Below, one piece after another: positions 1 to 64,000 of a DNA stretch of 64,000 nt (its first letter is position 1; every line of letters begins with the position of its first letter). A program made the translations under genes and the position numbers. The notes beneath the pieces were generated by a model. That model made no database searches and was not told where the DNA came from. It saw only the letters and a list, made by a program, of their open reading frames with translations. This DNA comes from Bacillota bacterium (lineage in GTDB: Bacteria > Bacillota > Clostridia > Ch29), in NCBI GenBank assembly GCA_028686075.1, contig JAQUCT010000002.1:67432-131431 (forward strand), in the 5' to 3' direction.

Positions 1-385
1 TTTCCACGACCCCTGTTCCGCCGGATATAAACTTGATGCCCATTGGTCCGTCAATTATAACATCCGACAGGCTTAATCCGGAGTTTATAATGTCATACAT
101 GCTGTATTGGGGTACTATGCCCAACATCACTTCCACGTTTGCCAGCCCTAAGTCTCCGTCGATGACTACAACCCTGTACCCGTTTTTGCTAAGTTTAATG
201 GCAATATTCACGGTCAGGCTCGTCTTCCCCACCCCGCCCTTACCGCTTGTCACGGCAATGAGCCGTGCCTTTTTGCCTGTCTTTTTTACAGCCCGGTCAA
301 TTATCACCTCGGACCTTTCCCTGAGGCTACTGACTATTCTTCTTAATTTATCCGCCTGGTCCACAATCGGGCCGGTTTTGCTCAT
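1..385 (-). CDS. flhG: FlhG/YlxH MinD-like ATPase (N-terminal part; runs off the window edge)
   Basis: Minus-strand translation MSKTGPIVDQADKLRRIVSSLRERSEVIIDRAVKKTGKKARLIAVTSGKGGVGKTSLTVNIAIKL...VVIDGDLGLANVEVMLG: deviant Walker A (KGGVGKT); directly downstream of flhF. Not in the ORF track because it is truncated. Confidence 0.9.
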   Translation of the reverse strand, partial: MSKTGPIVDQADKLRRIVSSLRERSEVIIDRAVKKTGKKARLIAVTSGKGGVGKTSLTVNIAIKLSKNGYRVVVIDGDLGLANVEVMLGIVPQYSMYDIINSGLSLSDVIIDGPMGIKFISGGTGVVE

Positions 386-408
386 TGTTGCACCCCCATT
401 TACCCTGT

Positions 409-1503
409 TTACTTCATGCTGAGTATAAGCGATGCTATCCTTTCACCGTCCACCTTTTCTATATCGTCCGGCACATTCTGACCCGTAGTAATATAGGACA
501 GCGGCCTCCCGCATTTTACAGCAATGTTCAGTATAATCCCGTTTGAAACGTTCTCATCCACCTTGCTTATCAGTATCCTGTAATCTTTAAGAAAATTGTA
601 GCTCGATATTATGTCAAGAACATTCTTATAATTGGTTGTCGCGCTTACTACCAGGAAAACCTGTTGGTTTCCTATACCCTTTAGCATCTTCTGAAGTTCC
701 AGGAGCCTCATTCTGTCCCTGTGGCTTCTTCCAGCGGTATCAACCAGTATAAGGTCCATGTCCTTGTAATATTGCATTGCGTCCTCTATGTCCCCGGGCT
801 GGTATATTATTCTTATAGGTACATCCATTATCTCGCCGTAGGTCTTAAGCTGTTCCACTGCTGCAATTCTGTATGTATCACAGGTCATTATACCCACTCT
901 TTTTTTTATAATAACAGCGTAATAGGCCGCCAGCTTTGCAAGGGATGTGGTCTTCCCCACTCCGGTAGGTCCCACAAATACCGCAACGGTTGTCTGTCCC
1001 TCTTTCAGGGATATGGGCTCCACCTTTTTGAAGTAGGAGGAAATCTCCTGTTTGAACCTGTAATAAAGGTATTCCTGGTCATAGGTGGTACTTAAGTCTA
1101 TTTTTGATTTAACCCCTTCCATCACCATATGGATAATCTCCGGGTCTATGTCGTTGTCTTTCATAAGCGTGTAGTAAGGCGAAAGGATTTCCGGTATCTC
1201 CCGGTTGCTATCTTTCGGCGACAGGTTACCGGCAATGGTGTCCATGGTCGCCTTAAGGTAATCCATTTTCCTTTCCAGTGCCTGGTACCCGTCATCCAGG
1301 TCCTGTACGGGTATACCTGCTCCTGGCTCCGTCTCGTCTATTGCCGCCACTATCTCGTAAACCGGCTTTTTGAATATCCTCATTAAACCTTTGCCCGGTT
1401 TTATTTTCCTTCTGTTAAGAATTACGGCATTTCGGCCCATCTCTTCCCTGACCCTGTCCAGGGTAACCTCTACGGTAGGGCCAACGTATCTTTTTACCTT
1501 CAT
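409..1503 (-). CDS. flhF: Flagellar biosynthesis SRP-like GTPase FlhF
   Basis: MKVKRYVGPTVEVTLDRVREEMG..., [19 protein letters not shown] and DTAGRS motifs; follows flhA. Confidence 0.95.
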   Translation of the reverse strand: MKVKRYVGPTVEVTLDRVREEMGRNAVILNRRKIKPGKGLMRIFKKPVYEIVAAIDETEPGAGIPVQDLDDGYQALERKMDYLKATMDTIAGNLSPKDSNREIPEILSPYYTLMKDNDIDPEIIHMVMEGVKSKIDLSTTYDQEYLYYRFKQEISSYFKKVEPISLKEGQTTVAVFVGPTGVGKTTSLAKLAAYYAVIIKKRVGIMTCDTYRIAAVEQLKTYGEIMDVPIRIIYQPGDIEDAMQYYKDMDLILVDTAGRSHRDRMRLLELQKMLKGIGNQQVFLVVSATTNYKNVLDIISSYNFLKDYRILISKVDENVSNGIILNIAVKCGRPLSYITTGQNVPDDIEKVDGERIASLILSMK

Positions 1504-3533
1504 TACGCGCTCACCATCCCCATCGATTGAATTTCTATACCGGGGTCCAGTTCATTATAGGATAAAACCACCAGCCCTGGCGCAAATTGTTCAGTAAGCT
1601 TTTTGAAGTAAAGCCTTACCACCGGTGAGGTCAGTATTATGGGCTGCTCTCCCAGTTGGTTAAATAGTTCCATCTGCTTTGAAAGGCTGTTCATAATATC
1701 CTTTGTTACGGCCGGGTCCAATGTCAGATAGCTACCCTGTTCGGTTTGCTGAACCGAGTTCATTATCCTTTCCTCCAAATCACGGTCCAGCGTAACTACC
1801 TTTGCCTTTTTTCCGGCTACAAACTTTTTGGATATGGTTCTGGACAGAGATTGCCTTACATATTCAGTCAGCATATCCGGGTCCCGTGTAACCGGCGCGT
1901 AATCGGCCAGCGTCTCGAAAATGGTCACCAGGTCCCTTATGGACACGCCCTCCTTCAGCAGGTTTGCCAGGACTTTTTGCACCTCGCCAAAGGTCATTTG
2001 TTTGGGTAAGAGTTCCTCTACAAGAGTGGGATAGTTCTCCTTCAGGTTATCCACCAGTTTTTTTACTTCCTGCCGGCCCAGCAGTTCATGTATATGGGAC
2101 TTTATCGTCTCGGTAAGGTGGGTGGATATCACGGTCGGTGGGTCCACCACGGTGTATCCCAAAAGCTCCGCCTTATCCCGCTCCCCCTCCTTAATCCACT
2201 TGGCGGGAAGGCCGAAGGCGGGCTCTGTGGTGTCGGTACCCTCAATCTCTCCGTCGGCTGTCCCCGGGTCCATTGCAAGGAACCCGTCCATTACCAGTTC
2301 ACCCTCGGATACCTCTATCCCCTTAATCTTTATCCTGTACTGGCTGGGGTTAAGCTGAATATTATCCCTTAAACGTATTATAGGAACCACCATGCCCAAC
2401 TCAAGGGCTATTTGCCTTCGTATCATTACCACCCTGTCCAGCAGGTCACCCCCCTGATTGACATCGGCAAGGGGTATTATTGCATAGCCAAACTCCACTT
2501 CAATTGGGTCCACCTGCAGAAGTCCCATTACGTTTTCAGGCTTACGCATCTCCTCAATGTATGTCGGCTGGGTTTCTTCCCCCATACCCTCTTGGGTGCC
2601 CTTTGCTGCCCTTCTAATTGAGTTGCCGGATATAAAAAGCAGTACCGCCAGCATGTACAGGGGCCTCTGAGGCAAGGCTGGTACTAGCCCTAAGGCTGCT
2701 AGCAACCCCGCCGACAGGAACATAACCTTTGGCTGGGCAAACAGCTGGCGTGTAATTTCGCTTCCCAGATTGGAATCCGATGCGGTTTTGGTCACAATTA
2801 TTCCGGCGGAGGTGGAAATTAAAAGTGCCGGTATCTGGCTAACCAGCCCGTCCCCCACCGTAAGCAACGTATAGGTCGACAATGCGCTTTGAAACTCCAT
2901 ACCCCTTTGTACTATGCCAATAATAAGGCCACCGCTTATGTTGATAAGGGTTATTATTATGCCGGCAATGGCATCACCCTTTACGAATTTACTTGCACCG
3001 TCCATGGCACCGTAAAAGTCCGCCTCTCTTTCTATGTTTTTTCTTCTCTCTCTAGCCTCCGCTTCGTTTATTAGCCCAGCGTTTAGGTCCGCATCTATGG
3101 CCATCTGCTTGCCTGGCATTGCGTCCAGCGTAAACCTGGCAGCAACTTCCGCGATCCTTTCGGCACCCTTTGTTATCACTATAAACTGAATTATTACTAT
3201 TATAAGAAATATAATAAACCCGACCACCGCGTCGCCGCCCACCACAAAGTCTCCAAAGGCCCTTATCACTTCTCCCGCATCCGCATCCCTTAATATAAGC
3301 CTTGTGGTTGATATGTTAAGGGATAGCCTAAGTAGCGTGGTAAGAAGCAACAGGGACGGGAATATGGAAAACTGCAGCGGTTCGTTAATGTACATTGAAA
3401 TAAGCAGTATAACCAACGAAAGGGTAATGTTTAACGTAAGCAGAAAATCCATTATCCCCGTAGGAAGTGGTATTATTATCATTATTACTATTGAGACAAC
3501 CATAATGGCTATTACAATATCTCCAAATCTCAT
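1503..3533 (-). CDS. flhA: Flagellar export apparatus protein FlhA
   Basis: N-terminal multi-TM region with FHIPEP-family sequence (ARFTLDAMPGKQMAIDADLNAGLI). Confidence 0.97.
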   Translation of the reverse strand: MRFGDIVIAIMVVSIVIMIIIPLPTGIMDFLLTLNITLSLVILLISMYINEPLQFSIFPSLLLLTTLLRLSLNISTTRLILRDADAGEVIRAFGDFVVGGDAVVGFIIFLIIVIIQFIVITKGAERIAEVAARFTLDAMPGKQMAIDADLNAGLINEAEARERRKNIEREADFYGAMDGASKFVKGDAIAGIIITLINISGGLIIGIVQRGMEFQSALSTYTLLTVGDGLVSQIPALLISTSAGIIVTKTASDSNLGSEITRQLFAQPKVMFLSAGLLAALGLVPALPQRPLYMLAVLLFISGNSIRRAAKGTQEGMGEETQPTYIEEMRKPENVMGLLQVDPIEVEFGYAIIPLADVNQGGDLLDRVVMIRRQIALELGMVVPIIRLRDNIQLNPSQYRIKIKGIEVSEGELVMDGFLAMDPGTADGEIEGTDTTEPAFGLPAKWIKEGERDKAELLGYTVVDPPTVISTHLTETIKSHIHELLGRQEVKKLVDNLKENYPTLVEELLPKQMTFGEVQKVLANLLKEGVSIRDLVTIFETLADYAPVTRDPDMLTEYVRQSLSRTISKKFVAGKKAKVVTLDRDLEERIMNSVQQTEQGSYLTLDPAVTKDIMNSLSKQMELFNQLGEQPIILTSPVVRLYFKKLTEQFAPGLVVLSYNELDPGIEIQSMGMVSA

Positions 3534-3553
3534 TCTTTAGACACCCCATAGGT

Positions 3554-4636
3554 TTAAGTGTTTTTGTTTATGCTGTATACTAAGGCCAAAACTTCGGCCA
3601 CCGCCTGGTACAGGTCGGGAGGTATCATGTCGCCTATTTCGCTGGCCTCATAAAGACCCCTTGCAAGCGTGGGGTTTTCCACCGTTTGTACTCCGCTTTC
3701 CTTTGCTATCTCCTTAATCCTAAGAGCAATAAGGTCCCTTCCCTTTGCCACGACATAGGGGGCCTTCGCCCTATCCGGTTCATATTTTAGGGCTACCGCA
3801 AAATGTGTAGGGTTCGTTATCACAACGTCCGCCCTGGGTACCTCCGTCATCATCCTTCGCATAGACATCTGTCTTTGCCTTTCTCTTACCTTTGATTTTA
3901 TCTGGGGGCTGCCCTCCATCAGTTTGTATTCCTCTTTGACTTCGTGCTTGGTCATCATGATGCTCTTCTCGTACTCGTATCTCTGGTAGTAATAATCAAG
4001 CAACGCCAGTGCCAGAAGCACCGCCCCGGCGTAGATGCCCGATTGCACCACCGTTACTCCTATTGTCTTTACAAGCTCTTCAAGCCCCATATCCAGCATT
4101 CTGGGCAGTTCAGGGTACCTGCTTATCAGAAATCTATATGTAAGGTAACCTACAATACTTATTTTCAAAAGTGATTTTACAAACTGCGCCAGGGACCGGC
4201 GCGAGAATATCCTTTTAAAACCCTCTGCCGGGTTTAACCTGCTCAGCTTGGGCTCCAGCGGTTTTGTAGTGAACACAAACCCCACTTGCAGGTAGCTCGT
4301 CAAAAGCCCCAGGCATAAGGCCGTTCCCGCCACTGGAGCCAGTGCCTTCAAATACCCCGCGGCACTAAAAGTAATCAGGTTATGCATTCCGTCTGATGAA
4401 AACAGCCCGTCCTCTGCCTTCATAGAGAGCAGGTGAATGGCATTATCTCTTAAAGTATCCGTAATAAAGGCCGCACAAATATACAGCGTAGCAAAACAGC
4501 CTATAAGAACCAGAGCGGAATTAAGTTCCCTGCTCTGAGGGATATTTCCCTTTTCCCTCACGTCCCTTCTTTTTTTCGGGGTAGCTTTTTCAGTTTTTTC
4601 GTCTGCAAACAGCTGCAGGTTGAAAAAGTCCTCCAT
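3554..4636 (-). CDS. flhB: Flagellar export apparatus protein FlhB
   Basis: NLQLFADEKTEKATPKKRRDVREKGNIPQSREL; intact NPTH autocleavage motif. Confidence 0.97.
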   Translation of the reverse strand: MEDFFNLQLFADEKTEKATPKKRRDVREKGNIPQSRELNSALVLIGCFATLYICAAFITDTLRDNAIHLLSMKAEDGLFSSDGMHNLITFSAAGYLKALAPVAGTALCLGLLTSYLQVGFVFTTKPLEPKLSRLNPAEGFKRIFSRRSLAQFVKSLLKISIVGYLTYRFLISRYPELPRMLDMGLEELVKTIGVTVVQSGIYAGAVLLALALLDYYYQRYEYEKSIMMTKHEVKEEYKLMEGSPQIKSKVRERQRQMSMRRMMTEVPRADVVITNPTHFAVALKYEPDRAKAPYVVAKGRDLIALRIKEIAKESGVQTVENPTLARGLYEASEIGDMIPPDLYQAVAEVLALVYSINKNT

Positions 4637-4654
4637 CTGGGATTCCCCCTCTGT

Positions 4655-5434
4655 TTAGAGCTTAATTAGTATCCTGTATATGCTTTGGGCGGTATTTGTG
4701 AATAAAACGTCCAACACTATTGCAAAAACCGGTATCATTATCATCAGTGTAAACATTCCTATCATTATTTTAAGCGGCATACCCACCATGAACACGTTCA
4801 TCTGGGGCATTGTCCTGGCCAGTATTCCCAGTGCCACATCGGTAAGGAACACAGCTGCCACCACCGGCGCGCTTATCTTAAAACCTATCACAAAGGTGCT
4901 GTGCAGCGTTGAAACGAGTTCCGCCACCGTCTCAGCGGTAACCTGCAGGTGGTGACCTGCGGGCACAATTGTAAAGCTTTCCGCCAGTGCCTTAATAAGC
5001 ATAAGGTGACCGTCCATGGTGATAAACACAATAAGGGTGAATATATACAAAAAGTTGCCCATTATAGGAATCTGGGTATTTGTCTGAGGGTCCAGCACGT
5101 TAACAATTCCAAACCCGGTTTTCATATCTATTATCTGACCGGCAAAATAGATTGCTGTAAAAACCACATAGGTCACAAAGCCGATTATAAGCCCGACCGC
5201 CGCCTCCTTTGCCGCCAGCAATGCAAGCTGTAGAAAACCCGTCTCGGGGCCGGATGAAAGCTCTACCGCAGGCAGCAGTACAATACTTAGCATTAAGGCT
5301 AATCCTACCTTAAAGACCGCCGGTACGTTCCTGCGTCCGAAGATTGGAGTCATCAGGAAAATGGCAGAGCAGCGAACCAGCACCAGCAGAAAAACCTCAA
5401 ATTTTTCAATCAAAAGGACTAAAATGCTTTCCAT
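4655..5434 (-). CDS. fliR: Flagellar export apparatus protein FliR
   Basis: Hydrophobic; FliR-like sequence; operon position. Confidence 0.95.
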   Translation of the reverse strand: MESILVLLIEKFEVFLLVLVRCSAIFLMTPIFGRRNVPAVFKVGLALMLSIVLLPAVELSSGPETGFLQLALLAAKEAAVGLIIGFVTYVVFTAIYFAGQIIDMKTGFGIVNVLDPQTNTQIPIMGNFLYIFTLIVFITMDGHLMLIKALAESFTIVPAGHHLQVTAETVAELVSTLHSTFVIGFKISAPVVAAVFLTDVALGILARTMPQMNVFMVGMPLKIMIGMFTLMIMIPVFAIVLDVLFTNTAQSIYRILIKL

Positions 5435-5443
5435 GGCATTCCC

Positions 5444-5713
5444 CTAAAATACAAACGAATTAATGTTTCCAAACAACCTTGTCGTAAAATCTATAATAAT
5501 ACCTAGCATCCAGGGACCGAATACTATTATAGAAAACAGCACCGCAAGGATCTTGGGTATAAAGGTGAGCGTTGGCTCCTGAATCTGGGTTGTGGCCTGG
5601 AATATGCTTACCAAAAGCCCGACCAAAAGAGCCAGTCCCAATATGGGTGCCGAAATCAGTATTATCGTGTACAGTGCCTGCTGGGCAACATCCAGTACCA
5701 GTCCTTCTCCCAT
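5444..5713 (-). CDS. fliQ: Flagellar export apparatus protein FliQ
   Basis: 89 aa, two TM segments, QATTQIQEPTLTFIPKI motif. Confidence 0.96.
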   Translation of the reverse strand: MGEGLVLDVAQQALYTIILISAPILGLALLVGLLVSIFQATTQIQEPTLTFIPKILAVLFSIIVFGPWMLGIIIDFTTRLFGNINSFVF

Positions 5714-5725
5714 TGATCCTCCCCC

Positions 5726-6499
5726 CTATCTGAACCCCGTTACAAGGGATTGCACAATCAAATTCCATCCGTCCACCATAATAAAAAGAAGTATCTTAAA
5801 GGGCAGTGATACCATAATAGGAGGCAGCATCATCATACCCATTGACATAAGCGTACTGGCCACCACCATATCAATTACCAGGAAGGGTACAAATAATAGA
5901 AAACCCATCTGGAATGCGGTTTTTAATTCGCTTATTATAAAAGCCGGTATAAGGGCCCTGTTTTGAACCCCGTTTACATCCTCCACCCCTTCTCCCCCTG
6001 ATAGGTCGACGAACAATGCAAGGTCTTTTTGCCTAGTCTGCCTCAGCATAAAGGTTCTAAGAGGCTGCATTGCCCTTTCGATGGCCTCCGTAAAATCAAT
6101 TCTCTCCTCCATATAGGGCCTAAAAGCCTGTTCGTTTATATCCGAAATAACCGGGGACATAACAAATAATGTAAGAAATAGGGCCAGTCCTATCAGTACC
6201 TGGTTCGGCGGTGTCTGCTGCGTTGCCAGCGCATTTCTTATAAAGGACAGTACTATTATAATTCTGGTAAAACTGGTGGTCATAATGAGTATAGCCGGTG
6301 CAAGGCTAAGTACCGTAAGCAAAAAGAGTATCTGCAGGCTTAGTGCGACATCCTGGGGCGTTTCCGCCGGTTGCATCTCCAGCCCAATTCTTGGTATAGG
6401 AATCTCCGGTGCGGCCAGGGCAGCGGTTTGCATAACCCCGGCAACCGCCAATAGACTTACCAGTATAATAAATATTTTTCTACCGGTCATCCGTCTCAT
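5726..6499 (-). CDS. fliP: Flagellar export apparatus protein FliP
   Basis: TSFTRIIIVLSFIRNALATQQTPPNQVLIGLALFLTLFVM; MGMMMLPPIMVSLPFKILLF. Confidence 0.97.
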   Translation of the reverse strand: MRRMTGRKIFIILVSLLAVAGVMQTAALAAPEIPIPRIGLEMQPAETPQDVALSLQILFLLTVLSLAPAILIMTTSFTRIIIVLSFIRNALATQQTPPNQVLIGLALFLTLFVMSPVISDINEQAFRPYMEERIDFTEAIERAMQPLRTFMLRQTRQKDLALFVDLSGGEGVEDVNGVQNRALIPAFIISELKTAFQMGFLLFVPFLVIDMVVASTLMSMGMMMLPPIMVSLPFKILLFIMVDGWNLIVQSLVTGFR

Positions 6500-6872
6500 C
6501 CCCGTCGCTCTTTAGTTTGCGGATCAATCCGAAAATCCCCGACCTTCCGCACTTTTGTATTCCATAACCCTTTAGATAGCTTTCAAAGTTGCCCTCTGCC
6601 CGTGTGTCTTCCTCAAAACCGTCCAGTTCCTTTATGAATTCCATTCCTCGATTGGAGCCGGACATAAGCAGATACTCATCCTTGACCTTGACGATAATAA
6701 GGTTTCTGTCGCCGCCCATATAAAGGGTATCTATTATTCTCATGTACCTCCCTGCATTGACCGAAACCCGCTTGCCTACAACCTTTGTGGTATAATATGC
6801 CAACAGTATAATAATTCCAAATATTATTAAGAAGTACAGCACCTTTAAAAAAACCGAAAATAGATCGCCCAT
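6480..6872 (-). CDS. fliO: Flagellar protein FliO/FliZ-like
   Basis: Single N-terminal TM; upstream of and overlapping fliP. Confidence 0.8.
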   Translation of the reverse strand: MGDLFSVFLKVLYFLIIFGIIILLAYYTTKVVGKRVSVNAGRYMRIIDTLYMGGDRNLIIVKVKDEYLLMSGSNRGMEFIKELDGFEEDTRAEGNFESYLKGYGIQKCGRSGIFGLIRKLKSDGDETDDR

Positions 6873-6887
6873 TTACGCACCATCCTA

Positions 6888-7247
6888 TTATATTGCCTTG
6901 CTAACCGCCTCCAGCACCCTTTCGGGCTGGAAGGGTTTTACTATGAAGTCCTTGGCTCCCGCCTGTATAGCTTCTATTACCATTGCCTGCTGCCCCATGG
7001 CTGAACACATTACTATGGTAGCACCGGCATCTACGGCCTTTATCCTTTTAACCGCTTCTATACCGTCCATCTCCGGCATTGTAATATCCATAATAACCAG
7101 ATCCGGTTTCAGTTCCGCGTATTTCTCGACTGCCTTTGTTCCATTTTCCGCCTCCCCCACTATCTGGTACCCGTTTTTCCCGAGGATATCCTTTATCATC
7201 ATCCTCATAAAAGCGGCATCGTCCACTATCAATACTCCCTTAGCCAT
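6888..7247 (-). CDS. cheY: CheY response regulator
   Basis: Single receiver domain: VDDAAFMR, DLVIMDITMPEMDG, KPF. Confidence 0.93.
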   Translation of the reverse strand: MAKGVLIVDDAAFMRMMIKDILGKNGYQIVGEAENGTKAVEKYAELKPDLVIMDITMPEMDGIEAVKRIKAVDAGATIVMCSAMGQQAMVIEAIQAGAKDFIVKPFQPERVLEAVSKAI

Positions 7248-7264
7248 ACGATACTATCCTCCTT

Positions 7265-8380
7265 TTAACGGTCACTTGAAATGCTATCTATCCTTTTAGA
7301 CGGATGAACTATATCCGTAAGCCTAACACCAAAGCTTTCATCAATTACAACTACTTCGCCCTTTGCTATGAATTTGCCGTTTACAAGTAGTTCCACCGGC
7401 TCGCCCGCCAGCTTGTCCAGTTCAACTATTGTACCAACCCCGAACTGCAGAATCTCCCTTATTTGTTTCCTTGTCCTGCCCAGTTCCACCGTAACGTTTA
7501 GGGGCACGTCCAGTATCAGGTTAATGCTTTCTTTTTCGGTGCTAACCGGCACATCTTCAAAGTCACTAAGGCTTACTGGCTGCACCTTTACTTCTTTTTT
7601 GCCCGGGGCTTTCTCTGTTGGTTTGTCCTCCTTCTCCCCTTCATCGTCATCTAAGACTGCCAGAACGTTTTCAACCTCTCTAAGGTCCTCGTCTATCGAA
7701 TACTCCTTACGTTTTGTCTCCTTATCAATTAGGCCCGCCACCATAGACTTGGAAAACTCTATCGGAAGCAGCTGCATTATTTCACTGTCAATAAGAGTTC
7801 CTACCACCATTTTGAAGGAAATCTTTATGAATAGCTGGTTCTTCATAAAGAATTCCATTCCCTTGTAGTCCTGTCCCAGGTTAACAAGCGTTGTCTCCGG
7901 CGGTGAAATATAAATGGGCTTATCAAGCATGGTGGAGAGGGACGTGGACGCGGAGCCTATCATCTGGTTCATTGCTTCGCTCACCGCGCTTATGGTTATG
8001 TCGGTTATCTCCTCCGCGGGACTGCTACCATCGCCTCCCATCATCAGGTCGGCGATAACCCTCGCATCGCCCTCCTTTAAAAGCAGAAGGTTTGTTCCCT
8101 CTATTCCCTCTGTGAACCGTATGTTCACCGCCAGAAAGGGCATGGGATAGTCCTTAGCAATCTGCTCAGCGTTTATTACCTCAACCCTCGGCGTTGTTAT
8201 TGTCACTTTGTTCCTTAAGAGTGCAAACAGCGTTGTGGCTGAGGTTCCCATGCTAATATTACCTATTTCTCCCAGCGCATCTTTCTCCTCCGGTGTTAAA
8301 ACATCCGGTTCCTGTACTGTCGCTTTTTTCAATAAAGCATCTATTTCTTCCTGGGAGAGCATTTCATTCATATTCTTCAT
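7265..8380 (-). CDS. fliY: Flagellar switch phosphatase FliY (FliN/CheC fusion)
   Basis: LSQEEIDALL N-terminus, CheC-like EIGNISMGTSATTL, C-terminal FliN domain. Confidence 0.95.
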   Translation of the reverse strand: MKNMNEMLSQEEIDALLKKATVQEPDVLTPEEKDALGEIGNISMGTSATTLFALLRNKVTITTPRVEVINAEQIAKDYPMPFLAVNIRFTEGIEGTNLLLLKEGDARVIADLMMGGDGSSPAEEITDITISAVSEAMNQMIGSASTSLSTMLDKPIYISPPETTLVNLGQDYKGMEFFMKNQLFIKISFKMVVGTLIDSEIMQLLPIEFSKSMVAGLIDKETKRKEYSIDEDLREVENVLAVLDDDEGEKEDKPTEKAPGKKEVKVQPVSLSDFEDVPVSTEKESINLILDVPLNVTVELGRTRKQIREILQFGVGTIVELDKLAGEPVELLVNGKFIAKGEVVVIDESFGVRLTDIVHPSKRIDSISSDR

Positions 8381-9359
8381 CCCCTTTCCTTACAATATCT
8401 ACAATCTTTACTGCAACTTTATTTTTCCTCAATCCCGGTTTAGCACCAAAAACCAGTTTATTGTCCACATACATATCCAGAGGCCCTTCGCACGCTCTAC
8501 TCAGCCGCAGTACGTCCCCCGGTTGAAGATTGCAGAATTCTTCTACGGTTATTGTGCATTCTCCCAAAACTACCTTTAAAAGCACGCTTGCGTTTTCTAT
8601 CCTTTTTTCCAGCAGTGCCGCATCCCCTTTTCCCCTGTTGTTACCCGAGGATGTAAACCAGAACCTTGTGGATATCTTGTTTACTATGGGTTCCACCGAA
8701 AGGTGCGGGATTGCCAAATTTATCATGCCCTCCGCTTCACCTATTTTCACCCTCATGGTTATTAAAGCTATTATTTCGTTGGGCGACATAATCTGTATAA
8801 ATTGGGAGTTTGTCTCCAGTTTGGCTACCCTGGGAGATATCTCGATTACGTTTCTCCATGGTTCTACCAGCAAACCTACCATTTTATCCATTAGGCTACG
8901 CATTATGCTTTCTTCTATCTCGGTGAAGTTGCGAAGCTTCATGTCACCCTTTCCATAGCCCCCCAATACTCTGTCTATAATCGTGTAAGTGAGGGAAGGG
9001 CTTATCTCCAGGATTATGCTGCCTGAAAGGGGGTTTGCGTCGCACAGGGCCAGTATAGTAGGATTGGACAGCGAATTTGTGAACTCGTAATAAGTAAGCT
9101 GTTCCACCGTGACTAGCTCCACAGTAACAAAACTCCTTAAATACCCCGCCAAAAAGGTGGAGACCAGTCTTGCGTAGTTTTCGTGTATCATTTCCAGAGT
9201 CCTTAACTGGTCCTTTGCAAATTTATTAGGCCGTTTGAAGTCGTATAGCCTGACCTTTCTTTCCGAGGTGTCCTGCACCACTTCCTTTACGTTCAGTTCT
9301 CCGGTACTAAGTGCTTTTAGAAGGTCGTCTATCTCTGTCTGAGTAAGAACATCCGGCAT
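8364..9359 (-). CDS. fliM: Flagellar motor switch protein FliM
   Basis: VLTQTEIDDLLKAL; LSDPTILALCD-like region; ILEISPSLTYTIIDRVLGG. Confidence 0.97.
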   Translation of the reverse strand: MPDVLTQTEIDDLLKALSTGELNVKEVVQDTSERKVRLYDFKRPNKFAKDQLRTLEMIHENYARLVSTFLAGYLRSFVTVELVTVEQLTYYEFTNSLSNPTILALCDANPLSGSIILEISPSLTYTIIDRVLGGYGKGDMKLRNFTEIEESIMRSLMDKMVGLLVEPWRNVIEISPRVAKLETNSQFIQIMSPNEIIALITMRVKIGEAEGMINLAIPHLSVEPIVNKISTRFWFTSSGNNRGKGDAALLEKRIENASVLLKVVLGECTITVEEFCNLQPGDVLRLSRACEGPLDMYVDNKLVFGAKPGLRKNKVAVKIVDIVRKGDEEYE

Positions 9360-9372
9360 TGCTTACCCCCCT

Positions 9373-9807
9373 CTATTGAGTGATTAAATCGTCTATGTAA
9401 ATATTAATAATACCCTCTTTGCCGTACAGGGAACGATAGCAGTCCAGTATTTCCCGTTCCAGCGATATCTTGCCCTGGGTACCGGTTACATCCTCGGCGG
9501 TCTTGTCCCTTATTATATTCAAAACCCTGCTCCTCGCCTCCGGATCCCTCTCCTCTAACACTTGCAGAAGTTTTTTGTCCTTTAAAGTTTCTATATAATA
9601 GCTAAATATAATAATACTTCTTGCTCCCTTCAGATTGGTCTGGAATTTACTGTTTCCTGGCACTATCACCGTTTTTACTTCCTTGTTTGAATTAGCCTCT
9701 CCGACGTTTATTATGCCGCCTCTTGCCGCGACGAGTGCCGCCGCAAAAATTAACACCCCGGTTACTACAAGAGCCAAAACAAATATAAACAGTTTCTTTC
9801 CATTCAT
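9373..9807 (-). CDS. fliL: Flagellar basal body-associated protein FliL
   Basis: N-terminal TM plus FliL-like C-terminus (RDKTAEDVTGTQGKISLEREIL). Confidence 0.88.
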   Translation of the reverse strand: MNGKKLFIFVLALVVTGVLIFAAALVAARGGIINVGEANSNKEVKTVIVPGNSKFQTNLKGARSIIIFSYYIETLKDKKLLQVLEERDPEARSRVLNIIRDKTAEDVTGTQGKISLEREILDCYRSLYGKEGIINIYIDDLITQ

Positions 9808-10562
9808 AGCGTCACCTCGTTACTATTTGGTTCGTTTAACTCAAAAGTATTTTTTAGTATAACAACGTCCACCCTTCTGTTCTTCTGTCGGTTTTCAGCG
9901 GTATTGTTATCGGCTATGGGGTGATATTCCCCGTATCCGGCGGCAGATAGCCTGACCGGTGTGATACCAACATCCTCAATTAAGAACTTCACCACGTTTA
10001 CTGCCCTGGCGGTGGACAGCTCCCAGTTGGAGGGATACAGTAGCGATCTCATCGGAACGTTGTCGGTATGCCCCTCCACCCTTATGGACCGTTCGTTTTG
10101 TTTGAGTATCTCGCCAATGCTTATCACTATTGTCTCCGCATCCTTCCTTATAAGGGCTTTACCAGAATCGAACAGTGCCTGGTCCTTGAACCTTATAAGT
10201 AGTCCCCTCTCTTCAACTCCAAGCACAACCGTTGCCTCCAGGTCGTTTTCCTTTATATACTCGTCAAGCTGTCTGTAAAGCCATTCCATACTCTCGGCCT
10301 CCAGCTGTTCCTGCAGCAGGCGATCACTCTGCAGCGCCTGGCTGATATACTGGTCTTCGTCTATTGTTTTCCCGGCGTCCAAAACCCCGAGTGAGCCCTG
10401 GAATGACCTTATTATTGCTTCAAATTTCTTTGCGTCTATTACAGAAAACGAGAATAGTAAAACAAAAAAACATAGAAGCAGCGTTACAAGGTCGCTGTAA
10501 GTAGTCATCCAACTGTTGGTATCGGAGGTCCCGTTTTCTCTCCTATTCCGTCGCGCTCGCAT
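9804..10562 (-). CDS. motB: Flagellar motor protein MotB
   Basis: SWMTTYSDLVTLLLCFFVLLFSFS; OmpA-like VEGHTDNVPM...LSAAGYGEYHPI. Confidence 0.96.
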   Translation of the reverse strand: MRARRNRRENGTSDTNSWMTTYSDLVTLLLCFFVLLFSFSVIDAKKFEAIIRSFQGSLGVLDAGKTIDEDQYISQALQSDRLLQEQLEAESMEWLYRQLDEYIKENDLEATVVLGVEERGLLIRFKDQALFDSGKALIRKDAETIVISIGEILKQNERSIRVEGHTDNVPMRSLLYPSNWELSTARAVNVVKFLIEDVGITPVRLSAAGYGEYHPIADNNTAENRQKNRRVDVVILKNTFELNEPNSNEVTL

Positions 10563-11355
10563 ATTCTCCTTCCCCGCTTTCTTTCTCTTTTTCCTTCTTC
10601 GCCTTTTCCCTTAGCTTCGGCGACAGGAAGGCCACAAGTTTTTCTTCTATTATTCTCGGGTTTTCCCCAGCCTGTATCGAAAGCATGCCTTCAATTAGAA
10701 TTTCTTTGAGCAGTATTTCTTCCTTGCTTCTAAGTTTAAGCTTGCGAGCCATGGGCAGGAAGAAAAGGTTGGCAAGGACAACACCGTAGAAGGTGGTAAC
10801 CAGGGCCACCGCCATATTGGGTCCGACGGAGGACGGGTCATCCAAAGTTCTCAGCATATTTATAAGACCTATAAGGGTTCCTATCATACCAAAGGCCGGT
10901 GCTAAGGCACCCATAGTTTCAAACAGGCTCTGCCCGGTGCTGTGCCTTTCCTCAACGAATGACAGCTCTGTCTCAAGGATATTTCGTACTAGCTCCGGGT
11001 CGGTACCGTCTACAATAAGAAGAATTCCCTTTTTGAGGAAGTCGTCGTCAAGCTGCATGGCTGCTTCCTCCAATGCAAGAAGCCCCTCTTTCCTTGCGAC
11101 GTTTGCCAGTTCTATTATCCTGTCAATGGCCTCGCCTGCATTCAGCTCCTTACCGAAGAATATATGTTTTACGCTACGCAGCGTTTCCAAAAACTTTGGT
11201 AGCGGAAAACTTATCAATGTAGCCGCAATAGTACCCCCAAGGGTTATCATAATGGATGCCCGGTCGTAATAGGTACCCAGGGTTCCATTTATCATAATAC
11301 CAATTATCAGGAAGACAACCCCCAGTATCATCCCCGCAACGGTTGAAATATCCAT
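10543..11355 (-). CDS. motA: Flagellar motor protein MotA
   Basis: GTIAATLISFPLPKF; PAFGMIGTLIGLINMLR; overlaps motB. Confidence 0.96.
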   Translation of the reverse strand: MDISTVAGMILGVVFLIIGIMINGTLGTYYDRASIMITLGGTIAATLISFPLPKFLETLRSVKHIFFGKELNAGEAIDRIIELANVARKEGLLALEEAAMQLDDDFLKKGILLIVDGTDPELVRNILETELSFVEERHSTGQSLFETMGALAPAFGMIGTLIGLINMLRTLDDPSSVGPNMAVALVTTFYGVVLANLFFLPMARKLKLRSKEEILLKEILIEGMLSIQAGENPRIIEEKLVAFLSPKLREKAKKEKEKESGEGEYASATE

Positions 11356-11371
11356 AACTCCACCTCATTCC

Positions 11372-11563
11372 CTATTGTCCAAACCCGTTGATTCTTTTTT
11401 TGTACTCAATAACCCTTTCTATCACCTGGTCAATCTTTTCACTTACTACAACCTTTTTACCGGATATAAGAGTAATAACTGTATCCGGCGTCTCCTCCGC
11501 AAATTCGATCTGCTCGGCGTTTACCACAAATTCTTTGCCGTTTAACCTTGTTATTTTTATCAT
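11372..11563 (-). CDS. flbD: FlbD family flagellar protein
   Basis: MIKITRLNGKEFVVNAEQIEFAEETPDTVITLISGKKVVVSEK; internal Met preferred over ORF-track start. Confidence 0.88.
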   Translation of the reverse strand: MIKITRLNGKEFVVNAEQIEFAEETPDTVITLISGKKVVVSEKIDQVIERVIEYKKRINGFGQ

Positions 11564-11629
11564 TATAAACCCCCACTTTTTTTCCGGCGGGGACAGTACC
11601 GGTAACGGCAATACCCCCGCCATTATTAA

Positions 11630-12898
11630 TTATCTCTTGAGGTTCACAAGTTCCTGAAGCATCTCATCGGAGGTGGTGATTATTCTTGAGTTTGCCTGGA
11701 AGCCTCTCTGGGTTATAATCATATCTGTAAACTCCTTTGAAATATCAACATTGGACATCTCCAGGGAACTGGGGTTAATGGTGCCCCTACCGTGGTCTCC
11801 CGCAATTCCTATAGAGGGCTGACCCGAGTTGGGCGTCTGAATAAATAAGTTACTGCCCACCTTCTGCAGCCCCGACGGGTTGTTGAAGGCCGCTAGCGCA
11901 ATCCTTGCAATCACCTTTTCCTGACCGTTTGAGAAAATCCCGGTGGCTACTCCGGAGGCATCGAAGTTAAAGTCTTCAAGGCTGCCCAGAGCATAGCCGT
12001 CCACTTCCAGCGGGTCTACCCCGGATTCCGCGGCGTACTGGTGGACGTCGGCTATGTTCACCGTTATTGGGTCGGGTATTAGATTCGGTTCCACCTGTAT
12101 TTCAAAAGTCCCGTCCGAGGTCAGCTTCCCGTCCACAAAGGTTAGGGTTGGGGCTGCACCCAATGATACGCTTTCAACAGTTCCATCGGGCCTTGTAACC
12201 GCCACTGCGCCGGCCACCGCCGGATTAGCGGGATCGGACAGGCGTTCCTGAATTTCCCACGTGTTATCGTTAACTTTTACCAGCTCAAAGCTTAACTTGT
12301 TTTTCCTGCCCAGCTCGTCGTATATCTCGGTTTCGAAGGGTACTACCCCGCCGGTTGGCAAATCCGCATTCAGGTTGCCTACCATCTTTATGGCACTGGT
12401 TGCCTTGGGCTGCATAGCCATACCCTCGGGTATCTGTATGGTGCCCGGGGAAACGGTGGTGTCTATATTCCCATTGGCATCCGCCATCCAGCCCAGTACC
12501 CTGAAGCCGTTACCGTTTACGATGTTGCCCTCGGTATCCCTTATGAAATTCCCGGCCCTGGTAAATTTAGGCGCACCCCCGTCGGATACTATGAAGAAAC
12601 CATTTCCTTCTATGGCAAGGTCAAGTGGATAACCGGTAGATTCGATACTTCCCCTTGTGTGTAGGGTATCTATTGACGCCAGGCTTATCCCAAGGCCTAT
12701 CTGCTGGGGATTGGTGCCTCCCCTGCCGCCTTCGGGTGCTCCTGCTCCCCTTAGGGTTTCGCTGAATATTTCCTGGAATGTTGCACGGGATGACTTATAT
12801 CCCACTGTATTTACATTGGAAATGTTGTTGCCTATTACATCCATTCTGGATTGGTGAGACCTCAGGCCTGAAACACCTGAGAATAGTGAACGCATCAT
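11630..12898 (-). CDS. flgE: Flagellar hook protein FlgE
   Basis: MRSLFSGVSGLRSHQSRMDVIGNNISNVNTVGYKSSRATFQEIF; C-terminal MSNVDISKEFTDMIITQRGFQANSRIITTSDEMLQELVNLKR. Confidence 0.95.
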   Translation of the reverse strand: MMRSLFSGVSGLRSHQSRMDVIGNNISNVNTVGYKSSRATFQEIFSETLRGAGAPEGGRGGTNPQQIGLGISLASIDTLHTRGSIESTGYPLDLAIEGNGFFIVSDGGAPKFTRAGNFIRDTEGNIVNGNGFRVLGWMADANGNIDTTVSPGTIQIPEGMAMQPKATSAIKMVGNLNADLPTGGVVPFETEIYDELGRKNKLSFELVKVNDNTWEIQERLSDPANPAVAGAVAVTRPDGTVESVSLGAAPTLTFVDGKLTSDGTFEIQVEPNLIPDPITVNIADVHQYAAESGVDPLEVDGYALGSLEDFNFDASGVATGIFSNGQEKVIARIALAAFNNPSGLQKVGSNLFIQTPNSGQPSIGIAGDHGRGTINPSSLEMSNVDISKEFTDMIITQRGFQANSRIITTSDEMLQELVNLKR

Positions 12899-12981
12899 AA
12901 TGTATGACCTCCTTTACATCGAAGCTGTAATGCTTTCCTTCCGTCGTTCGGGAAAGCTGTGCCTCCTTTTTGAAGGTCCGG

Positions 12982-13365
12982 CTACACAATTACAGCTCCG
13001 TCTATATTTGTAAATACCTTATCCTTTAAAGCGTCGCATTTTGTTGCGGTAACCACGGTGGTGCTTTTAACGTTTATCACAAAGGCGGTATCGTCCATCA
13101 GCACAAGGGTATCCCGCACTCCTTTTTGTCTTGCCCTTTCTACTGCCATACTAAGTCGCTGCACCTGTCCCTTGTCCAGCATAATATCACGGGCCGTCAT
13201 CCTCACCTGGGCGTGCTTTGACAAGGATATGCCGGTCTGGCCTTTTACCGCTTCGAATACTTCTTTGAAACTTTTATCCGGCTGTACCGTATGTTTCTTT
13301 GCCTGTCCACCGGGACGGTTTACCGCGGGTATCGGTCTGTTGTCAATGGGTTTTGTTCCACCCAT
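12982..13365 (-). CDS. Flagellar operon protein (TIGR02530-like)
   Basis: FSKHAQVRMTARDIML-like segment (ISLSKHAQVRMTARDIMLDKGQVQRLSMAVERARQKGVRDTLVLMDDTAFVINVKSTTVVTA); lies between flgD and flgE. Confidence 0.82.
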   Translation of the reverse strand: MGGTKPIDNRPIPAVNRPGGQAKKHTVQPDKSFKEVFEAVKGQTGISLSKHAQVRMTARDIMLDKGQVQRLSMAVERARQKGVRDTLVLMDDTAFVINVKSTTVVTATKCDALKDKVFTNIDGAVIV

Positions 13366-13398
13366 AGGCTTTCGTACCTCCCTATTTTACGGGCTATT

Positions 13399-13899
13399 TT
13401 AATGTCCTATCTCAAACTGCGTTGCCTCGTCCATGTAAAAGCTCTTCCCGTCCACTTCCATTCGCACCCTTCCATCGCTGAAGGATACCCTCTGTACCGT
13501 GCCTGATATCGTTTGCTGTTGCCCGTCGGTTTCCACAACGGCGGTAATTCCTTTACCCAGCAGATTCATTGCCTGGAAGTTCTGCTGCATAATAAGGTTG
13601 TTGTTTATGCTTGCGAGGACCTTGAAATTATCGTACAACCCTCCGTCCGTCACTTCAGCAAGATTAGCAAAACCCTCTTCAAAGCTTTTGTTTAAGTTTT
13701 GCATCTGCTCCAGGCTGCTGAACTGGGCCATCTGTGCCAGAAATTCCTTGTCATTCACCGGGTTTAGCGGGTCCTGATTCCTTAATTGGTTGACCAAAAG
13801 ATGCAAAAATGCATCCTTACCCATTACATCTTTTTCACGGACTGCGCTGCTATATGCATCCCCGTTCCCGTCTGACGACGTTGCTGCGTTTACCTGCAT
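13399..13899 (-). CDS. flgD: Flagellar hook cap protein FlgD
   Basis: [39 protein letters not shown]. Confidence 0.95.
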
Positions 13900-13910
13900 T
13901 TTTTCACCTC

Positions 13911-15137
13911 CTATGCCAGCAGTTCTATGGTACCTTCGCCTCTCCAGATTGCGTATTCTACATTTTCCTCCTCCTGATACCGGTTTAAGCTATGTCTGCC
14001 GTGGTGGGACTGCCTGTTTTGGTCGAAAAACTGCTGTTGGTTGTATCCACCGCCCACATCCACATGGAACTTGCCCACCGGTATGCCCTGCCCTTCAAGG
14101 TTCTCCTGCAATTTCAGTATGTTTGCCTGAATAATGCCCTTCGTTTCATCGCTTTGGACAGTAATTCTGCCGTTTAATACGCCGTCTGTAATTGTTATAC
14201 TGACCTTTAGTCTGCCAAGGCTCTCGGGCTTTAACTGTATGCTTACCTCCGACCTCCTCTTGCCAAGCATTACCTTCATCTTGTCTGCTACCTGGTTTAC
14301 TATATCGGAGGCAGCCGTATCAGGGGTATTCTTCCGAGAATTTAGTCCCTGGCTGCGATAGGCCTGACCTGTCCCCGCCAATGGCTGTGCCTGTGCATCC
14401 CTTTGGTTTGCCGCCGGCGGTTTTTCCGCAGTCTCCCGTTCTGTTGCCTCAAGTTTCGGCCCGTCCCTGTATTGTCCCTGGTTTTTTGACGTATCTCCTG
14501 TATTGGTTGGTTTTAAACCAAAGGCTTCCTCTTTGTTTGCCTCAGGGTTGTTATCCTCTGCTACTATGTTTCCAATTACGTCGTCCCTATCTTTTGCGGT
14601 ACCCCCGGCGGGTTTTAGCCCGGAGCTGCTATCGGGCGGTTCTTTGTTTCCGACGGATAAGTGCCGCTCGTCCTCCCCTTGGCCATCCCGAATTCCCACG
14701 GTTTTTCCATCGTCGGTCTTAAAACTATCCGGGAGAATATCCACCGATATTTCTCCGGCGTCCGGCAGGGCCCTTCCTTCACTCACAAGAGTGTTTTGGC
14801 CGGCTCCGTTATACTCCGCCACCGGACCTAAAGGGTTTACCTCTTCCGCATCTTCGTACTCAGTAAGTATAAAACCTTCCTGTAACGGCAGTCCGATACC
14901 GGCCATGCAAGAAACGGTAGGTTCCGGCTGTTTTTCTTCTTTTTGGGGCTGTCCTTCCAATGCCCCTTCTTCCTTACTGCAGCCTAAGGGGTCGCTTATG
15001 AGGCTTTTCAAAAGGCTCAGGAATTCCAAACCCACAGTCTCGAATCTTCCTCCCGTGGCTTCGGTTTTACCTCCCGTTGCAGACATCTGCGTTTCGGGCG
15101 GTGTGTCCACCATCGGTGTAACTGACGATATATCCAT
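13911..15137 (-). CDS. fliK: Flagellar hook-length control protein FliK
   Basis: Low-complexity N-terminus; C-terminal Flg_hook domain [53 protein letters not shown]. Confidence 0.87.
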
Positions 15138-15203
15138 TTTTCCACCTCCCTCCTTAATTCCTTTTTATGTATACGGGTTTATAAAACCCCGTGATACCTA
15201 TTG

Positions 15204-15794
15204 TTATTCGGCCGACATAGTCTCCATAAGCCTAGCGGCCTTTCTAGGGTCCATAGCGGCCAGTATTTCCGAACACTTTTGTTCCTTCATGTTTCTAAGA
15301 ATATTCATCACCAAAGCGTTATCGGATATATTGTCGAGTATTTTCACCGCATCGGAGGCATCCATTTTCTCATAATAGACCACCAGTTCCTCAATGTTCT
15401 CAACCCTTATATCCAGCCGTTTTTGCAGGTCCTCAACGGCGGTTTTTTGCTCCTCCAGTTCCTCTTCCTTTGCCTTGAGTTGAAGCTCCCAGGAGGCCAG
15501 GCTGTTTGCCAGCTCGTCCAGATTTGTCCTCTGCTCATCAAGAAACTTTTTTGTGTTTGCCAGCTCCTCCCTTTCAATCTGCTGCGGGGTTTTTTGCTCC
15601 TCCACCGTTTTGAAAAAGCTGCCTGCTACCGGGAGGGAAGCCAGAAGGTTGTTGGCCTTAACGCCCATTCCGGCCAGGTTAAAGGCTATGCAAAACCCCA
15701 GGACCAGTGCCAGTATCACTACAACCGGCACTATTACAATCCACCTTTTCCTGTTCCTTTTTGGGGCAGCCCCTTCCTTTTTAGCCTTGGCCAT
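15204..15794 (-). CDS. MotE-like/MgtE N-terminal-domain flagellar protein
   Basis: TM plus coiled coil plus YEKMDASDAVKILDNISDNALVMNILRNMKEQKCSEILAAMDPRKAARLMETM; between fliJ and fliK. Confidence 0.78.
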   Translation of the reverse strand: MAKAKKEGAAPKRNRKRWIVIVPVVVILALVLGFCIAFNLAGMGVKANNLLASLPVAGSFFKTVEEQKTPQQIEREELANTKKFLDEQRTNLDELANSLASWELQLKAKEEELEEQKTAVEDLQKRLDIRVENIEELVVYYEKMDASDAVKILDNISDNALVMNILRNMKEQKCSEILAAMDPRKAARLMETMSAE

Positions 15795-15803
15795 TGTTAC
15801 CTC

Positions 15804-16253
15804 CTATAGGTTTACTTTTTTATTATTCACAAGGTCATCAAGTTGTTTTTCCTGTTCCTTTGACAAATGGTAGGCAAACCTCTGATAGTGCCTTGCCCTT
15901 AATCTGTCCAGCATTTCCTTTTCTTTTGATGCTCCGGTCAAATCGTTGCGGCATTCTTCCACCATTTTCTCCATTTCCGACACATTTTCCGTCTGCTTAT
16001 CTATGAAGGTTTTGAGCCGGTCCATGTATCTGTTGCACTGAGCCAGATACTCCACCCTGACGCCCTCGCTGCATTTTTCGTCCATAGTGCCGGCCATAGT
16101 ATTCTTTTCTGCCTGCAGGCCGTTTAAGGTATCCCTTTCCTCGTCCAGCTGTACTCTGTATCGGGCCAGTTCCTCCGACTTTAGATTCTTAACGTGCTCT
16201 TTGTAATCCAAAACCCTCTGTAGCCTGAAACTGAAAATTTCATTCATCGGCAA
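15804..16253 (-). CDS. fliJ: Flagellar export chaperone FliJ
   Basis: FSFRLQRVLDYKEHVKNLKSEELA; coiled coil; downstream of fliI. Confidence 0.85.
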   Translation of the reverse strand: MPMNEIFSFRLQRVLDYKEHVKNLKSEELARYRVQLDEERDTLNGLQAEKNTMAGTMDEKCSEGVRVEYLAQCNRYMDRLKTFIDKQTENVSEMEKMVEECRNDLTGASKEKEMLDRLRARHYQRFAYHLSKEQEKQLDDLVNNKKVNL

Positions 16254-16259
16254 CGCTCC

Positions 16260-17573
16260 TTAGTCTAGCAATTTCATTAAACGGTCAACAGTGTCTCTAA
16301 AGCTTACCTTTTCATGGATACCCTGCTTCAGAAAGTCATTTATCGTATCTATTCTATCCAGCGCATAGTCGATATTCGGACTGGTTCCCCGGTTATACGC
16401 TCCTATGCTTATTAGGTCCTCAGCGTCCTTATATACCGCTGCAATATCCTTTATCCTCTGAGCACATCTTAAGTGGTCCTCGTCAATAATATCTGGCATT
16501 ACCCTGCTTATGCTCTGAAGTATGTCCACCGCCGGGTAATGATTTTTGTTAGCAAGGTTGCGGGATAGTACAATATGCCCGTCCAGTATTCCCCTTGCGG
16601 AATCAGCTATGGGCTCGTTCATATCGTCTCCGTCCACCAATACCGCATACAGTGCTGTTATTGTTCCCTTGGCCGACGTTCCCGTCCTTTCAAGCAGTTT
16701 GGGAAGGGACGCAAAAACCGAAGGGGTGTAGCCCCGGGTAACGGGCGGTTCTCCAATGGCCAGGCCCACTTCCCGCTGGGCGAGGGCAAACCGTGTTAGA
16801 GAATCCATCATAAGCATTACGTCCTTGCCCAAGAACCTGAAAAACTCTGCTATGGCGGTAACAAGCTGTGCGCTCTTAAGTCTAACAAGAGCCGGTTGGT
16901 CCGAAGTAGCCACAACCACCACCGACCTTCTAAGCCCCTCTTCCCCAAGGTCATTCTCTATAAACTCCCTTACTTCCCTACCTCTCTCGCCGATAAGGCC
17001 TATAACATTTATATCGGCTGAAGTATTCCGGGCAATCATACCCAAAAGGGTGCTTTTACCAACTCCGCTTCCTGAAAAAATTCCAATCCTCTGCCCCTTG
17101 CCGCAGGTAAGAAAACCGTCCACCGATTTAATACCCAGTTCCAGGACTTCGGTTATCCTCCTTCTTTCAAGGGGGTTCGGGGGTGGATTTGTCACCGGAA
17201 AAAGGCTGCTGAACTCAAGCGACCCAAGCCCGTCAATGGGTACGCCAAGGCCGTTCAGTACCCTGCCCAGCATTCCTTCCCCCACCGGCACCTTAAGCGT
17301 GCTGCCGGTAGCTATTGCGGCACTTCCTGGTCCTATGCCCTCCATGTCCCCCAGCGGCATCAACAGCACTGTATTGTCCTTAAAGCCCACCACCTCTGCC
17401 TTTATCGGTTTTTTGTCCCTGGCAGAAAACACCTCACACACTTCGCCAATATTGACCGACGGCCCTACGGCTTCTATAGTAAGCCCTATCACCTTACTGA
17501 CCCTGCCGCTGTATTTAAGGGTATCCGTTTCCTTTAAAAGTCTGCTGTATCTTTCAAGTACAATACTACTCAT
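16260..17573 (-). CDS. fliI: Flagellar protein export ATPase FliI
   Basis: GIFSGSGVGKSTLLGMIARNTSADINVIGLIGERGREVREFIE; start at MSSIVLERYS preferred. Confidence 0.97.
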   Translation of the reverse strand: MSSIVLERYSRLLKETDTLKYSGRVSKVIGLTIEAVGPSVNIGEVCEVFSARDKKPIKAEVVGFKDNTVLLMPLGDMEGIGPGSAAIATGSTLKVPVGEGMLGRVLNGLGVPIDGLGSLEFSSLFPVTNPPPNPLERRRITEVLELGIKSVDGFLTCGKGQRIGIFSGSGVGKSTLLGMIARNTSADINVIGLIGERGREVREFIENDLGEEGLRRSVVVVATSDQPALVRLKSAQLVTAIAEFFRFLGKDVMLMMDSLTRFALAQREVGLAIGEPPVTRGYTPSVFASLPKLLERTGTSAKGTITALYAVLVDGDDMNEPIADSARGILDGHIVLSRNLANKNHYPAVDILQSISRVMPDIIDEDHLRCAQRIKDIAAVYKDAEDLISIGAYNRGTSPNIDYALDRIDTINDFLKQGIHEKVSFRDTVDRLMKLLD

Positions 17574-18321
17574 AGTTAAGCAGCTCCCTGAAGGCATGCT
17601 CTATCTTGTCCAACTGTACTTCCACGCTGGAGTTGATGCTTCCCGCATCGGTTTCCAGCACACAGCTTCCCTGGGGCAGTGCCTCCTCTACAACAATATC
17701 CAATTGGGTTACCCCATCCATTCCGGATAAAAGCCTTTGCTTTGACAGTTCCACAATATCATAATCATCGGGGGATACCTTCATTGTTACCCGGCCCGAA
17801 AATGTACATTTCTCCAATGCTCTGCTGACAAGACCGAGAACCGCCTCCCGGTCTGTTTTAATCTGTTCCCCCAGCACCTTCCTGGATATCTCCAATACAA
17901 TCCTTATTATTTCTGCCTCGGCTTCTTTTACCATGCGTTCCTTGGCCTCAAGGGCCCTTTGTTTTATTTCAATTGCTTCCTCTATCATCTGATTGGCCGT
18001 ATCAAGCCCCTGCTGTCGTCCCTTATCCCTGCCTTCTTCCAAGCCCCTCTGCCGGCCATCATCGTATCCTCTTTTATAACCCTCCTGCTGTGCACTTTTG
18101 CGTATATCCTCGCTTTCTTGCATTGTCCTTTCTATTATTTCCGCCGCCCTTACACGGGCGTTTTCTAATATACTTTCCGTTTCATCCTTTTTGCTATCTT
18201 TATGCCGGGGGCCCTCTGCCGGCACCTCCCGTAAGACTTCCTTCTTAAGAAACACCGTTTCCGTTTCTATTTCGAGGGGATCGCCTACTACAATGGAATC
18301 TGATTTATAAAGTCTAGACAA
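17566..18321 (-). CDS. fliH: Flagellar assembly protein FliH
   Basis: Charged coiled coil plus FliH/YscL-type C-terminus (LVSRALEKCTFSGRVTMKVSPDDYDIV). Confidence 0.9.
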   Translation of the reverse strand: MSRLYKSDSIVVGDPLEIETETVFLKKEVLREVPAEGPRHKDSKKDETESILENARVRAAEIIERTMQESEDIRKSAQQEGYKRGYDDGRQRGLEEGRDKGRQQGLDTANQMIEEAIEIKQRALEAKERMVKEAEAEIIRIVLEISRKVLGEQIKTDREAVLGLVSRALEKCTFSGRVTMKVSPDDYDIVELSKQRLLSGMDGVTQLDIVVEEALPQGSCVLETDAGSINSSVEVQLDKIEHAFRELLNYE

Positions 18322-19327
18322 TTATTTCGTCCCCTCCTCCCCTCGAGATTACTATTTCACCGGCGTCCTCCAGCTTTCTAATGGTATTTACAATCTTTTG
18401 CTGCGCTTCTTCGACGTCCCGCAGCCTAACCGGACCCATAAACTGCATGTCCTCGGTTATCATTTCCGCCAGGCGTTTGGATATATTGCTATAAATCACG
18501 CCGGCAACCTCGTCGTTGGCTCCCTTAAGAGCAACAGCAAGCACATCGTTTTCCACTTCCCGCAGGAACCGCTGGATGGACCTGTTGTCGAGGGTAATGA
18601 TGTCTTCGAATACAAACATCCTTTTCTTTATTTCCTCGGCCAGCTCGGTATCCTCCACCTCAAGGGTTTCCATTATGTTCTTCTCAGTACCCCGGTCAAC
18701 CGAGTTTAGTATATTTACAATGGTTTGTACACCCCCCGCCGATGTATAGTCATGGGTAACCAGTGACGATATCTGTTTTTCCAGCACCCTTTCCACCTGC
18801 TTTATTATCTCCGGCGAAGTTCTGTCCATAATGGCTATCCTTTTAGCAACCTCCGCCTGCTTTTCCGGCGGGAGTGCTGCCAAAATGGCGGCAGACTGTT
18901 GGGCGTTCAGGTACGCCAGTATCAAGGATATGGTCTGGGGATGCTCGTTCTGTATAAAATTGAGTATCTGGTTCGGGTCAGCTTTGCGTACAAAGTCAAA
19001 GGGTCTGACCTGCAGATAGGAGGTAAGTCTGTTTACTATGTCAAGGGCCTTCTGGCCCCCCAGGGCCTTTTCCAGTACCTCCTTGGCATACTCAATACCG
19101 CCTTCGGAGATATACTCCTGGGCAACGCATATCTGGTAGAACTCCTCTATTACCTTGCTCTTTATCTCGGGAGTAACCTTTCTCATATTGGCGATTTCCA
19201 GTGTGAGTTCTTCAATTTCCTCATCGTTTAAGTGTTTGAACAACTTCGCCGAATTTTCCGGACCCAGGGCAATAAGCAGTATTGCCGCCTTTTCCCTTCC
19301 GGTAAGATTCCCTTTGCTTCTGACCAT
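18314..19327 (-). CDS. fliG: Flagellar motor switch protein FliG
   Basis: LTGREKAAILLIALGPENSAKLFKHLNDEEIEELTLEIANM; start at MVRSKGNL (preceded by GAGGTGAGATTT SD) preferred over the longer ORF. Confidence 0.95.
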   Translation of the reverse strand: MVRSKGNLTGREKAAILLIALGPENSAKLFKHLNDEEIEELTLEIANMRKVTPEIKSKVIEEFYQICVAQEYISEGGIEYAKEVLEKALGGQKALDIVNRLTSYLQVRPFDFVRKADPNQILNFIQNEHPQTISLILAYLNAQQSAAILAALPPEKQAEVAKRIAIMDRTSPEIIKQVERVLEKQISSLVTHDYTSAGGVQTIVNILNSVDRGTEKNIMETLEVEDTELAEEIKKRMFVFEDIITLDNRSIQRFLREVENDVLAVALKGANDEVAGVIYSNISKRLAEMITEDMQFMGPVRLRDVEEAQQKIVNTIRKLEDAGEIVISRGGGDEIIV

Positions 19328-19344
19328 AAATCTCACCTCATTTC

Positions 19345-19460
19345 CCTCACAGGAAACCCCTGCCTTTAGGCACCTAACAAACGCTGTACCTGACTTAACA
19401 TTTAAACGGGTCACAGATGGGCTTTCACAAGCCCCCGGCTTTAGCCGTGGGGTCTATGAC
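19345..19460 (+). mobile_element. Candidate IS200/IS605 (TnpB omega-RNA/right-end-like) relic
   Basis: Stacked hairpins incl. ACCCCTGCCTTTAGGCACC, GGGCTTTCACAAGCCC and CCCCCGGCTTTAGCCGTGGGG in an otherwise compact operon; no tnpA/tnpB ORF. Confidence 0.5.
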
Positions 19461-21017
19461 CTACTCTTCTTTAAGCCAGGTTTTTAGAAGCTGTGCCGCG
19501 GTCTCGGGTTTTTTACCAATAAACCTCTCCACCTGCTTTCGCGTTCCCGACTGGTCCAGGGTAACGTTTATCTCTTCTATTTCATCAATCACTTCGGCAC
19601 CATTCTGGGAGACCAGCACTTCTTCCTCGGCCGTCCTTCGTCGGCGTAGTACCATAATGGTACCTATTATTCCGGCAACCAGCAAAGCACCTATTGCTGC
19701 CAAATATGTATAAAGCTTAACCTGTTCCATGTGCTGCCTATCCTCGAAGCCCTGGGCTATTTCCGCCGCCAGACTGGTATCAAAGGGCATTGACTGTATC
19801 TGAACCAACTGGTTATCTATACCCGCTGCCGCAGCAACAATATCCGCTATATTATCCCTGTCCGGCTGGGTTAGGTCCTGTGCAAGGGCCGTACTGTTTA
19901 TAAGCACCGCTACCGTAAGGCTCTTAACCTGTCCTTGGGCCTTCACTATCTCTTCCTTAATCTGGTTAAGCTCATAGTTAACCGTCCGGCTTACATTATC
20001 GTATTTGGAATCGCCGGTTTCTACCTCTGCGTAGCTTGTTATATCCTCTATATTGCTGTCGGTTCCGGGTATACCCCCTGCGCCGGCGTTCTGGGCGTGT
20101 TCCTCCAGCTCCTGGATGCTTCTTATAAGGCCGCTATCCTCTCCCGGTATGGGCGGCTCAAACTTGACTGTGTTGGTTATCTGACTGTCAAAGTTAAGCT
20201 TTAAGTTCACTCTCACATCCACGTTGTTTTTGCCGTAGGCGGTTTCCAGAAACTCCTTTATGCTCTTTTGCATCCGCATCTGGGTGCCATGCTCTATTTC
20301 AAGCTGACTAAGCAGTCTTCCCTGCTCGGTGTCCGACTGAGACGACAGTTCCCTGCCCGTCTGGTCTATTATTGATATATTGTCTTTTGTAAGGCCCTTT
20401 ACGCTCTTTGATACAAACTGCAGTATCCCATCTATCCGGTTTTGGTCAAGTTCCGCCCCGGGTTTAAGCTTAATAAGTATCCCGGCACTGGACTGGTGGT
20501 CGTCTCCGCTCACCGCAAACACGCTGTCCCCAGGTATAAAAAGGTTAACCTGGGAGTACTCTACTCCCTCTATGGTCTCTATGGCCTGGGCTATGGCATA
20601 TTCCTGGCCGAGACGTATTCTTTCCCTTCTCTCGAGATCGGTGGTGCCAAGCCTTGTATTGTCAAGGGCTTCCACCAGGCTGAAACCTTTCCGGGGAAGG
20701 CCCTCGGTGGCCAGTTGCATTCGCAGCTTGTTAACTTCCTTCTTGGGGACCAGTATGCTTGAAGTAGTTTCGTCCAGTTCCCACTCAACCTTGTACTCGT
20801 CAAGTTTTTCGGTTATAGCCCCCGCGTCCTCCATATCAAGCTGGTTGTATAGGGGAACCAATTCCGGCCTTGATGTAAAAAAAACCAGTAGGGCTATACT
20901 GACAGCAAAGATTCCTGCACTAATTCCTAGCTTAAGCTTCTGGTTTCTGGTCCTTGCCTGCCAGAATTCATCAAGTTGGTTTTTTATTCTTTTCAGGGTC
21001 TCTTCCAAAACGGTCAC
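19461..21017 (-). CDS. fliF: Flagellar M-ring protein FliF
   Basis: YNQLDMEDAGAITEKLDEYKVEWELDETTSSILVPKKEVNKLRMQLATEGLP. Confidence 0.97.
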   Translation of the reverse strand: MTVLEETLKRIKNQLDEFWQARTRNQKLKLGISAGIFAVSIALLVFFTSRPELVPLYNQLDMEDAGAITEKLDEYKVEWELDETTSSILVPKKEVNKLRMQLATEGLPRKGFSLVEALDNTRLGTTDLERRERIRLGQEYAIAQAIETIEGVEYSQVNLFIPGDSVFAVSGDDHQSSAGILIKLKPGAELDQNRIDGILQFVSKSVKGLTKDNISIIDQTGRELSSQSDTEQGRLLSQLEIEHGTQMRMQKSIKEFLETAYGKNNVDVRVNLKLNFDSQITNTVKFEPPIPGEDSGLIRSIQELEEHAQNAGAGGIPGTDSNIEDITSYAEVETGDSKYDNVSRTVNYELNQIKEEIVKAQGQVKSLTVAVLINSTALAQDLTQPDRDNIADIVAAAAGIDNQLVQIQSMPFDTSLAAEIAQGFEDRQHMEQVKLYTYLAAIGALLVAGIIGTIMVLRRRRTAEEEVLVSQNGAEVIDEIEEINVTLDQSGTRKQVERFIGKKPETAAQLLKTWLKEE

Positions 21018-21040
21018 CCCATTCTTTTACTGTCGTTTTT

Positions 21041-21325
21041 TTACACCTGCATCCTCATAATTTCCTGGTACGCTTCTATTATCTTGTTTCTTACCTGAAG
21101 CGTAAACTGCAGTGCAATTTCCGCTTTTTCGGAATCGATCATTACCTGATGAAGGTTCTGAATATCTCCCGTTGCCAGGCCTATTGATGAGATGTCCGCC
21201 TGTTTTTGCAGCCCGTCAAGCCGGTCCAGTGCCCCGGTAAGATGATCGGCAAAGCCCTGTTGGTCCGTTTTTTTGTTTCCAATGGGGTTTATCGCTTTGA
21301 TAGGATTTGTGCCTTCTATTCTCAC
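21041..21325 (-). CDS. fliE: Flagellar hook-basal body complex protein FliE
   Basis: C-terminal EIALQFTLQVRNKIIEAYQEIMRMQV. Confidence 0.95.
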   Translation of the reverse strand: MRIEGTNPIKAINPIGNKKTDQQGFADHLTGALDRLDGLQKQADISSIGLATGDIQNLHQVMIDSEKAEIALQFTLQVRNKIIEAYQEIMRMQV

Positions 21326-21339
21326 CTTTTACTACCTCC

Positions 21340-21789
21340 TTACGCTCTTCCTATTTCCAGTGCTCTTTGAGCCATACCCTTGGCTGCGTTAAGAGCTGTT
21401 ACATTGGCCTCGTATGCCCTTGTAGCCGAAATCATGTTTACCATCTCTATTACCGTGTCCACATTGGGCATGAGTACATAGCCGTCCTCATCGGCGTCGG
21501 GATGTCCAGGGTCGTAGGTCCTTTTAAAGGAAGACCTGTCATCTTCTATCCCCTTTACCTTGACCCCTCCCTCTTTAAGAAATAGTCTTCGGCTTTCCTT
21601 CGAAAGAAATTGCGAGAAGATTTTATGCCTGCAGTTTTCCTCGAATACTACCACCTGTCTTCTGTAGGGGAGCCCGTTTTCAGTCCTGGTGGTGTTTACA
21701 TTAGCTATGTTTTTTGCTATTACATCCATTCGTAGTCTCTGGGCAGTAAGCCCTGTAGCACTTATATTTACGGCATCGAAGATACCCAT
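21340..21789 (-). CDS. flgC: Flagellar basal-body rod protein FlgC
   Basis: INISATGLTAQRLRMDVIAKNIANVNTTRTENGLPYRRQVVVFEE-type sequence. Confidence 0.96.
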   Translation of the reverse strand: MGIFDAVNISATGLTAQRLRMDVIAKNIANVNTTRTENGLPYRRQVVVFEENCRHKIFSQFLSKESRRLFLKEGGVKVKGIEDDRSSFKRTYDPGHPDADEDGYVLMPNVDTVIEMVNMISATRAYEANVTALNAAKGMAQRALEIGRA

Positions 21790-21793
21790 AAGA

Positions 21794-22201
21794 TTACCTC
21801 CTGCCTTCGTTTATTACGGCCTTTAGCCTTGACAGCTTTGCGGATAACTGGTCCACCAATGCCTGATACATAATAGTGTTGTTTGCGAGGCTTGCGGTTT
21901 GAACGTCAATGTCGACGTTGTTTCCGTCCATCCTGGTGCTTGTGTTCCTGTCCCTTACAATCCGCGGGTTTACCCTCTCAAGACTGTCGCCGCCTATTGG
22001 AAAATGTTTCGGGTTGGTTGTGTGGGTAGTTATGTTTCTTGACTTAACAGCGTCCTTCAAAAGGTCCTCGAATTCCACCCTGTAAGCCTTATAGTTTGGA
22101 GTATCCACGTTGGCTATATTGTTAGAAATCACCTTGTGCCTTATCCAGGAAGCATCCAGGGCTTTTTGTAGTACAGTCATCATATGGTTTTCATTCCGCA
22201 T
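21794..22201 (-). CDS. flgB: Flagellar basal-body rod protein FlgB
   Basis: LQKALDASWIRHKVISNNIANVDTPNYKAYRVEFEDLL; GGAGGTGAAAGAAATG SD/start. Confidence 0.95.
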   Translation of the reverse strand: MRNENHMMTVLQKALDASWIRHKVISNNIANVDTPNYKAYRVEFEDLLKDAVKSRNITTHTTNPKHFPIGGDSLERVNPRIVRDRNTSTRMDGNNVDIDVQTASLANNTIMYQALVDQLSAKLSRLKAVINEGRR

Positions 22202-22360
22202 TTCTTTCACCTCCGGGTTTTTTATCAACCCATAATAAGTAAACATTCTCTTATTTCATCATAATCCTTCATGTTTATCTAAAATTACCCTCTTTTTCTA
22301 TTTTTCAATGTTTATTTCCGCATTTTACCTAAAAGAAGAGTTCTTTCGATGCCGGTTTTT

Positions 22361-22397
22361 TAAAAAAAAATCCGTTGCCCGGAAGCCGGCAACGGGT
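22361..22397 (-). terminator. Intrinsic terminator (expression platform) between riboswitch and flgB
   Basis: Minus strand: CCGTTGCCGGCTTCCGGGCAACGG followed by ATTTTTTTTTA. Confidence 0.85.
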
Positions 22398-22417
22398 ATT
22401 AACGCCGCTTTCATTTA

Positions 22418-22518
22418 AGCAGCTTATCCGGCAACCCGGCTGCCGTAGCATCAGTAATGCCTTAGGCCCGTGGCTTTGCGTCCCCACCTTTTGATGAGTT
22501 TGCCTTTATCAAACTTTG
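22418..22518 (-). ncRNA. Cyclic di-GMP-I (GEMM-I) riboswitch aptamer
   Basis: Minus strand AUAAAGGCAAACUCAUCAAAAGGUGGGGACGCAAAGCCACGGGCCUAAGGCAUUACUGAUGCUACGGCAGCCGGGUUGCCGG: GGCAAAC..GACGCAAAGCC..GGCCUAAGGC..GGCAGCCGGGUUGCC hallmarks of GEMM-I. Confidence 0.9.
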
Positions 22519-22662
22519 ATATATTTTAGCATATACTTCTATATTACTTGCCTTTTTCCTCCTTTTTCGTACTAAATCTTTTTATGGTTTCATTATTCTT
22601 CTATTACATTTTTCGACGCTGCTATCTGTTATCTGAGAACCGCAGGAACCGTCAGACTGGTT

Positions 22663-24057
22663 TTAAATAATAAACCGGTTTATATCCTTTTCGGTAATGA
22701 GTTCCTTTAGCTGTGCGGTTACATAGCTACCGTCAATTGCTATATTCTTTTCCTTAAGGTCGGACCCGGAAAAGGACACCTCTTCAAACAGCTTTTCCAC
22801 TATCTGGTGCAGTCTCCTGGCCCCAATATTCTCATCTGCCTGGTTTACTGCATAGGAGATCTCTGCGATACGCTCTACCGCATCCTCTCTTATATCAATT
22901 TTAATCCCTTCGGTTCCCAAAAGGGCTGTATACTGAGTCATAAGTGCATTCTTGGGCTGAATGAGAATCCTCTTAAAGTCATCCACGCTCAGACTGTCCA
23001 ATTCTACCCTTATTGGAAATCGTCCTTGGAATTCGGGAATAAGGTCGGAGGGCTTGGCTATATGGAAGGCCCCGGCTGCTATAAAAAGGATATGGTCCGT
23101 CTTCACGGGCCCGTATTTGGTCATCACAGTGCTTCCTTCCACCAGGGGCAGTATATCCCTTTGCACACCCTCCCTGGACACGTCCGGCCCCGCCTTATAA
23201 TCCCCCGAAGCAATTTTGTCAATCTCATCCAGGAAAATAATCCCGTTTTGCTCCGCCTTGGCAACAGCCTCGGTGGTTATCTGGTCCATATCCAGCAGAC
23301 TGCTTGCCTCATCCTGGGCAAGTATCTTCCTTGCCTCTCTTACAGTCACCCTTTTTTTCTTCTTTTTACCGGGTATCATCCCCCCGAGGAGGTCCCTGAA
23401 ATTAATGCTCATTTCCTCTGTACCCATACCGGTAAAAAACTCAACCGGTGTCCCTCCCCGGTCTTCTATTTCCACCTCTATCATTTGACCTTCCAGTTCA
23501 CCAATCCTTAACTTGGACCTTATTATCCTTCTTTCTTCTTCCAGTGCCTTTGTTTCCTCCCTCTCCCCTTCTTTAGGCTGCTGCTCCCCTGAGGAGCCGA
23601 ATAGTACCTCAAAGGGATTCTTATAGGGTCCCTCCTTTTTGGGTGACGGTACCAGTATTTCCACTATCCTTTCATCTGCCGCGGCCTCGGCTTTGCTTCG
23701 TACCTCCTCCAGGCGGATGTTTTTAACCATTCTTATGGAAGTCTCCAAAAGGTCCCTTATCATTGAGTCAACATCCCTGCCCACATAGCCCACCTCGGTG
23801 AACTTAGTGGCCTCCACCTTTATAAAGGGCGCATTTACAAGCTTTGCCAGCCTCCTGGCTATCTCAGTCTTGCCCACGCCGGTGGGGCCCACCATAAGTA
23901 TATTCCTGGGCTTAATTTCCTCCTGCATATCTTCAGGCAGTTGTCTTCTCCTGTACCTGTTCCTCAAAGCCACCGCCACCGACCTCTTGGCTTTATCCTG
24001 ACCCACTATGTATTTATCCAACTGAGTAACTATCTCATGGGGGGTTAGCTCCTTCAC
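22663..24057 (-). CDS. hslU: ATP-dependent protease ATPase subunit HslU (ClpY)
   Basis: [54 protein letters not shown]. Confidence 0.97.
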
Positions 24058-24078
24058 CTTTTCACCTCTCCTTTAACA

Positions 24079-24609
24079 CTAAAGCTCCAGCACCGTTATA
24101 TCGTCATTGGTGTATACACAAATTTTTGACGCTATTTCAAGGGCCTTTTTTGCTATATCACCGGCACCAAGTCCCGTGTTTTCGTACAGTGCCCTTGCTG
24201 CCGCCAGCGCATAGGGTCCTCCCGACCCTACCGCGATCACATTGTCATCCGGTTCTATAACTTCCCCGTTACCCGAAACAACAAGCAGAGATTGGCTATC
24301 AAGGGTAATGAGCATTGCCTCCAGCTTTCTCAGTATTTTATCCGTTCTCCATTCCTTAGCCAGTTCCACCGACGCCCTTTTAAGGTTGCCGCCGTATTGC
24401 TCCAGTTTTCCTTCAAACTTTACAGTCAGGGTAAGTGCATCCGCCACCGATCCGGCAAACCCTATCAGTACCTTATCGTTATAAATTCTTCTTACTTTTT
24501 TGGCGGAATGTTTCATTATGGTATGCTCACCCAGGGTAATCTGCCCATCCCCGGCAATGGCACCCATTCCGTCCTTCCTGACGGCTACTATGGTAGTCCC
24601 CTTTAGCAC
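24079..24609 (-). CDS. hslV: ATP-dependent protease subunit HslV (ClpQ)
   Basis: [54 protein letters not shown]. Confidence 0.97.
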
Positions 24610-24655
24610 GCTAACACCACCTCAAAAGAATTTTGGTCCACAGCCTTCATCTGCC

Positions 24656-26722
24656 TTACCCTTTGTGGAAATTTTGGCATTTCTCGTTAAGGCAAACTGG
24701 TGCTACATTCTTTTTACCCTTTGTTTCCCAAAGCTGTTCCCCGCACTCGCTGCATTTTTTGTCCGAGGGTTTGTTCCAGGTCATAAAATCGCAGCCGGGA
24801 TACCTGCTACACCCATGGAAGATGCGCCCTCTTTTTGTTCTTTTAATGACAATATCCCCACCGCATTTAGGGCACTGCACCCCCACCTTTTCCAGTAAGG
24901 GTTTGGTGTTCCTGCATTCGGGAAAACCCGGGCAGGCAAGGAATTTCCCGTACTTGCCGTGCTTTATGACCATATTCCTGCCGCATAATTCGCAAACCTC
25001 ATCGGTCTCCTTTTCCTTAATCACTACCTTTTCCATTTTTTTCTCCGCCCGATCCACCATCGACTCAAGGGGACGGTAAAAGTCCTCCACGACCTTCCTC
25101 CATTCAAGACCATTCTCCTCTATCTCGTCCAGTTTCTCCTCCATGTCCGCCGTGAAGTCCACATCAACTATATCCTTGAAATACTCTGTCATAACCTCGT
25201 TAACAACCTTACCCAGGTAGGTAGGGACCAGGGACCTTTTTTCCTTTTCCACATAGCCCCGCTGCAGTATGGTTGATATGACCGGAGCGTAGGTACTGGG
25301 CCTTCCGATGCCGTCGTCCTCAAGGGACTTAATAAGCGAAGCCTCGGTATACCGTGCCGGTGGCAGTGTGAAATACTGTTTTTCCTCCAGTTTCTTAACT
25401 TTTAACCGGTCTCCCTTATCCAGTGGAGGTATTCTCTCCTGCTTTTTATCTGTGTTGTCCTCCAAGACCTGCAGAAAACCCTTGAATGTAAGGGTAAGGC
25501 CCGAAGCCCTGAATAAATAATCGCCGCATTCCACGCTTACACTTTGCGTATCGTAGCGGGCATCGCTCATCTGGGAAGCCACAAACCGCTTCCAGATAAG
25601 GCTGTATATTTTGAACTGATCCGAGGTCAGGGAATCCTTAAGGCTTTCGGGGGTCCTTCCCACCGACGCCGGCCTAATGGCCTCATGGGCGTCCTGGGCT
25701 CCTTTTTTACCTTTATAGTAACGGGGCCTTTCGGGCAGATAATCCTTTCCCCACACCTTTCCAATAAGGTCCCTTACCTGGCCCAATGCCGTATCGGACA
25801 CCCTTACAGAATCGGTCCTCATGTAGGTTATAAGCCCCTCGCTACCGGCACCCTTAATCTCAATACCTTCGTACAGCTGCTGCGCCGTTGCCATGGTCCT
25901 TTTAGCCGTGAAACCCAGTTTGTTGTGTGCATCCTGCTGCAGGCTGCTGGTCGTGTAGGGCGGATAGGGGCTTCTTTTCTTTTTACCCTTCTTTATGTCG
26001 GACACCACAAACCCTTTACCCTTTATATCCTTTAAAACTTCTTCCATTTCAGCCTTTGTACTTATGGTAACTTTTTTCCCTCCGCGGGAATGGAGTTCCA
26101 CCTTTAAACTGTCCTTCTTATTTTCCTTGTAAAGGGATGCAAAAAGTCGCCAGTACTCCTGCGGTACGAAACTGTCTATCTGGTCTTCGCGATCGCATAT
26201 AAGTTTTAACGCAACCGACTGTACCCTGCCGGCACTTAGGCCCTTTTTTACCTTCTTCCACAGCAGAGGACTTATTTCATAGCCCACCAGCCGATCCACA
26301 ATCCTGCGCGCCTGCTGAGCCTCCACCAGCCTGCTGTCGATGGGCCTTGGGCTTTTTACCGCCCTTTTAACCGCGTCCTTTGTAATCTCGTTAAACTCTA
26401 TCCTGCAGGGTGACCCCGCATCCAGGTCCAGTATATAGGCAAGGTGCCAGGAAATTGCCTCCCCTTCCCTGTCCGGGTCGGTTGCCAGCAGTATTCTGTC
26501 CACATCCTTGGCTTCCTTCTTTATCCTTTCCAGCACCGGCCCCTTTCCCCTTATGGTAATAAACTTCGGCTCAAAACCCCTTTCCTTATCCACTCCCATC
26601 TGGCTCTTTGGCAGGTCCCGTACATGCCCCATGGAGGCTTCTACTTTATAGCTCCTGCCGAGGAACTTCTTTATCGTCTTTGCTTTGGCGGGTGATTCCA
26701 CTATTATCAGATATTTTGCCAT
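24656..26722 (-). CDS. topA: DNA topoisomerase I
   Basis: MAKYLIIVESPAKAKTIKKFLG; ITYMRTDSVRVS; C-terminal zinc fingers. Confidence 0.98.
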   Translation of the reverse strand: MAKYLIIVESPAKAKTIKKFLGRSYKVEASMGHVRDLPKSQMGVDKERGFEPKFITIRGKGPVLERIKKEAKDVDRILLATDPDREGEAISWHLAYILDLDAGSPCRIEFNEITKDAVKRAVKSPRPIDSRLVEAQQARRIVDRLVGYEISPLLWKKVKKGLSAGRVQSVALKLICDREDQIDSFVPQEYWRLFASLYKENKKDSLKVELHSRGGKKVTISTKAEMEEVLKDIKGKGFVVSDIKKGKKKRSPYPPYTTSSLQQDAHNKLGFTAKRTMATAQQLYEGIEIKGAGSEGLITYMRTDSVRVSDTALGQVRDLIGKVWGKDYLPERPRYYKGKKGAQDAHEAIRPASVGRTPESLKDSLTSDQFKIYSLIWKRFVASQMSDARYDTQSVSVECGDYLFRASGLTLTFKGFLQVLEDNTDKKQERIPPLDKGDRLKVKKLEEKQYFTLPPARYTEASLIKSLEDDGIGRPSTYAPVISTILQRGYVEKEKRSLVPTYLGKVVNEVMTEYFKDIVDVDFTADMEEKLDEIEENGLEWRKVVEDFYRPLESMVDRAEKKMEKVVIKEKETDEVCELCGRNMVIKHGKYGKFLACPGFPECRNTKPLLEKVGVQCPKCGGDIVIKRTKRGRIFHGCSRYPGCDFMTWNKPSDKKCSECGEQLWETKGKKNVAPVCLNEKCQNFHKG

Positions 26723-26737
26723 TAATATTCACCTCCG

Positions 26738-27838
26738 TCATTCCCTGACTACGAAATAATTGCCGGGCAGCTTTTGTATATGTCCCTCCACCTCCAGATA
26801 GGTAAGCAGGGCGTTAAGTTCGTTTATTTGTAAAGAACTTTCGGCCAGCAGTTCCTCTATATGAACAGGCTGCACTCCTATTAGCCTTAGCACTTTGTCC
26901 TCAGTTTTTCCAGTTGCGTTTCTTATTAACCCGGGATTATCGTCTTTTTTTACGCTGCTTTGAAATGTTACTAACGGAAACTCCTCCAGAATATCCCCAA
27001 CCTGTTTAACTATCTTGGCTCCCTCTTTTATTAGGTTGTTTGTTCCGGCACTTGTGGCACTGTTTATGTTTCCGGGTACCGCAAACACTTCACGATTCTG
27101 TTCCAGGGCAAAATCGGCAGTTATAAGTGCTCCGCTCCTTTCAGAAGCCTCTACAACCACAACTCCCAGCGACAGCCCGCTTATAAGCCTGTTGCGGGCC
27201 GGAAAATTGCCCCTTAAGGGGCTGGTTCCCGGCGGGTATTCGCTTAGCAGTAGCCCATCGTTGGGTATTTCCTTCATAAGCTGATAGTTCTCCCGTGGGT
27301 ATATCACGTCCAGCCCGTTACCCATAACCGCTATGGTGGAACCGCCCACCGCCAGGGTGCCCTTATGGGCATAGCTGTCGATGCCCCTAGCCAGACCGCT
27401 TACAATGGTAAACCCGGCCCTTGCAAGCTGCTCCGCCAGTTTAAACGCCACCTTCTTCCCGTAGTAGCTGGCGTTTCTTGAACCTACGACAGCTATACAG
27501 TTTCGTTTAAGGGCGCAGCTGTTACCCTTTACGTACAACAGGTAGGGTGGGTTGTATATTTCCTTCAAAAGGTCAGGATAGTGTCTCGACGACAGGGATA
27601 TTGTCGATATACCGTGCCTCTTAAGGCTATCCATACAGCGTTCCAGCCTCTCCTCACTCCTGCTTGCAATAATAACTCTGCTAAGTTCCCTGTCGATACC
27701 CTTTACCCTTTTTAGGTCCTCCCCGCTGGCTTCCCATACCGACTTTGCGGACCCGAAATGCTCTACAAGCCGTCTTATACGTATGCCTCCCAAATGCTTT
27801 ATCCCGGAAAGCCATACCAGGTATTTGTCCTGTTCCAT
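26738..27838 (-). CDS. dprA: DNA-processing protein DprA
   Basis: VGSRNASYYGKKVAFKLAEQLARAGFTIVSGLARGIDSYAHKGTL. Confidence 0.96.
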   Translation of the reverse strand: MEQDKYLVWLSGIKHLGGIRIRRLVEHFGSAKSVWEASGEDLKRVKGIDRELSRVIIASRSEERLERCMDSLKRHGISTISLSSRHYPDLLKEIYNPPYLLYVKGNSCALKRNCIAVVGSRNASYYGKKVAFKLAEQLARAGFTIVSGLARGIDSYAHKGTLAVGGSTIAVMGNGLDVIYPRENYQLMKEIPNDGLLLSEYPPGTSPLRGNFPARNRLISGLSLGVVVVEASERSGALITADFALEQNREVFAVPGNINSATSAGTNNLIKEGAKIVKQVGDILEEFPLVTFQSSVKKDDNPGLIRNATGKTEDKVLRLIGVQPVHIEELLAESSLQINELNALLTYLEVEGHIQKLPGNYFVVRE

Positions 27839-27856
27839 AGTATCTCACCCCTTAAA

Positions 27857-29380
27857 TCAACCAGTTATTCTATATTGAAGCGCTTCGGCTATATCTCCTG
27901 TTTCTACGCCTACCCTGCCCGCAAGGTCGGCTACGGTCCTGGCCACCTTAAGCACCTTAACGTATCCCCTTGCGCTTAAGTCAAGCCTCCTATAGGTCCT
28001 GTTCAAAAATTCCAGAGCATCGGTGCCCACCCGGCAGTATTCCTCTATGTCCTTTATGGATAGCTGTGAGTTATACATAATTCTTCTTTCCTTCAACCTA
28101 TTATATTGAATCTCCCGGGCCCTCATTACCCTTTCTTTTACCTGTGATGAGGTAAGGCCGGAGCTTTTTTGTTCCAGGTCCTCCATAGGAACCCTTGATA
28201 CCTCAACCTGCAGGTCAATCCTGTCCAAAAGCGGCCCTGAAATCTTACCAAAATATCTTTGAATATCCCTTGGCGAGCACCGGCATTCCCGGGTATGGTC
28301 TCCGTAATAGCCGCAGGGACAGGGATTAGCACTTGCCGCAAGTAGGAACTTCGCCGGAAAGGAGAAGGTTGCGCTTATTCTTGAAACGGTAATTGTCTCA
28401 TTTTCCACCGGCTGCCGGAGCGTTTCCAAAACCCTCCTTGGAAACTCCGGCAGCTCATCCAAAAATAAAACGCCCTGATGGGCAAGGCTTATCTCACCCG
28501 GTTTGGGGATGCTACCGCCACCTACCAGAGAAACGGCTGAAATAGTGTGGTGAGGTGCCCGGAAGGGAGGGCTTTTTATAATCGATTTGCCCTCAAGTTT
28601 ATCCGCTATACTGTATATCTTGGTCACTTCAAGGGCCTGTTGCGGGTTAAGGTCCGGCAGTATTGTCTGCAGCCTTCTGGCAAGCATCGTCTTTCCTGAA
28701 CCGGGGGGTCCTACAAGTATTATATTGTGCATGCCGGCGGCGGCTATCTCCAGTGCCCTTTTTGCACTCTCCTGGCCCTTCACATCGGCAAGGTCCATTT
28801 GGGCAATCGCCGCTACTTCCTCAGTCTCTTCTTCCCTGGTGTAACCCTCGTATTTATTGGGGTTTTCCAGAAAATCCACCGTTTCCTGCAGAGTTTTTAC
28901 CTCAATTATCTCCATGCCTTCAACAATGGATGCCTCCTTCGCATTGTTATGGGGTAGCACAATCCTCTTAAAACCCATTTCCCTTAAGGCAATGACCATG
29001 GTCAGCACTCCCTTTACTCCTTTGACCTGGCCGCCCAGTGATAGTTCTCCTATAAAGGCGGTACCCTCCAGTGAAAGGGCCGGCGAAACCTGACCCGAAG
29101 ACAAAAGTACTCCTAAAGCTATGGGCAGGTCGTAAAATGCACCTTCCTTCCTTATATCCGCAGGGGCCATATTAACGGTTATCCTGCTCAAGGGAAACTC
29201 CATGCCGGAGTTTTTTATGGCAGACCTTACCCTTTCCTTGGATTCGTTCACTGCTGCATCGGGCAGTCCCACTATTGAGCAGGAAGGTAAACCGTTGGAT
29301 ATATAGGTTTCAACCTCGACGCAAAACCCCTCAAGGCCAAAAAAGCAACAACTGTATATTTTGGATAGCATAAAGACCAC
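27857..29380 (-). CDS. YifB/ComM-family Mg-chelatase-like AAA ATPase
   Basis: GLPDAAVNESKERVRSAIKNSG; HNIILVGPPGSGKTMLARRL; PCPCGYYGD. Confidence 0.95.
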   Translation of the reverse strand: MVFMLSKIYSCCFFGLEGFCVEVETYISNGLPSCSIVGLPDAAVNESKERVRSAIKNSGMEFPLSRITVNMAPADIRKEGAFYDLPIALGVLLSSGQVSPALSLEGTAFIGELSLGGQVKGVKGVLTMVIALREMGFKRIVLPHNNAKEASIVEGMEIIEVKTLQETVDFLENPNKYEGYTREEETEEVAAIAQMDLADVKGQESAKRALEIAAAGMHNIILVGPPGSGKTMLARRLQTILPDLNPQQALEVTKIYSIADKLEGKSIIKSPPFRAPHHTISAVSLVGGGSIPKPGEISLAHQGVLFLDELPEFPRRVLETLRQPVENETITVSRISATFSFPAKFLLAASANPCPCGYYGDHTRECRCSPRDIQRYFGKISGPLLDRIDLQVEVSRVPMEDLEQKSSGLTSSQVKERVMRAREIQYNRLKERRIMYNSQLSIKDIEEYCRVGTDALEFLNRTYRRLDLSARGYVKVLKVARTVADLAGRVGVETGDIAEALQYRITG

Positions 29381-29403
29381 CTCTTCAAAGCTTTTGTTAC
29401 AGC

Positions 29404-29775
29404 TTATTGAACCGCATCAAAGGCATCCTTTATCAGCCGTATCTGTTTCACCGCGCCGTCCTGTACCACCACTTCCACCACGTCAAATCTTATCTGCCGG
29501 TACAGCATCCTGTGACGGGCTAAATAAGACACCGCAATTCTGGTTAACCTGCGCTGTTTAGTGTGGTTGACGGCCTCACCGGGGGTACCGTAACGGGTAT
29601 TCCGCCTGGTTTTTACCTCCACAAAAGCGAGTACCTTATCATCGAAACCTATTATATCCGCCTCTCCCTGTTTGTCCCGGTAGTTAGTCTCAATTATTCT
29701 GTATCCCATATCTTCCAGGTATCTTCTAGCAGCCTCTTCCCCCATTTTACCTATTGACCTGCCGGAGGTCATCAT
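29404..29775 (-). CDS. YraN family (UPF0102) nuclease-like protein
   Basis: GEEAARRYLEDMGYRIIETNYRDKQGEADIIGFDDKVLAFVEVKTRRNTRYG; approximate start. Confidence 0.93.
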   Translation of the reverse strand: MMTSGRSIGKMGEEAARRYLEDMGYRIIETNYRDKQGEADIIGFDDKVLAFVEVKTRRNTRYGTPGEAVNHTKQRRLTRIAVSYLARHRMLYRQIRFDVVEVVVQDGAVKQIRLIKDAFDAVQ

Positions 29776-30040
29776 TTTCATCCCCTTTTTGGTAATCAAG
29801 CAAGTATATAAACGATAGGACTTCGGCAACTATTTTATAAAGCTCGGGAGGTATCTCCTTCCCTATTCCTACGCTGCCAAGCCTCACTGCAAGTTCTTCC
29901 TCCCTGTAGAGGGGCACTCCGGCCTTAGCAGCAATCTCCAATAGCCTGTCCGCCAAAGGTCCCTCACCGTAGGCCGTCAGCCTGGGAGCGTTGTCCCCAT
30001 TGCTATATTCTATTGACGCCGCAATCCGTTTATTACCCAT
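29747..30040 (-). CDS. FlhB C-terminal-domain-like protein (FlhX/YlqH-like)
   Basis: RIAASIEYSNGDNAPRLTAYGEGPLADRLLEIAAKAGVPLYREEELAVRLGSVGIGKEIPPELYKIVAEVLSFIYLL resembles FlhB after the NPTH site. Confidence 0.88.
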   Translation of the reverse strand: MGNKRIAASIEYSNGDNAPRLTAYGEGPLADRLLEIAAKAGVPLYREEELAVRLGSVGIGKEIPPELYKIVAEVLSFIYLLDYQKGDENDDLRQVNR

Positions 30041-30043
30041 AGG

Positions 30044-31303
30044 CTACACCTTCAAATCTATAAATTTATCAGATATCTGTGACTTTATCTCCGCCTTTTT
30101 GCAGCAGTCTATACGGTTTACACTAAACCCGAGCTTCTCAAGTCCTCTCCTCAAAATATGCTTTTCTCTGTCAATAAGCCTTTTTGTGTAGTCCCTCTCA
30201 ACAAAAAAGTCGCATTCCATGTCTTTTTGTGCAAGTTTTATATGTGTCTTAATACTCCCCATATTGGGAGCCTTTGTTTCAATCTCCAGTTCCAAAACTT
30301 CATCCTGTCGGTCATTTCCACCGCTCCTGCCTTTGCTGTTTCTAATGATACACCCACATAATTCTCCTTTAAAAAGAAAGGGGAAAACGCAGAGGTTCTG
30401 ACCATCTGTCACTTTGTCAAGGAGTTCAGTCCTTTGAGCCAGAAGCTCCGCTGCTGCCCGTTGCCGGGGCGTGGCTTTTCCGGCCTTTTCAATGCTTTCC
30501 AATAATACTTTTATGTCAACCGGCTCCACTGTGGGCCGCTTTGATTCCGTCTCGGCCTGCTCCTCTTTCAATCGAGCTTGTTTAAAAATAAGTTTCAACA
30601 ATATGTCTGGGAATCCTTTATTTTCCCTTAAGTTTTTTGCCAGCACAACATTCGTCAGGTTTAACCTCAATCCGCACTTAATGAGTTTTATTACATCCTC
30701 CGCCTCCACTCCGGGCAGTTCCGCCAAAAGCAAGGACAATTTTTGGATGCTGTCGGCTGCCTGCTGGCCAATTGGGACCTCTTCCTTTGGCCCTAAAAGC
30801 CACCTTACCAATTCCCCCAAGGGTGCGTTTAAAAGGTCAATATCCGCCGGCGGAAGATACTCCGTCGATAGCAACGCATTGTCCAACAGGTAGGAGATAT
30901 GCTTTACCGCCCTCTTTACCGCCTCAATACTACCCGGAGTTACAGGCAGGCCGTTTTCCATCATTTTATAAATAATACCTGTATCCTCAATGGCTGTACA
31001 GGTACTGTATTCTCCTTTAATGCTTTCTGTGGTGCTTAAGTGGTACCCTTTACTCGAGACAATCTCAAGTTCTATCCTTTCCTCTCCTATTCCCTTAACC
31101 TGCAGCTTTATTATCTGGTCCTTGCAAATTTCCAGGTCTGCGAGCAGTTTTGTTTGAAGGACCCTTCCGCTTTTTAGCATAAGCAGCAGCGTTCGGTCCC
31201 GAATCTCCATGATTCTGGCCGCAAAGATTTCCCCCACCTTAAGGTCGGGACTTTCCTTTGTCCTTTGGGTTATAAGTTTCACGATTACAGGGTCTAGTTC
31301 CAT
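30044..31303 (-). CDS. Hypothetical protein (YlqG-like) with FliK C-terminal-like region
   Basis: C-terminal LELEIETKAPNMGSIKTHIKLAQKDMECDFFVERDYTKRLIDREKHILRRGLEKLGFSVNRIDCC resembles Flg_hook; TAATG overlap with rnhB. Confidence 0.65.
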   Translation of the reverse strand: MELDPVIVKLITQRTKESPDLKVGEIFAARIMEIRDRTLLLMLKSGRVLQTKLLADLEICKDQIIKLQVKGIGEERIELEIVSSKGYHLSTTESIKGEYSTCTAIEDTGIIYKMMENGLPVTPGSIEAVKRAVKHISYLLDNALLSTEYLPPADIDLLNAPLGELVRWLLGPKEEVPIGQQAADSIQKLSLLLAELPGVEAEDVIKLIKCGLRLNLTNVVLAKNLRENKGFPDILLKLIFKQARLKEEQAETESKRPTVEPVDIKVLLESIEKAGKATPRQRAAAELLAQRTELLDKVTDGQNLCVFPFLFKGELCGCIIRNSKGRSGGNDRQDEVLELEIETKAPNMGSIKTHIKLAQKDMECDFFVERDYTKRLIDREKHILRRGLEKLGFSVNRIDCCKKAEIKSQISDKFIDLKV

Positions 31304-32079
31304 TAATACTGCCTCCGAATATTTTGTATGAAGGTTTTTCGGTGCAAAGGGCATGGACCGTATTTTAGGATGGCCGAAATGTGCTCTTTGGTTCCGTAGC
31401 CCTTATTCTGCTTGAAGTTATACTGGGGGTAACACCGGTCCACTGCTTTCATATACTCGTCCCGGGCTACCTTGGCTATTATGCTGGCCGCCGCAACCGA
31501 CAGGCATCTGCTGTCACCCTTTACCACACTTTTCTGGTAAAGGCTGCAGTCCGGCAGTTTTATTGCATCAAGCAGCAGGCAGTCGGGCTTTTTTGTAAGC
31601 TTTTCCACCGCAATGGTAGCGGCTTTATACGTTGCCCTAAGTATGTTAATCCTGTCGATCTCGCTGTTATCCACCATCCCTATACCATAGGCGACGGCTT
31701 CATTAATTATTCGCCTATATAAATACTCCCTCCGTCTCGGGGAAAGTTTCTTTGAATCGTTTATACCGGGTACAAAAAAATCCACTGGCAGTATAACCGC
31801 CGCAGCTACAACCGGCCCGGATAGCGGCCCGCGTCCCGCTTCGTCTATACCCGCTACCAGAGTGTATCCTTTTTGCATAAGTCCGTTCTCTATTCTTTTC
31901 ATACTATTTATTCTTTCGATCTCAAGGGCTTCCCTCTTTAACTTTCCCTGTATTCTTCTGCCAAGGTTTCTAACCCCTGCCCGGTGGTCGTCAAGAAGCC
32001 CGGGGATAAGCCGGCGTTGTTCCTCGCTGTCCAATTCCTCTATGAAGGCCCTTATCTGGTCCACGCTTCCGGTTAGCAT
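31303..32079 (-). CDS. rnhB: Ribonuclease HII
   Basis: LVAGIDEAGRGPLSGPVVAAAVILP; SIIAKVARDEYM. Confidence 0.97.
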   Translation of the reverse strand: MLTGSVDQIRAFIEELDSEEQRRLIPGLLDDHRAGVRNLGRRIQGKLKREALEIERINSMKRIENGLMQKGYTLVAGIDEAGRGPLSGPVVAAAVILPVDFFVPGINDSKKLSPRRREYLYRRIINEAVAYGIGMVDNSEIDRINILRATYKAATIAVEKLTKKPDCLLLDAIKLPDCSLYQKSVVKGDSRCLSVAAASIIAKVARDEYMKAVDRCYPQYNFKQNKGYGTKEHISAILKYGPCPLHRKTFIQNIRRQY

Positions 32080-32099
32080 AGAATTCCCCCCATTACAGC

Positions 32100-32963
32100 T
32101 TACTCCTCACCCAGGTCGGCCTGGGGTTCCTCTAAGGATATGCGGCCCAGCCTTCCGGTTCTAAAGTCCTCAAGCAATATCCCTGAAACTCTTAGGGTGT
32201 CTTTTTTGCCGTCCTTCATAAGACAGCCCCTTTTTTCCGCTATTTGCTCCAGTACCCCGTAGGGGGTGTCCTTGGGTCCCAAAACCCCGTAACCCTTTTC
32301 CAGTAGACTCGAATCGGCGGCTATAAGCCTTTCAATAAGCTTAAGGGCTAGTTCTTCAAGGCTTAGTATTTCCGACCTTATAGCCCCTGTCAGGGCGAGA
32401 TTTATTCCCACCCTCTCCTCCTCAAACTTGGGCCAAAGTACCCCCGGTGTGTCCAAAAGGTCTATGCGTTTTGTAACCTTTATCCACTGTTTTCCCCTGG
32501 TCACGCCGGGCCTGCCCCCTGTCTTAGCGGAAGCTTTGCCGGCTATACGGTTAATAAGAGATGATTTGCCTACGTTAGGGATACCCACTATCATTACCCG
32601 TATGGGCCTGTTTCGCCTGCCCCGCCTTTGCCATCTTTCCCGTATATTCTCTCCCAGTACCTCAAGTTGCTCCAGCAGGTCCCGGACACCGGACCCTTTT
32701 TTGGAATCCACTGCCACAACAGGCGTGTGCTGTCTTTTATAATGCTCTATCCATTGAGAGGTTACTAAAGGATTGGCAAGGTCGCATTTGTTAAGCACAA
32801 CAACCCTCTTGGATGCGGGTATAAGCCTTTTAAGCTCCGGGTTGCTGCTAGAATAAGGTATCCTTGCATCCAACAGCTCTATACTTAAGTCCACCAGATG
32901 TACGTTTTCCTTTATTTGTCTTAATGTTTTGGTCATGTGACCCGGGAACCATTGAACTTTCAC
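32100..32963 (-). CDS. rbgA: Ribosome biogenesis GTPase RbgA/YlqF
   Basis: VQWFPGHMTKTLRQIKE; circularly permuted NKCD, GIPNVGKSSLINR, DTPG. Confidence 0.96.
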   Translation of the reverse strand: MKVQWFPGHMTKTLRQIKENVHLVDLSIELLDARIPYSSSNPELKRLIPASKRVVVLNKCDLANPLVTSQWIEHYKRQHTPVVAVDSKKGSGVRDLLEQLEVLGENIRERWQRRGRRNRPIRVMIVGIPNVGKSSLINRIAGKASAKTGGRPGVTRGKQWIKVTKRIDLLDTPGVLWPKFEEERVGINLALTGAIRSEILSLEELALKLIERLIAADSSLLEKGYGVLGPKDTPYGVLEQIAEKRGCLMKDGKKDTLRVSGILLEDFRTGRLGRISLEEPQADLGEE

Positions 32964-32977
32964 TTAAAATACCCCTT

Positions 32978-33499
32978 TTATTGTATTTTTTCTGGCGGAA
33001 ACGGCCACATTCTCAGCACCGCTTCTCCCCGGACGTTGTCAAGCGGTACAAACCCCACATCGGAAAATCGGCTGTCCCTGCTGTCGTTTCTATTATCACC
33101 CAATACAAACACTGTATTCGGGGGCACCACCACCTCTGGGAAATTGCCCAGGGGCCTTTCGTTTATATAGGGTTCGTCCAACTCGGTGCCGTTTAAATAC
33201 ACCCTGTGGTCTCGGACCTCTACCCTGTCCCCCTCTACCCCTATTACCCTTTTTATGAAAATTAGCGACGGATCTGCGGGGTATTCAAACACCACAATAT
33301 CCCCGCACTGTGGTCCTCCGAGCCGATAGCCAATTTTGTTAACGGCCAGCCTGTCCCTATCCCTTAAAGTGGGCAGCATTGAGGACCCGTCCACCAGCAC
33401 CGTTTCAAATACAAAGGCCTTTATTACAATCGCTAATATTATTGCTATTACAATGGATTCTACCCATTCCCTGACCTGACTTTTTGTGCCTGAAGCCAT
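32978..33499 (-). CDS. lepB: Signal peptidase I
   Basis: DGSSMLPTLRDRDRLAVNKIGY; FIKRVIGVEGDRVEV; GDNRNDSRDSR. Confidence 0.96.
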   Translation of the reverse strand: MASGTKSQVREWVESIVIAIILAIVIKAFVFETVLVDGSSMLPTLRDRDRLAVNKIGYRLGGPQCGDIVVFEYPADPSLIFIKRVIGVEGDRVEVRDHRVYLNGTELDEPYINERPLGNFPEVVVPPNTVFVLGDNRNDSRDSRFSDVGFVPLDNVRGEAVLRMWPFPPEKIQ

Positions 33500-33573
33500 A
33501 TGCGCCCCTCCCGTTAATGTCCCGTCCTTAAAATACCGGCCTTTTATTTGCTAACCGAATCTTCGCGGGCCGT

Positions 33574-33609
33574 AAAACAAATTATGGGACTGCCATCAGT
33601 CCCATAATT
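33574..33609 (-). terminator. Intrinsic terminator downstream of rplS
   Basis: 13-bp stem AATTATGGGACTG/CAGTCCCATAATT, 4-nt loop, then TGTTTT on minus strand. Confidence 0.75.
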
Positions 33610-33613
33610 AATG

Positions 33614-33955
33614 CTATCTTCTTTCTTTAACCCTGGCAGCCTTGCCCACTCTATCTCGAAGATAATAAAGCCTTGCTCTTCTTATCCTTCCCTTTCTGAC
33701 CACTTCTATATTATCCAGTTTGGGAGAATTCAAAAGAAATGTCCTTTCAACACCCACCCCGTATGAAATCCTTCTTACAGTGAAGGACTCGTTAACGCCA
33801 CCGTTCTGTCTCTTTATTACAGTCCCCTCAAAGACCTGTATCCTTTCCCTGCTGCCTTCCTTTATCTTTACGTGTACCCTAACGGTATCACCCACCTGAA
33901 ACTGCGGTATTTCCTTTTTAAGCTGTCCGCTTTCAACCATTTTAATAAGGTCCAT
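33614..33955 (-). CDS. rplS: 50S ribosomal protein L19
   Basis: [67 protein letters not shown]. Confidence 0.97.
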
Positions 33956-34034
33956 TTTGTACCTCCTTCCCTCCAAGGCGTTCGTACTGCCTAAAAAGCA
34001 GAATTGGACCGCCGTTATGCCAAATGCTATTATA

Positions 34035-34063
34035 GCACATGGAACGCCATATCACAATTTATT
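34035..34063 (-). promoter_or_regulatory. Candidate sigma-A promoter for rplS
   Basis: Minus strand TTGTGA-N17-TATAAT (TTGTGATATGGCGTTCCATGTGCTATAAT) in and just past the 3' end of trmD. Confidence 0.6.
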
Positions 34064-34783
34064 TTTCCCTTTTAGGGGCCTTTTACCATCACACTCTGTA
34101 AACTGCACGCCTTCCAAAAGGTCAGGCCTTAGGACCCTGGTCGCCTCTATCGCCTTTTCCCTTTTCCATTCCTCTATCCTTTTATGATTACCCGAAAGCA
34201 GTACTTCCGGCACCTTCATACCCATAAACTCCGCCGGTCTTGTGTACTGGGGATACTCAAGCAGCCCCCCGGTAAAAGATTCCTCCTCTAGGGACTTAAG
34301 GCTTCCTATTACCCCCGGCAGCAGCCTTGCAACCGCGTCCACTATTACCATTGCGGGCAGCTCTCCGCCAGTTAAAACATAATCGCCTATGGAAACCTCC
34401 TCGTCCACCATGCTGTCTATTACTCTCTGATCCACACCCTCATAGTGCCCGCATAGGATAACCAGATGGGATTGTCTGCTCAGCGCGACGGCTTTTTCCT
34501 GCACAAAAGGTTTCCCCCGCGGGCTTGTGAGTATAACCCGGGCATCGGGGCAGCCTTTCTTAACTGAAGCTATCGCTTCATGAATAGGCTGCGGCATCAT
34601 CACCATACCGGCGCCTCCTCCATAGGGGTAATCGTCAACCCTCCGGTGCTTGTCCCGGGAAAAGTCCCTTATGTTGACAACGTTAACCTCTATTATACCT
34701 CTTTCTACAGCCTTTCCCAGAATACTGCTACCTAAAAGTGCGTCAAACATCTCCGGGAAAAGGGTGAGAATATCAATCTTCAC
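34052..34783 (-). CDS. trmD: tRNA (guanine-N1)-methyltransferase TrmD
   Basis: MKIDILTLFPEMFDALLGSSILGKA; GHYEGVDQRV; IGDYVLTGGELPAMV. Confidence 0.97.
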   Translation of the reverse strand: MKIDILTLFPEMFDALLGSSILGKAVERGIIEVNVVNIRDFSRDKHRRVDDYPYGGGAGMVMMPQPIHEAIASVKKGCPDARVILTSPRGKPFVQEKAVALSRQSHLVILCGHYEGVDQRVIDSMVDEEVSIGDYVLTGGELPAMVIVDAVARLLPGVIGSLKSLEEESFTGGLLEYPQYTRPAEFMGMKVPEVLLSGNHKRIEEWKREKAIEATRVLRPDLLEGVQFTECDGKRPLKGKNKL

Positions 34784-35286
34784 TCAACCAACCCCTCCGG
34801 CAGTTGCACCCTAATGGTCTTTTTGGCGATATCAATATCCTTTACCATCTCTTTGACTGCCGGTATTAGTATTTCTCCCCTTTCCCCCTTCACCACGTAT
34901 AAATCGTTGGTGCCGAGGGATAATACGTCCTCCACTTCGCCCAGCAGTTCGCCGTCAGTGGTAAAGACTTTGCATCCTATTATATCGAACATATAAAAGT
35001 GCCCCTCTTCCAGTTTGGCCAAGTTGGCCCTGTCAACTTCCAGGTACCTACCCTTTAGTGCCTCTACCGAATTTGCGTCGTCATACCCCTTTAGTTTTAA
35101 AGCAACACAATTCTTCTTATAGGGTCTGTACCTTTCCACCTCCACCGGCAGCCTGATGTTTCCGGAGTTTATAAAGCAGTCCTTAAGGTCTTCAAAGCGG
35201 TCGGGGACATTGCTAATAAGGAGTACTTTCATTTCGCCCCTTAATCCCAGGGTGTTTGCAATATACCCGATTCTGTAATAATCCAT
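34780..35286 (-). CDS. rimM: Ribosome maturation factor RimM
   Basis: RIGYIANTLGLRGEMKVL; LLGEVEDVLSLGTNDLYVV. Confidence 0.95.
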   Translation of the reverse strand: MDYYRIGYIANTLGLRGEMKVLLISNVPDRFEDLKDCFINSGNIRLPVEVERYRPYKKNCVALKLKGYDDANSVEALKGRYLEVDRANLAKLEEGHFYMFDIIGCKVFTTDGELLGEVEDVLSLGTNDLYVVKGERGEILIPAVKEMVKDIDIAKKTIRVQLPEGLVE

Positions 35287-35302
35287 TAGGACATCACCAC
35301 TT

Positions 35303-35539
35303 TTATTCTATTATCTCCACCATTACCCTTTTGCTTTGTTTCACGGCCGATGCCTTAACTATTGTCCTTATTGCCTTGGCGATCCTGCCCTGTTTGCCTA
35401 TAACCTTACCCATGTCCTCTGGGGCCACCTTCAGTTCCACTATTATCGACTGTTCGCCGTCCACCTGCTTTACCGAAACCTCTTCAGGATGGTCAACAAG
35501 GGAACGAGCTATAAATTCAACCAATGCCTTCATAGTCAC
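35303..35539 (-). CDS. khpA: KH-domain RNA-binding protein KhpA
   Basis: Small KH protein with GKVIGKQGRIAKAIRTIV; between rimM and rpsP. Confidence 0.93.
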   Translation of the reverse strand: MTMKALVEFIARSLVDHPEEVSVKQVDGEQSIIVELKVAPEDMGKVIGKQGRIAKAIRTIVKASAVKQSKRVMVEIIE

Positions 35540-35547
35540 ACCTCCGG

Positions 35548-35820
35548 TTATTCATCACTGCCCGGGTCTCCGGGTTCGTCGTACAGCCCTTCGGATTTGA
35601 ACAAAGCCCTAACGGTGTCTGAGGGCTTAGCACCCTTTTTGAGCCATTCTGCCGCCTTTTCCTGGTCTATTTTAATCTCCTTCGGCTGGGATATTGGATT
35701 ATAATATCCAATTTCTTCTATAAACCTTCCTTCCTTAGGAGACTTGGAATCAGCCACCACAATCCTGTAAAAGGGCCTCTTCTTTGCACCCATCCTTCTT
35801 AGACGAATTCTAACTGCCAT
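35548..35820 (-). CDS. rpsP: 30S ribosomal protein S16
   Basis: [42 protein letters not shown]. Confidence 0.98.
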
Positions 35821-35868
35821 GTATTTTCACCTCCTACGCGCAGTCTTTGTATTGACTGTTTCTGTTGT

Positions 35869-37209
35869 TTATATGAACGGGAAACCGGGTCTTCCTTTCT
35901 TTGTCCCTTTCCCCATTTCGGCAAACTGTCTCATAAGCTTTCTTGTCTGCTCAAACTGCTTCAAAAGCCTGTTTACCTGCTGTATTCTGGTTCCGCTTCC
36001 GGCGGCGATCCTCCTTCGTCTGCTGCCGCTTATTATGGAAGGATTGTTTTTTTCCTCCGGCGTCATGGAATTTATTATCGCCTCCACCTGGGCCAGTTCT
36101 TTTTCGTCAATATCCATTGGCCCCATCTTGCCCTTATTTATGCCGGGTATCATCCCCATGATCTGGTCTAAGGGGCCCATGTTCCTTACCTGGTTTAGCT
36201 GCTCTAAAAAATCATCCAGAGTAAACTGCTGACTTTTAAGTTTTCTTGTAAGCTCTGCCGCTTTCTCTTGGTCAAAGCTTTGTTCGGCCTTTTCTATAAG
36301 GGTGAGCACATCACCCATACCTAGAATACGGGATGCCATTCGGTCGGGGTAAAACAGTTCAATATCCTCCACCTTTTCCCCGGTACCTACAAACTTTATC
36401 GGCTTACCGGTAACCGCCTTGACCGAAATAGCGGCCCCTCCCCGGGTATCCCCGTCAAGCTTTGTTAGGAATATCCCGTCTATGCCTATCCTGTTGTTGA
36501 AGGCTTCGGCAACATTGACAGCATCCTGCCCCGTCATGGAATCCACAACAAGAAGTACCTGGTCCGGCACCGTCTTAGCCTTTATTTCCTCAAGCTCTGC
36601 CATGAGCGTATCGTCAATATGCAATCTGCCCGCAGTGTCTATTATAACAACGTCCCTGCCGTTCTTTTTTGCCTCCGCCAGGCCTGCCTTTGCAATTTGT
36701 ACGGGTTTTAACTTGTCACCCATGGAAAACACCGGTATACCGGCCTTTTCTCCAACAACTTGAAGTTGCTTTATTGCTGCGGGTCTGTATATGTCACAGG
36801 CTACCAAAAGGGGGCTCTTGCCGTTTCGCTTCTCGAAATATTTTGCCATCTTTGCCGCAGCGGTGGTCTTACCCGCTCCCTGGAGCCCTATAAGCATTAT
36901 CTTCGTTACACCCGACGATGAGAATACCGGTCTGCTTGGGACGCTTCCCATAAGTTCCACAAGCTGCTCCTTCACTATTTTAATTACCTGCTGACCGGGG
37001 GTCAGGCTTTCCATTACCTCATCGCCTACCGCACGCTCGGTTACGCTTTTTATAAAGTCCTTAACCACCAGGAAGTTTACGTCCGCCTCCAGCAGGGCGA
37101 GCTTTACCTCCCTCATGCCTTCTTTTACGTCCTTTTCGGATAATTTGCCCTTTCCTTTAAGTTTTTTAAAGGTCTGTTGCAGCTTTTCGGTTAAACCTTC
37201 AAAGGCCAT
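35869..37209 (-). CDS. ffh: Signal recognition particle protein Ffh
   Basis: GLQGAGKTTAAAKMAKY; C-terminal M domain (MGPLDQIMGMIPG). Confidence 0.98.
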   Translation of the reverse strand: MAFEGLTEKLQQTFKKLKGKGKLSEKDVKEGMREVKLALLEADVNFLVVKDFIKSVTERAVGDEVMESLTPGQQVIKIVKEQLVELMGSVPSRPVFSSSGVTKIMLIGLQGAGKTTAAAKMAKYFEKRNGKSPLLVACDIYRPAAIKQLQVVGEKAGIPVFSMGDKLKPVQIAKAGLAEAKKNGRDVVIIDTAGRLHIDDTLMAELEEIKAKTVPDQVLLVVDSMTGQDAVNVAEAFNNRIGIDGIFLTKLDGDTRGGAAISVKAVTGKPIKFVGTGEKVEDIELFYPDRMASRILGMGDVLTLIEKAEQSFDQEKAAELTRKLKSQQFTLDDFLEQLNQVRNMGPLDQIMGMIPGINKGKMGPMDIDEKELAQVEAIINSMTPEEKNNPSIISGSRRRRIAAGSGTRIQQVNRLLKQFEQTRKLMRQFAEMGKGTKKGRPGFPFI

Positions 37210-37214
37210 TTATT

Positions 37215-37583
37215 CTAACCTCCCATTGCAAGTCGGATAAATTCCCTTATGTCCCGAAGTTCCCTTGTAAGGCTTTTTCCCTTGCGTTCCGTCTCAAGGG
37301 CATCAATTACCCCGTCAAGGCGGTCCAATACCTTAGACCATTCCTCCCGGTCCCTTTGAAACCTGTCCACCAGCCCAAGGCCCTCTTCCATAACGGACAG
37401 CTGTTTTTTTGCCCTTTTCAAATTGTCGTGTACCGCCTGCCGGCTTATGTCCAGTAGCTCTCCTATCTCCGCCAACGAATAGTCCTTCATATAATAAAGG
37501 TCAATTATTTCTTGCTGCCGCGGGGTCAGTACCTTGCCGTAAAAGTCATAAAGGAGTGCCGTCTCAACGAATTTATCATCCAT
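37215..37583 (-). CDS. ylxM: YlxM family HTH protein
   Basis: LLYDFYGKVLTPRQQEIIDLYYMKDYSLAEIGELLDISRQAVHDNLKRAKK. Confidence 0.94.
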   Translation of the reverse strand: MDDKFVETALLYDFYGKVLTPRQQEIIDLYYMKDYSLAEIGELLDISRQAVHDNLKRAKKQLSVMEEGLGLVDRFQRDREEWSKVLDRLDGVIDALETERKGKSLTRELRDIREFIRLAMGG

Positions 37584-37598
37584 ATATGCATCATCCTA

Positions 37599-37634
37599 AT
37601 ACGCCTGTAAAGGCTAAATGCTTTACAGGCGTAT
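37599..37634. repeat. 14-bp perfect inverted repeat between ftsY and ylxM
   Basis: ATACGCCTGTAAAG-gctaaatg-CTTTACAGGCGTAT. Confidence 0.9.
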
Positions 37635-37666
37635 TTTATATTATTATTCTCCTATTGTCAACTGTT

Positions 37667-38593
37667 TTATCCCAAAAACGCATCAGCGAAAGCCTTTCCG
37701 TCAAAGGGCTGTAGGTCCTCCATCCCTTCCCCTAAGCCTATGTATTTTACCGGTATATCCAGCTCATTCTTTATTGCCAGTACAATACCGCCCTTTGCGG
37801 TGCCATCCAGCTTGGTGAGTATTATCCCGGTAATATCCGTTATCTCCTTAAACATCTTAGCCTGTGCCAGTGCGTTTTGACCCGTGGTTGCATCCAGTAC
37901 CAGATAGGTCTCCCTTATGCGGCCTTCCGCCTCCCTGTTTATTATCCTCTGTATCTTTTTAAGCTCCTCCATAAGGTTCTTTTTGTTGTGCAGCCTGCCG
38001 GCGGTGTCACATATTACAATATCCGCATTCCTTGCCCTGGCAGCACTTAGGGCATCAAAGACCACTGCGGCGGGGTCTGAACCTTCACTGTGCTTTATTA
38101 ATTCTACCCCGGCCCTTTGGCCCCATACCTCCAACTGTTCTATCGCCGCAGCCCTGAAGGTGTCTGCGGCGGCAATAAGCACCCTTTTGCCTTTTCTTTT
38201 ATAAAGGGCTGCCAGTTTTCCGATTGAGGTGGTCTTTCCTACTCCATTTACGCCCACCACCAATATCACCGAGGGCCTTCCCTCCAGTATATTCTTTACC
38301 CCTTCGCCGTCAAGCATTTCCCTTATTATGCTCTTTAACTCTTCCCTTACCCTTTCCCCGACTATGCCTTTGTCCTGTTTTATCCTTTCGTTTAAAACCC
38401 CTATTATTTCAAGGCTTGTGCCCACCCCCACATCGGCGGTTATAAGCACCTCTTCCAACTCCTCCAGCATTTCCGGCTCGGGTTTATTCCCAAGGGATAA
38501 AAGCAAATCCACCTTTTTTTTGATATCTTCCCTGCTCTTTCGAAGGCCCTCCATAAACCTTGGAATAAGCCCTGAATGTCTTTCCTCCTGCAT
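37667..38593 (-). CDS. ftsY: Signal recognition particle receptor FtsY
   Basis: VILVVGVNGVGKTTSIGKLAALYK; ADTFRAAAIEQLEVWG. Confidence 0.97.
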   Translation of the reverse strand: MQEERHSGLIPRFMEGLRKSREDIKKKVDLLLSLGNKPEPEMLEELEEVLITADVGVGTSLEIIGVLNERIKQDKGIVGERVREELKSIIREMLDGEGVKNILEGRPSVILVVGVNGVGKTTSIGKLAALYKRKGKRVLIAAADTFRAAAIEQLEVWGQRAGVELIKHSEGSDPAAVVFDALSAARARNADIVICDTAGRLHNKKNLMEELKKIQRIINREAEGRIRETYLVLDATTGQNALAQAKMFKEITDITGIILTKLDGTAKGGIVLAIKNELDIPVKYIGLGEGMEDLQPFDGKAFADAFLG

Positions 38594-38606
38594 GCTTTAT
38601 TCCTCC

Positions 38607-41600
38607 CTAGCTAACCATATCCTCCAGTTTTACCGAGACCAGTTTAGAAATGCCCTTCTCCTCCATAGTCACCCCGTACAGGTTGTTTGCTATTTCCATG
38701 GTCCCCTTCCTGTGGGTTATTACTACGAACTGTATGTTCGAGGACAGTTTCTTAAGGAAGGTGCCAAATCTCTCCACGTTAGAGTCGTCAAGGGCGGCCT
38801 CAATTTCATCCAGTATACAAAATGGTGACGGCTTCACCGACAGTATGGCAAACAATAGCGCTATCGCGGTCAGTGCCTTTTCACCGCCCGACAAAAGCGA
38901 CAGATGCTGTAATTTTTTGCCCGGCGGCTGTGCTATTATATCAATCCCAGACTCCAGTACATTTTCACTGTCTGCGAGAAGCACCTGGGCCTTACCTCCG
39001 CCGAAAAGCTCCCTAAAGACCCTTCCAAAGCTCTCATTAATCACCGCGAACTGTTCCCCGAACTGCTTTCGCATGGTGTCCAGCATTTCTTTTATTATTC
39101 TTAAAAGGGAATCCCTGGCTCCCTCCAGGTCTTGACGCTGGGTGAGGAGGAAATCAAACCTTTCCTTTACCCTTTGGTACTCGTCAATAGCGTTAAGATT
39201 TATATTGCCAAGGTCCTTTATGTTTGATTTAAGCTCGCCTATCCTGCTGAGGGCATCTTTTTCGCTGTCTATCTCGCATTTATAGTCAAGAGCTTGTATA
39301 CGGGTGACCTCGTAGTCCGCCCACATCCTGTCCTGAAGGCTTTCAATCTCCATATCCACCTTTGTAAGCTGCACCTCGTACCGGTGCAATTTCTTTTCCA
39401 GTTCGGATATCTCACGGTTTATTTCCATACCTAGAGTTTTCTTTTCCTTCATCCTCTGCCGGCACTCAGTCTTAAACTGCCCCAGCCTAACCATTTCACC
39501 GTTATCTTTTTTGTTCTCTTCCGTAAGGGATTCAATCTCCTGCCTCAGGGAGGAAGCAGCACTCTCAAGCTTTAGTATGTTCTTTTTATTTATCTCTATT
39601 TCCTTTTCCCTGTCAATCTTTGAAGCCCGCAGCCTCTGTATCGAAGAAACCGCCCTCCGGTAGCCCGCCTGCACATCCTCTAATCTTTGTCCAATCCTTG
39701 CCGCTTCAACCCTGTGGGCCGTTATCTGCTGCTGTATGTTTTCCCGATCCTGTTTTTTCCCGGAGCTTATTCTTTGAAGATTCTTTATGGTCTCCTGTCT
39801 TTCCCTGTTTTCCGTCTCTTTTTCCTTAATAGTTTCATTTATTCTGTCTATTTCGTTTTGGGTATCGGAATAATCGGTTTCCAGTTCCAGTTTCTCTGTT
39901 TTAAGCTGCTTTATTTTAGTTTCCTTTTCCGAGAACTCCTTCTGTTTTGCCTCGGTCATCTCAGATAGTTTAATTCTCTGCAGTTCAAGGCCGTGGATGG
40001 CCTCCGCGGTATCCTTTAATCTACGTTCCGTATCCTGCTCCTCCCCGTTTAGGTCTTGCAAAGCAGATTCAATCCCTTTTGCCGTTTCCTCCTTATTCTT
40101 AATGGCCTTTTTAAGTAGCCCTATCTCCCTTTTTCGTTGCAAAAGGCCAGCATCTTTGCTGTGGCTGCTGCCTCCAGTCATGGAGCCACCGGTGTTTATT
40201 ACATCCCCGTCTACCGTTACTATTCTGAAAGCATATTTGTAAGCCCTTGCCATCCTTATGCCACTGTCCAGCGAATCCACCACTATCACCCTGCCCAGCA
40301 GGTTTTGTACTATACCCTGCACCTTTGCCGGACACCTCACCAGGGAGGACGCCTTACCCATACACCCTTCCATTTTAAGTGCTCCTTCTTCAACCTTGGA
40401 AAGATGTCTTAGTTTTATGGAACTCACCGGCAAGAAGGTGGCCCGTCCCAGTTTGTTTCGCTTTAAAAACTCTATAGCCATCTTGGCATCCTCTTCGGTA
40501 TTGGTGACAATGCTCTGGAGGCTATAGCCCAAAGCGGTCTCTATGGCCCTTTCCAGGCCCGTTTCCACTTCTATGAGCTTAGCGACGGGGCCTATTATAC
40601 CGTTTGATAGGATTTTATCGCTGCCACAGGCCTTTATAAGGCCCCTTACGCTTCTTGAGTAACCCTCGTATTCCTTCTCCATCTGCTGTAGCAGCACCAG
40701 CTTGGATTTGTCAGAACCCAGAGTACCACTCAGCTTTTTTTGTTCTCGTTCCAACCCTTCGCGCTTTACCGCAAGGCTGCTTATTTTTTGTTCCATCATT
40801 CCCCTTCGTCTTGTTATTTCTATAATGTCTCTGGCTATGGTATCCAGTCTGCCCTTTAGCTCCAACCTTTCGTCCCTCAGTTCTTCCATCCTGGTGCTAG
40901 TATTGTTCATTTCCTCCAGCAGTTGTTCCTTGCGCTTGTATATGGTCTCGTTAAGGGTCCTTAGGCTGTTAACTCTGCTGTTTTGCTCGGATATCAGATT
41001 TAAGTTCTCTATTATCTCGGCTTTTATCTCCTCGGCCCTTTCTTCTTCCTCCCCCACCTGAGCCCCTATACGGTCAAGGTTGGCCTGGAAGGATTCCATT
41101 ATTTCCTTTTTATCCTCCAGCTTATTTTTTAGGTCCTGCATCTCACTTTCCCTTGTTCGCTTTTCATCCTCTATTATAGCAATGTCCTGCTCTATCCTTA
41201 TGAGTTCTTTTGCATGCATTTTTATGCTTTCGTTCTCACCCTGAACCCTCTGTTTTAATACCTTTATTTCTCCCTCTTTCTTTTCCGTCAGGTTGAGGTT
41301 CTTAAACACCTTGTCCTGGATTTCATTAAGCTGCTCCTCCACCTGCATAGCCCTTAATTCAAGGGCGGACGTTTCCGCTTCAAAACGGTTGAGAGTGCCT
41401 GTTTTATCGTTTATAGTCCTTTGGAGTTCTTTGGACCTGTCCTCAATCCCATTCTTTTGCCTGTTCAGTCCTTCAATGTTTCTTACAAACATACTGAGTT
41501 CAAGGTGCTTAAGTTCGTCACGCATTTCCATATAGGACTTTGCCACCCTGCTCTGCTCAGCAAGGGGACCTATCTGCCTTTGCAGTTCCTCAATAATATC

Positions 41601-42176
41601 CCCCAATCTTAAGAGGTTCTCCTTAGTTCTTTTAAGCTTTCTTTCGGCTTCTTCCTTTCTGGTTTTGTATTTTACTATTCCCGCTGCCTCCTCGAAAACC
41701 TTGCGCCGGTCCTCAGCCTTTGAACTGAGTATTTCGTCTATTCTTCCCTGGCCTATTATCGAATAGCCCTCCTTACCTATACCGGTATCCATAAACAACT
41801 CGCTTATATCCCTTAACCTGCACCCGGTCCTGTTTAGGTAATACTCGCTCTCCCCTGACCTGTACACCCTTCTTGTTACCATAATCTCTGAATACTCAAT
41901 GGGCAAAAAACCATCACTGTTGTCAAGGGTGACTGAAACTTCCGCAAACCCCAGCGCTTTCCTGCTGTCGGTTCCAGAAAAGATGACGTCCTCCATCCTA
42001 CTGCCCCTCAATGCCTTTATGCTTTGCTCACCTAAGACCCATCTCACACCGTCGGCAATATTGCTTTTTCCGCTACCATTGGGCCCGACAATGGCAGCAA
42101 TGCCGCTGTCAAACTGCAGATTTATTTTATCGGCAAAGGACTTGAAACCTTTTATTTCTATATTTTTAAGATACAT
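38607..42176 (-). CDS. smc: Chromosome segregation protein SMC
   Basis: MYLKNIEIKGFKSFADKINLQFDSGIAAIVGPNGSGKSNIADGVRWVLGEQS; C-terminal LSGGEKALTAIALLFAIL; start refined. Confidence 0.98.
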   Translation of the reverse strand: MYLKNIEIKGFKSFADKINLQFDSGIAAIVGPNGSGKSNIADGVRWVLGEQSIKALRGSRMEDVIFSGTDSRKALGFAEVSVTLDNSDGFLPIEYSEIMVTRRVYRSGESEYYLNRTGCRLRDISELFMDTGIGKEGYSIIGQGRIDEILSSKAEDRRKVFEEAAGIVKYKTRKEEAERKLKRTKENLLRLGDIIEELQRQIGPLAEQSRVAKSYMEMRDELKHLELSMFVRNIEGLNRQKNGIEDRSKELQRTINDKTGTLNRFEAETSALELRAMQVEEQLNEIQDKVFKNLNLTEKKEGEIKVLKQRVQGENESIKMHAKELIRIEQDIAIIEDEKRTRESEMQDLKNKLEDKKEIMESFQANLDRIGAQVGEEEERAEEIKAEIIENLNLISEQNSRVNSLRTLNETIYKRKEQLLEEMNNTSTRMEELRDERLELKGRLDTIARDIIEITRRRGMMEQKISSLAVKREGLEREQKKLSGTLGSDKSKLVLLQQMEKEYEGYSRSVRGLIKACGSDKILSNGIIGPVAKLIEVETGLERAIETALGYSLQSIVTNTEEDAKMAIEFLKRNKLGRATFLPVSSIKLRHLSKVEEGALKMEGCMGKASSLVRCPAKVQGIVQNLLGRVIVVDSLDSGIRMARAYKYAFRIVTVDGDVINTGGSMTGGSSHSKDAGLLQRKREIGLLKKAIKNKEETAKGIESALQDLNGEEQDTERRLKDTAEAIHGLELQRIKLSEMTEAKQKEFSEKETKIKQLKTEKLELETDYSDTQNEIDRINETIKEKETENRERQETIKNLQRISSGKKQDRENIQQQITAHRVEAARIGQRLEDVQAGYRRAVSSIQRLRASKIDREKEIEINKKNILKLESAASSLRQEIESLTEENKKDNGEMVRLGQFKTECRQRMKEKKTLGMEINREISELEKKLHRYEVQLTKVDMEIESLQDRMWADYEVTRIQALDYKCEIDSEKDALSRIGELKSNIKDLGNINLNAIDEYQRVKERFDFLLTQRQDLEGARDSLLRIIKEMLDTMRKQFGEQFAVINESFGRVFRELFGGGKAQVLLADSENVLESGIDIIAQPPGKKLQHLSLLSGGEKALTAIALLFAILSVKPSPFCILDEIEAALDDSNVERFGTFLKKLSSNIQFVVITHRKGTMEIANNLYGVTMEEKGISKLVSVKLEDMVS

Positions 42177-42204
42177 AAAAAATACCTCCGGCCTGTATGC
42201 TGTG

Positions 42205-43281
42205 TCAGTCAATACCTTTTTCCAAAACGCGGCGGTAATCCACCTCGGACAGGCTGTCACCGCTTATAAAACGTAATACGGTTTCTCCCAGGGACCCGTT
42301 CCCGGATACCTTAATATCCAACCCGGGATACGTTTCCTTCAAGGTTTTGATGCTTTCCTTACCTATTCCTTTAAGCGTGGACATCGCCCGTGGGTTTACC
42401 TCAATAACCAGCCCAGCCCCTAAACTTAAGCCCCTTTGGTCTATCACCTTTCCGATAACCTTTAAAACCAGCCTTGAATCCACCAACTGCCGGAAGGATG
42501 GATGAAAGGGCCCCGCCACTACCTCACCACCCTCGTTTATAAGGTCGGTGGGCTGTAGCCCCATCCTTATCACCTTTATCCTTTCCCTTGCAAACATTTG
42601 CGCCAGTATAACACAAGTTTCCACCGCCTCCTTAAGCGGAAGGGGCCTGTACGTGCCCTCTTTGAACATGTCTTCAAGGGCGGTGCCCTTTATTACCAGT
42701 GCCGGGTAAATCCTCACGAAGTCCGGTCCCAGATCGCAGACCCGCGCAGCGGTATAAACCTCTGACTCCCGGTCGGAACCGGGCAGTCCGACCATCATCT
42801 GCAGGCCCAATTCAAACCCGTACCCGCGTATAAGCCCTGAGGCATATACCACGTCCTCCGCGGTATGTCCCCTTTGGCTTAAGTCCAGCACCCGGTCGTT
42901 CATGGATTGGACACCGAGTTCTACGGTGTCCACCCCATGCCTTTTGATATTTTCCATTATATCCTTGTTTATATAATCCGGCCGCGTTGAAAGCCTTATT
43001 TCGTCAATGAGGCCCTTCTCCTTTGCGGCGTGTGCCTGCTGAAGGAACGCATTTTGAAGCGGAAGAGGTATTCCGGTAAAACTGCCTCCGAAAAATGCAA
43101 CCTCTATCCTCCCGACATCCTTAGGGAAAGTAGCCCTGTATTCCAGCACGGTGGGAAGTATCTCCTCCGGCAAAATAGAGCGTTCCCTGCCGGTAATCTT
43201 GTTCTGGCTGCAGAACACACAGTCGTGGGGGCAGCCTATATGGGGTATAAAAAAGGGTATTATGTAACGGTCTTTGGCCAT
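42205..43281 (-). CDS. Elp3-like radical SAM protein (no acetyltransferase domain seen)
   Basis: IPFFIPHIGCPHDCVFCSQNKITGR (CxxxCxxC); VAFFGGSFTGIP; VELGVQSM; between rnc and smc. Confidence 0.9.
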   Translation of the reverse strand: MAKDRYIIPFFIPHIGCPHDCVFCSQNKITGRERSILPEEILPTVLEYRATFPKDVGRIEVAFFGGSFTGIPLPLQNAFLQQAHAAKEKGLIDEIRLSTRPDYINKDIMENIKRHGVDTVELGVQSMNDRVLDLSQRGHTAEDVVYASGLIRGYGFELGLQMMVGLPGSDRESEVYTAARVCDLGPDFVRIYPALVIKGTALEDMFKEGTYRPLPLKEAVETCVILAQMFARERIKVIRMGLQPTDLINEGGEVVAGPFHPSFRQLVDSRLVLKVIGKVIDQRGLSLGAGLVIEVNPRAMSTLKGIGKESIKTLKETYPGLDIKVSGNGSLGETVLRFISGDSLSEVDYRRVLEKGID

Positions 43282-43282
43282 T

Positions 43283-44011
43283 CTAGCGTTCCAGCCTTTC
43301 CAGGGCTTTTTTTGCTGCCATCTGTTCCGCTTCCTTTTTGCTCTTTCCGGTGCCTTCTCCATAGTCCTCGCTACCTATACAGACCCTTACACGGAAGGTC
43401 TTATCATGTTCCGGCCCCTGCTCGGATACAAGCCGGTACCGGATATAGAGGCCCTCTTGCGCCTGGACCTTCTCCTGGAGCGCCGTCTTGAAGTCTGCGC
43501 CAAAGTCCCCGTCAGCCATCTGCGAAATCCTCTCTTTTATATATCGGATAACAAAGGTTCTAGCCGCAGGGTATCCGCCGTCTAAGTATATGGAACCCAC
43601 CACCGCTTCAAAGGCGTCCGCCAGAATGGATTCCTTTTCCCTGCCTCCGCTTGTTTCCTCTCCTTTTCCCATAAGCAAAAATTCGCCCAGCCCCAGCCTG
43701 GCTGAGTAAGGCCCCAGGGCCTGTCCCTTGACCAGGGAAGCCCTCAGCTTGGTAAGGGTCCCTTCCGGGTGGACCCGGAACCGACTGTACAAAAACTCAC
43801 TGGTAGCCATTTGCAGCACGGCATCGCCCAGGAATTCAAGTCTTTCATTGTACTTATCTCTTGACAAACCCTTTTCGTTGGCATAGGAACTATGGGTTAA
43901 GGCAGTGTTTAATAAGCCTATATCCCCAAACCTGTATCCTAGCCTATCCTGCAGCTTTTCAAGCTGCTCGTACTTTGTTTTATCTATATTCAAAACCAGC
44001 ATCCTTTCCAA
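43283..44011 (-). CDS. rnc: Ribonuclease III
   Basis: NERLEFLGDAVLQMATSEFLY; C-terminal dsRBD. Confidence 0.97.
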   Translation of the reverse strand: MERMLVLNIDKTKYEQLEKLQDRLGYRFGDIGLLNTALTHSSYANEKGLSRDKYNERLEFLGDAVLQMATSEFLYSRFRVHPEGTLTKLRASLVKGQALGPYSARLGLGEFLLMGKGEETSGGREKESILADAFEAVVGSIYLDGGYPAARTFVIRYIKERISQMADGDFGADFKTALQEKVQAQEGLYIRYRLVSEQGPEHDKTFRVRVCIGSEDYGEGTGKSKKEAEQMAAKKALERLER

Positions 44012-44065
44012 ATCGATTACTGCAATATATTATATCATACTTTTTGCCTTGAAAACTGTAGGACC

Positions 44066-45307
44066 CTACCCCTCAAACCTTTTTAAGCAAATGCTCGCAT
44101 TCTGTCCGCCAAAACCCAGCGAATTGGATATGACGTAATTCAAAGAGCGTTTCTCCCCCTTGTTGGGCGTATAATTAAGGTCACAGTCCGGGTCCGGTGT
44201 CTGGTAGTTTATCGTGGGCGGGACAAATCCCTCATGGATTGCCAGCACCGACGCAATTGCCTCGACTCCTCCCGCCGCCCCCAAAAGGTGTCCTATTACC
44301 GACTTTGTGGAACTTATCGCCAGTTTATTGGCGTGTTTTCCGAACACCTGCTTTATTGCCTCGGTCTCAAACCTGTCATTGTACTCGGTGGAAGTCCCAT
44401 GGGCGTTAATATAGTCAATTTCATCCGGCGTTATCCCCGCATCGGCCAGGACTCTTTCCATGGCAGCCGCGGCCCCGGCACCACCCGGTGCGGGAGCGGT
44501 TATATGATGGGCGTCGGCGGTCATTGCGTATCCCACAACCTCCGCATAAATTCTGGCCCCTCTTTTAATCGCGTGCCCCAATTCCTCCAGAATCAGTATG
44601 CCTGACCCTTCTCCCAGTACAAAACCGTCCCTATCTTTGTCAAAGGGCCTGCTGGCACCCCTGGGGTCATTATTTCTGGTTGACAGGGCCCTCATGGAAC
44701 AAAACCCCGCCACCGCTATGGGTGTGACAGCGGCCTCAGTACCACCGGTAATAATCATATCCGCATCTCCCCGCTGGATAATCCTCAAAGCGTCTCCTAT
44801 GGCGTTCGTCCCCGAAGCGCAGGCGGTAACAACGGTCTGGTTGGGGCCCTTTGCCCCGAACACTATAGCCACTTGACCCGCAGCCATGTTGGAAATCATC
44901 ATTGGTATGAAAAAGGGGCTTACCCTTGAAGGGCCCTTTTCCAGAATGACCCTGAACTGGTTTTCCAGAGTCTCTATACCCCCAATCCCCGAACCCAGTA
45001 TTATTCCCAATCTGTCCCTATCCACCCGGTCCAGATTCACCGAGCCATCCTCCATCGCCATCCTGGCGGCAGCAACGGCATACTGGGCAAAGGTATCCAT
45101 ACGCCTTGCTTCCTTTTTATCCATAAAATCGCCGGGTACAAAGTCCTTAACCTCGGCAGCAATTGTACAGTCAAACCCTTCGGCATCAAACTTCGATATG
45201 GTACCTATACCGGATACCCCTTCAGCAAGGGCAGACCAGAGCCTGTCCTTGCCCAGTCCAACGGGAGTTACCGCCCCTAAACCGGTAACCACTACTCTTT
45301 TCTCCAA
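44066..45307 (-). CDS. fabF: Beta-ketoacyl-ACP synthase II
   Basis: [49 protein letters not shown]. Confidence 0.97.
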
Positions 45308-45380
45308 TCCGGTGACCTCCTATCCTTTGTTTTTTGTTCTATACAAACAGACTACTATTGTCTGCAGTTTACTCAAGAAA

Positions 45381-45400
45381 GTCCCGATTTCAATCGGGAC
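45381..45400 (-). repeat. Short hairpin between fabF and acpP
   Basis: GTCCCGATT-tc-AATCGGGAC inverted repeat. Confidence 0.7.
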
Positions 45401-45407
45401 CTTCGGC

Positions 45408-45653
45408 CTAGCTATTTACTTTTATGTATTCTACAGCATCCCCGACAGTACTGATTTTTTCTGCGTCCTCATCCGGGATCTCCAAATCGAATTCTTCTTC
45501 CAAAGCCATTATCAGCTCTACCAGGTCCAGGGAATCCGCCCCCAAATCTTCTAAAAAGCGGGCATCGCTAACTATATCCTCTTCGTCTACGCCTAACTGG
45601 TCTGCTATTATCTCCCTAACCTTATCAAGTATCATCTTGTCACCTCCTTCCAA
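45408..45653 (-). CDS. acpP: Acyl carrier protein
   Basis: [33 protein letters not shown]. Confidence 0.98.
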
Positions 45654-45683
45654 GGTCTTGTTATAAAATATATATTAAATATA

Positions 45684-46430
45684 TTACATAACAATTCCAC
45701 CGTCAACGCCAATTATTTGTCCGGTAATGTACGAGGCAAGGTTGCTGCAAAGGAAAGCAACAAGCCATGCAACGTCCTCCGGTGTGCCCGGTCTGCCCAG
45801 AACCACCCTCTTTGTCATCTCTTCCCTTTGATCCACGGATAGTTTCATTGTCATATCGGTCTTAATGTAGCCCGGGGCAATGGCATTTACCGTAATACTT
45901 CTGCTTCCCAGTTCCTTGGCCACCGCCTTCGTAAAGCCGATAACTCCCGCCTTTGAGGCACAATAGTTTGCCTGGCCGGCGTTGCCGTATATTCCCACCA
46001 CCGACGATATATTCACTATCCTTCCCCATCTTTGTTTAATCATAACCCGAGATGCAGCCCTGGTACAATTGAATACCCCTGTCAGGTTCGTTCGAATCAC
46101 CTTGTCCCAATCCTCATCCTTCATCCTTAATAGCAGTCCGTCCCTGGTTATGCCGGCGCAGTTTACGAGTATATCCACGGTACCAAACCGTTTTCCGGCA
46201 GCTTCTATAAGCTCTTTGGCCTTATCTGCGTCGGTAACGTCTGCGGCAATTGTTACCGCGTTTCCTCCGGACCCGGTTATTTGTGCCACCGTTTCTTCCG
46301 CCGCCTTGGAGTTGCTTGTGTAGTTCACCGCAACGCTTGCCCCAAGCCCTGCCAGCGTTACGGCAATAACCCGGCCTATGCCCCGTGAACCGCCGGTAAC
46401 CACGGCAATTTTCCCGTTTAACTTAAGCAT
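45684..46430 (-). CDS. fabG: 3-oxoacyl-ACP reductase
   Basis: KIAVVTGGSRGIGRVIA; YCASKAGVIGFTKAVAKE. Confidence 0.97.
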   Translation of the reverse strand: MLKLNGKIAVVTGGSRGIGRVIAVTLAGLGASVAVNYTSNSKAAEETVAQITGSGGNAVTIAADVTDADKAKELIEAAGKRFGTVDILVNCAGITRDGLLLRMKDEDWDKVIRTNLTGVFNCTRAASRVMIKQRWGRIVNISSVVGIYGNAGQANYCASKAGVIGFTKAVAKELGSRSITVNAIAPGYIKTDMTMKLSVDQREEMTKRVVLGRPGTPEDVAWLVAFLCSNLASYITGQIIGVDGGIVM

Positions 46431-47368
46431 TTTATCCCCTCCAGTACTTTGAGGGCCATTTCTAGCGTTTCCATGTTTTCAATGTTCATGATTGTTGCCC
46501 CCTTGTCTATCTTCTTAACAAAGCCCGACAGCGTCTTTCCCGGGCCAATTTCCACAAATGTGTCCGCACCCAGGGAAAGCATCCTTATTACGCTCTCTTC
46601 CCACAGCACCGGGCTGCTTACCTGTTTTATAAGGTTTTGCTTTATGTATTCGCTGCGGGTCTCCTCCATAGCGGTAACGTTTGCAATCACCGGGAAAGAG
46701 GTACCCCTTATATTCATTTTGTCAAGTTCTCTCCCCAGTTTGTCCTCCACCGGCCTTAAAAGGCTGCAATGGAATGGTGCACTGACCGGCAGTATTACAG
46801 CCCTTCTTGCTCCCATCTCTTTGGCTATTTCTACCGCCCCCGCCACCGCCCCCCTTTCTCCCGATATGGCGGTCTGGCAAGAGCAATTGTAGTTGGCCGG
46901 CTCCACCACCCCCAGGTGGGAAGCCCTGCGGCAGCACTCCTCTACGCTTTCCTTGTCAAGGCCAATTATTGCCGCCATGGTGCCTGTGTTTATCGGAACG
47001 GCACTTTGCATATACTTTCCCCTCTTTTGTACCAATGCTACCGCATCCTCAAAGTCCATCGAGTCTGCTGCAACCAGGGCGGAATACTCGCCTAGGCTTA
47101 AACCCGCCGCCATATCCGGCTTTATACCGTGTTTTTTAAGCTGCCTCAGTATGGCAGTGCTTATCGTCAATATGGCCGGCTGGGTAATCTCTGTCTCGGA
47201 CAGTCTTTCCTCCGGCCCCTCGAATATTATCCTTTTTAGTCCGAAACCCAGCACCCGGTCCGCACTGTCAAAGACCTCTTTCGCCTCAGGTAAGTTTTGG
47301 CAAAGGTATTTGCCCATACCTATATATTGTGCTCCCTGTCCTGGAAAAATAAATGCGACTTTGCCCAT
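46418..47368 (-). CDS. fabD: ACP S-malonyltransferase
   Basis: VAFIFPGQGAQYIGMGK; AAGLSLGEYSALVAA; SAPFHCSLL. Confidence 0.97.
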   Translation of the reverse strand: MGKVAFIFPGQGAQYIGMGKYLCQNLPEAKEVFDSADRVLGFGLKRIIFEGPEERLSETEITQPAILTISTAILRQLKKHGIKPDMAAGLSLGEYSALVAADSMDFEDAVALVQKRGKYMQSAVPINTGTMAAIIGLDKESVEECCRRASHLGVVEPANYNCSCQTAISGERGAVAGAVEIAKEMGARRAVILPVSAPFHCSLLRPVEDKLGRELDKMNIRGTSFPVIANVTAMEETRSEYIKQNLIKQVSSPVLWEESVIRMLSLGADTFVEIGPGKTLSGFVKKIDKGATIMNIENMETLEMALKVLEGIKCLS

Positions 47369-47370
47369 AG

Positions 47371-48318
47371 CTATCTCCCCAAAACCTTTCCTGTATTTTT
47401 TAGCACATCCACTGCCTCATAAATAATTCCCTTTATTATTGCATCAACCGGTTTTATATCGTTTATAAGTCCAGCAATCTGACCGGTCATGACTGAACCG
47501 GTCTTTGTGTTTCCTTCTACCACTGCTTCCCGCAGTTTCCCGACTCCGAGCCTTTCCAGTTCCTCCGCCGGGGTACCCGCCCTTTCCAGCTTTTCAAAAT
47601 CCCGGGTAAGTTTATTCTTTAGACACCTGACCGGGTGGCCGGTACTCCTGCCGGATATAACCGCATCCCTGTCCCCGGCCTTTAAAAGCGCGTCCTTGTA
47701 GCTTTGGTGGACAGTGCATTCCTTGGAGCAGACAAACCGGGTACCCATCTGAACACCCTCAGCGCCCAGCGCAAGGCCCGCCACCAGTCCTCGTCCGTCG
47801 GCTATGCCGCCGGCAGCTATTACAGGAATGTCCACCGCGTCCGCAATCTGCGGTATAAGACACATGGTTGTGACCTCTCCCACATGCCCCCCCGCCTCGG
47901 TACCCTCGGCTATAAGGGCATCGGCACCCATTGACTGCATGCGTCTTGCAAGGGCTACGCTTGGAACAACCGGGATAACCTTGGCCCCCGAATCCTTCAA
48001 TTCGTCAATGTATTTACCGGGGTTTCCGGCACCGGTGGTTACCACCTTTACCCCGTGCCTTATTATTACCTCCATCACCTGATCCACAAAGGGAGACAGC
48101 AGCATTACGTTTACTCCGAAGGGTCTGCCGGTAAGTTCCATAACCTTTACTATTTCCTTTTCTACAACTTCCCCGGGGGCGTTGCCTGCACCTATTATCC
48201 CAAGCCCTCCCGCCCTGGATACTGCCGCCGCCAATTCGGCGGTGGCCACCCAGGCCATACCACCCTGGAGAATAGGATACTTAATACCCAATATTTCACA
48301 TACCCTAGTATGCATCAT
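47371..48318 (-). CDS. fabK: Enoyl-ACP reductase II (FMN-dependent)
   Basis: CEILGIKYPILQGGMAWVATAELAAAVSRAGGLGIIGAGN; EGTEAGGHVG; PVIAAGGIADGRG. Confidence 0.94.
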   Translation of the reverse strand: MMHTRVCEILGIKYPILQGGMAWVATAELAAAVSRAGGLGIIGAGNAPGEVVEKEIVKVMELTGRPFGVNVMLLSPFVDQVMEVIIRHGVKVVTTGAGNPGKYIDELKDSGAKVIPVVPSVALARRMQSMGADALIAEGTEAGGHVGEVTTMCLIPQIADAVDIPVIAAGGIADGRGLVAGLALGAEGVQMGTRFVCSKECTVHQSYKDALLKAGDRDAVISGRSTGHPVRCLKNKLTRDFEKLERAGTPAEELERLGVGKLREAVVEGNTKTGSVMTGQIAGLINDIKPVDAIIKGIIYEAVDVLKNTGKVLGR

Positions 48319-48346
48319 TTCCACCACTCCCATTCCAATATTAACG

Positions 48347-49345
48347 CTACCTGCTCCAGTTTATTACACAGGACCCCCAGGTCAGCCCTGCTCCAAAGCC
48401 CACCAGCACCACATTGTCACCTTTTTTAATTAGTCCCTGCTCAAGTGCCTCGTCCAGTGCCACCGGTATGGAGGCTGAAGACATGTTGCCGTATCTAGTA
48501 AGATTCATGAATATTCTTTCGTTGCCTATTTTCAGCCTTTTGGCGGCGGATTCCACTATCCTTTTGTTTGCCTGGTGGGGCACTATAAAGTCTATATCCT
48601 CCAACGTTAGCCCTGCCTTTTCCACAACCTTAAGCGTAGCCGCCGGCATTACACCCACCGCGAATTTATAAACCTCACCGCCGTCCATATGTATGAAGTG
48701 TTTGCCGCCTTTTACCGTCTCGATGCTCGCCGGCATCCTGGAGCCCCCGGCGGGCAGCGTTAGAAATTTACCCTTCCAGCCTTCGGCACCCAATAGGGAT
48801 GCCAGAATCCCCTCGCCGCATTCTACCTCCCGAAGTATGGCGGCTCCGGCACCGTCGCCGAACAGAACGCAGGTATTCCTGTCCTCCCAGTTACATATCT
48901 TCGTAAGAGTCTCTGACCCTATCACCAGTACGGTCTTGGCGTCTCCGGTGGATATAAATTTTTCCCCTATAGAAAGGCCGTATATAAAGCCGGTGCATGC
49001 AGCCTGTACGTCAAAGGCGAAAGCTTTCTCCGCATCTAGATTGGACTGTACTATACAGGCAGTGGACGGAAAAGCCATGTCCGGCGTTGCCGTTGCCACA
49101 ATTATTGCATCAATCTCACCGGCAGTAACCCCGGCGTTCTTCATTGCCTTCAAGGCGGCTGCGGTGGCCAGGTCGGAAGTCGCGGTATCCGCATCGCTTA
49201 TTCTGCGCTCCGAGATGCCGGTTCGGGTTCTTATCCACTCGTCGCTTGTATCCACAATTCTTTCCAGGTCATAGTTTGTTAGTACTCTTTCGGGCAGGTA
49301 TCTGCCCGTTCCTATTATGCCAACGGACTTGACAGTTCTACTCAT
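48347..49345 (-). CDS. fabH: Beta-ketoacyl-ACP synthase III
   Basis: [39 protein letters not shown]. Confidence 0.97.
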
Positions 49346-50361
49346 TATTTTCCTCCGACTTTTATGTGTTCGGTTATACTCTGCTCCACTTTATTGTCAA
49401 TAAACCTTACTGCTTGCATTATGGCATTCTCTATCGCCAAAGCATCAGAACTGCCGTGAGCCTTAATGCAGCCCCCCGCTATCCCTAGAAGCGGTGCTCC
49501 CCCGTACTGATTATAGTCCAGCCTGCCTCTAAACCTTCGTAAACCGGGCCTTAACACAGAGGCCGCAAGCTTTGAGGCGGTGTTTTGAGTGAATTCCTTC
49601 TTAAGCTGTGCAAACAACGACATCGCCAAGCCTTCGGTAAGCTTAAGTATCACGTTACCCACAAAACCGTCGCAAACAAGCACGTCGGCCGCTCCCTCCG
49701 GTATACCCCTGGCCTCTATATTACCTATAAACTTTAGCCCGGATTCTTCAAGCAGTCGGTAAGTCTCCTTGGTAAGGACGTTCCCTTTACCCTCTTCAGT
49801 ACCAATGTTTATGAGGGCAACTCTGGGGTTTTCAATACCCATAACGCCCTTCATATAGGCGGAGCCCATCATACCGAACTGCAAAAGATTACTAGGCTTG
49901 CACTCGGCGTTGGCTCCCGCGTCTATAAGCATTGCCCCTCCTTTTTCGGTAGGCAATATCGGAGCCAGGGCCGGTCGGTCTATGCCTTTAATCCTGCCAA
50001 TCTTGAGCAGTGCACCCGCCAGCAGTGCTCCCGTGTTGCCCGCCGAAATAAAAGCGTCGGCCTGCCCACCTTTTACCTTTTGCATACCCACCACCATCGA
50101 TGAATCCTTTTTCTTTTTGATTGCCTCAACCGGAGGCTCGTCACCGCCTATAACTTCGGTGGCGTTTTGTATGGTTATTCTCGAAGTATCATACCCCCCA
50201 AGGATATCCCTTATGCTTTCCTTTTTACCAACAACTATTAGTTCCAGCTTTTTTTCCCTTTGTAGGGCTCCCATACAACCCTTTACAACCTCAAGCGGCG
50301 CATTGTCACCACCCATCGCATCAACAGCAATCCTCAAGTTTTCATCTCCTCCCTCACTCAT
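49345..50361 (-). CDS. plsX: Phosphate acyltransferase PlsX
   Basis: [30 protein letters not shown]. Confidence 0.97.
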
Positions 50362-50917
50362 CTAGAGCTACTAGGATAAACTTACCCCTGAATACTTCCT
50401 GCATCTTCAGTTTTATCCTTACCCATACAAAGAATTTGTTTCCCCTTCGCTTAATAATCTCTGCCTGGGCAACCAGTTTTTGTCCCGATCTGACAGGCTT
50501 CTTGTATTTTATGTTGGCTACACCTATGAGGGCAACGTCGGCGTCTATCGCCGCTATGGCCAGGGACTCCGCCTGGGCGTATATAAACTGACCCCTGACT
50601 ATGTTGGTTTTTTCAAAGGCCATTGAATCATTGGTTTCCAGTATCGAGATTCCCTTCTTCCCCAGGTCAATGTCCAACAGTTCTCCGACAATCTCTTTGC
50701 CGGAGATAGTTCTTACTTTCGAGTATATACCCTCCGCCACACTTTTTATTCTTTCCCGGAGTTCTGGTATTCCCAGTTCCAGCCTGTCAAGCCTTATAGT
50801 CTGCACGCTCACCCCGAAGTGTTCGCACAGTTCCTCATCGGTCAAAAAAGGGTCCTTTACAATCTTCTCGGAAAGGCTTTTTTGTCTCTCCTTCTTTTCC
50901 TTACCCTTTCCCGCCAT
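50354..50917 (-). CDS. fapR: Transcriptional regulator FapR
   Basis: [54 protein letters not shown]; hot-dog domain. Confidence 0.95.
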
Positions 50918-50991
50918 AAAACCACCTCTCTAACACCGGTCAACTGGCATACCGCCGGTTACCACCGGAAGTTTTGCATTATGACTTGGAT

Positions 50992-51008
50992 TTAGTACCT
51001 GATACTAA
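50992..51008 (-). promoter_or_regulatory. FapR operator
   Basis: TTAGTACCTGATACTAA (TTAGTA-N5-TACTAA), just downstream of a -10-like TATAAT (51021-51026, minus) and upstream of fapR. Confidence 0.88.
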
Positions 51009-51041
51009 CATTAAGTATATATTATACCCCTCCACAAATCA

Positions 51042-51078
51042 ACAAAAAAATAAACCCCCGTCTCAAAACTGACAGGGG
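51042..51078 (-). terminator. Intrinsic terminator of the sigma54-activator gene
   Basis: Minus strand CCCCTGTC-AGTTTTGA-GACGGGGG-TTTATTTTTTT. Confidence 0.8.
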
Positions 51079-51090
51079 CAGTCTGGTCTA

Positions 51091-53157
51091 TCAACTAACT
51101 TCAAGATATTTTTCTATTATTCCTATGCATTCCTCACCATCCAGGGACAGCCTCGTTCCCTTAGGTCCCTTTTTAGTAACCACAAGTCCGTACCGGGACA
51201 ATATACCAAGCCGGTTCCTTATCATCTGCTCGGTCATTTCCGCTTCTTTACACATCTGTGCTAGCCCCTTGCGGGACATATGGGTCCTGCCCTCATCCTT
51301 AGCCCTTTTTAATGCGGAAAGTATAACAAGGACCTCCTCCAGGGGCATTTCTCCCTCTATGTCCTTCAGCATCTTTTCCTTTTGCAGCGGCCCGTCTCCC
51401 GGGCCAAAGGGCAGGTCCTTCAGCCTGACCGGCCCGTCTCCTACTATATGGTACAGGTACTCAATAACGTTTTCCAGCTCCCTTATATTGCCGGGCCAGT
51501 CGTATTCCATGAATTTCTCCATCGTTTCTTCGCTTATTATCATTTCCTTTCCATTGGGGAACTTTTCCAAAATTTTATCAATAAGTAGCGGAATATCCTC
51601 TTTGCGCTCACTCAAGGGGGGAATCCTTATGGGCAGTACCTTAAGCCGGTAAAACAAATCCTCCCTAAATTTTCCTTTTTCTACAAGCTCGTCGAGGTTT
51701 TTGTTGGTAGCGGCAATAATCCTTACGTCTATGGGAATAATCTTTGTGCCACCTATACGAAGCACTTCTTTTTCCTGGAGTACCCTTAAAAGCCGAGCCT
51801 GTATCCTCAAGGAGGCGTCCCCAATTTCATCCAGGAATATGGTCCCTTTATGGGACTGCTCGAAAAGCCCGGTATGCCCTCCCTTTCTTGCTCCGGTAAA
51901 GGCACCCTCTTCGTAGCCGAACAGTTCACTCTCCAGTAGGTTTTCGGGTAGTGCCGCAAAGTTTACCGCCACAAAGGGCCCGTGCTGCTTGTTGGAAGCA
52001 TTGTGTATGGCATGAGCGAACAACTCCTTGCCTATACCGCTTTCCCCTATAAGGAGAAGGGTTGAATTGCTCCCTGCGAGTTTCTCTGCGATCTCCTTCG
52101 TCTTGGTTATCTGACGGCTTTTCCCTACAATATTGGAAAAATTGTATTTGGCAGTGTGTCCCCTTTTCATAAGGTTGGTCCTTACTATGTTCTCCATCTC
52201 AATTATTTCCGACAGGTCCTTGAAGGTTATAATAACCCCACTATTGACATCATCTTCTATAATGGGCATCATTGTAAGCAGTATTTTTTTGCCCATTATT
52301 TCGTGGACCTTACGGTACAAACCGAAATTTTTGCCCAGCAGGGACTTTGCGTCAAAGTCCAGTATATCGTCCAGGTTAATGTTGCCGTTGCCTTCCTTTT
52401 CAACTGGATTGAATAGTTTGTTAGCATTCTCGTTGCTGAACATTATTTTGCCGCTACTGTCAATGCCTACTATACCGTCGTTTATTACGTTTAGTATGGT
52501 GTTTAGCTGTTTCGTTATATTGTCGTTGATCTCCAGTGCCTTTACAACCTTTTTGGCGGAGTAGACAAAGTCCTGCAGAAATCTGGCGGACAACAGATTT
52601 GTCCTTTCATCCATTATATTAAGCCTCATCATTATCTCCGTGATAGTTGTAAGGTCTATTTTGCTGTAGCCAAGGTCAATAACCTCCCGGATATAATCGG
52701 GTATCATGTTGGTCTCTCCGGTCGTTATCGCATAATCGGCATGCTGCGAGTACCTCTGTCCGGGATAATAGGGATACATCCTTATGTGGTTTATGCCCAG
52801 CCCCTCCAACAGGGAGATAGAGTTTTCCGCCAGATACTTGTTGACGTCTACAAACAACACGTCCTCCCCCTGGGGTATACGCAGCACGTCCTCCAGTTTT
52901 GAATGATTTAGGGACCTTCTGGCCACCAGCACCTCCGCCCCGGGAGCAATATATTTAAGAGCCGTCTCCTTAAGATATTCATGGCTTATAAGCACCAGCG
53001 TATCGTTTATCTTTTCGTTTATTCCTTCCAGAATGGAATAACCGCTGATGAGTATTTCAGGCCCCAACAGATTAGTCAGTTGGTTAATTACGTTCTCTTT
53101 ATGTTTCTCCGACCGGGTAATTATGGACAAACCTTTAGCTATTATATTAGACATCAT
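51091..53157 (-). CDS. Sigma54-dependent transcriptional activator (N-terminal sensor, PAS, AAA+, C-terminal winged-HTH-like)
   Basis: [32 protein letters not shown] (GAFTGA), [18 protein letters not shown]-like [24 protein letters not shown]; start MMSNIIAKG after AGGGGGTGTG. Confidence 0.92.
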
Positions 53158-53230
53158 CACACCCCCTGATATTACATCTGGTTTTATACATTGTACCATA
53201 AATATTGTGGTTTAAAATGGTTTTTAGTAA

Positions 53231-53372
53231 AGAACCTAAAACCGCCTTATAACCACTATGCTTGCTTTAAGTATGCTGTCCCGCAGTCAACAAAAACCCT
53301 TTATGGTTTTACGGGCATTCCCCAATCCCTTTTTTCTCCCAGGGCATACACGTCAACCGCAGTTTAGGTTCT
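53231..53372. repeat. Distal inverted repeat pair in the regulator/aminomutase intergenic region
   Basis: AGAACCTAAA (53231-53240) and its exact reverse complement TTTAGGTTCT (53363-53372). Confidence 0.6.
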
Positions 53373-53485
53373 AATTGGCTACTGTTACAAACCCATTTCC
53401 AACCTATATACCCCAAGGGCTTTTCCTTTTCCACCATTTTGCATTAGTTTTGGTGTATGTTCGCCCTGTAATATCCCGAAACGGC

Positions 53486-53503
53486 TTGGCACGAATATTG
53501 CTT
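53486..53503 (+). promoter_or_regulatory. Sigma54 (-24/-12) promoter
   Basis: TTGGCACGAATATTGCTT, full match to TGGCACG-N4-TTGC; ~110 nt upstream of the aminomutase start. Confidence 0.92.
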
Positions 53504-53612
53504 TGTTTAGTCTTGTAGCTGATCAGCAAAACCTAATAGGGGGTGGACTTAAAATATAAACGTACGTATCTGTATGCAAAAGTTTAGAATTTTTTCATTG
53601 GGAGGTCAAAGA

Positions 53613-54875
53613 ATGAGTGCATCAAATAAGAGTTCCAGACAAATTTCCCTTGAGAGGGCGGGTGTTTTAAAAAGCCGTATAGATCCCTATCTTGATGCTA
53701 AAATGAAGATTCCAACCGGTTTGGAACAAAAAGAGGCCGTTAAAGCCAGGCAGGCAAAGATAAAAGAGGCCCTGGGTGCCTCCGACGCCGACTGGAACGA
53801 CTGGCAATGGCAGATAGATAACAGGATAACCGATTCGGAAACCCTCGCAAAATTTATTACACTAACGCCAAAACAAAAGAAGGATATTGACGCGGTGGCG
53901 TCGAAATTTAGATGGGCTATTTCTCCCTATTTTCTGTCTCTCATTGAGCCGGAAGGGGACCATTACAAGAACGCTATATACCTGCAGTCCATTCCCACAG
54001 GTCTTGAGCTGAAGGAGGGTATCGGAAGCCCCGACCCGATGGCGGAAGAGTTTACCAACCCCGCCCCCTGTATTACACGCCGGTATCCCGACAGATTGAT
54101 AATTAACGTTACCAACCAGTGCGGAATGTACTGCCGTCACTGTCAGAGAAGAAGAAATATAGGGGAATTGGACAAACCACAGCCTAAAGAAAATATGCAG
54201 CAGGCCGTTGACTACATCAGAAACACCCCGGAAATAAGGGATGTACTGGTAACCGGCGGCGACCCCTTCACATTGTCCAATGAGATGCTTGACTGGCTCC
54301 TCGGAGAGCTTGACAGTATCCCACATCTTGAGTTCAAACGTATAGGCACACGAATGCCGGTTACACTACCCCAGAGAGTAACTCCGGAGCTGTGTGAAAT
54401 GCTTAAGAAACATCATCCTTTGTTTATCAACCTACAATTTAACAACCCGATGGAAGTTTCGGAAGACTCCAAAAAAGCCTGCGAAATGCTGGCCAATGCA
54501 GGAATACCCTTGGGGAACCAGGCAGTACTGCTTAGGGGAGTGAATGATCACCCCTTTGTAATGAAGAAACTCTGCCAGGAACTCCTAAGGATAAGGGTAC
54601 GGCCCTATTATATATTCCATGCCAAGGGCGTTGTGGGAACCCTCCATTTCCGTACCAGCGTGGATATAGGCATTGAGATTATGGAACACCTAAGGGGCTA
54701 CACATCAGGTCTTGCAATTCCGACATTCATAATAAACGCACCCGAGGGAAGGGGTAAAACACCCATGCTACCCGAGTACGTAATTTCCCACGGTAGGGAC
54801 ACCATCACCATAAGGACCTGGGAAGGACAGATAATCGAATATCCCAACAAGGACGCCGATATCCAATACGAATAA
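53613..54875 (+). CDS. eam: KamA-family radical SAM aminomutase, probable glutamate 2,3-aminomutase
   Basis: SDADWNDWQWQIDNRI; NQCGMYCRHCQRRRNIGE cluster motif; Lys (54624-54626) and Asn (54735-54737) at positions equivalent to KAM Asp293/Asp330; SD GGGAGGT before ATG 53613. Confidence 0.85.
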   Translation: MSASNKSSRQISLERAGVLKSRIDPYLDAKMKIPTGLEQKEAVKARQAKIKEALGASDADWNDWQWQIDNRITDSETLAKFITLTPKQKKDIDAVASKFRWAISPYFLSLIEPEGDHYKNAIYLQSIPTGLELKEGIGSPDPMAEEFTNPAPCITRRYPDRLIINVTNQCGMYCRHCQRRRNIGELDKPQPKENMQQAVDYIRNTPEIRDVLVTGGDPFTLSNEMLDWLLGELDSIPHLEFKRIGTRMPVTLPQRVTPELCEMLKKHHPLFINLQFNNPMEVSEDSKKACEMLANAGIPLGNQAVLLRGVNDHPFVMKKLCQELLRIRVRPYYIFHAKGVVGTLHFRTSVDIGIEIMEHLRGYTSGLAIPTFIINAPEGRGKTPMLPEYVISHGRDTITIRTWEGQIIEYPNKDADIQYE

Positions 54876-54984
54876 AACCGCGGCTGCCAAATCTCAAATA
54901 TATGCTCAGCGATATGTATTAAAACCTAATTATTTTTGGTGAGAGTCCATTGCCAAAAATATTAAATTAAAGGGGGGTATATCC

Positions 54985-56046
54985 ATGAGAAAAAAACTAG
55001 CTTTATTATTGGTTCTCCTGTTTGTATTTAGCACCATGCTGGTTGGGTGCAGTACGCCAGGAGATACCGGACAGCAGGAAGAGACAGAAGGGGAAGCACC
55101 GGAGGAAGCAGCGGCCCCGGCCCAGAAAATACAGGTTAATATAATCACCGGTTCCACCGGCGGTACCTATTTCGCCCTTGGGGGAGCCATGGCCAACACC
55201 TGGAACGAATTTCTAGACAACGTACAGGTAACAAGTCAGCCCGGAGGAGCGTCGGTGGAAAGTATCAACCGTGTCCATGCCGGTGAATGTGAACTTGGAA
55301 TGGCCATGAACAACATAGCCGATGACGCATGGAAAGGACAGGGCGCCTTCCCTGCCGAGCAGCAGAACTTCAGAGCTATTGGAGTCATTTACCCGGAGGT
55401 ATATCAGGGGGTAGCTTTGAAAGAAAGCGGCATAACATCCATTGAGGGCTTAAAGGGTAAAAGGGTGGCGGTGGGCCCTGTTGGAAGCGGTACCGTTGTA
55501 ATGAGCGAGACGGTATTCAACGAGGCGGGTTTGACCTTCGATGATGTAAAGGCCGCCTTTGACGGGTTTGGAGATGCCGCCAGCAAGATGAAGGACGGCC
55601 ACCTGGATGCGGCCTTTAACGTACTTGCCGTTCCTGCCGCTGCGATACAGGATATTATGACCGCCCGTGACATAGAAGTGATTGAAATAGGCGATGACCT
55701 GTACAAGAAGGTAAAAGCCAAGTATCCCTTCTTCAGCCAGTATGTGATACCGGCCGGCACCTACGGCAATGAAGAAGACAAACTTACCATCAACTGCGTG
55801 GCGGCTCTGTACGTTGCTCCCGAGATGTCAGAAGACGCAGTATACGATATCACCAAGGTGTGGTTTGAGCAGACCGCTCATACCGCAGCAGCTCATGGGG
55901 CTGCCCAGTGGCTGGCAGATGAAATTGCTGCAGGCAACAAGCAGGTGATGATAGACGGTATTACAACACCGCTACATCCGGGTGCCTACAAATACTTTAC
56001 AGAAATAGGTCTGGATATCCCGGATATGATAAAACCCATAGACTAA
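54985..56046 (+). CDS. TAXI family TRAP transporter solute-binding lipoprotein
   Basis: Lipobox LVGC; ITGSTGGTYFALGGAMANTWNEF; GECELGMAMNNIADDAWKG; KRVAVGPVGSGT. Confidence 0.95.
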   Translation: MRKKLALLLVLLFVFSTMLVGCSTPGDTGQQEETEGEAPEEAAAPAQKIQVNIITGSTGGTYFALGGAMANTWNEFLDNVQVTSQPGGASVESINRVHAGECELGMAMNNIADDAWKGQGAFPAEQQNFRAIGVIYPEVYQGVALKESGITSIEGLKGKRVAVGPVGSGTVVMSETVFNEAGLTFDDVKAAFDGFGDAASKMKDGHLDAAFNVLAVPAAAIQDIMTARDIEVIEIGDDLYKKVKAKYPFFSQYVIPAGTYGNEEDKLTINCVAALYVAPEMSEDAVYDITKVWFEQTAHTAAAHGAAQWLADEIAAGNKQVMIDGITTPLHPGAYKYFTEIGLDIPDMIKPID

Positions 56047-56059
56047 TCAACAAGGGGGG

Positions 56060-56093
56060 GAAGGCCGGGGCGGCTTTACAGTCCCCGGCCTTC
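56060..56093 (+). other. Strong hairpin between TAXI SBP and DUF1850 genes
   Basis: 11-bp GAAGGCCGGGG / CCCCGGCCTTC perfect stem. Confidence 0.85.
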
Positions 56094-56097
56094 ATTA

Positions 56098-56631
56098 ATG
56101 AAAAAAATTATTATCTCACTTTTATTTATCGGAATACTTCTTTACCTTTCCCTGCTGCCCACCCTTGTTCTGGAAGTAAGGGTAGACGGGACAGAGGCCC
56201 TTGTTTTCCAGCAGCGGGCGAAAGCAGGAGACCTTTTTGATGTACGCTGGATACATTCGGTTACACTGCAACCGGTTATTGAAACCTACCGGTTGGAAGC
56301 CCCCGGCAGCATTCCGATAGTAAAGATGACCTTTGATGAATTCGGACCAAATCTGCCGGCGCACCCCGAGTTTGACCAATACTGGGTGATTGAAGACGGT
56401 AAATTTAATGTACTAGGCTACAAAAGAGTTTTTGACAGGGTTCCGGTAACCATAGGTGCCGTTATAGCAGACCATACCCTTATTTACAACGGACGATCCA
56501 CTCCCTTAAAGGATGTGTACCGCCCGGGCGGGTATGTGCATATTGGCCTTACCAAAAAAACCTTTAGCCAATTCTTAATTGAGGAGGTAGAAATATGGCA
56601 GAAAGTCAGAACGATGACAGCATCAAGCTAG
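56098..56631 (+). CDS. DUF1850 domain protein (TAXI-TRAP associated)
   Basis: VRWIHSVTLQPVIETYRLE; between TAXI SBP and fused permease. Confidence 0.88.
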   Translation: MKKIIISLLFIGILLYLSLLPTLVLEVRVDGTEALVFQQRAKAGDLFDVRWIHSVTLQPVIETYRLEAPGSIPIVKMTFDEFGPNLPAHPEFDQYWVIEDGKFNVLGYKRVFDRVPVTIGAVIADHTLIYNGRSTPLKDVYRPGGYVHIGLTKKTFSQFLIEEVEIWQKVRTMTASS

Positions 56632-58580
56632 ATGAGATTAAGCTGGACGAAGAAAAATCCGAGGAGATTCTGGCCAAATACGACCGGGAATATGCCTTCC
56701 GAAGACTTGAAGGACCGGTGGCCAAGTTCGTTTTCCTGTTGGCGGTTGCCTGGTCCCTGGCCCAGCTGTATACGGCGGCCTTCGGGGTTTTCCCTTCCAC
56801 TCTTCAGAGGGCTCCCCACGTAGGCGTGGCCCTTATAATAATTTTTATTCTCTATCCGGCCAGAAGGGGAAGCAAAAGCAATAGGGTTCCATGGTATGAT
56901 TATATGCTGGCCCTCCTTGGTTTTGCTGCCGCGGCCTATCACGTAATTTATTACAAAGAACTTGTCTGGCGGGCAGGAGTATACAACACCAATGATATGA
57001 TAATTTCAGTTATTGCTGTATTATTGATTATTGAAGCTACCAGAAGAATGGCGGGGCCGGTTATTATCTCCTTGGCAACATTCTTTCTGCTGTACGCATA
57101 TTTTGGAAATTATTTCCCGTCCTTCATGGCCCATCCAGGCCTTACAGTAAAAAGGATTGCTGTTTTCCAGTGGTTGGGTACCGAAGGCATCTTGGGAATA
57201 CCCATTCAGGTATCCTCAACCTTTATATTTTTGTTTATGCTATTTGCAACCTTTTTGAGGAAAACCGGTATTGGAGACTGGCTGACGGATATAGCGGTGG
57301 GCTTAACCGGCGGAGCTATCGGCGGACCGGCCAAGGCTGCAGTAATAGCCAGCGCAGCCCAGGGCACCGTTTCCGGCAGCTCGGTTGCCAACACGGTGGG
57401 TACTGGCTCGGTAACCATTCCCCTTATGAAGAGTATTGGCTACCGTAAAGAGTTTGCCGGTGCAGTAGAAGCGGCCGCCTCCACCGGCGGACAGCTGATG
57501 CCTCCCATTATGGGTGCCGCAGCCTTTATTATGGTAGAATTCTTGAACATTTCATACGGAAGGATTGCCCTTTCGGCGGCAATACCGGCAATACTTTATT
57601 TTACCGGGATATTCATTACAGTACATCTTGAGGCAAAAAAGGCGGGTCTTTTGGGTATACCCAAGGAAAAACTGCCCGACTGGAAAAGCCTTTTGTTAAA
57701 AAAATGGTTCCTTGCCACACCCATTGCCGGGATTATTGTACTGCTGGTTAAGGGCTACACGCCTATGATGGCAGCCTTCATCGCAATAATACTGTGCATC
57801 GTCGCATCTTCCATTTTGAAGGAGACCCGCATGTCCATAAAGAATATAATTAAGGCCCTTGAGGAAGGGGCAAGGTCAGCCCTCCCGGTAGTGGTGGCTT
57901 GCGCCACGGCGGGTATAATTGTAGGTATTATTACTTTAACCGGCCTTGGCATGAAAATGTCAGGAGGCCTTGTAAAGCTTGCAGGGGGCAACATTTACCT
58001 AACAATGCTATTTACCATGTTTGGATCAATAATACTGGGTATGGGAGTACCGACAACGGCCAACTACATAATCCAGGCAACGGTCTCGGCTCCTGCCTTG
58101 ATGGCCCTTGGCGTACCCCAGATAGCTGCCCACCTGTTTGTATTCTATTTCGGAATTGTGGCGGATATTACCCCTCCGGTGGCCCTGGCCGCTTTTGCCG
58201 GTTCGGGTATTGCCCAGTCGGATCCTCTAAAGACGGGCTTTGAAGCCTTCAAGCTGGGCTTTGCGGCATACCTTGTTCCATACATTTTTGCACTGTCTCC
58301 CATCCTAGTTCTAGTGAGACCGGAGGGCGCATCCACCATGGTCTTTGTCTTCAGTGTACTGCTTGCAGTTATAACCGCCATAATAGGCATGATATGTATC
58401 GGAGCATCAACCACCGGCTATTTTGTAACCAACGACAAGTGGTATGAGAGGGTATTGTTCTTCGCAGCCGGTGTTACGCTTATAGTCCCGGGTATTACAA
58501 CAGATTTGCTCGGCGCAGTTGTTCTAACGGGAGTATGGTTCCTGCAGACAGCCCGGGTAAAAAGAAAGGCAACGGCATAA
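56595..58580 (+). CDS. TRAP transporter fused permease (4TM+12TM)
   Basis: IPIQVSSTFIFLFMLFATFLRKTGIGDWLTDIAVGLTGGAIGGPAKAAVIASAAQGTVSGSSVANTVGTGSVTIPLMK; MGVPTTANYII. Confidence 0.95.
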   Translation: MAESQNDDSIKLDEIKLDEEKSEEILAKYDREYAFRRLEGPVAKFVFLLAVAWSLAQLYTAAFGVFPSTLQRAPHVGVALIIIFILYPARRGSKSNRVPWYDYMLALLGFAAAAYHVIYYKELVWRAGVYNTNDMIISVIAVLLIIEATRRMAGPVIISLATFFLLYAYFGNYFPSFMAHPGLTVKRIAVFQWLGTEGILGIPIQVSSTFIFLFMLFATFLRKTGIGDWLTDIAVGLTGGAIGGPAKAAVIASAAQGTVSGSSVANTVGTGSVTIPLMKSIGYRKEFAGAVEAAASTGGQLMPPIMGAAAFIMVEFLNISYGRIALSAAIPAILYFTGIFITVHLEAKKAGLLGIPKEKLPDWKSLLLKKWFLATPIAGIIVLLVKGYTPMMAAFIAIILCIVASSILKETRMSIKNIIKALEEGARSALPVVVACATAGIIVGIITLTGLGMKMSGGLVKLAGGNIYLTMLFTMFGSIILGMGVPTTANYIIQATVSAPALMALGVPQIAAHLFVFYFGIVADITPPVALAAFAGSGIAQSDPLKTGFEAFKLGFAAYLVPYIFALSPILVLVRPEGASTMVFVFSVLLAVITAIIGMICIGASTTGYFVTNDKWYERVLFFAAGVTLIVPGITTDLLGAVVLTGVWFLQTARVKRKATA

Positions 58581-58617
58581 AAAAGCTATATCGGTCTATT
58601 CATTAAAAACCCTCACA

Positions 58618-58661
58618 AAGGCCTGCGGTTGGTGAAAAACCGCGGGCCTTTACTTTTTCTT
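58618..58661 (+). terminator. Intrinsic terminator of the TRAP operon
   Basis: AAGGCCTGCGGTTggtgaaaAACCGCGGGCCTTTACTTTTTC. Confidence 0.8.
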
Positions 58662-58695
58662 CTTTTCCAACCAGGCAGCACACCCTTAAAGCTGT

Positions 58696-58738
58696 GCAAT
58701 AAAAATAGTAACGGTTTACCCATTACTATTTTTATTGC
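58696..58738. terminator. Probable terminator at the 3' end of rpmF (symmetrical hairpin)
   Basis: 16-bp perfect inverted repeat GCAATAAAAATAGTAA ... TTACTATTTTTATTGC. Confidence 0.65.
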
Positions 58739-58743
58739 CTTCT

Positions 58744-58920
58744 CTATTCAACCTTGAGGGCTTCCTTGCCCTTGTAATAGCCGCAGGACTTGCATATCCT
58801 GTGGGGCATCATAAGTTCATGACACTGCGGGCACTCGGCAAGGGCGGGCCTTTTAAGCTTCCACTGAGCCAGCCTTTTATTCCTTCTCGACTTGGATATC
58901 TTCCTGTTTGGTACCGCCAT
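58744..58920 (-). CDS. rpmF: 50S ribosomal protein L32
   Basis: Minus-strand MAVPNRKISKSRRNKRLAQWKLKRPALAECPQCHELMMPHRICKSCGYYKGKEALKVE; too short for ORF track. Confidence 0.96.
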   Translation of the reverse strand: MAVPNRKISKSRRNKRLAQWKLKRPALAECPQCHELMMPHRICKSCGYYKGKEALKVE

Positions 58921-58941
58921 AATAACACCTCCTTGCGCCTG

Positions 58942-59433
58942 CTACTCTTCCAACAATTCTTTAAGCCGCTGCATCCTCGGGTCGATCTCCTCGTTGCTGC
59001 AGTCGCACTCCCCTTCATTCCTGTCGGCACCGCATAGAGGACAAAGGCCCTTGCATTCCTCTCTACACAGTACCTTTACAGGGAGTTCCAGCAGGATGCT
59101 CTCTCTGACCGGGATATTGAGGTCTATTCTATCTCCCCTGGCGGACAGTACATCCTCCCCATCCCCGGTCTCACTGTATTTTTGTTTAAAAGCGGTACGG
59201 AGTGGATACCTTACGGTGCGTAGGCACCTTGAGCATTCAAGTATAACCTCCGTTTGTACTTCTCCGGTAACAAGAAACGAAACGCCGTCCCATTCCACAC
59301 TACCTGTAATCTTTACGGGGCCGCTAAAGTCCACCCTTTCCCCTCCGAGGTCGATTTCTTTTATGTCTTCGGTAAGACCAAAGGGCACACGGCCACTAAC
59401 ATCACTTTTAAGCCTGTTAACGTATACTATCAT
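58942..59433 (-). CDS. DUF177 (YceD-like) protein
   Basis: Adjacent to rpmF; ECSRCLRTVRYPLRTAFKQKYSE; CREECKGLCPLCGADRNEGECDC. Confidence 0.92.
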   Translation of the reverse strand: MIVYVNRLKSDVSGRVPFGLTEDIKEIDLGGERVDFSGPVKITGSVEWDGVSFLVTGEVQTEVILECSRCLRTVRYPLRTAFKQKYSETGDGEDVLSARGDRIDLNIPVRESILLELPVKVLCREECKGLCPLCGADRNEGECDCSNEEIDPRMQRLKELLEE

Positions 59434-59500
59434 TACCAGCACACTCCATAGTCAACAAAGTTTATTATACAAAGCGGCCGTATGTTTGTCAAGATTGCCG

Positions 59501-60694
59501 CTATCCTATTATTCCCATAGTATCTCTGGCTATCATGAGTTCCTCATTGGTGGGAATAACCACCGCCTTAACCTTGCAGTCGGGCTTACTTATAACAGCC
59601 TCTTTGCCCCTTACATTATTGGCCTCGGGATCCAGTTCCAGACCGAGGTATCCCAAACCGCTGCATATCTTTTCCCTCATGGAAATTGAGTTTTCACCAA
59701 GGCCCGCTGTGAATACTATGACATCCACACCGTTCATAACCGCCGAGTAGGACCCAATGAATTTCTTAACCTTATATGCAAATACATCTATGGCCAGAGC
59801 AGCCCTTTTATCGCCCTTTCCGGCAGCCTGCTCCAAATCCCTGAAATCACTGCTTACGCCGGATATGCCCTTAACGCCGGAGCGTTTATTGAGTACGTTG
59901 TTGACCTCGTCTATGGTCATCTGCTCCTTCTCCATCAAAAAGGCTATTATTGCCGGGTCTATACTGCCACAGCGGGTTCCCATGGCAAGCCCCTCCAGCG
60001 GTGTAAATCCCATACTGGTTTCTACCGACACTCCGCCGTCTACCGCCGTTATACTGGCACCGTTACCTAAGTGACAGGTTATTATCTTAAGACTTTCCAA
60101 TGGCTTACCCAATACTTGTGCAGCCCTTTCAGACACGTATTTGTGCGAGGTACCGTGGAAACCGTATTTCCTCACACCGTACTTATCATAGTATTCGTAC
60201 GGAATCGGATAAATATATGCATAATCCGGTATGGTATGATGGAAAGCCGTATCAAAAGTACCCGCCATCGGTATCCCAGGCATAAGCTGTCGACAGGCTT
60301 CTACACCCATTATGTTCGGCGGATTATGTAGCGGTGCAAGGTCCGCGCACTCCCTCAGCGTATCCATTACTTCCTCAGTAATCTTCACAGAACCCGAGAA
60401 CTTCTCGCCGCCGTGTACTACCCTGTGCCCTACGGCCGAGATCTCGCTTGTATCCTTTATTACTCCGTCTTTTTCATCTATCAGGACATCGGTTATTACT
60501 TTAAGTGCGGCTTTATGGTCGGGCATTACCTTTTCTATTACAACTTCGTCTTTCCCGGAGGCCTGGTGCTTCAGCCTAGACCCTTCGATACCTATTCTCT
60601 CCACCAGCCCGCGGGCCATTACACTTTCATCTTCCATGTTCAGCAGTTGATACTTTACAGAAGAACTGCCGCAGTTTACTACCAAGACCTTCAT
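59501..60694 (-). CDS. ackA: Acetate kinase
   Basis: [39 protein letters not shown]. Confidence 0.98.
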
Positions 60695-60855
60695 TTTTTC
60701 TCCTCCCTATTAGTTCAATGGTTAATACTATATAAATTTCTTCATATTTCATAAATATCCTGCCAAAAAGCCCAAAAAAATATGTATAATGGTATTAGTG
60801 AATAGTAGAATATCCTGCCGGTTGCTATAGGGTGGCGTAAGGGAGATGAATAAAT

Positions 60856-62118
60856 ATGAAAGTGCTGGGAATAGTTGCCGAATACAATCCTTTCCACAAC
60901 GGGCACTTATATCACCTTGAAGAATCCGTCAGAATAACCGGCGCGACCCATACAGTGGCCGTTATGAGCGGAAGCTTTGTTCAAAGGGGCGAACCCTCGG
61001 TAGTTAACAAATGGGCCAGAGCCGAGATGGCGGTAAGGGCCGGAGTGGACCTTGTGCTGGAGCTGCCGGCGGTTTACGCCTGCCACAGTGCCGAGGGCTT
61101 TGCACAGGGTGCCCTGAATATACTAGACGGTATTGGAGTAGTGGACTTTCTCTGTTTCGGCAGCGAATCCGGAGACCTCCAAGGCCTTGGACAGATTGCC
61201 GGTATACTGGCCGAAGAGCCGGAGGGTTACAGAGCACTGCTTAGGGACTTCCTTGCCCGGGGTCAAAGTTTCCCCTCCGCCAGGGCGTCGGCTCTGGAGA
61301 GGTTTTTGGGTTCTCCCTCGACCAGCCTGCGCCATACCCTCTATTCACCCAATAACATACTGGCAATAGAGTACCTTAAAGCCTTAGAACGGCTTAAAAG
61401 CGATATTGTACCCTATACCATCAGGCGGTATGCCTCCGGTTATCATTCCCGGTCCTTTTGTTCGGGAATAGCCAGCGCAACAGCAGTACGGAACGATCTA
61501 ATAAAAAGAAACGCGGTGACCGGAAGAATCGCAAAGGTGCTTCCTATCACCAGCTTTGGAATACTGGAAAGGGAACTGTCCCTGGGCAGAGGCCCTATAA
61601 GCCATGATAGGTTCAGCCTTCCTGTCATTACACTTATAAGAAGGCAGGAGCGTGAGGCCCTTGCACAATACCCCGAGGTGGCGGAAGGGCTTGAAAACAG
61701 GATCCAAAGCGTAGCAGGAAAGGAAGTAACAATTACCGGTATGCTGGACCGGATTAAAACAAAACGATACACCCACACCCGCCTTAGAAGAATTCTGACC
61801 TATATACTGCTTGACATAAAAAAAGAGTTTACCAAATGCCTTAAAGAGCAAAACAGCCCTTGCTACGCAAGGGTTCTAGCACTAAACATAAAGGGAGCCG
61901 AGGTGCTGAAGGAAGCCGGCTCCAAATCAAGAATACCCATAATAACTAAAACAGCCCGCCACGGTTTCCCCGGGGATTCTGCATTGTTTGAGATTTTGCA
62001 AATCGAAGCCCGGGCCACAGACCTGTATGTAACGGTGTATACTAACGGCAAGTATTCCTTCGCCGGCCAAGACTTTGTAACCAGCCCTTTTTTTCTGCGG
62101 GAACCAATCCGGCTCTGA
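60856..62118 (+). CDS. tmcAL: tRNA(Met) cytidine acetate ligase-like (YlbM/TmcAL)
   Basis: KVLGIVAEYNPFHNGHLYHLEESVRITGATHTVAVMSGSFVQRGEPSVVNKW. Confidence 0.94.
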   Translation: MKVLGIVAEYNPFHNGHLYHLEESVRITGATHTVAVMSGSFVQRGEPSVVNKWARAEMAVRAGVDLVLELPAVYACHSAEGFAQGALNILDGIGVVDFLCFGSESGDLQGLGQIAGILAEEPEGYRALLRDFLARGQSFPSARASALERFLGSPSTSLRHTLYSPNNILAIEYLKALERLKSDIVPYTIRRYASGYHSRSFCSGIASATAVRNDLIKRNAVTGRIAKVLPITSFGILERELSLGRGPISHDRFSLPVITLIRRQEREALAQYPEVAEGLENRIQSVAGKEVTITGMLDRIKTKRYTHTRLRRILTYILLDIKKEFTKCLKEQNSPCYARVLALNIKGAEVLKEAGSKSRIPIITKTARHGFPGDSALFEILQIEARATDLYVTVYTNGKYSFAGQDFVTSPFFLREPIRL

Positions 62119-62866
62119 GCTGTTCCATCACTTCCAGGGCCGCCTTCCTGCCGGAGTGGATGCACTCCTCCACCTGGTTGAAGGTTACCGGGTTAATATC
62201 CTTTAGATAGGGACTTATAATAAGGTCAGCGTCTATTCCCTTAAGCATCAATATTTCGTTCTGTAGAATATCAATACTCTGAATTATTATATCGTAAATG
62301 TTTCCCATCTTCTTGTCCTCTATCCAGGAACCTAAGTTTACACCCACGGTATATTCTGCTCCCATGTTCTTAACCAAGTTAACGGGTACCGGGTCTACCA
62401 ACCCACCATCGGCAAGGATGCGCCCGTCCAGTTCAAGGGGTGCTATTATTCCCGGAATGGCAACGCTAGCCCTAACTGCCTTATAGACGGGGCCCGAATC
62501 AAAAATCACCCTTTCGCCGGTACACAGGTCGGTGGCCACCACCGTCAGCGGCTTTTTTAGCTGGTCGAACCTTTTACCGCCGGTATATCTTTTTATTAGC
62601 TGCTCCAGCTTGCGACCCTGTACAAGGCCTTTTTTGGGTACCGAGATATCTATCCAGTCCCAGGGCTCCAAATCCATCGCCAGGTCAATAATCTCCACAA
62701 CCGACATACCGCTGCAATAAAGTGCCCCGAGCAGCGCTCCTATGCTGCACCCGGATATATAATCGACATCAATACCCCTTTCCTCCAGGGCCTGCAGTAC
62801 CCCCAAATGGGCAAACCCGCGGGCGGCTCCTGACCCTAGTGCCAGCCCCAGTTTTTTACGTGCCAT
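62042..62866 (-). CDS. Patatin-like phospholipase (YlbK/RssA-like)
   Basis: LGLALGSGAARGFAHLGVLQALEERGIDVDYISGCSIGALLGALY (GXSXG); ILADGGLVDPVP; start after GGGAGG. Confidence 0.93.
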   Translation of the reverse strand: MARKKLGLALGSGAARGFAHLGVLQALEERGIDVDYISGCSIGALLGALYCSGMSVVEIIDLAMDLEPWDWIDISVPKKGLVQGRKLEQLIKRYTGGKRFDQLKKPLTVVATDLCTGERVIFDSGPVYKAVRASVAIPGIIAPLELDGRILADGGLVDPVPVNLVKNMGAEYTVGVNLGSWIEDKKMGNIYDIIIQSIDILQNEILMLKGIDADLIISPYLKDINPVTFNQVEECIHSGRKAALEVMEQLRAGLVPAEKKGWLQSLGRRRNTCR

Positions 62867-62951
62867 AAGATTACCTCCCATGTTATTCATATTAAAGAGG
62901 AGTGATAAATATATTGAAATAGCAGCTAAAAAATAATAAGGAGCATATTCT

Positions 62952-64000
62952 ATGTCTAATATACGTTTACTCCATGTTGTCCTTATATCCCTTTTTATTG
63001 TTATTACCTATTATTATATAAAGTTAAACGGTGTGACCCTTATAAAAATAAAAAAAAATGAACTATTCGTCTATATATCCGCGCTAACCGTATCCCTGTT
63101 TGTATTGAGCCTTGTTTACTATCCGGAGGAGTGCTACCGGGCAGCCGTTGACGGGGTGAATACATGGATCAATGTAGTGCTTCCCGCACTGCTTCCCTTT
63201 TTTATAGGTGCCGAACTCCTTATTGGCCTTGGTGTCATTGATTTCATCGGCACGATGCTGGAACCGGTCATGCGCCCGCTGTTTAAAACTCCGGGCCATT
63301 CAGCCTTTGTATACGTAATGAGCATAGCTTCTGGCTATCCCGTTGGGGTGAAGCTTACGTGCAGCCTGCGGGAAAAAGGAATGTGTACCCGGGCCGAAGG
63401 CCAGCGTATGCTTACATTTTGCAGCACCTCCGGGCCACTTTTTATGATTGGCGCAGTTGCAATAGGAATGTTCGGCAGCCGGCTGGCAGGAACCATTATC
63501 GCGGTTTCCCATTACCTGTCCGCCATTATACTCGGAATTATCACCGGTTTACTCTTTGAAAGCGGACGCAAAAAAAATGTCCGTTCTCCGGGCACCTTGA
63601 GTATCAGAGGCGCGGTAAACTCAATGCTCAAAAAAAGAAGGCAGGACGGCAGGCCCTTCGGTGTATTATGGGGGGATGCGGTCAGAGAAAGCATAAACAC
63701 TCTTCTTATAGTGGGCGGTTTCATTATTATGTTTTCGGTGGTCATCCAACTGTTTTCTATAACGGGGGTTCTGCAATTCCTTGCAGGACCCGTCGAAAAA
63801 CTGCTGAGCAAAACTTCCCTACCCCAAACCCTTGTACGGCCTGTTTTAAGCGGTATGCTGGAAATAACCATAGGCAGCCGGCTTATCTCCAAGGTGGAAG
63901 CCCTTCCCTTTATTTATGTAGTCTCCGCAGCTAGCCTTATAATAGGATGGAGTGGATTTTCCATACACGCGCAGGCGGTAAGCTTTATAAGCAGGACCGA
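62952..64000 (+). CDS. ylbJ: Sporulation integral membrane protein YlbJ (3' truncated by window end)
   Basis: Translation from ATG 62952: MSNIRLLHVVLISLF...WINVVLPALLPFFIGAELLIGLGVIDFIGTMLEPVMRPLFKTPGHSAFVYVMSIASGYPVG. Confidence 0.92.
   Translation, partial: MSNIRLLHVVLISLFIVITYYYIKLNGVTLIKIKKNELFVYISALTVSLFVLSLVYYPEECYRAAVDGVNTWINVVLPALLPFFIGAELLIGLGVIDFIGTMLEPVMRPLFKTPGHSAFVYVMSIASGYPVGVKLTCSLREKGMCTRAEGQRMLTFCSTSGPLFMIGAVAIGMFGSRLAGTIIAVSHYLSAIILGIITGLLFESGRKKNVRSPGTLSIRGAVNSMLKKRRQDGRPFGVLWGDAVRESINTLLIVGGFIIMFSVVIQLFSITGVLQFLAGPVEKLLSKTSLPQTLVRPVLSGMLEITIGSRLISKVEALPFIYVVSAASLIIGWSGFSIHAQAVSFISRT

Follow-up and report, generated by a model that had tools for sequence, protein, structure and literature searches.

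A conserved class I c-di-GMP riboswitch in the flgB leader of an uncultured Clostridia lineage and its predicted role as OFF switch for transcription of the flagellar operon

The window analyzed here, a stretch of DNA of 64,000 nucleotides, carries on its minus strand a long flagellar and chemotaxis operon, which reaches within the window from flgB to flhF (409..22201) as judged from gene annotation, gap lengths and a terminator scan. The first gene is flgB (21794..22201, minus strand; TIGR01396). Its start had originally been placed at the first ATG of the open reading frame, 22246, and is replaced here by 22201, since a ribosome binding site GGAGGTG precedes the ATG at this position and the relatives start there, too. 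The gene order on the minus strand is flgB, flgC, fliE, fliF, fliG, fliH, fliI, fliJ, a gene for an MgtE_N protein, fliK, flgD, a gene for a “Flagellar_put” protein, flgE, flbD, motA, motB, fliL, fliM, fliY, cheY, fliO, fliP, fliQ, fliR, flhB, flhA, and flhF. Past the window, on the same contig, follow flhG, a gene for a PilZ/YcgR protein, cheB, cheA, cheW, cheC, cheD, and the gene of a SigD-like sigma factor. Behind the latter lies the gene of a FapA-like protein, named so by its resemblance to another FapA match. Gaps between operon genes within the window do not exceed 83 nt, and no intrinsic terminator was found by scanning the intergenic gaps before the rpsB-tsf region. We infer that the genes from flgB to sigD, which span ~29 kb, form one operon with a single transcript. 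The idea that a leader element gates more than 22 kb of genes therefore holds with respect to the operon scale, but the number was an underestimate.

Scanning the whole window against Rfam gave a single match, the c-di-GMP-I (GEMM-I) family RF01051, at 22514-22427 of the minus strand, flanked upstream by HslU and downstream by FlgB. The match reaches 86.2 bits (E=1.3e-15), compared to a gathering score of 35 bits, and the alignment is full-length, covering model positions 1-87. The GEMM-I hallmarks recognized in the flgB leader by the original prediction, and the covariance-model search with RF01051 that it had set beforehand, are both borne out by this result, and its coordinates for the whole element, 22361-22518, were right. 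The presence of a complete riboswitch aptamer at 22427..22514 is thus practically certain. Within this class, a G at the equivalent of G20 of Vc2 goes along with the c-di-GMP rather than the c-GAMP type. In the alignment of the GGCAAA and UUGCC strands, the aptamer has G at the G20 equivalent and C at the C92 equivalent, whereby we take these bases to be the equivalent ones from knowledge of the Vc2 family together with PMC9262584. Since genes for one GGDEF-only and one GGDEF-EAL protein are present in the genome, c-di-GMP is plausible as ligand. Moreover, a PilZ protein gene lies within the operon and the genome harbors four further c-di-GMP-I elements. The aptamer is predicted to bind c-di-GMP.

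In this class, a GAAA tetraloop on P2 docks into a receptor in P3. The P2 loop of the present aptamer is AAAA instead, which may weaken the aptamer, and a receptor-like CCUAAG/UACGG is present. The same loop was also compared among relatives. Five of the six flgB aptamers of the family (22427-22514 as well as L011, L012, L014, and L017) have AAAA or UAAA instead of GAAA, compared to only three of 23 other aptamers in the same genomes (Fisher p=0.0025, with relatedness ignored). A lower affinity at flgB is a possible meaning of these altered loops.

Upstream of the aptamer, a putative extended -10 element TGCTAAAAT can be read at 22523..22531 (minus strand), and G002 and G003 have a TATGnTAnAAT-like element at the matching position; a good -35 is not recognizable together with the element at 22523..22531. 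Judged from this promoter, transcription is expected to start near 22516, so that ~315 nt of leader lie between the predicted start of transcription and the ATG of flgB. Downstream of the aptamer, the spacer hairpin GCUGCUU/AAGCGGC that had been noted before indeed folds (22404..22423, minus strand; -9.8 kcal/mol). It is followed by an intrinsic terminator hairpin CCGUUGCCGGCUUCCGGGCAACGG, which two independent scans found at 22395-22372 of the minus strand and which folds at -16.0 kcal/mol (22397-22370), with the tail AUUUUUUUUU and a U9 tract at 22362..22370 on the same strand. The terminator with its U9 tail past the spacer was thus correctly recognized, and the terminated transcript is predicted to have a length of ~155 nt. 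Also correct was the observation that the 3' segment of the aptamer is nearly duplicated in the 5' arm of the terminator: the 8-mer GUUGCCGG is present at 22435-22428, at the 3' end of the aptamer, and again at 22393-22386, within the 5' arm of the terminator, and it includes the P1 3' strand GUUGCCG (22429..22435, minus strand), identified from sequence and the Rfam alignment.

Between the terminator and flgB, a conserved block CATGAAGGATTATGATGAA is located at 22255..22273 on the minus strand, with the consensus CATGAAGGA(T/A)TATGATGAA. A search for zero-mismatch copies found it once per genome, at flgB, in five of the six family genomes. A leader peptide was considered and rejected, because in G002 the frame stops prematurely and there is a non-synonymous change among the few that occur. 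Interpretation as a common regulon motif was likewise dismissed, since none of the six family genomes contains a second exact copy. The GGA of the block sits in a possible small loop, and the genome has CsrA.

With respect to the expression platform, P1 and the terminator form together without clash (-51.0 kcal/mol), and the terminator overlaps no aptamer strand. Folding revealed three competitors of the terminator, all of which are built with aptamer strands. The strongest is the A-T helix, an 11-bp duplex between the aptamer 3' segment CGGCAG/CGGGU and the terminator 5' arm ACCCGUUGCCG, which is more stable (-19.2 kcal/mol) than the terminator hairpin itself (-16.0 kcal/mol) and in this leader is better than hairpins with shuffled base pairs (p=0.011). 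The segment reaches from the P3 3' strand to the start of the P1 3' strand (22434..22445, minus strand) and is the predicted antiterminator strand A. In the A-H pairing, the P1 3' strand GUUGCCGG joins the terminator 3' arm CCGGGCAAC with -13.8 kcal/mol, and the P3 5' strand pairs with the terminator 5' arm with -11.4 kcal/mol. Since aptamer and terminator can coexist and the competitors use aptamer strands, a class I c-di-GMP riboswitch acting as transcriptional OFF switch of the flagellar operon is predicted, to which we assign a probability of about 0.9. The OFF polarity proposed originally is supported by these structures and by analogy.

According to this OFF-switch model, RNA polymerase would start near 22516 and make the aptamer first. 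Bound c-di-GMP would then lock P1 and P3 and thereby leave the 5' arm of the terminator available to its 3' arm, and the resulting hairpin would end transcription at ~155 nt. In the ligand-free RNA, the terminator 5' arm would be captured by the aptamer 3' segment, or less strongly by the P3 5' strand, or alternatively the P1 3' strand would capture the terminator 3' arm. This capture would have to last long enough for the polymerase to clear the U-tract, and the ~29-kb operon with its fla, che and sigD genes would be transcribed. In computed ensembles of the apo RNA just prior to synthesis of the terminator 3' arm, folds that sequester the 5' arm are favored over those with P1 by 7-9 kcal/mol. 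For the full-length RNA at equilibrium, however, the terminator wins with or without ligand, and a thermodynamic proof of switching therefore fails. Thermodynamics leave the polarity unproved, and read-through must be kinetic.

Which strands form the antiterminator is uncertain. The pairing between the P1 3' strand and the terminator 3' arm, as originally suggested, is possible in energetic terms, and it is more even over the six family leaders than A-T, as it beats most shuffled hairpins in all of them (p=0.050 in this leader, and 0.091, 0.056, 0.094, 0.028, and 0.141 in the others), including that of G004 with its differing terminator. However, the computed ensembles of the apo RNA leave it unpopulated at most lengths, and only in G001 does it reach 0.36. 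Furthermore, A-H must wait for the 3' arm and then compete with a tight local hairpin, whereas A-T can be established sooner, exceeds A-H in this leader by 5 kcal/mol, and corresponds to the layout known from Cd1 of Clostridioides difficile (PMC9262584). It is rather unlikely that the riboswitch, real as it is, uses A-H for antitermination.

The other two alternatives concern the regulation itself. GEMM-I ON switches, in which the ligand disfavors the terminator, are known, e.g., from Geobacter pilM (PMC9262584), and the C85 riboswitch of the same genome has a terminator overlapping P1, which is an ON layout. At flgB, in contrast, the terminator overlaps neither P1 nor any other aptamer strand and coexists with the aptamer, and flagella are usually OFF at high c-di-GMP. 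ON polarity was rejected for the lack of overlap, and it is very unlikely that c-di-GMP turns this operon ON. A constitutive attenuator, or a switch that is bypassed by, for example, a second promoter or a protein site at 22273-22255, would leave only a small effect of c-di-GMP. The single-copy conservation of this 19-nt block at flgB in five of six genomes would fit, as would the dominance of the terminator at equilibrium and the class I element Bc1 of Bacillus thuringiensis, which is reported to be unresponsive in vivo (PMC11218506). However, no convincing promoter hexamers were found in the block, and an aptamer that is kept over four genera implies a response to its ligand, which makes this explanation very unlikely.

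In each of the six genomes of the family, which represent four genera, a c-di-GMP-I element separates hslU from flgB; an order-level search yielded no genomes beyond the same six. All six family leaders have a terminator 18-68 nt past the aptamer. The terminator sequence differs in G004, while the four alignable leaders share the stem, apart from several G-U changes and one pair in which both sides have changed. In these four leaders 95% of cells are paired, compared to 22-54% when the stem is slid. Covariation of the terminator stem was not above that of column shuffles, for which four sequences are too few. In a sample of the class, FlgB was over the cut-off in 39 of 99 genomes, and in six of the 99 a riboswitch lies directly ahead of flgB, four belonging to the family plus G067 and G098. 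Furthermore, a riboswitch precedes flgB on the named contigs L054, L080, and L044, and in G034 (L118) and G072 (L119) a c-di-GMP-I element separates fliE from fliF within the flagellar operon. The arrangement is thus vertically kept in the family and recurs elsewhere, whereas most Clostridia are without it. In the distant flgB leaders L054 and L080, pairing likewise occurs between the 3' segment of the aptamer and the 5' arm of the terminator (p=0.006 in either leader), which suggests the same antiterminator logic realized with other sequences. The flgB leaders of L044 (2785-2858) and L116 (G067) have a helix extending the base of the aptamer (ACUCA/UGAGU and AACUUUUU/AAAAAGUU, respectively), followed at once by a U-tract, so that the aptamer itself may serve as terminator stem here. 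In L117 (G098), flgB seems to be interrupted by a change of frame and an in-frame TGA, so that the gene may be broken or wrongly assembled.

Among the other c-di-GMP-I elements of the genome, that on contig C85 (L005/L009; 16277-16183, minus strand) has a terminator GCCGCAACA...UGUGUGCGGU (-11.3 kcal/mol) that overlaps the P1 3' strand, and it precedes the gene of a protein that looks secreted and has a cellulose-binding CBM_2 domain. Another one, on contig C83 (L004/L008), lies without a terminator ahead of a gene for a FapA-type protein (flagellar assembly protein A), and in G002 and G003 proteins resembling the latter also follow c-di-GMP-I elements. It is tempting, although less likely than not, to think of one aptamer class with opposite polarity in one genome, OFF at the flagellar operon and ON at the CBM2 gene of C85, with the altered P2 tetraloops of the family's flgB aptamers raising the threshold for shut-off. 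If true, two class I switches would let one signal exchange swimming for surface attachment. The ON-type element of C85, the altered P2 loops at flgB and the 19-nt block past the terminator are worth a further look.

The closest known system is Cd1 (Cdi1_3) of Clostridioides difficile (PMC3649979, PMC6200980, PMC9262584). There, repression by c-di-GMP via the riboswitch in the flgB leader was shown in vivo and in vitro, the flgB operon of 23 kb includes sigD and the terminated RNA has ~160 nt (PMC6200980, PMC3649979, PMC11477304). For Cd1, a kinetic OFF switch has been worked out, in which an antiterminator made of strands A and T rearranges with time into the terminator (PMC9262584). Both systems have a class I aptamer in the flgB leader, a terminator giving an RNA of ~155-160 nt (here predicted), a possible pairing between the 3' strand of the aptamer and the terminator 5' arm, and a long fla operon including sigD. 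In contrast, the leader is shorter here (315 nt instead of 496), the conserved 19-nt block past the terminator and the AAAA P2 loop are particular to the present system, and the function has been measured in C. difficile and is predicted here. An invertible flagellar switch like that of C. difficile with its 21-bp inverted repeats (PMC5386303) was not seen in 22150-22662, where only short imperfect repeats occur. Against the OFF reading, Cdi1_1, another class I switch of C. difficile, acts oppositely in vivo (PMC6200980, PMC3649979). The ON switch of Geobacter metallireducens pilM (GEMM-Ib) is similar in aptamer architecture and transcriptional control, but its terminator includes aptamer strand A and its ligand is c-GAMP, whereas the flgB leader has a separate terminator and a G at the G20 equivalent. 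Bc1 of B. thuringiensis (PMC11218506) likewise combines a class I aptamer with subsequent intrinsic termination, but has two terminators and controls mcpE, whereas here one terminator lies ahead of the flagellar operon. The riboswitch described here is real, well conserved and ordinary in kind. This kind of system is already established, and the current understanding is unchanged. It extends the C. difficile arrangement, a riboswitch gating the early flagellar operon together with its sigma factor, to an uncultured lineage of Clostridia, and while many other Clostridia are without this arrangement, the vertically kept leaders can be used for comparing expression platforms.
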